From IMG/VR virus record IMGVR_UViG_3300010883_014311, positions 1 through 21,102 of that record: DNA of 21,102 bases. One strand, given 5' to 3'. The notes beneath the pieces are model-generated. The model was not told the DNA's origin, searched no databases, and worked only from the letters and a program-made list of their open reading frames with translations. Of this stretch, positions 1-21,102 are shown in pieces. The position numbers and the translations under genes were made by a program. How positions within the stretch are numbered: position 1 is the stretch's first letter; every line of letters starts with the position of its first letter. This stretch comes from a virus.

Positions 1-273
1 CAGATTACCGCCTTCGCTGTTTCGCGTGATCGTTTTGGCTTTGGACCGAAGCCAATCCGCACGGTCGCGCGTATGATGGTGGTAGGAAAAGACGTACCCA
101 TAGACATGCTCCGCAATTGGCTAAACGTGGAGCATCCTGAACGGTGCGTTTCTTTCGTGACGTTGATGGCGAGATGGTTCTTGCACAAGTATCGGGACAA
201 ATTTGCTCCCGTACTGGACGGCGAACTCGCCGAGCAGGTTGCCAGCATCGATCAGCGTTGCCACATTTTGTAA
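1..273 (+). CDS. C-terminal part of an unknown protein (cut by window edge)
   Basis: An open frame runs from base 1 to a TAA at 271-273, giving at least 90 residues, so the gene begins upstream of the window. An internal ATG pair at 73-78 has no convincing ribosome-binding site, and the frame is already open before it, so I treat it as internal. The fragment is mixed alpha-helical and basic near its start, with a segment around MLRNWLNVEHPERC that could be a small helical domain. I recognise no family. It lies 20 bases before the next gene on the same strand and probably shares its transcript. Confidence 0.55.
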   Translation, partial: QITAFAVSRDRFGFGPKPIRTVARMMVVGKDVPIDMLRNWLNVEHPERCVSFVTLMARWFLHKYRDKFAPVLDGELAEQVASIDQRCHIL

Positions 274-293
274 CGGACTTGGCGGAGTCACGG

Positions 294-689
294 ATGGCTG
301 CTGATCTTCGGTTATTCGATGAGCGTACAGGGAAATATATCGACGCACTTTACGCAGTGCTTGTCGCTTCGGACGAGATGCAGTTTTTCCCAGAAATGCT
401 TGACATTTTTGGGGAGAAGGAAGTCATCAAGTTCCTCGATATATTTGCCGGGCAAACGCTTACGATTCCCCCCAGAGACGTACTGGAGGGGAAGCTGCGC
501 GATGTGTCAATGTGGCTGGAATTTTCTAGTGGCGGCGAGTCTAGCATCCCAGCTTTAGCGAAATCTCACGGGGTGACTGAAGACTTTGTCCGGGAAAAAA
601 TCAAAGGTATTGAGGACTGCATGAATCGGGTAGGAGTGACCACAACGTGCAAATCTGTGAAGTCTGCGAAAAAGAGTTCCGCACACTAA
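294..689 (+). CDS. Mor-like helix-turn-helix protein
   Basis: The protein has 131 residues. The start at 294 is chosen because GGCGGAG lies 6 bases upstream; the same frame is open further upstream but there it shadows the previous gene. The layout resembles the Mor/C family of phage transcription activators (Mu Mor): an acidic helical part ending FFPEMLDIFGEKEV, a strand with an IP turn (TLTIPPRD), then a helix-turn-helix-like block (SIPALAKSHGVTEDFVREKI) near residues 86-105. Members of that family bind DNA and activate late genes. Being just before the terminase block, it could regulate late genes or be a DNA-recognition partner for packaging. The C-terminal tail is rich in Lys and Ser. 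The family call is by eye; another HTH class is possible. Confidence 0.5.
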   Translation: MAADLRLFDERTGKYIDALYAVLVASDEMQFFPEMLDIFGEKEVIKFLDIFAGQTLTIPPRDVLEGKLRDVSMWLEFSSGGESSIPALAKSHGVTEDFVREKIKGIEDCMNRVGVTTTCKSVKSAKKSSAH

Positions 690-1327
690 ACCTGAATCAT
701 TTGCGTACTCACGGCATCGTGTCTTGGGATCAGTATCAGGAGTTAGTCGCGAAGCGAGAGAGGCCCGACCAAAGTATCATCAGAGAGGTTGCGCACGGTC
801 TTCTACACCGACAGAACATACCGGAGGAACACGCGAGGAAGCTGGCAGAGGTAAACGCAGGTCGGCGAGCCAACATGCCGTCGATGATGGCCGTCACGGA
901 CATGAGGCAAATGCTTCGGCTCGTGAAGTTGATGGAAAAGCTGGAGGGGATGGAAGGTACAGCCTTCGACGACGAGAAGTTCGCGGAGTACACCTTCGAG
1001 CAACTGCTGGACCTGATGAAGTTTGCCAGTGGGGATATCAAAGACATAATCAAGCAACTGTCTGATGACTCCAAGCAAAAGGGTTTCCAGACGGCTGTCG
1101 AAAATATGTTCCAGTACAACTTCGTGCAGGCATCCGGCGCGGGTACGTCTTTTGATTCAAGGCTGCCGGAAGACCCCCGTGAGCGGGCAGGCTTGATGCA
1201 GAAAGTCGATGATATGCTCGGAAAGTTTCGAGACGGAAACCTGATTGAAGTTCAACCACAGCCACAAGAGGACGCGAGCGTTGCAGACAGCAGCCCCACC
1301 ACCAACGACCCCGACTCTGTCGGCTGA
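647..1327 (+). CDS. Zinc-finger protein in small-terminase position
   Basis: The 226-residue protein starts with GTG at 647, with GGAG at 632-635, and overlaps the previous gene by 43 bases. Residues 4-23 form a C2H2-like finger: C4-x2-C7, the hydrophobic pattern EFRTLNLNHL, and His18/His22, followed by HGIVSWDQYQ. This resembles the short MucR/phage zinc-finger modules that bind DNA. The middle is helical, with acidic and Met-rich segments, and the tail is Gln/Pro/Ser-rich and probably disordered. Its place directly before terL, where many phages carry the small terminase subunit, makes it a candidate DNA-recognition subunit of the packaging machine. That role rests on position and the finger only; a transcription factor is the alternative. 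Confidence 0.55.
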   Translation: MQICEVCEKEFRTLNLNHLRTHGIVSWDQYQELVAKRERPDQSIIREVAHGLLHRQNIPEEHARKLAEVNAGRRANMPSMMAVTDMRQMLRLVKLMEKLEGMEGTAFDDEKFAEYTFEQLLDLMKFASGDIKDIIKQLSDDSKQKGFQTAVENMFQYNFVQASGAGTSFDSRLPEDPRERAGLMQKVDDMLGKFRDGNLIEVQPQPQEDASVADSSPTTNDPDSVG

Positions 1328-4319
1328 GGATAAGCTCGCGTTTGAAATCGCGCAGCGTATCTTTGCCGAGCAACAGGTTCTGGGTGCCTCGTCAACCCAC
1401 GAGGAGCTTACGGGCAAGGACTACCGGCTCCATCCGGTCGGGCCGGAGCAGTTCTTGACGGATGACGCCTACGCCGGGAAGTACGGCTCCGGGCTATACA
1501 AGCTGTGGCGAGAAGAGTTGATCTACGTCCTTGAACCATCCAACGGGGTCACAGAATGGATTCTGTGTCTGGCTGGTGATACGCAGGTTCCTTTACTGGA
1601 TGGTACTCAATCCTCTTTGGAAGAGCTTTACGCGAAATGGAAGTTGTCACCCGAACCGTTTTGGGTCTACTCGGTCGACCAGAAAACGGGGGAAATCGTT
1701 CCGGGTGAATGTACGAGAGTGACGAAGTTTGCAGACGATAAACTCTTCAAAGTGACTCTCGATGACGGCTCTACTTTTCGGGGGAATGCCGATCACGAAA
1801 TGGTGATGCGAGACGGTACGAAGCGGAAGATTCGGGACTTACAATCTGACGACCGTTTGATGCCCTTCACCACAACAGTAAAAAAGATGGAAGGAAAACG
1901 TCTGACGGGTTACGAGCAGGTGTACTTGCCGGGGCCACAGAAATACGCTTACACACACCGAGTCGTAGGGCGTATGCTCGCAGGGGGTGTTTGTCCAAAA
2001 TCCGTGGATGGGGACAGAGCGGTGCTGCACCACATAGACATGGTGAAAAGTAATAACGCACCGGAGAATTTGAAGTGGATGGGGTGGTCTGCACACCGAG
2101 AACTCCATCGGTTTGAGAAGTCTCCCGAACATTTAGCGACTCTTTCAAGGCTGGGTACTGAAAGAGCTACCGACCCTGATTCTGCTTTCCGTCGAGGGCA
2201 TCAGAAATTTATGCAGTCTGGCGAAGGCAAGAAACTATCTCGATGCAACCTGTCGAAGGCTGACGTCTCAAATGCCGAGAGAAAACGTCGGGGTGATAAG
2301 GGGAGAAAAAATAGGTGGGCGGACCCGGAGCAGCGTCGAGCAGCTTCGGAGAGAATGAGCAAGAGAAATGTCGGTAATCAGTACGGAGCAGGTGAGCGAA
2401 ATCACCGTTTCCGGGAAGACGTGACTGTCGAGTCGATCTATGAAACGTACCAATCGTGTGAAAGGTTACAGGATTTATATGACGAACTGGGGTGTAACCG
2501 AAAAGTAGTGGTTCGCGTGCTTGATGAGTCAGGGTTGACGCTGGATGACTTGAAGGCCAATTACCAAAACCATCGGGTCGTGTCCGTTGAGGAAGACGGA
2601 GTCGAACCTGTTTATTGCTTGACCGTCCCAGAGTGGGAGAACTTCGCGATTTCGACCAACGGACGTTGCGGCGTGTTCTCTGGAAATACGGGTGCGATTG
2701 GTCTGGGTAAGTCCACGATCGCTGCTTTGGCGATGTGCTACAAGCTGTACCGCATCGGCTGCCTGATAGACCCTGCTTCGTTCTTTCGCCTGATGGCGGA
2801 CTCCGGGATCGTGTTTGGTGTTTATTCCCTGTTCAAATACAAGAGTCAGGACGACAACTACGGTCTGCTGAAAACGATGATTGATGGCATTCCGTTTTTC
2901 AAAGACAACTTCCCGCGACCGAAGCATCGCTCGCCGTCAGCCGCTGACACGCTTGAGTTCCCAAATCGCGTATCGGTCATCGCGGGTTCGACGGAATTAC
3001 ACGCGCTCGGCCTCAACTTGCTTTGCCTGTTGATGGACGAAGTCAACTTCATGAAAGAGGTTGAGAAAAGCGGCACCGCGACTCGGACGTCTGCTCTCTC
3101 GGCCAAGGTGTCTCAAGCGCAGGAACTTTACACTGCATCACTTCGGCGTCTTGAGTCTCGGTTCCAGTTCAAGGGCCTGACACCCGGTCTGATGATCCTG
3201 ATTTCATCCCGGAACGCAGAGTCGAGTTGGCTCGAACTTCACATGCAGGAGTACGCTGACGCCCCTCACGTCCACGTCAGTGACTACTCGCTTTGGGAAG
3301 TCAAAGCTGAGGTGATGGGTTACTCCGGGAAACGGTTCTTCGTTGAAGTCGGCGACTTCATGCACCCCAGCAAGATCATTGAGTCACCACGAGACGCGAG
3401 GGCTGACGCCGCTGTTGTCTCCCCACCTGTTGAACACTTAGACGAGTTTGAACGAGACATTGAAGGTGCGCTGCGGGATATCGCGGGTGTTGCAAATATC
3501 GCTGTGGCCCCACTCATTCGGCAGCGGGAGTCGTTGAAGGCAGCCATTGACCCGAAACTCTTCCATCCGTTTACGGCTCAGCAGTTCCCGATTTCACATC
3601 TGGATGACATTCCAATTTCGAGGTTCTTTTTGCCTGAGCAGGTCATTCAGATCAATCAGTCGTTTCCCCGGCCCCGCCTCAACCCGACCGCTCCCCGGTT
3701 CATCCACGTTGACCTTGCGGAGTCTCAAGACGCTGCGGGTATCGCGATGGGTCACGTTTCTGACATTGTCGGGTCCAACCCCCGAATCACTATCGACTTC
3801 AAATTGAGGCTGTTGGCCCCCTCTGAGGGAGAGATTGACTTCTCCAAGATCATCGATTTCGTGCTGTACCTGTTCGGTGAATGCGGATACCCTATCAAAC
3901 GAGTGAGTTTTGACCGTTTTCAGTCCACTCACTCTCGACAGATTTTGACAAAGTTGGGGTTTGAATCTCCTCATTTTTCTGTGGACCGTACCGACGAGGC
4001 TTACATCGTTCTGCGATCCACGCTTTATGAGGGTCGACTGTCCACGTATGATTACCCTCCGTTCTTCGACGAGCTTGCGAAGTTGATTCATGATGTGGTG
4101 AAGAAAAAAGTTGATCACCCACAGGGCGGATCGAAAGACTGTTCTGACGCCGTTGCGGGGGTGGTCGCTCAACTCACGGAAGCGATAGGAACAGACAAGA
4201 CAATCCAAGCACATTCTGGCGGTCAGATGATTACGCCCGAACCCGTGAAAAGTTTGCAGGAACGTCTGGAAGAGACAGGCGCGATGGCGACGGCTGCCAG
4301 TGCAGGAAAATTGGTCTAG
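1281..4319 (+). CDS. Terminase large subunit (TerL) containing an intein
   Basis: This is the ATP-driven DNA-packaging motor and headful/cos nuclease. I choose the TTG at 1281 because AAGAGGA sits 8 bases upstream; another TTG at 1245 would add 12 residues. The precursor has 1012 residues, of which 96-469 are an intein, so the spliced product would have about 638, close to the usual TerL size. Walker A is GAIGLGKST (residues 471-479, just after the intein). Walker B is LLCLLMDE (Asp586-Glu587). The RuvC-like nuclease domain shows its acidic residues in HVDLAES (Asp811), SFDRF (Asp878) and KDCSDA (Asp956). It overlaps the zinc-finger gene by 47 bases and lies 26 bases before the portal gene, the standard packaging neighbour. 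The activity needs protein splicing, because the intein separates the ATP-binding loop from the preceding extein. Confidence 0.93.
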   Translation: MQTAAPPPTTPTLSAEDKLAFEIAQRIFAEQQVLGASSTHEELTGKDYRLHPVGPEQFLTDDAYAGKYGSGLYKLWREELIYVLEPSNGVTEWILCLAGDTQVPLLDGTQSSLEELYAKWKLSPEPFWVYSVDQKTGEIVPGECTRVTKFADDKLFKVTLDDGSTFRGNADHEMVMRDGTKRKIRDLQSDDRLMPFTTTVKKMEGKRLTGYEQVYLPGPQKYAYTHRVVGRMLAGGVCPKSVDGDRAVLHHIDMVKSNNAPENLKWMGWSAHRELHRFEKSPEHLATLSRLGTERATDPDSAFRRGHQKFMQSGEGKKLSRCNLSKADVSNAERKRRGDKGRKNRWADPEQRRAASERMSKRNVGNQYGAGERNHRFREDVTVESIYETYQSCERLQDLYDELGCNRKVVVRVLDESGLTLDDLKANYQNHRVVSVEEDGVEPVYCLTVPEWENFAISTNGRCGVFSGNTGAIGLGKSTIAALAMCYKLYRIGCLIDPASFFRLMADSGIVFGVYSLFKYKSQDDNYGLLKTMIDGIPFFKDNFPRPKHRSPSAADTLEFPNRVSVIAGSTELHALGLNLLCLLMDEVNFMKEVEKSGTATRTSALSAKVSQAQELYTASLRRLESRFQFKGLTPGLMILISSRNAESSWLELHMQEYADAPHVHVSDYSLWEVKAEVMGYSGKRFFVEVGDFMHPSKIIESPRDARADAAVVSPPVEHLDEFERDIEGALRDIAGVANIAVAPLIRQRESLKAAIDPKLFHPFTAQQFPISHLDDIPISRFFLPEQVIQINQSFPRPRLNPTAPRFIHVDLAESQDAAGIAMGHVSDIVGSNPRITIDFKLRLLAPSEGEIDFSKIIDFVLYLFGECGYPIKRVSFDRFQSTHSRQILTKLGFESPHFSVDRTDEAYIVLRSTLYEGRLSTYDYPPFFDELAKLIHDVVKKKVDHPQGGSKDCSDAVAGVVAQLTEAIGTDKTIQAHSGGQMITPEPVKSLQERLEETGAMATAASAGKLV
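1566..2687 (+). other. Intein with HNH homing endonuclease, inside TerL
   Basis: An in-frame 374-residue insertion. It begins at Cys (TGT 1566-1568) with the block A pattern CLAGDTQVPLLDG. A block B region follows (GNADHEMVMRDG, with His but Asn in place of the usual Thr). The homing endonuclease is HNH type: LHHIDMVKSNNAPENL starts near intein residue 154, with the His pair at 155-156, and continues to a further AHRELH. Block F is VEPVYCLTVPEWENFAIS and the end is GVFSGN, followed by Thr as the first C-extein residue. Splicing would join WIL to TGAIGLGKST and restore the Walker A loop. The penultimate residue is Gly, not the usual His. The helical segment between HNH and block F may be a DNA-binding extension. 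Codon use looks more A/T-rich than in the exteins, consistent with transfer. Confidence 0.9.
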
Positions 4320-4345
4320 GCTTCCCCCAAACGGAGATCAGATAA

Positions 4346-5929
4346 ATGGACATGCTGACGCTTAATCCGACAGGAATCCTGAGTAAGATATTCGGGCAAG
4401 ACACCCGCCGTCCGACGCCCCCTTCTTGGATTCCTGCTGGTGCAGGCGCTGGTGGTGACGCCGCTGGTGGTCCGACCGCGTTTACGTGGGACTGGTATCG
4501 CTATCAACTGGAGCTTTCGCAGGAACGCCTTGACCTGTACCGCGACTACGACGAGATGGATCAAGATGACTTGATCGCAAGCGTTCTCGATGCGGTTGCC
4601 GAAGACGGCACACAACGGGACTTCATGTCCGATCGCATGATCTGGATCGAGTCCACGAACCCCCAGATTGAGGAGATGGGGAACGCGACTCTCGACCGCC
4701 TCAACGCCGACGATCATGCTCCGGGTATCATCCGGGAGACAGCGAAGTACGGGGATTGCTTCGAGTTCTTACACCACCAACGCGGTGTTGGAGTTGTTGC
4801 TCACGAGTACGTCCAGCCTCACGTCGTCTGGCGTTACGAGAGAGCCGGTCGCCTGTCCGGGTTCTCTATGTCTGAGCAACCCATCCCGGACCCTGAAAAC
4901 ATGATGCTGCCTTGGCAGTTCTGTCACTTCCAGAGGGTCGGTGGTCGTCGCTACCCCGGCGTGTCTTACGGTGACGCTTGGATTCGCCCCGCGCGTCGAC
5001 TGTACCGCAAGATGCGAATGGTCGAAGACGCAATGATCATGTATCGCATCCGCATGGCTCCTGACCGCGACGTCTACTACATCGACGTCGGCACGGCCCC
5101 CCCGGACCAGCAAGTTCAAATCGTGAAAATGTGGAAAAGGCTGTTCAAGAAAAACGTCAGCTACGATCCGAACTCTGGAATCCTGAAGGGCGAAGTCAAT
5201 CCTTTGGCCTACGACGAAGACATTTTCTGGCCGACGAAGGAAGGCAATAACTCGCGAGTCGAACGGCTGTCCGGCTCATCTAACGTCGGTGAAATCTTCG
5301 ACGTGGAATTCTTGGTCAACCGGATGTTCTCAGCCCTTCGCGCACCGAAAGAATACTTCGGCTTCGGTGACGGCGGAGCGTTCGACCGGGGCAAGAGTCT
5401 GGAGCAACAGGACATTCGATGGGCGCGTGGCGTAAAGGCTGTGCAGCTTGCTTGCACACGCGGTTACGCGAGGATGCTGCAAATCGATATGGCCCTCAAG
5501 GGTATTGATCCAACAATCAAGGGTAACGAGTTCACGGTGAAGATGACGCCGGTCTCTGCGCTTGACGAGATTCAACGAGCCGACTTGTACGACATTCGGC
5601 TGCGGTCGATGGAAGGTCTGACTCGTTTAGTCTCTGACGTGCAAAGTCTGGACAAGACGGCGTGGTTCAGGTTTTTGCTGGAGAAGTTCGGCGGGTTCCG
5701 GGAAGGTTTTCTGGACAACTTCATGCAGCAGGCTTCTGACGACGAAGCCAAGGGCGGTGAGGGTGGCGGTCAATTTGGTCTGGAAGGTCAAGACCTGACC
5801 CCCAGCCAAAAGAAATTTCTTCTTGAGTCTCTCCCTCATGGTACAGGGCAGGCGATTCAGTCGGTGATTTCTACTGGGACTCGCTCCTCAGAAATCAGGG
5901 ACGTATTGCCTTCAGTTCTGGGGGTGTAG
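4346..5929 (+). CDS. Portal protein, T4 gp20-like
   Basis: The 527-residue protein forms the dodecameric ring at the capsid vertex through which TerL pumps DNA. ATG 4346 has GGAG 9 bases upstream. The family pattern is visible in order: a disordered Gly/Ala/Pro N-terminus (residues 20-45), an acidic helix with SVLDAVAEDGTQ (79-90), the MYRIRMAPDRDVYYIDVGT segment (232-250), then the FWPTKEGNNSRVERLSG loop (about 293-311), and LRAPKEYFGF with a following long helix. The last two are hallmarks of T4 gp20-like portals. Length matches that family. The C-terminus is Gly/Gln-rich and ends in a helical tail. It directly follows terL and its stop overlaps the next start by one base (TAGTG). Confidence 0.88.
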   Translation: MDMLTLNPTGILSKIFGQDTRRPTPPSWIPAGAGAGGDAAGGPTAFTWDWYRYQLELSQERLDLYRDYDEMDQDDLIASVLDAVAEDGTQRDFMSDRMIWIESTNPQIEEMGNATLDRLNADDHAPGIIRETAKYGDCFEFLHHQRGVGVVAHEYVQPHVVWRYERAGRLSGFSMSEQPIPDPENMMLPWQFCHFQRVGGRRYPGVSYGDAWIRPARRLYRKMRMVEDAMIMYRIRMAPDRDVYYIDVGTAPPDQQVQIVKMWKRLFKKNVSYDPNSGILKGEVNPLAYDEDIFWPTKEGNNSRVERLSGSSNVGEIFDVEFLVNRMFSALRAPKEYFGFGDGGAFDRGKSLEQQDIRWARGVKAVQLACTRGYARMLQIDMALKGIDPTIKGNEFTVKMTPVSALDEIQRADLYDIRLRSMEGLTRLVSDVQSLDKTAWFRFLLEKFGGFREGFLDNFMQQASDDEAKGGEGGGQFGLEGQDLTPSQKKFLLESLPHGTGQAIQSVISTGTRSSEIRDVLPSVLGV

Positions 5930-6234
5930 TGAAAGTTGCAGAGTTCGTAGACCGGCTCGCCGAAACATTGGGTGTCAGCCGGGAGAAAGCGCAGGATGCG
6001 TACCGTGCCGTTATGCAGACGACACGGGAGTCTTTGTCGCGCGGTGAGGAAGTCCGGCTTGAAGGCTTAGGCAAATTGGTGTCTCATCTCCAGACGGGGA
6101 AGCAGGGGCGACCACAGCTTGAGTCAGATTTGAGTCAGAGAGTTGTGGAAGTCACGTTCACACAGTTCCGTTCGAGTAGGGCGGCGCTGGTGGATGCCTG
6201 CCCTTTTAGAGAGGAGTTACCTGATGACGGATGA
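5929..6234 (+). CDS. HU/IHF-family DNA-binding protein
   Basis: The 101-residue protein has the size of a histone-like HU subunit. It starts at GTG 5929, sharing a base with the portal stop; GGGGG at 5920-5924 serves as ribosome-binding site. Residues 1-45 fit the HU dimerisation helices (VAEFVDRLAETLGVSREKAQDAY), followed by the family turn GEEVRLEGLGKL, then a beta-arm region with a GRPQ sequence resembling the GRNP tip, and the closing VEVTFTQFRSSRAAL strand-helix. The arm is more acidic and less Arg-rich than in canonical HU, so its DNA-bending strength may differ. Translational coupling to the portal gene suggests a role in packaged-DNA handling or head assembly, which is inference; general nucleoid-type DNA compaction is the alternative. 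Confidence 0.72.
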   Translation: MKVAEFVDRLAETLGVSREKAQDAYRAVMQTTRESLSRGEEVRLEGLGKLVSHLQTGKQGRPQLESDLSQRVVEVTFTQFRSSRAALVDACPFREELPDDG

Positions 6235-6385
6235 CCGAACAGAACACGCTTCGCTGACGGAAGATCAACCGACAAGCGGGATGAACCCGACAACCAGCAG
6301 TCAACCGATCGAGGAGCGGGAAGAGAAGCCGAAGACCCCGCAGAATGAATCGGCGGACGGAGATCGAAAGGTGTTGGAAGGATGA
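6224..6385 (+). CDS. Small acidic disordered protein, unknown
   Basis: A 53-residue ORF. Start ATG 6224 is preceded by GAGGAG with 7 bases of spacing, which is why I accept it although it is short. It overlaps the HU-like gene by 11 bases and the next gene by 4 (ATGA). The sequence is almost all Glu, Asp, Thr, Ser, Pro and Gln, with no hydrophobic core, so it is probably disordered. It might be a linker or assembly factor, but I recognise no family. Confidence 0.6.
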   Translation: MTDDRTEHASLTEDQPTSGMNPTTSSQPIEEREEKPKTPQNESADGDRKVLEG

Positions 6386-6753
6386 ACCGCCCCAGTACAT
6401 CCCAGCAGACGTTAGCAAGCAACCGAGAAAAACGGAGTACGGAAAGCGCCGCTCTTCGTGCGAACCGTGAAGCGAGGGAATCCCAAGGCAAGGCAAAATC
6501 CTTGCCGGGGATTCCTGACAAGCCGGTAATGATGCCGGGCAAGATGTGGTCGGATCGACAACGGGAATCCGTGGGGGAGTTCCTTGAGTTTCTTCCAATC
6601 ATCGAGATCGTGGCTGCTCTCCCGCCGGTGCCTACCGTAGTGGAGCGGACACAAATGAATGAGGCGGCTGTCGAGCAACTGATGGACGCTCGATTGTCTG
6701 CATTGATGGCCGCAAAGAAAATTGTGGTCGAACGACTGAGGAAGGAAACTTAG
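6382..6753 (+). CDS. Unknown 123-residue protein
   Basis: ATG 6382 overlaps the preceding TGA (ATGA), so the two genes are translationally coupled. The N-terminal 45 residues are Arg/Ser/Ala/Glu-rich and likely extended or helical. A Pro-containing middle (SLPGIPDKPVMMPGKMW) leads to a helical C-terminal half with two amphipathic helices (EFLEFLPIIEIVAAL and MNEAAVEQLMDARLSALMAAKK). I recognise no family. Its place after the portal and HU-like genes suggests a virion or assembly role, but nothing in the sequence proves this. Confidence 0.72.
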   Translation: MNRPSTSQQTLASNREKRSTESAALRANREARESQGKAKSLPGIPDKPVMMPGKMWSDRQRESVGEFLEFLPIIEIVAALPPVPTVVERTQMNEAAVEQLMDARLSALMAAKKIVVERLRKET

Positions 6754-6766
6754 GGAAGGTACAAGG

Positions 6767-7141
6767 ATGCCAGTCACTGGGGATGTGTTTGTTGACGAGT
6801 TGCCGGGCCACGTCAGGATTCGCGTTGAGGGGAATGACCCGACGCAACCTTGGCAGATGGTTATGACGCCACAAGCGGCGTTTAATCTCGCCTTAGAACT
6901 CCGGGTAAAAGCGGAAGATGCGGGGCATAAGGGTAATGCGACTCCGGTCAATACGACCAGCGGCGCTATGCCTCAGAGACGCCCACCGTCCAATCTCCCG
7001 TCTCGCGAGGGTCAAGGGGGTCCAACGTCGAATGTCGACGGGCAAGCCCTCTCCGCGTCACCAGCGAGGCAGAATGCGGGTAACACGACGTCTTCTCCCC
7101 CCTTGGACACATCTGACGGTTTGCTGGGGGATGACTTTTGA
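6767..7141 (+). CDS. Unknown 124-residue protein with disordered tail
   Basis: ATG 6767 has GGGAAGG ending 7 bases upstream. The first 55 residues look folded: a beta-rich part (HVRIRVEGNDPTQPWQMVMT) then a helix (PQAAFNLALELRVKAEDAG). The remaining 70 residues are rich in Pro, Ser, Thr, Gly and Asn and are probably disordered, ending in SSPPLDTSDGLLGDDF. The folded part faintly resembles that of the protein at 11366 (strand segment, Pro, then a helix with LA near its middle), so the two might be distant paralogues; this is only a visual impression. The stop overlaps the next start by TTGA. Confidence 0.72.
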   Translation: MPVTGDVFVDELPGHVRIRVEGNDPTQPWQMVMTPQAAFNLALELRVKAEDAGHKGNATPVNTTSGAMPQRRPPSNLPSREGQGGPTSNVDGQALSASPARQNAGNTTSSPPLDTSDGLLGDDF

Positions 7142-7662
7142 ACCTTTTGCGTTACCTCTTCACAACAGCCCTTTTCTGGCTGGTGTTCCTTGCTGGATAC
7201 TTGTGTCGCGACGTGCTGGGTGACTGGCTGTTGGCTGCGCATAGTGTTCCGTTTTGGGAGCAAACGGTTACCATTTCGTCCGCCCTCTTCCGGGTGTTTT
7301 GGACGTTCGTTCTCGTCTCGGTTGTCGGATCGACTTGCGTCTTTATCGCATTTTTCACGTCGGCTTCGTTGCAGGAACTCTGGTATCAGTTTTTCCAGCG
7401 GCGGATCATGTCTCTGCTCTCTTCAGTACGTGACCGGCGAGAAAAGGAAATACAGGAAGCCGCTGCTACGGGAGATGCTGACGGCATTGGCGCGCCTACT
7501 GAGTCCGTCAATGCTCGGAAGCACGCAGCGTCAGCGAGAGCGGGCAAGCACAATCCCCCTTCGGAAAAGGTGATACGCCTGACCGAGTTGGCGGAACTCG
7601 CATTGAAGGCAGAGCCTGAAGACGACGAGATCGCTGACATGCGGGTGGAGGTTGATCCTTGA
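7138..7662 (+). CDS. Two-helix membrane protein, unknown
   Basis: The 174-residue protein starts with TTG 7138, overlapping the previous TGA (TTGA), with GGGGG 7 bases upstream. Two hydrophobic stretches are clear: about residues 4-22 (YLFTTALFWLVFLAGYL) and about 47-75 (ALFRVFWTFVLVSVVGSTC and following). The rest is a charged, mostly helical C-terminal domain of about 95 residues, with a possible coiled coil at RDRREKEIQEAA and an acidic end. By the positive-inside rule the Arg-rich C-terminal part is likely cytoplasmic. Possible jobs include membrane anchoring of the downstream glycan enzymes or a superinfection/lysis function; the sequence decides none of these. I recognise no family. Confidence 0.72.
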   Translation: MNLLRYLFTTALFWLVFLAGYLCRDVLGDWLLAAHSVPFWEQTVTISSALFRVFWTFVLVSVVGSTCVFIAFFTSASLQELWYQFFQRRIMSLLSSVRDRREKEIQEAAATGDADGIGAPTESVNARKHAASARAGKHNPPSEKVIRLTELAELALKAEPEDDEIADMRVEVDP

Positions 7663-8633
7663 GAAACGTAGACGATCACCTGTTCTCACAGAATCGTTGG
7701 CGGACTCTCCGCGTGAGGCGTGCGTCTCCGATCCTGCAAGCCTTCGCGGATTACTCTCCGGCTTCGTGGTGGGACTCCCGCTACCTGCCTTCACAGGGGG
7801 ATGAGTCTGACGTCAACATCCAGAGTATTTTCATCTCAGAGTACACATTCGCGACCCAAATCAACGTAGGCTACATGGAGAGTCACCCAAGGGTTGCGGT
7901 CTTCCACCGGCGAACACTGACCAGCGGAATCTACAACGAAGTCATCATCGGCTTTCCTGAGATTTCTCCCGTCTTCGTGGTTCCTCACCCGACTGAGGCT
8001 ACCCGCAATCCGTTGATGCCCTTGACTGAGTGGTGGCGAATGATTGCTGACGCTCGCGAGGGGACTATCCGCCTTGCCGTTGAGTCGCGTTCCGGCCAGC
8101 AGGAGTTGAGGCGGTTGGGTGTTGATCCGGTACTCTACCTACCCCCGATGGTTGGGCTGCCCCCGAAGTTTCGGGGCGAAGGGAAAACACCCAGCGACCA
8201 CTATCGGCTGCTGCTGTCTACGGAGTCGTATCCTCATCTGGATATCTTGCAGGCGATTCTCTCTGTTGATGAGTGGAGCAGCCCGGACGGTCGCCCTGTG
8301 AAGCTCATCCTTGCGCTGGGTGAGGGTCCGGGGTCCGTGCAAGAGACTTATCGGGATGGGCTGGTTGAGGCCGCAAATGAGTTGCTGGGCGAAGGTCGCG
8401 TTGAGGTGTGGGACTGGACGCTTCGAGAAAAGTTTTTGCGGCGGCTGAGTCGAGACGTTGATGGCTTGCTTATTCTTGACCGGGAGAGCGGAGCCAGCGT
8501 AGAGGCGAACGCCTTGAAGACACCCACGTTTGTGATCGAGGGCGAGAAGATAGTTCGGGTTGACGTGCCAGACTCAACACATCACCGCCGCGAGGCACGT
8601 CGAGCTTTTTGGAAGGGGTTGATTGATGGATGA
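7659..8633 (+). CDS. Probable GT-B-fold (GT4-like) glycosyltransferase
   Basis: The 324-residue protein starts with TTG 7659, overlapping the previous TGA, with GGTGGAGG 7 bases upstream. The second half has the feel of a GT4-type C-terminal domain: a SRSGQQELRRLGVDPVLYLPP segment (acceptor/donor-domain junction), then YRLLLSTESYPHLDILQAIL, VKLILALGEGPGS, a VEVWDW strand, and GLLILDRESGASVEANAL, which stands where GT4 enzymes carry their E-x7-E sugar-nucleotide motif. The exact motif is degenerate. It would transfer a sugar from a nucleotide-sugar in the host cytoplasm. A second glycosyltransferase gene follows one small gene later, which supports the call. An unrelated Rossmann-like protein is the alternative. 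Confidence 0.5.
   Translation: MRNVDDHLFSQNRWRTLRVRRASPILQAFADYSPASWWDSRYLPSQGDESDVNIQSIFISEYTFATQINVGYMESHPRVAVFHRRTLTSGIYNEVIIGFPEISPVFVVPHPTEATRNPLMPLTEWWRMIADAREGTIRLAVESRSGQQELRRLGVDPVLYLPPMVGLPPKFRGEGKTPSDHYRLLLSTESYPHLDILQAILSVDEWSSPDGRPVKLILALGEGPGSVQETYRDGLVEAANELLGEGRVEVWDWTLREKFLRRLSRDVDGLLILDRESGASVEANALKTPTFVIEGEKIVRVDVPDSTHHRREARRAFWKGLIDG
8161..8176 (+). other. Perfect intragenic inverted repeat
   Basis: CCCCGAAGTTTCGGGG is self-complementary around a four-base AGTT centre (six-base-pair stem). It lies inside the probable glycosyltransferase gene and encodes part of GLPPKFRGE. It could be a transcript hairpin, but no U-rich run follows, so it is not a terminator. Confidence 0.4.
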
Positions 8634-8997
8634 CGCGGCGAAGAAAGAGCAGAAGAAAAATCGTGTTCTCGCGAGGCGGAAAAAATTCCGTTTGGAAGAG
8701 TCAATGAAAAGGCGGCAATTCGACAAAAAAGCCAAGGGTCGAACGATCAAGTTGGCGGAAGAGGCTCCAGTTCCGGGGCGGAACGATCCTTGCCCCCTGC
8801 ACCCCGAACACAAGCTCAAGAAATGCCCACACGGTTGCTTGGATGTTTTCAAGCGGAATCGCTCGCGTCACGCGGGGGACGCAACTATCGTTCGGGTTGA
8901 AGACGGCGACAAGCGTAAGGGAAAAATTGGCACAGAGATTGACCCGGCGGCGGGTGCATTAACCGACTTGGCTCAAATTTCAGGGGACGGATTCTGA
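8626..8997 (+). CDS. Small SEC-C-like metal-binding protein
   Basis: The 123-residue protein starts at ATG 8626, where GGAAGGGG lies 7 bases upstream; a TTG three bases earlier is also in frame. The first 45 residues are extremely basic (Lys/Arg runs, helical). Residues about 48-67 read VPGRNDPCPLHPEHKLKKCP, followed by HGC, which strongly resembles the SEC-C zinc-binding motif (PGRNDPCPCGSGKKYKKCC) known from the SecA C-terminus and many small proteins. Here one Cys is replaced by His or Leu, so metal ligands could be Cys, His, Cys, and Cys. It overlaps the genes on both sides (TGA within eight bases at the start, TGATG at the end). A nucleic-acid or ribosome-linked adaptor role is possible; function unknown. 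Confidence 0.72.
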   Translation: MDDAAKKEQKKNRVLARRKKFRLEESMKRRQFDKKAKGRTIKLAEEAPVPGRNDPCPLHPEHKLKKCPHGCLDVFKRNRSRHAGDATIVRVEDGDKRKGKIGTEIDPAAGALTDLAQISGDGF

Positions 8998-9926
8998 TGG
9001 CGATAACGGATGGCATCGAGACGAAGTTGGGTCCGGGGCATTATCCCTTGGTAGTGTTCATCCGTGCGCATGAATTTCCCGAATTCGTCGCGGACACTGT
9101 TGACGCGATCCGTTATTACACGGAAGGGCCGGAGCCTCTCATCGTCGTCACCGTCGATCGGAACAAGCGGATCGAGGAAGCGATGCGACCGGCCTACCCC
9201 GACCTGCTGTACTACACCTCGCCGAACAACTGCGGGTGGGGTGGTGGTCTGTTTCGCCTGTACTGCGAAGCTGTGACGTGGCTCTGCCAAGAGAAGAAAA
9301 TCAGCTTCGACGTTTTGTGGAACATGGACTACGACCTGATTCCAATCAATCCCGGCTGGGACACCCACTTCGTTAAGAGGTTCCAGAACAAGCCGAGAAT
9401 TGGTCAACTGGGCAGGTACAACCCCAACTCGGCGTTCTGGAAACGCCGGATGCGAATGCAGTTGAACAAGCTGAAAAAGTGCTTTTCTGACCACGGGAAA
9501 CAGTGGCCGAAAAACTATAAGACCGGGGATCACGTCGCCGGAGCCTGTGGCGTATTCAAAGGCCAGTGCGTCGCGCAGATGCTTTCGCTGGGCCTGCTGG
9601 AGAGACCCTTCCGGGACTTGGGTGCCGTCTGTTCTCTGGCCGATGACCCGATGCTCTCCCTGATGGTCTCCGCCGCAGGGTATGAGTTCAAGGAAATGGG
9701 TGAAAAGGCCTACATCAAGTGGCGGATGGAAGAGGACTATCGCAAGCTACCGGGAAAGGGGTATATTCTCTACCACCCGACGAAGCTGGTTCCGGGCAAT
9801 CAGCCCTACTCAGCGAAGAGCGAACTGAAATGTCGGAATTTCTTTCGTAAGCTACGATCGCAAGAGCCGATCAAGATGCTGAGGGAGTCGCCGAGTACGG
9901 GTAAGCCGAACTCAATCCTTTGTTGA
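8997..9926 (+). CDS. GT-A-fold glycosyltransferase
   Basis: The 309-residue protein starts at ATG 8997, overlapping the previous TGA by one base. The GT-A pattern is visible: an N-terminal beta-alpha Rossmann part (YPLVVFIRAHEFPEFVADTV), VVTVDRN, NNCGWGGG, and the metal-binding motif MDYD (Asp111-Tyr-Asp113) in FDVLWNMDYDLIPINPGWD. Further on are GACGVFKG and ADDPMLSLMVSAAGYEFKEMG, matching the acceptor-side ED/DD element of such enzymes. It would transfer a sugar from a nucleotide donor with a divalent metal. No membrane segment is seen, so it acts in the cytoplasm on a soluble or virion-protein acceptor, or on a lipid-linked one. The end of the protein is basic. Confidence 0.7.
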   Translation: MAITDGIETKLGPGHYPLVVFIRAHEFPEFVADTVDAIRYYTEGPEPLIVVTVDRNKRIEEAMRPAYPDLLYYTSPNNCGWGGGLFRLYCEAVTWLCQEKKISFDVLWNMDYDLIPINPGWDTHFVKRFQNKPRIGQLGRYNPNSAFWKRRMRMQLNKLKKCFSDHGKQWPKNYKTGDHVAGACGVFKGQCVAQMLSLGLLERPFRDLGAVCSLADDPMLSLMVSAAGYEFKEMGEKAYIKWRMEEDYRKLPGKGYILYHPTKLVPGNQPYSAKSELKCRNFFRKLRSQEPIKMLRESPSTGKPNSILC

Positions 9927-9939
9927 GGAGTCTGCTGCG

Positions 9940-10599
9940 ATGGACGACAGGATGGCACAAGAGGATCAAAAGTCCGTTGCCGCTTCCATCTTTGGTGGGG
10001 GTTCAATGACGGAGAGTGCTGGCGGCGGCGTCCCAGATAACTCGGTAAGCCATCCAGACCGTCAGCATGTCATGGGCATTTTTGGGGAGTCTTCCCATGC
10101 AGTACCACAACAGGCCACGGCGAACGTCAATGGGGGCTTGGACCTTTCGGCGATTACGGCTCCTCAAGCGACTCCGGGACGACAGGGCATCCGCGAGGAC
10201 TTGGTACAGCAAGCGGCACAATCGCTTGTTCGGGATAAAAACGACGCCTTTCTCGCCATAACGAATACGATGACCCCGGATGAGATCAGCGTGACTCTCG
10301 CCACGGCTCGGCAGTGGAGACGGTCGGACCCGAATTGGCAGGACACCTTTCGTTCGGCCCCTGAGACGGGATTCAAGTTCATTGATCGCACTTCAGGCGC
10401 GCCAAAAAATAAGGTCAAGACAGCGAAGCCAAACAAGGCTGAGGCGCTGGCGAAGGAAATCTTGACCATGATGCGTGAGAACAAGTTGGACCCGGCAGAG
10501 ACCCCGAAGGTTGTTCGGACGCTCGTGAAGGACCGGGGCCTGACCATGACCGAGAGGCAACTGGCGATGTTCTCATCTGCCGTTGCTAACGCCTTATAG
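9940..10599 (+). CDS. Unknown 219-residue protein
   Basis: ATG 9940 has GAGGAG 9 bases upstream. The N-terminal 75 residues are Gly/Ser/Asn/Gln-rich and look disordered; they hold two similar segments, SIFGGGSMTES and GIFGESSHAV. The middle and end are helical (REDLVQQAAQSLVRDK; MTPDEISVTLATARQW; KAEALAKEILTMMRENKLD; LTMTERQLAMFSSAVANAL) with a Lys-rich linker. I recognise no family. It sits between the glycosyltransferase block and a candidate promoter, so it may be the last gene of its transcript. Confidence 0.75.
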   Translation: MDDRMAQEDQKSVAASIFGGGSMTESAGGGVPDNSVSHPDRQHVMGIFGESSHAVPQQATANVNGGLDLSAITAPQATPGRQGIREDLVQQAAQSLVRDKNDAFLAITNTMTPDEISVTLATARQWRRSDPNWQDTFRSAPETGFKFIDRTSGAPKNKVKTAKPNKAEALAKEILTMMRENKLDPAETPKVVRTLVKDRGLTMTERQLAMFSSAVANAL

Positions 10600-10611
10600 C
10601 GTGAATCAGGC

Positions 10612-10640
10612 TTGATTCCGGCTCTCCCACAGACTAAATT
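10612..10640 (+). promoter_or_regulatory. Candidate sigma-70-type promoter
   Basis: TTGATT (10612-10617), a 17-base spacer and TAAATT (10635-10640) lie in the 91-base gap before the gene at 10691. The fit to TTGACA/TATAAT is 4 of 6 in each box. The gap is unusually long for this window, which supports a regulatory role. Confidence 0.4.
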
Positions 10641-10690
10641 GTGGACCACGCTTTACAGGGAAAACTTTGGTCTTTGGGGAGGATACGCAC

Positions 10691-10936
10691 ATGGCTTCCA
10701 CTTCGGGTGTGGCTCTTACGGCAGGGGCTGTTATTGCGTTGTCGCGGTTGAAGGCGGGTTCCAAGCTGTCGCAGCAAAAAAACCGGACAAAGGTTTTGTG
10801 GGTTGGCACCGACGAGTCGCTGCATCACTTGACGTTTGCAAACCTACACAACGTGGACGCGATCAAAGAGATGAAGGGTCCGACTGGCTTTGCGACGTTC
10901 GGTCTCACCCCCAAGGGGAGACGCTTGGCGGGATGA
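10691..10936 (+). CDS. Unknown 81-residue protein
   Basis: ATG 10691 has GGGGAGG ending 8 bases upstream, so I prefer it to an in-frame TTG at 10667. The sequence starts with a small hydrophobic Gly/Ala/Val/Leu stretch (GVALTAGAVIALSRL), not long or strong enough for a clear membrane helix, then a basic region and a folded-looking part (KVLWVGTDESLHHLTFANL). No family is recognised. It follows a candidate promoter and its stop overlaps the next start (ATGA). Confidence 0.68.
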   Translation: MASTSGVALTAGAVIALSRLKAGSKLSQQKNRTKVLWVGTDESLHHLTFANLHNVDAIKEMKGPTGFATFGLTPKGRRLAG

Positions 10937-11373
10937 AGGAAACAAAGTCTGCGGACGCTACCCCGATCACCTGTCTCTGTCTGGAAACATTCCCTGACGG
11001 TGATCGGCCTTACGTCCACCTGACTCCGCCCTGCACGCTTGACGTTGAAGGCCGCACGGGGCCGTCCAGCATGGTCTGCTGTAACAAGTGCTGGAAAGAC
11101 ATGCCGATGTTTCAGCGGGCCGCTCTGTCCCTGCTGACAACCCCCACGAAAGACGGGGGCCTTGCTCTCGGCGCTCTGGCTCATGAGAGGTTTTGGCCGG
11201 ACTTACTTCGGACGTTCTCTGACAAGCCTTCTCCGTTGCCACCAGAGCCTGATGGCGATTATTTTGAGCAGGAAGAGCATTCACCCCCGATGAGTGCTAT
11301 TCCGGGTGATGAGGTGACAAGTATGATCGATCGACGGAACGCGGCTCGTGCCGGGGGGAAACTTGATGGCTGA
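10933..11373 (+). CDS. Cys-containing unknown protein with PPM motif
   Basis: The 146-residue protein starts at ATG 10933, overlapping the previous TGA; AAGGGGAG lies upstream. The same frame is open to 10612, but that part shadows the promoter and previous gene. Cysteines cluster in CLCLETF, PPCTLDV and MVCCNKCWKDM, suggesting a metal site or redox centre. The second half turns acidic and Pro-rich (PSPLPPEPDGDYFEQEEHSPPMSAIPGDE). The SPPM segment (bases 11281-11292) recurs in other proteins of this window and is discussed as a finding. The end overlaps the next gene by 8 bases. No family recognised. Confidence 0.72.
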   Translation: MKETKSADATPITCLCLETFPDGDRPYVHLTPPCTLDVEGRTGPSSMVCCNKCWKDMPMFQRAALSLLTTPTKDGGLALGALAHERFWPDLLRTFSDKPSPLPPEPDGDYFEQEEHSPPMSAIPGDEVTSMIDRRNAARAGGKLDG

Positions 11374-11749
11374 GATTCATATTCCGGGGCCGGGGCCGGA
11401 AGGCTTCAGAGTCCACATCCTGCGGACTGACACCGAGCAGGTTCTGATCGCTTTCGGTGTGGAGATCACGCACATTCCGATGCCTCCTCCGGTTGCATGG
11501 CAACTGGCGATGGCGATTCTGGAGAAGTGTCAAGAATTGGAGCCAGACTCCAAGCTCCAAATCCGTAAGCCATCCATCTCGCTACAGGTCTTCGAGAGGA
11601 AAGTTCTGCTCGAAGTGCGTAAAGCGACCAGCGAACTCCTGCTCTCACCTTCGGAAGGTCGTGAGTTGGTTTTTCGTTTGTGCCATGTTGCGGCGAGAGC
11701 CGTAGGCCGTGACCTGCCCGGCGACTTTCCACTGGAGAATCAGGCGTGA
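11366..11749 (+). CDS. Unknown 127-residue protein
   Basis: ATG 11366 is preferred because GGGGGGAA lies 5 bases upstream. The protein appears to be a compact alpha/beta domain: VHILRTDTEQVLIAFGVEITHIPMPP, a helix VAWQLAMAILEKCQEL, a second strand set (SISLQVFERKVLLEVRK) and a C-terminal helix. It shares a loose pattern with the protein at 6767 but identity is low. No family recognised. It overlaps both neighbours (8 bases at its start, GTGA at its end), so it is translationally coupled. Confidence 0.72.
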   Translation: MAEIHIPGPGPEGFRVHILRTDTEQVLIAFGVEITHIPMPPPVAWQLAMAILEKCQELEPDSKLQIRKPSISLQVFERKVLLEVRKATSELLLSPSEGRELVFRLCHVAARAVGRDLPGDFPLENQA

Positions 11750-12234
11750 ACGTCGAGCAACTTACGACGGTCCCAGACGGCCTTCGCGCCATGTACGTTG
11801 TTGTCGTGCGAGAAGATAGCGAGCAGGGCTATTCTACTCACATCATCGATCGGCTGGTCGACGCGGTCTGCATTCTCAATCTGGACGCGAACGACATTCG
11901 CACCACACCCGGCGAGAGGCAGGGAGCAAAGCGAGGACGTAAGTCCAAAATTGTTGGTGTCATAATGGAAGGGGCGGGGGAGCCTAAGCCTGCGTCCTTG
12001 GCGACTGGTTGGTTTGAGAGGCTGTACGGGGACGACTTGATTCAAGCGAAGTTTATCGGATACACCCGATCGGACCACACGGTCGACGAAATCATGATGG
12101 CCGTCGTTAAGGACAAGGACGAGGGTGTGGAGTTCCCAGAGGGGGAAGAAACCCCCACGATGCGTCAGACTCGGCGTTACTGGGCGAAGGTCACTCGTGA
12201 GGCTTTGGACGGGATCATAGGGCATGAAGATTGA
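11746..12234 (+). CDS. Unknown 162-residue protein
   Basis: GTG 11746 overlaps the previous TGA (GTGA), and GGAG lies 8 bases upstream. The protein looks like a folded alpha/beta domain (MYVVVVREDSEQGY; HIIDRLVDAVCILNLDAND) with a basic loop (ERQGAKRGRKSK), then KIVGVIMEG and a C-terminal helical tail with an acidic EFPEGEETP linker. No family recognised. It overlaps the glycosyltransferase at 12224 by 11 bases. Confidence 0.72.
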   Translation: MNVEQLTTVPDGLRAMYVVVVREDSEQGYSTHIIDRLVDAVCILNLDANDIRTTPGERQGAKRGRKSKIVGVIMEGAGEPKPASLATGWFERLYGDDLIQAKFIGYTRSDHTVDEIMMAVVKDKDEGVEFPEGEETPTMRQTRRYWAKVTREALDGIIGHED

Positions 12235-12925
12235 AGCCGTGGTTGTGTGTCGGGACTACGCGGATTTTCTCCACTACACTCTGCCGTGGACAAAGCAAGC
12301 TGTCGACAACTTGGTCATCGTCACGAGCGAAGAGGATGAGGAGACTCAGAGGGTCTGTGAGTTCCATGACGTCCGCTGCCTTGTGACGGACGCTTTCGAG
12401 AAATACCGGGGGGAGTTAAACAAGGGGGCCGCGATCAACGAGGGGCTGTCAACTCTCGACCGCAATGACTGGCTGCTTATTCTTGACGCGGATATCCTGA
12501 TTCCGCCCCACGTTCGTCCCTTCCTCGAATCTTCCGCGTTGAACACGAAAAGTCTGTACGGCGTGGATCGGCGGAACTGTGACGGTAAAGTGATCTTGGA
12601 TGAAGTCACGGGAGGATCATGGGGCTTCGATCACCTACCTCTGCTGGACCGTGTCAGCATTTACGGTGGTTATCCCCCCGTGGGTTACTTCCAGTTGTTT
12701 CATTCGTGCGAACACGGACACGCACCTTGGTACGATGAACTCTACCCCTACGCAGACAAGACGGACGCGGTTTTCGCGAAGAGCTTCAACATGCGGGGTT
12801 ACCTGAAAACATGGGTGGTTCATCTGGATAACGGCGGTCACGTCGGTGGTCAGAACTGGAAGGGCCGGGAGTCTCCCCGTTTCGTGACCAAAGCGGAAGT
12901 CACGCTTGACTTGAAAAAAGAGTAA
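12224..12925 (+). CDS. GT2-like glycosyltransferase
   Basis: The 233-residue protein is a small GT-A enzyme. It begins IEAVVVCRDYADFLHYTL (nucleotide-binding strand and helix), then LVIVTSEEDEET, a KGAAINEGL turn typical of GT2 enzymes, and the metal-binding DxD in WLLILDADILIPP (Asp88-Ala-Asp90). Later W/G motifs (GGSWGFDHLPLL, GYFQLFHS) are consistent with an acceptor pocket. It would add one sugar from a nucleotide donor in the cytoplasm. It is followed by the Pro/Gly-rich protein and a sulfotransferase, a context that suggests modification of a phage product. No membrane helix is seen. Confidence 0.74.
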   Translation: MKIEAVVVCRDYADFLHYTLPWTKQAVDNLVIVTSEEDEETQRVCEFHDVRCLVTDAFEKYRGELNKGAAINEGLSTLDRNDWLLILDADILIPPHVRPFLESSALNTKSLYGVDRRNCDGKVILDEVTGGSWGFDHLPLLDRVSIYGGYPPVGYFQLFHSCEHGHAPWYDELYPYADKTDAVFAKSFNMRGYLKTWVVHLDNGGHVGGQNWKGRESPRFVTKAEVTLDLKKE

Positions 12926-12940
12926 GGATAGGATTCGTCC

Positions 12941-13933
12941 ATGTCAGTTCCCCCGAACCGTATTGCGAAGTATCTGGATCAGCAGCCGGATGGAGACGAG
13001 AGGTTTCCTTACCCTTCGCCCCCGATGCCGATGCCCGCACCTCTGATGCCACCCCCGATAGCCCATCCGCCGCAACAACTACCGCCGCAGTTCACGCCGG
13101 GTGCGCCGTTGATGCCGTTCCAGCCTCATTTTTTTGCACCACCCCCGGTTGCGCCTCCGCAGGCTTATCAGCCACCTGAGTTGCAGGCGGCTCCCCCGGA
13201 CCAACATCCACCACCGCCTTACGGCGGTGACGGCGGGGGCGGTGACGGCGGGGGCGGTGACGGCGGGGGCGGTGACGGCGGTGACTGGAGCTTCCCCCCT
13301 TCCCCTCCGATGGGTCGCGGAAAGTTGGCGAATCCTTTTGTCACTCGTCACGTCACGACGGCGATGGTGGAAAACCCGATGTACGTCGTCGCTACGGTTC
13401 CGTTTTACGGTGAGAACGAAATTGCGTTGTGCAGCAACGCGGGCAACCCCCCACCAATTTGCATCGCTTATTGGGTCTTCCCTGTATCCTACGTGGAGAT
13501 TCAGGTCCGCCAATACTTTCACCCTCCCGGACCCTTTGCTACAGTTCCAGATAACGCTGCTGGCTGGCCGGATCATGATGAGGCAACCTTTCGCAAAATG
13601 GGTTGGCTGGCAAGCCCAGCCACAACTCACCGCTGGCCGGTATTCCAGTACGACCCCGCCGGGCAGATGGTCAACTTCGACGCATCCATTCTCGACACGC
13701 CTTACTCTGACTGGCGTCTGGGAACGGTAGATCGTTATGTACAACTGATAGGCGACGTTGTTGACAAACTCGCGGAAGACAGCCGGAAGATGTGGTTGCA
13801 TCCACCTTGGCTGAAGGGGATGCCGATGATGTATGCACCCTTCACCGGCCTGCCGTCTCTCTACTCGCAGGCTTTGGAGTACGGTTCTCCTCTCGTCTGT
13901 GCAACTCCCGGTTGGGAGAATATCGATGAGTAA
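12941..13933 (+). CDS. Pro/Gly-rich protein with GDGGG repeats, unknown
   Basis: The 330-residue protein starts at ATG 12941, with TAGGA 7 bases upstream. Residues 20-95 are very rich in Pro, with Met, Gln and Ala (MPMPAPLMPPP and similar). A Gly/Asp repeat follows, near residues 95-115. From about residue 125 the protein seems folded, with many aromatic residues (YVVATVPFYGENEIALC, CIAYWVFPVSYVEIQVRQYF), and a helical or loop-rich end. The disordered half resembles linkers or fibre-type extensions of virion proteins, but I find no recognised domain. It lies between a glycosyltransferase and a sulfotransferase, so it is a candidate acceptor for their products. That is inference from neighbourhood and composition only. 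Confidence 0.72.
   Translation: MSVPPNRIAKYLDQQPDGDERFPYPSPPMPMPAPLMPPPIAHPPQQLPPQFTPGAPLMPFQPHFFAPPPVAPPQAYQPPELQAAPPDQHPPPPYGGDGGGGDGGGGDGGGGDGGDWSFPPSPPMGRGKLANPFVTRHVTTAMVENPMYVVATVPFYGENEIALCSNAGNPPPICIAYWVFPVSYVEIQVRQYFHPPGPFATVPDNAAGWPDHDEATFRKMGWLASPATTHRWPVFQYDPAGQMVNFDASILDTPYSDWRLGTVDRYVQLIGDVVDKLAEDSRKMWLHPPWLKGMPMMYAPFTGLPSLYSQALEYGSPLVCATPGWENIDE
13223..13285 (+). repeat. Tandem 15-base repeat encoding GDGGG
   Basis: The unit GGTGACGGCGGGGGC is repeated exactly three times (13226-13270), then a partial, varied copy ends the array at 13285. It keeps the reading frame and encodes a Gly/Asp linker, five residues per unit. Identical units suggest recent slippage, so copy number may vary between relatives. 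Confidence 0.9.
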
Positions 13934-14651
13934 ACGCCGGGCGGTAATCCTTTCGAGTGTTCGCACCGGCTCAACGTGGTTGGGTGAGACGCTGGGACAA
14001 CATCCCGCTATCACTTACGACGAGGAGTTGTTGTTGGAAGGCCCAACGGTCGCGGGCAACACAGGGCCTGCCGTCAAACAGGCTTACGACGCAGACGAGG
14101 CTTGGAATTACATTCACAGTTTCGTGGACATGGCGACGACGTCATGGCATTTGTGGAAGCTGCAAAGCTACCAAGCGTTGGACCCCCCAATTATGGGTTT
14201 CACCGAGCGACTGGCTGCGGACAAGAAATTGGCTGTCATCTTCCTGCGAAGGGAAAACCTGTTTCACTGGTTCACGTCGATCAAGGTCAGTGAAAAGTTG
14301 AAGGTCTATACGAAGCGTGTTGGTGACGACCTTCCTGAAGTGGAGCCTTTCGAGATTGACGGCGATGAAATCGAACACGCCATGAAAGCGGAGTTGGCGT
14401 GGTGGGAGTTGGTCCATGACCTGTTTTCTTCACGACCCTGCTACATCGAAGCCTCTTACGAAATGATGTGCCACGACTACGAGGGTGAGTCGGCGAGGAT
14501 CATGCGGGAGATGCAGTTGAACGCGGTTTATGTGCAGACTCGATCGTTGAAGATGCAGACTCGTGACCCGAAGAGGTTGGTCACGAATTACGCTGATCTG
14601 TGCGTTCGGTTCTCACTGACCGAGTTTGCGAAGCACGGCTTCTATGGCTGA
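13926..14651 (+). CDS. Sulfotransferase (PAPS-dependent, Stf0/NodH-like)
   Basis: The 241-residue protein starts at ATG 13926, overlapping the previous gene by 8 bases, with GGGAGAA upstream. The 5'-phosphosulfate-binding loop is ILSSVRTGSTWLGE (residues 8-21), the classical sulfotransferase P-loop-like pattern. The 3'-phosphate region is VIFLRRENLFHWFTSIKVS (residues 104-122), with an Arg and a Ser in the expected places. The C-terminal part with SYEMMCHDYEGESARI and VTNYADLCVRF resembles the acceptor-side helices of bacterial Stf0/NodH-type enzymes. It would move sulfate from PAPS to a sugar hydroxyl in the cytoplasm. Its direct link to a glycosyltransferase and a repeat-rich protein is suggestive. 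Uncommon in phages as far as I know. Confidence 0.72.
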   Translation: MSKRRAVILSSVRTGSTWLGETLGQHPAITYDEELLLEGPTVAGNTGPAVKQAYDADEAWNYIHSFVDMATTSWHLWKLQSYQALDPPIMGFTERLAADKKLAVIFLRRENLFHWFTSIKVSEKLKVYTKRVGDDLPEVEPFEIDGDEIEHAMKAELAWWELVHDLFSSRPCYIEASYEMMCHDYEGESARIMREMQLNAVYVQTRSLKMQTRDPKRLVTNYADLCVRFSLTEFAKHGFYG

Positions 14652-14946
14652 ATTTATCGACCCGGAGAGGATTCGGCGGCTTTACCACTTTTTGGCGGAG
14701 AAGGGGGCAGAGGTTCCCCCTGAAGAGTTGGCGGCGCAGATAAAGCTGTTTTTCACGAAGGTGCAAGACGAGCTTGCGGTTGAAGGTGTCTGGTGGACGG
14801 CGTTGGAGTTGATCGCGTATTGCGAGCAACCGATCGTTATGACGGCCCTTCGCGCACACGCGGATTTTCGGAAAGAAAAAGAGGTAAGTTGGCAGGTGTA
14901 CGTTGACGTAATCACATCACTTGAGCGGGGAAAGTTTAAGCCATGA
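14644..14946 (+). CDS. Small helical protein, unknown
   Basis: The 100-residue protein starts at ATG 14644, overlapping the sulfotransferase by 8 bases; the ribosome-binding site is weak, so it is probably translated by coupling. It is almost entirely alpha-helical by pattern (IRRLYHFLAEKGAEVPPEEL, AQIKLFFTKVQDELAVEG, WTALELIAYCEQPIVMTAL). Its end overlaps ThyX by four bases (ATGA). No family recognised. Confidence 0.68.
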   Translation: MAEFIDPERIRRLYHFLAEKGAEVPPEELAAQIKLFFTKVQDELAVEGVWWTALELIAYCEQPIVMTALRAHADFRKEKEVSWQVYVDVITSLERGKFKP

Positions 14947-16133
14947 CGGAAGCACACGAGTTACATGCGGCGACGATGAAAAAACCAGAATACGCCATGA
15001 TGCCGGATGACGAGATACTGTCACTCGCGAAGTGTCTCGACCCGGACGCCTTGAAACGTCATCACGAAGTTGAGCAACTGCGGTGGAAGGTCTTCCCGGC
15101 CTTGAGTGAAGGGTTTGTTACCTTGGTCGACGTGATGGGTTCGGATGCGGCGGTCGTCCAAGCGGCTCGCGTCAGCTACGGAGAGGGGACGAAAAAAGCC
15201 AGTTCCAACGAGGGGTTGATCCGCTACTTACTCCGCAACCGACACACGACTCCGTTTGAAATGGCGGAAGTGAAGTTGCTGGTCAAGGTTCCGATGGACC
15301 TTTGGCGTCAATGGATTCGTCACCGGACGGCCAACGTCAACGAGTATAGCACGCGGTACTCTGTCGCCATCGACGAGACCGACACGACGGAACCTGATGC
15401 TTGGCGGGCGCAGGCAGGGTCGGCGAACAAGCAAGGCTCCGGGGGGATGATAAAAGTGTGGCCCGAAGGGATGGACGAGGAGCAGACGATTGCGTATGTC
15501 AGAAAAACCATCCCTTCGCTTGCGGGGGATGATATCGAGATTCAGTGTGACGAAGCTGGAGTGGTGCATTGCGGTGGATACGCAATCACATCCCCCGGAC
15601 ATTATCTGACGATGAGGGAGTCACACCTTCAACGGCTTACCCGCGAAGTCTACGAGGAGAGGGTAAATAAGTTCGGCGTCGCGCGTGAGCAGGCTCGGAA
15701 AGACCTGCCCCTCTCGACCTACACGATGGCCTACTGGAAAAACGACCTGCACAATCTGCTGCACTTCCTTGGCCTGCGAATGGACCCACACGCGCAACTG
15801 GAAATCAGGGAGTTCGCGACGATCATCGGGGAAGAGATCGTTGCACCCTTGTTCCCGGCGGCGTGGGACGCCTTCGAGAAGTACCGACGCCAATCGACGT
15901 TCGTGAGTGGACCCTGCCGGGATGTTCTCGCTGCGATGCAGAAGCACTACAGCGGTGACGACTGTCACTGCGTGGAAGGTTCTTACTCGGACACGGCGTT
16001 TGAGGCAGCCACTGAGATCGCGTTTCCTGCGTGGATGAGGAAAGACGACGATGGAAACCTGAAGCCCCACCGTGAACGTGAGGAAGTTCGTTCGACGCTC
16101 ACCAGCCTTGGTCTGCTGTCTGCTGGGGGGTAG
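14943..16133 (+). CDS. thyX: Flavin-dependent thymidylate synthase (ThyX), enlarged
   Basis: ThyX makes dTMP from dUMP using methylene-tetrahydrofolate, NADPH and FAD. ATG 14943 overlaps the previous TGA, with GGGG upstream. The signature is RHRTANVNEYSTRYS (residues 126-140), close to the family RHRxxSxNxxSxRY pattern with Ala for Ser. HTTPFE (101-106) and REQARKDLP (248-256) followed by NDLHNLLHFLGLRMDPHAQL (267-286) also match. At 396 residues it is much longer than typical ThyX (about 220-270): extra sequence lies between the signature and REQAR (about 180-228) and in a C-terminal extension (about 318-396) with CHC and acidic runs. The enzyme boosts thymidine supply for phage replication. 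Confidence 0.93.
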   Translation: MTEAHELHAATMKKPEYAMMPDDEILSLAKCLDPDALKRHHEVEQLRWKVFPALSEGFVTLVDVMGSDAAVVQAARVSYGEGTKKASSNEGLIRYLLRNRHTTPFEMAEVKLLVKVPMDLWRQWIRHRTANVNEYSTRYSVAIDETDTTEPDAWRAQAGSANKQGSGGMIKVWPEGMDEEQTIAYVRKTIPSLAGDDIEIQCDEAGVVHCGGYAITSPGHYLTMRESHLQRLTREVYEERVNKFGVAREQARKDLPLSTYTMAYWKNDLHNLLHFLGLRMDPHAQLEIREFATIIGEEIVAPLFPAAWDAFEKYRRQSTFVSGPCRDVLAAMQKHYSGDDCHCVEGSYSDTAFEAATEIAFPAWMRKDDDGNLKPHREREEVRSTLTSLGLLSAGG

Positions 16134-16135
16134 AG

Positions 16136-16699
16136 ATGACGGAGCGGTTCCGCGTCACCAACTGCCCTTGCGAGGGTAGCTGGCGAGTCAAGATGGCTCG
16201 CTGGGTCTGCCTGCAACGAGGTGAAGTCGTTTGTCTTCTGAAGTGCCTCGACTGCGGGTGGAAATGGAAAAGTAAAGCGAGGTACGCGGGTCGGCTGCCT
16301 GACTGGGCGGAGCGTGCAAGGTCTGGGATGACGGATGAAATGATCTTGACTCGACTACTCAACGGGAACCTGAGAATCGACCCGGTCACGTCTGTTGTCG
16401 AGTCCAACCTGAAAGGTCGTTGGCAGGTCTTGCAACAAGTCGAAAACCAGCACGAGAGCGGCTACCGATGCGTCAGCGTTTGCTGGGAAGGGCAGAAGAA
16501 AAAGATCACGGTCCACCGATTGCAGTGGCTGGCTTATTCCGGGAAAGTGGTTCCAGAGGGTTACGACGTGCATCACAAGCGAAGCCCCCCGCGACCACAA
16601 ATGAAGCCCAACGCACTAGAAAACTTGGAACTGAAAGACTCGTTAGAGAACCAGTCGATAGGAAAACCTCCGGGCTGGGATGAAGGCTTGCCGTTTTAA
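16136..16699 (+). CDS. HNH endonuclease, free-standing
   Basis: The 187-residue protein starts at ATG 16136, two bases after the thyX stop, with GGGGGG upstream. Its C-terminal half has the HNH-like pattern KITVHRLQWLAYSGKVVPEG, YDVHHKRSPPRPQMKPNALENLE: a His pair and Asn spaced as in phage HNH homing-type nucleases. The N-terminal part has Cys pairs (NCPCEG, VVCLLKCLDCGWKW) that could bind zinc, and a WQVLQQVENQHESGYRCVSV segment. Such genes often spread by cutting unoccupied relatives. It sits at the end of a coupled gene run and just before a candidate promoter, a common place for homing genes. Confidence 0.8.
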   Translation: MTERFRVTNCPCEGSWRVKMARWVCLQRGEVVCLLKCLDCGWKWKSKARYAGRLPDWAERARSGMTDEMILTRLLNGNLRIDPVTSVVESNLKGRWQVLQQVENQHESGYRCVSVCWEGQKKKITVHRLQWLAYSGKVVPEGYDVHHKRSPPRPQMKPNALENLELKDSLENQSIGKPPGWDEGLPF

Positions 16700-16700
16700 C

Positions 16701-16728
16701 TTGACTTGCTGTCAACTCACGGTACATT
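16701..16728 (+). promoter_or_regulatory. Promoter with overlapping dyad operator candidate
   Basis: TTGACT (16701-16706), a 16-base spacer and TACATT (16723-16728) fit a sigma-70-type promoter, about 50 bases before ATG 16778. The -35 box overlaps a perfect dyad: TTGAC (16701-16705), five bases, GTCAA (16711-16715), a plausible repressor half-site pair. The 78-base gap contains no gene. Confidence 0.55.
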
Positions 16729-16777
16729 GCGAGATACACCACACACCACTTTCATTTGAACCTTTTGGAGACGGTCG

Positions 16778-17455
16778 ATGCTACACGGACGAACGGACTA
16801 CGCGGAAATTCAAGACCCTCGTATGCACGGTATCGGCGAGGATGAGCCGGTCATGCTGTTTCGCGCACAGGACGCCTTGGCCCCTCTGGTGCTGGAATCC
16901 TACGCGGCGCTGCTCCGCGAGCGGACGGATGAGGTGGAGCTTGCTGTGCAGGTCCAGAGGCACGCTGACCGGATGCGTGCTTGGCAAGAGGTGAACGGTA
17001 AGCAGTTCCCCGACGTCTACCCGCATAACTACCTTGGCGAGAACGCTCCCACCCCGGACGAGGACACGGCCCCCGTTGAGCAGTGTGGCACCGCACCGGC
17101 ACAACCTGACGGCCCCACACCGACCGGACCCGCGAAAGAGGATGGTCATTGGCCGACAGCAGGGGTGGGTTCGCCCGAAGAGGAAGACCCCACGGCCATT
17201 CCTGAAGGGGACGCGGAAGTGATAGGCATGTCACCCCCGATGAGGGAAGACCCCAACGCTGAGACTGAGGCCGTCAACGAGGCGATGGACGACAACCCGG
17301 ATAACGACGGATCGTACACCGAGCCACCGAGTGAATCCCCAGCGGAAGAGGATGAGGGGGATGGCACCCCACTGGCGAACTCGCAGGAGACTGGACCCCT
17401 CACTGACGCCGGGTCAGAGTTGATGGGTGGGCAACCGACAGAACACGGGAAATAG
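16778..17455 (+). CDS. Phage protein of a DEPV-LRAQD type, acidic tail
   Basis: The 225-residue protein starts at ATG 16778, with GGAG 7 bases upstream. The first 80 residues look folded: GEDEPVMLFRAQDALAPLVL followed by helices to ADRMRAWQEVNGK. Small phage proteins with a DEPVF-LRAQD-type segment are familiar to me, but I know no function for them. The remaining 145 residues are Pro/Glu/Asp/Thr/Ser-rich and disordered. They include IGMSPPMREDPNAETE, whose SPPM core recurs in other proteins here. It is the first gene after a candidate promoter. Confidence 0.74.
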   Translation: MLHGRTDYAEIQDPRMHGIGEDEPVMLFRAQDALAPLVLESYAALLRERTDEVELAVQVQRHADRMRAWQEVNGKQFPDVYPHNYLGENAPTPDEDTAPVEQCGTAPAQPDGPTPTGPAKEDGHWPTAGVGSPEEEDPTAIPEGDAEVIGMSPPMREDPNAETEAVNEAMDDNPDNDGSYTEPPSESPAEEDEGDGTPLANSQETGPLTDAGSELMGGQPTEHGK

Positions 17456-17466
17456 GCTGAGTAGCA

Positions 17467-17721
17467 ATGTCGAAGCTGCGGGGAAAAGATGTTGGTCACG
17501 TTGAGGGTGCGGGCGAGGGGAGTCCAAATCCTGCCCCTGACGGGCTACTCTCCAAAAAGTGCCGCCGCCTTGTCGAACTCGCATATCTTCGGGGGAAGGT
17601 GCATTCGAGGGGCGGCGGCTTTCATTTTACGCAACTGGTTGGGTGGGACTATCTCGAACCCGATGGTACACCCACTCTGAAGGGCCGGACCTACTATGAG
17701 CGAAACATCGCAGTCTCCTGA
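17467..17721 (+). CDS. Unknown 84-residue protein
   Basis: ATG 17467 lies 11 bases after the previous stop; the ribosome-binding site is weak (AGGCTGAG). A Gly/Pro-rich start precedes a compact domain (KKCRRLVELAYLRGKVHSRG, HFTQLVGWDYLEPDG, TYYERNIAVS) that may be a small winged-helix-like or unknown fold. A strong RNA inverted repeat lies inside it. It overlaps the DUF3310 gene by 26 bases. No family recognised. Confidence 0.58.
   Translation: MSKLRGKDVGHVEGAGEGSPNPAPDGLLSKKCRRLVELAYLRGKVHSRGGGFHFTQLVGWDYLEPDGTPTLKGRTYYERNIAVS
17561..17619 (+). other. Long inverted repeat (transcript hairpin)
   Basis: GCCGCCGCC (17561-17569) can pair with GGCGGCGGC (17611-17619), and TCGAA (17573-17577) with TTCGA (17604-17608), separated by a small internal loop. 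Inside, CTTC (17587-17590) pairs with GAAG (17595-17598) around GGGG. A U-rich run (CTTTCATTTT) follows. It lies within a coding region; it could attenuate transcription upstream of the DUF3310 gene or control its translation. Confidence 0.55.
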
Positions 17722-17989
17722 CACGCCTGTGTCACTGGCAATCCAGCACGGGGGCAAGCACTACAAGGATTTGGCGATCCAGCCCGCTGAGTATTGCCAC
17801 AAAAACAAGTTCCAGTTCTGCGAGTCTGAAGCTATCAAGTACCTGTCGCGGTTCCGGGCAAAGAACGGAGAGGAAGACCTGCGGAAGGCAATCCACTTCG
17901 CGTCGATGATCCTTGACATGGAGTACGGTGTCACGGCGACGACGGAGTACGCCATTCAGGAACCTTGCCCAAAGCAGGATGGGGCTTGA
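17696..17989 (+). CDS. DUF3310-family protein
   Basis: The 97-residue protein starts at ATG 17696, with AAGGG upstream at 11 bases. The family pattern is clear: HYKDLAIQPAEYC (residues 22-34), then EAIKYLSRFRAKNGEEDLRKA (about 45-65), where DUF3310 members have NviKYl-R---Kng-eDL-KA. The domain also forms part of T7 gp1.7, a nucleotide kinase, but most members are uncharacterised. Near a ThyX gene it may act in thymidine nucleotide metabolism, which is inference. It ends at a stop that overlaps candidate promoter boxes for the next gene. Confidence 0.82.
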   Translation: MSETSQSPDTPVSLAIQHGGKHYKDLAIQPAEYCHKNKFQFCESEAIKYLSRFRAKNGEEDLRKAIHFASMILDMEYGVTATTEYAIQEPCPKQDGA

Positions 17990-18012
17990 CTCCCGCTTGA
18001 CTTACGTTTAAC
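17986..18012 (+). promoter_or_regulatory. Candidate promoter with repeated TTGACT boxes
   Basis: Two TTGACT boxes (17986-17991 and 17997-18002) precede TTTAAC (18007-18012). The first box gives a 15-base spacer, slightly short. The -10 fit is moderate. Transcription would start near 18020 and leave a 40-base leader before ATG 18061. The repeat may instead be an operator; the same box occurs at 16701. Confidence 0.4.
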
Positions 18013-18060
18013 ATGGCTGACGTTCCGACGTTGGCCTTTTTTATTGCGCGGAGACCCACC

Positions 18061-18498
18061 ATGACACCTTTCGACGTCATCTTCACTGTTGTCGGCTTGT
18101 TCATCGCCTGCGTGATACTCGATCTTTCCATGCGAAGGAAAAAGAAGAAAAAAGCGGTTGAGCCTGTCGATGACGTCGAATGCAACTGCTGCGCGAACCT
18201 AGACACGGAACATACGCGGTCCTGCCCACGATACACGATCGGTGTCCGCAAACTGCTGAGGAAGCTCCTGCCGGGCAGTCGGATGATGATCAACGGTTTG
18301 TTGGTCGGTCGCCCTGAAAAAGACTGGGGAGACTGGCTGTGGGTGACGCGGGAAGGTGTCTCGCTCTCAGAGGACGCGGCTCTCACCTTGATCTACGAGG
18401 CTGCGTTCAAACCACAGGACAAACAACCGACGAGGCTTCTCGAAGGTCAGAATCAGGGGGAAAGGGCAAAGTCCCCGTGGAGAGACGCCCTGAATTGA
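18061..18498 (+). CDS. Single-helix membrane protein with Cys cluster
   Basis: The 145-residue protein starts at ATG 18061, with GGAGA 6 bases upstream; an in-frame ATG at 18013 lies in the candidate promoter and is not preferred. Residues 4-22 form one hydrophobic helix (FDVIFTVVGLFIACVILDL), followed by RRKKKKK, so the C-terminal domain is predicted cytoplasmic. The soluble part has a Cys-rich patch (CNCCANLDTEHTRSCPR, about residues 49-65), possibly metal-binding, then DWGDWLWVTREG and a basic tail. The stop overlaps the next start (TTGA). No family recognised. Confidence 0.68.
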   Translation: MTPFDVIFTVVGLFIACVILDLSMRRKKKKKAVEPVDDVECNCCANLDTEHTRSCPRYTIGVRKLLRKLLPGSRMMINGLLVGRPEKDWGDWLWVTREGVSLSEDAALTLIYEAAFKPQDKQPTRLLEGQNQGERAKSPWRDALN

Positions 18499-19088
18499 TA
18501 AGCCACATGCAGGAATGGACCCTTGACAGTTCGTTGAAGTATCTGGATGCTAAATACCCCAGCTTAACACCGGCTGAGGACAAAGCCAAACGGGTCGACA
18601 ACGAGTTCGCTGTCTCGTGCCGACAGGATGCACTCGTTCTGTCGGCTGAGTGTCCTGACTGCGGGTCAGAAGCAGGCTGCCAGCACGCCAAGGATTGCAC
18701 TTATGAACGCCGGGTAAGAACACACGGGGTGGGCGAGAGCTTGCTGGTTAGTCCAGATCGGACAACTGAGGACAAAGTACCCAGCTTAACACCTGCTGAG
18801 CAACACACCCACGACGAAGTGAAAGCGGCCATCGCCGGGATGACGGCTCTCTGGGACACAGCTACACCAGAGCAGAATAGCCGCATGTTTCGGCTACCCA
18901 TCCAGTACGGCCTGTTTCCCCTCGTGGTTATGGAGAGGAACGGCTGCGATCTGGATCAAGCTCTCACGACTATCGAGGCTATGGTGGCTGAGGCCCCTGA
19001 CGACCTTGCTCTTGATCTAAGGTGTCTGGATTGCGGGCATCCCCTGACTGAGGGTACTCACTTCACCTGCGGGGCGTCTAAAGTCTAG
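18495..19088 (+). CDS. Unknown protein with Cys clusters and PSLTPAE repeat
   Basis: The 197-residue protein most likely starts at TTG 18495, which overlaps the previous TGA and has GGAGAG 10 bases upstream; the next ATG (18507) has no visible ribosome-binding site. A first zinc-finger-like region reads CPDCGSEAGCQHAKDC, and the end has CLDCGHPLTEGTHFTC. YPSLTPAEDKAK and VPSLTPAEQHTH are two copies of one segment, and the DNA is also nearly repeated (near 18558 and 18780). This suggests internal duplication. A helical middle (LFPLVVMERNGCDLDQALTT) resembles small helical domains. No family recognised. It ends next to the minus-strand genes. Confidence 0.68.
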   Translation: MISHMQEWTLDSSLKYLDAKYPSLTPAEDKAKRVDNEFAVSCRQDALVLSAECPDCGSEAGCQHAKDCTYERRVRTHGVGESLLVSPDRTTEDKVPSLTPAEQHTHDEVKAAIAGMTALWDTATPEQNSRMFRLPIQYGLFPLVVMERNGCDLDQALTTIEAMVAEAPDDLALDLRCLDCGHPLTEGTHFTCGASKV

Positions 19089-19101
19089 GCGAAACCTCTG
19101 A

Positions 19102-19356
19102 CTAAGAGCAGCAGACTGACCTTAATCGAAAAAACGTCGTAAGTCGTTTACCCAGCAGATACTTAGAAGCAGCCGCTTCTAACCGCTTAGATGCAGGATA
19201 TGGCAGGTAATGCCAGAAAGTGAGTAGTAGACTATGGTTAGCCCAAACGAGCCTAACCCACCGCGATGTTCGATCCCGCAGGGACTGCACGGTCACTGCA
19301 CGCTGGCAGAGGGTCACACCGGCGGCTGCGGGTCTCTTATGCTTACGCTTCGCCAT
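19102..19356 (-). CDS. Minus-strand basic protein, unknown
   Basis: The 84-residue ORF lies on the minus strand: ATG at 19356-19354, with GGAG about 6 bases upstream and the previous minus gene ending at 19359, so the two are tightly linked. It begins MAKRKHKRPAAAG, is basic throughout, and ends in a Leu/Arg/Phe-rich part. No family recognised. The good ribosome-binding site and spacing are the main support; the sequence composition alone would not convince, and the DNA also has several hairpins, so a structured RNA is a possible alternative. Confidence 0.45.
   Translation of the reverse strand: MAKRKHKRPAAAGVTLCQRAVTVQSLRDRTSRWVRLVWANHSLLLTFWHYLPYPASKRLEAAASKYLLGKRLTTFFRLRSVCCS
19163..19258. 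other. Cluster of three inverted repeats
   Basis: TTAGAAGC (19163-19170) pairs perfectly with GCTTCTAA (19175-19182) around four bases. TGGCA (19201-19205) pairs with TGCCA (19211-19215). GGTTAG (19236-19241) pairs with CTAACC (19253-19258). They lie within the minus-strand ORF 19102-19356 and just inside the end of two convergent genes. A structured RNA, a terminator zone or chance are all possible. Confidence 0.45.
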
Positions 19357-19358
19357 GA

Positions 19359-19658
19359 TTACTCCGTCAGGGTTACGTGGGGGTGCTTGTAAATCCTAGC
19401 GTGCTTGCGTTCTGTGGGATTGGTGGGCTGGTATTGATTGGGCTTCTTCGCTTTGTTGGTCTCAGAATTCTCCAAGCGGATAATCTTCTTCATCTGAGAT
19501 ATGTACTCCGGCGTGGGGTCCGGTGTAGCAGGTCTGTACGTGAACTTCTTTCCGTTTTTAGTTCGGGTCTTTCGTCTCTTCCTACGTGGAGGTTGTGGGG
19601 TTGGCATTGGGGCCTTCCTCTTTGGTAAGTTTATCGTCTTCGTTAAGGCTTCAACCAT
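19359..19658 (-). CDS. Minus-strand Lys/Arg/Pro-rich protein, unknown
   Basis: The 99-residue minus-strand protein starts at ATG (19658-19656), with a GAGGA 10 bases upstream. The frame is open further (to 19928), but that part shadows the plus-strand zinc-ribbon gene. The protein is very basic: PMPTPQPPRRKRRKTRTKNG, KKFTYRPATPDPTPEYISQM, and a Lys/Asn/Gln/Pro tail, with one helix (EYISQMKKIIRLEN). It resembles unstructured nucleic-acid-binding tails but has no recognised domain. It uses more AGA, AGG and ATA codons than its neighbours, hinting at separate origin. It reads into the other minus-strand gene with two bases between stop and start. Confidence 0.55.
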   Translation of the reverse strand: MVEALTKTINLPKRKAPMPTPQPPRRKRRKTRTKNGKKFTYRPATPDPTPEYISQMKKIIRLENSETNKAKKPNQYQPTNPTERKHARIYKHPHVTLTE

Positions 19659-19760
19659 AGCTTCCGCTTCCTCGTAGCGGAATGCCTTTGTGGGTACATG
19701 CGTTCGTGTCGCGGCTGGAATCGTCGCGACGTGCTTTGCGATGGCAGTTTGGAGAACGGG
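19659..19760. promoter_or_regulatory. Divergent intergenic region with hairpin and palindrome
   Basis: This 102-base gap separates the minus-strand start (19658) from the plus-strand start (19761). A seven-base-pair inverted repeat spans 19662-19682 (TTCCGCT and AGCGGAA); on the minus strand the GAGGA ribosome-binding site lies in its loop. A perfect 10-base palindrome CGTCGCGACG lies at 19722-19731. No convincing -35/-10 pair is visible on either strand. Confidence 0.45.
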
Positions 19761-19940
19761 ATGAAAAGACGTCGCCCAGTTCGTGACCCCATCGAGAAGT
19801 ACCAGTGCCAAGGCTGCAAATACGAGGAACGTCGCAGCAGGCGAACATGCCGTAGACCCTGCCCGGAGTGTGGAGCTAGAATGTTGAGGGGGGAACCTTC
19901 GATCACGGACGACAAGGAACCTGACCATGACGATCGGTGA
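19761..19940 (+). CDS. Small zinc-ribbon protein
   Basis: The 59-residue protein starts at ATG 19761, with GGAG 6 bases upstream; an in-frame upstream extension is not supported. It has two Cys pairs, CQGC and CPEC, spaced as in a zinc ribbon (YQCQGCKYEERRSRRTCRRP, then CPECGARML), plus an extra Cys between. The ends are Arg-rich and Asp-rich. Such ribbons bind nucleic acid or proteins; no specific function is known to me. It overlaps the next acidic gene by 14 bases. Confidence 0.7.
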   Translation: MKRRRPVRDPIEKYQCQGCKYEERRSRRTCRRPCPECGARMLRGEPSITDDKEPDHDDR

Positions 19941-20097
19941 AACAACTTCGTTCGGTGGTGACGATGATGAGCTTGAAGACGAGGAGCTTATCGACGAAGA
20001 GGAAGAGCTTGAAGAGGATGACGAGCTTGAAGATGGTGAAGAGAGCGAAGACGATTACAACGAAGACCGCTTTCCCGATGACGAGGATGAATGGTGA
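19927..20097 (+). CDS. Very acidic 56-residue protein
   Basis: ATG 19927 to TGA 20097 gives a 56-residue protein in which about two thirds of residues are Asp or Glu. ELED, LEDE, EEEL and EDDEL form an imperfect repeat, and the end is FPDDEDEW. The ORF falls below common length cut-offs. It overlaps both neighbours (14 bases upstream, one base downstream), so it is coupled. Such a polyanion could mimic DNA or bind basic proteins, for example the minus-strand Lys/Arg-rich product; this is inference. The ribosome-binding site is weak. Confidence 0.6.
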   Translation: MTIGETTSFGGDDDELEDEELIDEEEELEEDDELEDGEESEDDYNEDRFPDDEDEW

Positions 20098-20987
20098 TGG
20101 CTAAGAGGCAGATCATCCAGATTTGCGGCAAGGGTTACTCCGGGTCGTCCATCACCAACATGCTGTTCGATTCAGTCACCGGCGTTCGCGCGTTGGGAGA
20201 GTTCAACGGCAAAGCGAAGAACGACGTCTTCCCGTACCAACCTGACATTCCTTGCTACGCCGGGTGTGAGCGTTGTGATTTCTTCGACGGGGTTCACGAG
20301 AGCAAGACGCCTTACGGGGAGATGTTCGATCGATACCCGGATGCAAAGGTGCTGGTGGACTCGACCAAGCTCTGGCGTGTACTGGAAAAGTTCTCCAAGG
20401 CAGAGCCGTACTACGACTACATCCGCGTCCGCATCGTGAAGCTCCCGCACGCTTGGCTGCATTCGTCGATGACTCACAACGGCTGGGGCTGGGATGATCA
20501 GCCTCGAATGGAGAGCTTGATCAACAATTGGTTTGGCGTGCATCTCACGCAAGTCCCGACCCTGACGACGATCCTCTACCGCGACTTTATCGCTCAGCCT
20601 GATTTCTGGCTGGCTCATTGCATGGGTCTTCTGGGGTGGCCGAGAATCTATCGACGAGAACATTGGTGGCAAACCTCTTCGCACATCATCTCTGGCAACC
20701 TCGCTCTGAGGAACCAACAGACAAACCCAGAGTTCTTTGACACGGCTGACGCCGGGAAGTATCAGGGCCTGAAGCACACGCTGTTTGTGGACCGCGCGTG
20801 GCGAGAGGACAAAGACTTCCTCAAAGTCGTCGCCCGCCTCTACGCGAAGAACTGGGACGAATACGAGGAACGTCTCAAAGACGTCGGCCTCTTCAACATG
20901 GATATGCTGGTGGACGATCTGGTGACCGACATGAAACTCTCGGATCGATTGCCCGCCGTACAAGGGGAGCCTGTTTTCGATGGATGA
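20097..20987 (+). CDS. Sulfotransferase-like protein
   Basis: The 296-residue protein most likely starts at ATG 20097, overlapping the previous TGA, with GAGGA 9 bases upstream; in-frame ATG 20091 and GTG 20094 are alternatives. The start QIICQ-type strand leads to GKGYSGSSITNMLF (residues 11-24), matching the sulfotransferase phosphosulfate loop. GEFNG (34-38), the Cys group CYAGCERC (53-60) and VLVDSTK (85-91) match the GEl, CsCG-C and DsSK elements of bacterial sulfotransferases. A later Tyr/Trp-rich part (WQTSSHIISGN, LFVDRAWRED) is consistent with the acceptor half. The predicted reaction is PAPS-dependent sulfation of a sugar or small molecule. It differs clearly from the enzyme at 13926, so it is a second, separate gene. 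Confidence 0.65.
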   Translation: MAKRQIIQICGKGYSGSSITNMLFDSVTGVRALGEFNGKAKNDVFPYQPDIPCYAGCERCDFFDGVHESKTPYGEMFDRYPDAKVLVDSTKLWRVLEKFSKAEPYYDYIRVRIVKLPHAWLHSSMTHNGWGWDDQPRMESLINNWFGVHLTQVPTLTTILYRDFIAQPDFWLAHCMGLLGWPRIYRREHWWQTSSHIISGNLALRNQQTNPEFFDTADAGKYQGLKHTLFVDRAWREDKDFLKVVARLYAKNWDEYEERLKDVGLFNMDMLVDDLVTDMKLSDRLPAVQGEPVFDG

Positions 20988-21102
20988 ATCGACAACTCTC
21001 GACCCGGACGTGGGGCCTGCTTACGGCACGGGGCCGAGCATGGAAACTGCCTACGTCATCCCGCCGATGAGGGGTCCGTCAGCGGAGTGTCTCCGGGAAG
21101 CG
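20980..21102 (+). CDS. N-terminal part of an unknown protein (cut by window edge)
   Basis: ATG 20980 overlaps the previous gene by 8 bases, with GGGGAG 10 bases upstream; the frame stays open for 41 codons to the window end. The visible part is Pro/Gly/Thr-rich and disordered, with YVIPPMRGPSAECLRE. The PPM core recurs in other proteins here. A competing ATG at 20984 in another frame gives only 28 residues. No family recognised. Confidence 0.55.
   Translation, partial: MDESTTLDPDVGPAYGTGPSMETAYVIPPMRGPSAECLREA

Follow-up and report, generated by a model that had tools for sequence, protein, structure and literature searches.

A probable class 1 HNH intein at the N-terminal edge of the Walker A loop in a phage TerL gene

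Why does a long in-frame insertion lie directly in front of the ATP-binding loop in a phage TerL gene? The question arises in a 21 kb IMG/VR virus fragment (record IMGVR_UViG_3300010883_014311, positions 1 to 21,102, here called the window), whose translation contains a reading frame of 1024 codons without a stop (bp 1245–4319). The frame reads ...GVTEWIL, then CLAGDTQVPLLDG...ENFAISTNGRCGVFSGN, then TGAIGLGKSTIA...; the insert thus starts CLAGDTQVPLLDG, has CGVFSGN as its last residues, and is flanked by EWIL and TGAIGLGKST. Comparison with sequence relatives and models indicates that it is very probably a mobile class 1 intein with an internal HNH homing endonuclease, which would excise itself to restore TerL.

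The insertion and its TerL host

The insert occupies exactly bp 1566–2687 (374 in-frame codons without a stop; all features given here are on the plus strand), and translation reproduces the position that the initial annotation had assigned to it between WIL and TGAIGLGKST. Upstream lies a TerL N-extein of 95 amino acids ending in EWIL (bp 1281–1565), which aligns with the N-termini of intein-free TerLs, and downstream a C-extein whose first residue is Thr+1 (bp 2688–4316). TTG at bp 1281 and a start at bp 1245 are both kept as candidates for the TerL initiation codon. In the translation, the insertion point follows the last residue (Leu) of the pre-P-loop strand and precedes the Thr before the first Walker A glycine (L^TG); Thr alone precedes that Gly, in agreement with the earlier statement that the insertion sits one residue ahead of it. 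The Walker A sequence GAIGLGKS (bp 2691–2714) would be restored on splicing.

The joined flanks form a 638-amino acid TerL (with the TTG start at bp 1281) that phage TerLs match continuously, without a break at the junction; against Vibrio phage V-YDF132 the joined protein scores 271 bits versus 259 for the C-terminal part alone. Ten insertion-free TerL relatives align across the junction with neither a gap nor extra residues. A count over 142 distinct TerLs gave Leu at −1 in 71 of them and, at +1, Thr in 80, Ser in 14 and Cys in 5, so the site usually offers a splicing nucleophile. The one-piece match, the gap-free relatives and these residue counts make the L^T junctions firm. An alternative C-terminal junction, STN^GRC, was rejected because its +1 residue would be Gly and the homologues would not match. 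An ordinary TerL domain was likewise rejected, since relatives exist that have no residues at all there; none was found that has such residues as ordinary protein sequence, and the relatives that carry them have them as recognizable inteins.

A tblastn search with the C-extein matched 356 phage records, mostly annotated as terminase, with identity reaching about 36% in the best. TerL matches PHROGs weakly (phrog_2, E 0.0035) and the C-extein has no match in NCBIfam; because these two collections give almost no signal, TerL was assigned to its family through its tblastn matches to phage genes annotated as terminases. The portal gene directly downstream of TerL is T4-like (Pfam Portal_T4, E 3e-50), so the "T4-like" label used earlier suits the neighboring gene, whereas TerL itself has only a weak family match. 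The SKD of the C-terminal nuclease motif (bp 4131–4139) is intact in the window TerL; in other phages G^SKD is the insertion point of related HNH inteins.

Farther along the window, bp 14943–16133 encodes ThyX (Thy1, E 2.4e-44), in which the matched stretch exceeds the profile by about 55 residues (240 residues versus 185 profile positions), too few for an intein. A weak sulfotransferase-like gene (Pfam) lies at bp 13833–14651, and the start of the gene at bp 20091–20987, which has no Pfam match, resembles it. With two weak glycosyltransferase-like genes (bp 8997–9926 and 12224–12925), these make glycan modification by the phage possible. There is also a free-standing HNH-like gene at bp 16136–16699 (HNH_3, E 1.7e-4, below the cut-off).

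Splicing and endonuclease domains

The insert matches Pfam Intein_splicing (E 1.1e-10) and HNH_3 (E 1.3e-5) and NCBIfam TIGR01445 intein_Nterm (E 1.7e-6); all score above their cut-offs, and a chance match is rejected on that ground. It is in frame, absent from homologues, and contains intein blocks A, B, F and G, as an intein should. The block A, HNH and block F/G patterns that had been noted from the sequence are thus borne out by the intein and HNH models, except that the C-terminal block is noncanonical, ending in SGN and not HN. A Hint fold is predicted as well: an AlphaFold2 model (alignment A7) has a mean pLDDT of 86, rising in the splicing domain to 94–98 over residues 1–100 and 93–98 over residues 341–374. 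A search of the PDB with this predicted fold gave 47 matches at E ≤ 0.001, with inteins at the top (E from 5.7e-08), and almost all of the matches listed are inteins. The predicted domain arrangement is uncertain (pTM 0.66, with low TM versus whole endonuclease inteins).

The HNH endonuclease domain (bp 1950–2108) is defined by the HNH_3 match and has its motif residues H155, H156, N164, H177 and H181, all invariant among 20 aligned relatives. It is followed by a basic region (bp 2112–2567), predicted to be mostly helical and probably DNA-binding, which terminates in a helix-turn-helix-like stretch, CNRKVVVRVL.

If the intein works as its residues suggest, terL would be translated as a precursor of 1012–1024 amino acids in which Cys1 would form a thioester with the N-extein (the class 1 route, from established intein chemistry). 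Thr+1 would accept the N-extein from Cys1, cyclization of Asn374 would release the intein, and ligation of the exteins would give a TerL of about 638 amino acids with its P-loop intact. The central HNH part may cut intein-free terL alleles at this same site, and the break in the empty allele would then be repaired from the intein copy, by analogy with HNH homing elements. With 374 residues at the P-loop edge, it is sound to suppose that the intein would have to be removed before the TerL ATPase could work; Kelley et al. (2016) argue the same for other TerL inteins (PMC5050341).

Same-site inteins and the splicing class

Another IMG/VR record (L002) is the same phage with the same intein, differing by 1 base in 4710, which falls on a third codon position within the intein. 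Two more distant inteins lie at exactly the same codon: one of 411 amino acids in a 73 kb contig (L254, AIL^C...SSN^TGGIGSGKT, with an open TerL frame) and one of 362 amino acids in a 60 kb contig (L230, equivalent to L262; EGVL^C...SSN^TGAI). They are 36–40% and 27–37% identical to the window intein, respectively, depending on the alignment. In L230 the TerL frame is broken by an apparent frameshift within Walker A just after the intein (L230:3484–3520), which could reflect faulty assembly or a real lesion.

The residues that define class 1 are all present in the window intein: Cys1 (bp 1566–1568), the putative first nucleophile and invariant among 20 aligned relatives; His77 (B:10), in the block B sequence N74-A-D-H77 (bp 1785–1796); terminal Asn374 (bp 2685–2687); and Thr+1. 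Three residues that usually assist are replaced, since B:7 is Asn74 where T-x-x-H is usual in the family, the penultimate residue is Gly373 (bp 2682–2684) and not His, and within blocks F and G (VYCLTV...SGN, bp 2607–2687) F:4 is Cys351 (bp 2616–2618) and not Asp. Cys1, N-x-x-H, Cys at F:4 and Thr+1 are common to all three same-site inteins (the N-x-x-H of L254 and L230, GNARH in both, was taken from the alignment), and the penultimate residue is Gly in the window intein and Ser in the other two. All three also carry additional residues ahead of block G, the distance from F:4 to the intein end being 23, 29 and 27 residues, versus the usual 18–19. This residue combination is unusual within the set examined, because 69 of 87 intein ends (placed by regular expression, a few of the non-His ones, such as L111, L304 and L312, being probably mis-set) have Asp at F:4 and a penultimate His.

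Thr at B:7, the penultimate His and Asp at F:4 are nevertheless common and not defining features, since active exceptions are known (PMC5050341, PMC4031507). The Bethlehem gp51 (RDF) intein, a class 1 phage intein with a penultimate Gly, splices completely, and its G316H change slows splicing strongly (PMC5050341), so the penultimate Gly is no argument against activity. The window intein is best read as class 1 with a noncanonical active site. Its splicing activity is not certain, given the replacement of the block B Thr by Asn and of the penultimate His by Gly.

Cys at F:4 and Thr at +1, present in all three same-site inteins, are two of the three WCT residues of class 3, and one could imagine class 3 or hybrid chemistry in which Cys F:4 with Thr+1 is the first nucleophile and Cys1 is dispensable. 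The B:12 position of the window intein is Met79 and not Trp, however, and Cys1 is present, for which reasons class 3 itself was rejected. Known class 1 inteins that have Cys at F:4 are polyphyletic (PMC3196547), only one residue is commoner than Cys at that position (PMC4031507), and F:4 varies among Asp, Cys and Asn in related Cys1 inteins, all of which makes the hybrid chemistry very unlikely. There is a similarly slim chance that the trio forms a distinct mechanistic group, a living intermediate between classes 1 and 3 in which either cysteine could start splicing; such a group would have retained the two cysteines, Cys1 and F:4, along with Thr+1, while having neither the Thr that is usual in block B nor a penultimate His. 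The odd catalytic residues common to this site-specific clade offer a mutational test of what class 1 splicing truly needs.

The absence of Thr from block B and of a penultimate His, together with the apparent Walker A frameshift just past the intein in L230, could also point to an intein that has decayed and lost its splicing, leaving terL a pseudogene or a gene for a fused protein. But the 1024-codon frame is open in the window and in L002, as is the frame of L254, and Cys1, His77, Asn374 and Thr+1 are retained; phage inteins with a penultimate Gly can, moreover, splice (PMC5050341). We regard decay as extremely unlikely.

Mobility, insertion sites and known systems

The three same-site inteins fall into a single clade (support 99/95) in an intein tree of 77 rows. 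This grouping is good, though not above doubt, since the branch of the L230 row (as L262) is long and bootstrapping had yet to stabilize. Other inteins of the HNH family, at the nuclease site, in portal proteins and in GyrB, also cluster largely by site in this tree. The TerL hosts of the trio are far apart in a 142-row tree made by a quick method, where the branches with strong support require three or more label changes. The TerLs closest to that of the window (L020, L119 and L021 at 43% and L193 at 42%) have no P-loop intein, and L119 has one at the nuclease motif instead. One intein clade, scattered hosts and closer TerLs without a P-loop intein fit homing or repeated loss. The distribution would thus fit homing transfer of a class 1 HNH intein at a fixed site, and a single old insertion with many losses could also explain it, in keeping with an intein divergence that resembles that of the exteins. 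Their similar divergence gives no sign of recent transfer.

The initial annotation had further suggested that splicing could time packaging. Slow or condition-dependent splicing would then set the onset of the motor, and the intein would be kept for that reason. The insertion does adjoin the ATP site, its rate could be tuned by the noncanonical catalytic residues, and conditional splicing is reported for other P-loop inteins such as that of RadA (PMC5790916). Against this, the nearest TerL relatives lack the insertion, so intein timing is not needed in this TerL family; HNH conservation is explained by a homing element without benefit to the phage, and sporadic insertion among relatives is expected of a mobile element with no regulatory role. 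Regulated packaging is therefore improbable and finds no support in this sequence, whereas the other part of that reading, an intein at the N-terminal edge of Walker A, stands on the models, the insertion-free and same-site homologues, and the predicted fold.

P-loop inteins were observed at five points in this TerL family: V^CVTG (SP-15), L^TG (window, L254, L230), GS^TGSGK (L059), GxxG^[ST]GK (L031, L056, L165) and GK^[ST] (L013, L026, L064, L103, L149, L242 and L179, the last two assigned by profile coordinates only). Further TerL inteins interrupt the nuclease motif (G^SKD) or other sites. The family is thus targeted at several points within about 10 residues of the P-loop, plus the nuclease motif, by several intein types, and the window intein brings one more insertion point to the ATP-binding loop of the packaging motor. 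Clustering of inteins in one gene is already known from haloarchaeal MCM (PMC10643990). The TerL sites form a natural series for asking why inteins choose active sites and how homing specificity moves by a few codons.

One TerL frame (L103:17–5308) carries three inteins (GK^T, RDY^S and G^SKD), and those of L149 and L176 carry two each. The TerL of Rhodobacter phage RcTiptonus (L013), annotated simply as terminase, has a different intein at GK^T that looks class 3-like, since its first residue is Arg and the W, C and T residues are apparently present. In Bacillus phage SP-15 (KT624200, bp 12000–21000; L100) TerL is apparently split over three genes: gp22 has the N part, an intein and the P-loop, with NITLD as its last residues; gp24 has the middle part, followed at RDIF^C by an N-intein whose first residue is Cys; and gp26 has a C-intein with a VVVHN end, then CGLLDEVEF and the remaining TerL. 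Its assembly would appear to need cis splicing and protein trans-splicing. Judged by eye, gp22 and gp24 are probably separated by an RNA intron; an Rfam search of the SP-15 TerL region found no intron.

A scan of genome contigs with the intein pair gave mainly GyrB inteins of the same family, and the single match in a plasmid search was also GyrB. Same-HNH-family inteins at the GyrB-like site GDSAGG^S (L332, L334–L340 and L342) occur in Patescibacteria, Omnitrophota and one Micrarchaeota assembly.

The window intein belongs to a familiar type, but its TerL site is one that we did not find described: L^TG is absent from the TerL intein survey of Kelley et al. (2016; PMC5050341), and no other papers mapping TerL P-loop intein sites were found in the open-access literature. 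The mycobacteriophage TerL1-a and TerL1-b inteins are likewise in the TerL P-loop, with removal inferred to be necessary for the ATPase; TerL1-a sits between the Walker A Lys and Thr and TerL1-b one residue away (PMC5050341). L^TG is 8 residues upstream of the GK^[ST] site, so the window intein is not an allele of either, and its extein family is probably different from that of their hosts. The Bethlehem gp51 intein, discussed above, is class 1 with a penultimate Gly as in the window and splices efficiently (PMC5050341), but its host protein differs. The SP-15 gp22 intein is a homologous HNH intein (28% identical over its full length, E 6e-28), also at the P-loop start of a related TerL; it lies two codons farther upstream (EV^CVTGGIG), has an HN end, Cys+1 and Asp at F:4, and falls outside the same-site clade. 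HNH inteins at TerL G^SKD, in phage portal proteins and in GyrB (L033, L052, L131, L332 and others) belong to the same intein/HNH family by blastp and alignment, and differ from the window intein in their sites and in having mostly T-x-x-H, Asp at F:4 and an HN end.

Follow-up and report, generated by a model that had tools for sequence, protein, structure and literature searches.

A phage glycosyltransferase and a probable sulfotransferase as candidate steps in the decoration of virions with sulfated glycans

A 21,102-bp viral sequence, which was analyzed as the entire IMG/VR record IMGVR_UViG_3300010883_014311 (hereafter the window) and is probably a genome fragment, encodes a glycosyltransferase and a probable sulfotransferase. 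On balance, we favor the view that these two proteins, termed GT12224 and ST13926 after the positions at which their genes begin, carry out two steps of a phage sulfated-glycan module, most likely one that decorates virion proteins such as those of the tail. Through its DxD site, GT12224 would take a sugar from a nucleotide-sugar and attach it to an acceptor, and ST13926 would next transfer sulfate from PAPS onto the sugar that GT12224 had added. The acceptor would most likely be a surface protein of the virion, with tail fibers as the best candidates, and the decoration could alter particle charge, adsorption, or shielding. The fold and family of the glycosyltransferase, the likely fold of the sulfotransferase, and the recurrent pairing of such genes in phages are supported by sequence comparisons. 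We infer the identity of the sugar, the action of the sulfotransferase on that same sugar, and the use of a virion protein as acceptor.

The window carries genes for TerL with an intein, a T4-like portal, an HU-like protein, ThyX, glycosyltransferase-like proteins, HNH proteins, and several small products. An initial annotation had singled out three neighboring genes as a compact cassette separated by at most 15 bases, and the three open reading frames were indeed recovered at positions 12224-12925 (GT12224), 12941-13933 (a Pro/Gly-rich repeat protein), and 13926-14651 (ST13926). The spacing was also measured as claimed, with a gap of 15 bases at the first junction and, at the second, an overlap of 8 bases between the stop of the repeat gene and the start codon of the sulfotransferase gene. 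However, the window has 24 junctions between genes (median length -1), of which 18 span no more than 15 bases, and tight spacing is therefore uninformative about shared function; we rejected close packing as proof of a cassette. Moreover, an unbroken run of genes from 11348 to 16133 extends beyond the trio on both sides. Because the operon continues in either direction, the segment 12224-14651 is not a delimited cassette.

Such an arrangement is also what might be seen if GT12224 and ST13926 were independent auxiliary neighbors, with the sulfotransferase acting on a small molecule or serving sulfur metabolism. Tight spacing throughout the genome and the unrelated gene that separates the pair agree with this explanation, as does the fact that phage APS kinases and sulfotransferases are usually reported as sulfur-metabolism AMGs. 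Nevertheless, we consider it improbable, given that one glycosyltransferase family repeatedly adjoins different sulfotransferases and that a glycan island in the closest relative of the window phage holds both kinds of enzyme (see below).

GT12224 (12224..12925, plus strand; 233 aa) most closely matches the Pfam family Glyco_tranf_2_4 (PF13704), with an E-value of 3.4e-5 and a score of 24.7 bits that falls just under the curated cut-off of 27.5. No relatives were found among deposited phage records. An alignment of just two sequences, GT12224 and its homolog from the nearest relative, was used to scan IMG/VR and yielded 49 further loci. Across 24 aligned family members, residues D88, D90, K67, H160, D181, H200, and W212 are invariant. 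The first two of these belong to the DADI sequence at residues 88-91 and constitute a conserved DxD metal/nucleotide-sugar motif. A GT-A fold is predicted for this protein by an AlphaFold2 model built from the 24-sequence alignment (pLDDT 84, pTM 0.86), which together with the invariant D88 and D90 bears out the original description of the protein as a DxD glycosyltransferase.

Among solved structures, the best match to the model is the chondroitin polymerase K4CP (E 2.4e-7), and lower-ranked matches comprise many GT-A enzymes, including the capsid glycosyltransferase of PBCV-1. Matches among viral models include the S-SRM01 glycosyltransferase and many GT-A proteins of Caudovirales. The likeness to K4CP is at the level of fold only, with 14-18% identity, and GT12224 is a single short glycosyltransferase domain. 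Neither this likeness nor that of certain phage sulfotransferases to heparan-sulfate enzymes, described below, carries any claim of glycosaminoglycan synthesis.

ST13926 (13926..14651, plus strand; 241 aa) is, with high probability, a PAPS-dependent sulfotransferase. The sequence SSVRTGSTW, on which its earlier designation had been based, occupies residues 10-18 and was aligned by both Pfam and hhalign with the PRSGST-type 5'-PSB loop. The loop (SSVRTGSTWL, residues 10-19) is situated at the end of the first strand, as expected for PAPS sulfotransferases. Although this part of the claim stands, the Pfam Sulfotransfer_3 match (E 1.7e-4, residues 7-59) scores 22.4 bits against a curated cut-off of 27, and a further match to the same family (E 6.8e-6, 20.5 bits) is likewise under that cut-off. 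Comparison by hhalign with 12 phage sulfotransferases gave a P-value of 2.7e-5 over the loop only (residues 8-32), and sequence support is confined to the first ~50 residues.

In PAPS sulfotransferases, a 3'-phosphate-binding R...S segment is expected ~100 residues beyond the 5'-PSB loop. A candidate 3'-PB segment, LRRENLFHWFTS (R..T/S), is located at about residue 107 of ST13926, where it was recognized by eye and aligned by no program. Because the AlphaFold2 model made from the single sequence is of low confidence (pLDDT 34), the assignment draws on the loop together with this segment. Single-sequence searches for relatives of ST13926 in phage records, IMG/VR, and GTDB genomes found none, and a sequence search of the PDB gave no match. 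MAFFT alignments of ST13926 with distant sulfotransferases are unreliable beyond the loop. Elsewhere in the window, a gene at 20091..20987 (plus strand) seemed by eye to be a plausible second sulfotransferase, with a P-loop-like GKGYSGSS and an LVDSTK sequence, and was set aside when no program supported it.

The gene between the pair (12941..13933, plus strand) encodes an orphan of 330 aa, composed of a Pro-rich N-terminal part, a Gly/Asp repeat linker, and a C-terminal part of ~200 aa. The linker is encoded by a 15-nt tandem repeat (13223..13281, plus strand; 3.9 copies with 100% matches) that specifies GGDGG-type low complexity. Searches for a family gave no match, and no relative was present at any related locus; all apparent relatives were rejected as Gly-rich low-complexity matches. 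It had been suggested that this protein might bear the sulfated sugar, an idea that gained no support here. The Pro/Gly half holds only five Ser or Thr among 125 residues, and the encoded repeat lacks any Ser, Thr, Asn, or Tyr that could bear a glycan. Because this half is so poor in Ser and Thr and the repeat is devoid of them, the protein is an unlikely acceptor. It is probably the product of an unrelated or lineage-specific gene that the glycosyltransferase and sulfotransferase do not need. In addition, the repeat protein and ST13926 are both absent from the closest relative and from the other TerL or glycosyltransferase relatives searched, and thus the three genes are not kept together in those relatives.

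It is conceivable that ST13926 sulfates protein tyrosines, for example in this repeat protein, and that its activity is not linked to sugar at all. The repeat gene is translationally coupled to the sulfotransferase gene by their 8-base overlap, and the repeat protein contains 15 Tyr in its 330 residues. However, the pairing of this repeat protein with ST13926 recurs in no homolog, and the sulfotransferases linked to relatives of GT12224 resemble enzymes that act on glucosamine. We therefore give this possibility very little weight.

A scan with a TerL alignment identified the 172,227-bp IMG/VR phage G021 as the closest relative, with a TerL that is 48% identical. The two phages have in common the gene order 647-TerL-portal-HU-7138-GT8997. 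The last of these genes (8997..9926, plus strand) appears to encode a second, GT2-like glycosyltransferase, as judged from a DYDL acidic motif and a weak match to Glycos_transf_2 (E 0.034), and it is kept in synteny with the head/packaging block in G021, where its homolog is 44-45% identical. The homolog of GT12224 is encoded at ~137.7-138.4 kb of G021, inside a ~17-kb glycan island with genes for several GT2 and GT4 enzymes, CAP59-like, GT25, and GT11-like proteins, an NDP-sugar epimerase (E 4e-43), and methyltransferases. About 4 kb from this homolog is a gene whose Sulfotransfer_2 match (E 5.8e-10) exceeds the cut-off. Thus, G021 unites a glycosyltransferase and a sulfotransferase at one place, and this sulfotransferase is of another family than ST13926. 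Conservation of the linkage by descent across TerL relatives was rejected, because Sulfotransfer_3 is absent from the 35 records searched and Sulfotransfer_2 is found in G021 only.

The content of this island, with its lipid- and polysaccharide-type enzymes (GT4, GT25, epimerase, and methyltransferases), also brings to mind a module that alters the polysaccharide or LPS of the host rather than the virion, and that blocks superinfection or receptor binding. Sulfated extracellular glycans and clusters of glycosyltransferase and sulfotransferase genes are bacterial surface functions, and the established modification of O-antigen by phages offers a parallel. Even so, the surroundings of the GT12224-ST13926 pair yielded no recognizable membrane anchor, flippase, or lipid-carrier enzyme, and the operon directly follows tail-fiber genes in the best-resolved group of relatives. 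We consider action on the host surface unlikely.

Support for joint action of the two enzymes comes from the broader distribution of GT12224 homologs. A Sulfotransfer_3 gene is present in eight of the 37 records that hold such a homolog, and in seven of these eight it resides on the same strand within ~1.2 kb of the glycosyltransferase gene; three of these records are near-copies. With near-copies dropped, six of nine sulfotransferase genes are found within 2 kb of the glycosyltransferase gene (P ~2e-5 under uniform placement). This value overstates independence because phage genes for glycosyltransferases and decorating enzymes generally cluster anyway, and because three of the records (L174, L178, and L182) represent one lineage whose sulfotransferases are orthologous (50-54% identity).

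We count as lineages with both enzymes the window, G021, L156, L165, and the group of L174, L178, and L182. In L156, whose sulfotransferase match is itself weak, the two genes overlap by 4 bases beside the portal gene. The order in L165 is sulfotransferase, GT2, and glycosyltransferase, with all three genes overlapping, and the sulfotransferase genes of L174, L178, and L182 end 35, 13, and 18 bases, respectively, ahead of the glycosyltransferase gene. When presence of a sulfotransferase is placed on the glycosyltransferase tree, five changes are needed, and only two of these are forced by well-supported branches. The sulfotransferases linked to GT12224 homologs are not orthologous to ST13926. 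Among relatives, where the initial annotation had advised a search for the linkage, the glycosyltransferase family adjoins sulfotransferases in several lineages, and these sulfotransferases are of other kinds. Considering these gene neighborhoods, the glycosyltransferase and the sulfotransferase probably act together.

The best-resolved neighborhoods are those of a T4-like group, in which the gene order is tail fiber, sulfotransferase, glycosyltransferase, and APS kinase, the last being the enzyme that makes the sulfate donor. Upstream of the pair in L174, L178, and L182 are genes for proteins that match tail-spike and tail-fiber families. An APS kinase gene is found downstream of the glycosyltransferase gene in L174, L177, and L178 (E 4e-17 to 3e-14, over cut-off), directly after it in L178 and three genes on in L174, and a partial copy lies near the glycosyltransferase gene at the contig end of L182. 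A small cytidylyltransferase-like gene occurs nearby in L174 and L178. No APS kinase over the cut-off was detected in records that carry the glycosyltransferase without a sulfotransferase. The sulfotransferases of the L174, L178, and L182 operon have their best PDB matches among heparan-sulfate 3-O- and N-sulfotransferases, which act on glucosamine (E 1e-16 to 1e-10). Because tail-fiber neighbors, APS kinase, and the likeness to glucosamine sulfotransferases coincide, sulfation of sugar beside tail fibers is the natural reading for this group.

By analogy, we infer that this reading may carry over to the window. There, the recognized virion genes nearest to GT12224 and ST13926 are those for the portal and TerL, 6-8 kb upstream, and none adjoins the pair. 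The 21-kb fragment contains neither an APS kinase gene nor any other gene for PAPS; the PAPS used by this phage would probably come from the host, and some relatives would draw on an APS kinase of their own. The original proposal that the phage adds a sulfated sugar to a virion protein is in keeping with the probable cooperation between the two enzymes and with the tail-fiber placement in one group, and a virion protein would be the likely acceptor.

A different target for the glycosyltransferases, namely modified bases in the phage DNA, was considered because a gene for the thymidylate synthase ThyX (14943-16133, E 2.4e-44) is located just downstream and because TerL relatives such as DLP_5 carry sugar genes beside TerL. 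However, ThyX is common in phages and is not a base hydroxymethylase, and neither a hydroxymethylase nor another DNA-modifying partner was seen. Relatives of GT12224 occupy glycan and tail contexts, and we know of no sulfated DNA bases. DNA hypermodification is accordingly a highly improbable explanation.

The initial annotation was also aware of no well-described phage system of this kind, a view that holds for the combination of enzymes but not for its parts. Virion glycosylation is documented for mycobacteriophages of the Che8 type, for which PMC11256854 cites Freeman et al. (2023). The shared idea is that phage glycosyltransferases decorate virion proteins, whereas the host group differs and the available portion of PMC11256854 reports no sulfation. 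Sulfotransferase AMGs have been described in OM43 phages (Sulfotransfer_3) and in glacier phages (PMC10580990; PMC8290583), and the available portions of these articles present them as single genes and discuss no module with a glycosyltransferase or APS kinase. As for what sulfotransferases do in phages, PMC10580990 states that their role "remains unclear."

A neighborhood with similar features exists in the deposited genome of the Synechococcus cyanophage S-SRM01 (MW015081, QPX48310-QPX48314), where, in the tail-fiber region, a Sulfotransfer_3 gene lies within ~1 kb of a gene for a GT2-methyltransferase fusion and near a nucleotide-sugar epimerase gene. Among S-SRM01-type records, 18 of 19 have a GT2 gene within ~2.2 kb of the sulfotransferase gene; five more divergent sulfotransferase-bearing marine phages have none within 8 kb. 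As with GT12224 and ST13926, genes for a predicted glycosyltransferase and a predicted sulfotransferase are neighbors. In contrast, the glycosyltransferase and sulfotransferase are of other lineages (sulfotransferase identity 16-22% in the alignments), and the neighborhood lacks both the Pro/Gly-rich protein and an APS kinase. Because the S-SRM01 clade has such a neighborhood, this arrangement is not unique to the window, but none of the papers searched discusses it. In the open-licence literature, we found no papers that join a phage APS kinase with a sulfotransferase and a glycosyltransferase, and a module that combines such enzymes and also provides its own sulfate donor appears to be undescribed.

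More tentatively, these genes may belong to an unrecognized phage pathway in which a glycosyltransferase of the GT12224 family and one or more sulfotransferases, sometimes with an APS kinase and a nucleotidyltransferase, are encoded directly after tail-fiber genes, and in which the tail fibers are sulfated glycoproteins. If this possibility is true, the carriers of this pathway for sulfated glycans would be uncultured marine and other phages, in some of which the small nucleotidyltransferase and the APS kinase could supply PAPS. Sulfotransferase genes recur in phage genomes, and a glycosyltransferase-sulfotransferase pair beside tail fibers offers a concrete role for them, as charged sulfated glycans could affect adsorption, host choice, and particle shielding. 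Phage cysC has been read as a gene for sulfate assimilation (PMC9789665). Should the proposed pathway exist, cysC-like genes that are interpreted as sulfate-assimilation AMGs would partly belong to virion decoration, and counts of phage "sulfur metabolism" genes in ecological surveys would change.

Two further IMG/VR contigs, L002 and L003, share 7.0 and 4.7 kb, respectively, with the window at 99.98%, so the phage was recovered from at least two samples besides its own.

The window's TerL is interrupted at positions 1566-2687 (TerL residues 108-481) by an intein carrying an HNH endonuclease. The insertion point falls exactly at the Walker A motif, and the intein ends shortly before TGAIGLGKST. 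In the nearest relative, the 172,227-bp phage G021, two inserts resembling inteins lie in the portal gene, and the TerL interruption follows residue 413, a site that differs from that in the window (L131 10345-12834, minus strand, and L128 834-3533). Inteins in packaging genes are therefore abundant in this phage lineage. In the window's ThyX (14943-16133), 240 residues cover 185 Pfam positions, which places an insertion of at least about 55 residues inside the domain.

The product of 20091-20987 is P-loop-like (GKGYSGSS... and LVDSTKLW) and by eye resembles bacterial sulfotransferases, a likeness that no program supported. In G021, a 981-aa protein with a repeated CGCSxGxYxxxYNTVS motif (L131 980-3925, minus strand) adjoins the homolog of the window's second, GT2-like gene (8997..9926), and is probably a tail or surface protein.

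Homologs of the GT-A glycosyltransferase gene (12224..12925) in several phages recurrently lie within a few kb of radical-SAM-like genes (L146 5541; L148 8524; L149 8359; L155 7957; L156 4). In the T4-like loci L178 (10750-11554) and L174 (9448-10680), a small cytidylyltransferase-like gene is located close to an APS-kinase-like gene. Because PHROG 10255 ("kinase") is a single fused protein spanning both parts, the sequences hint that this pair may serve a phage pathway for PAPS synthesis or a related nucleotide pathway.
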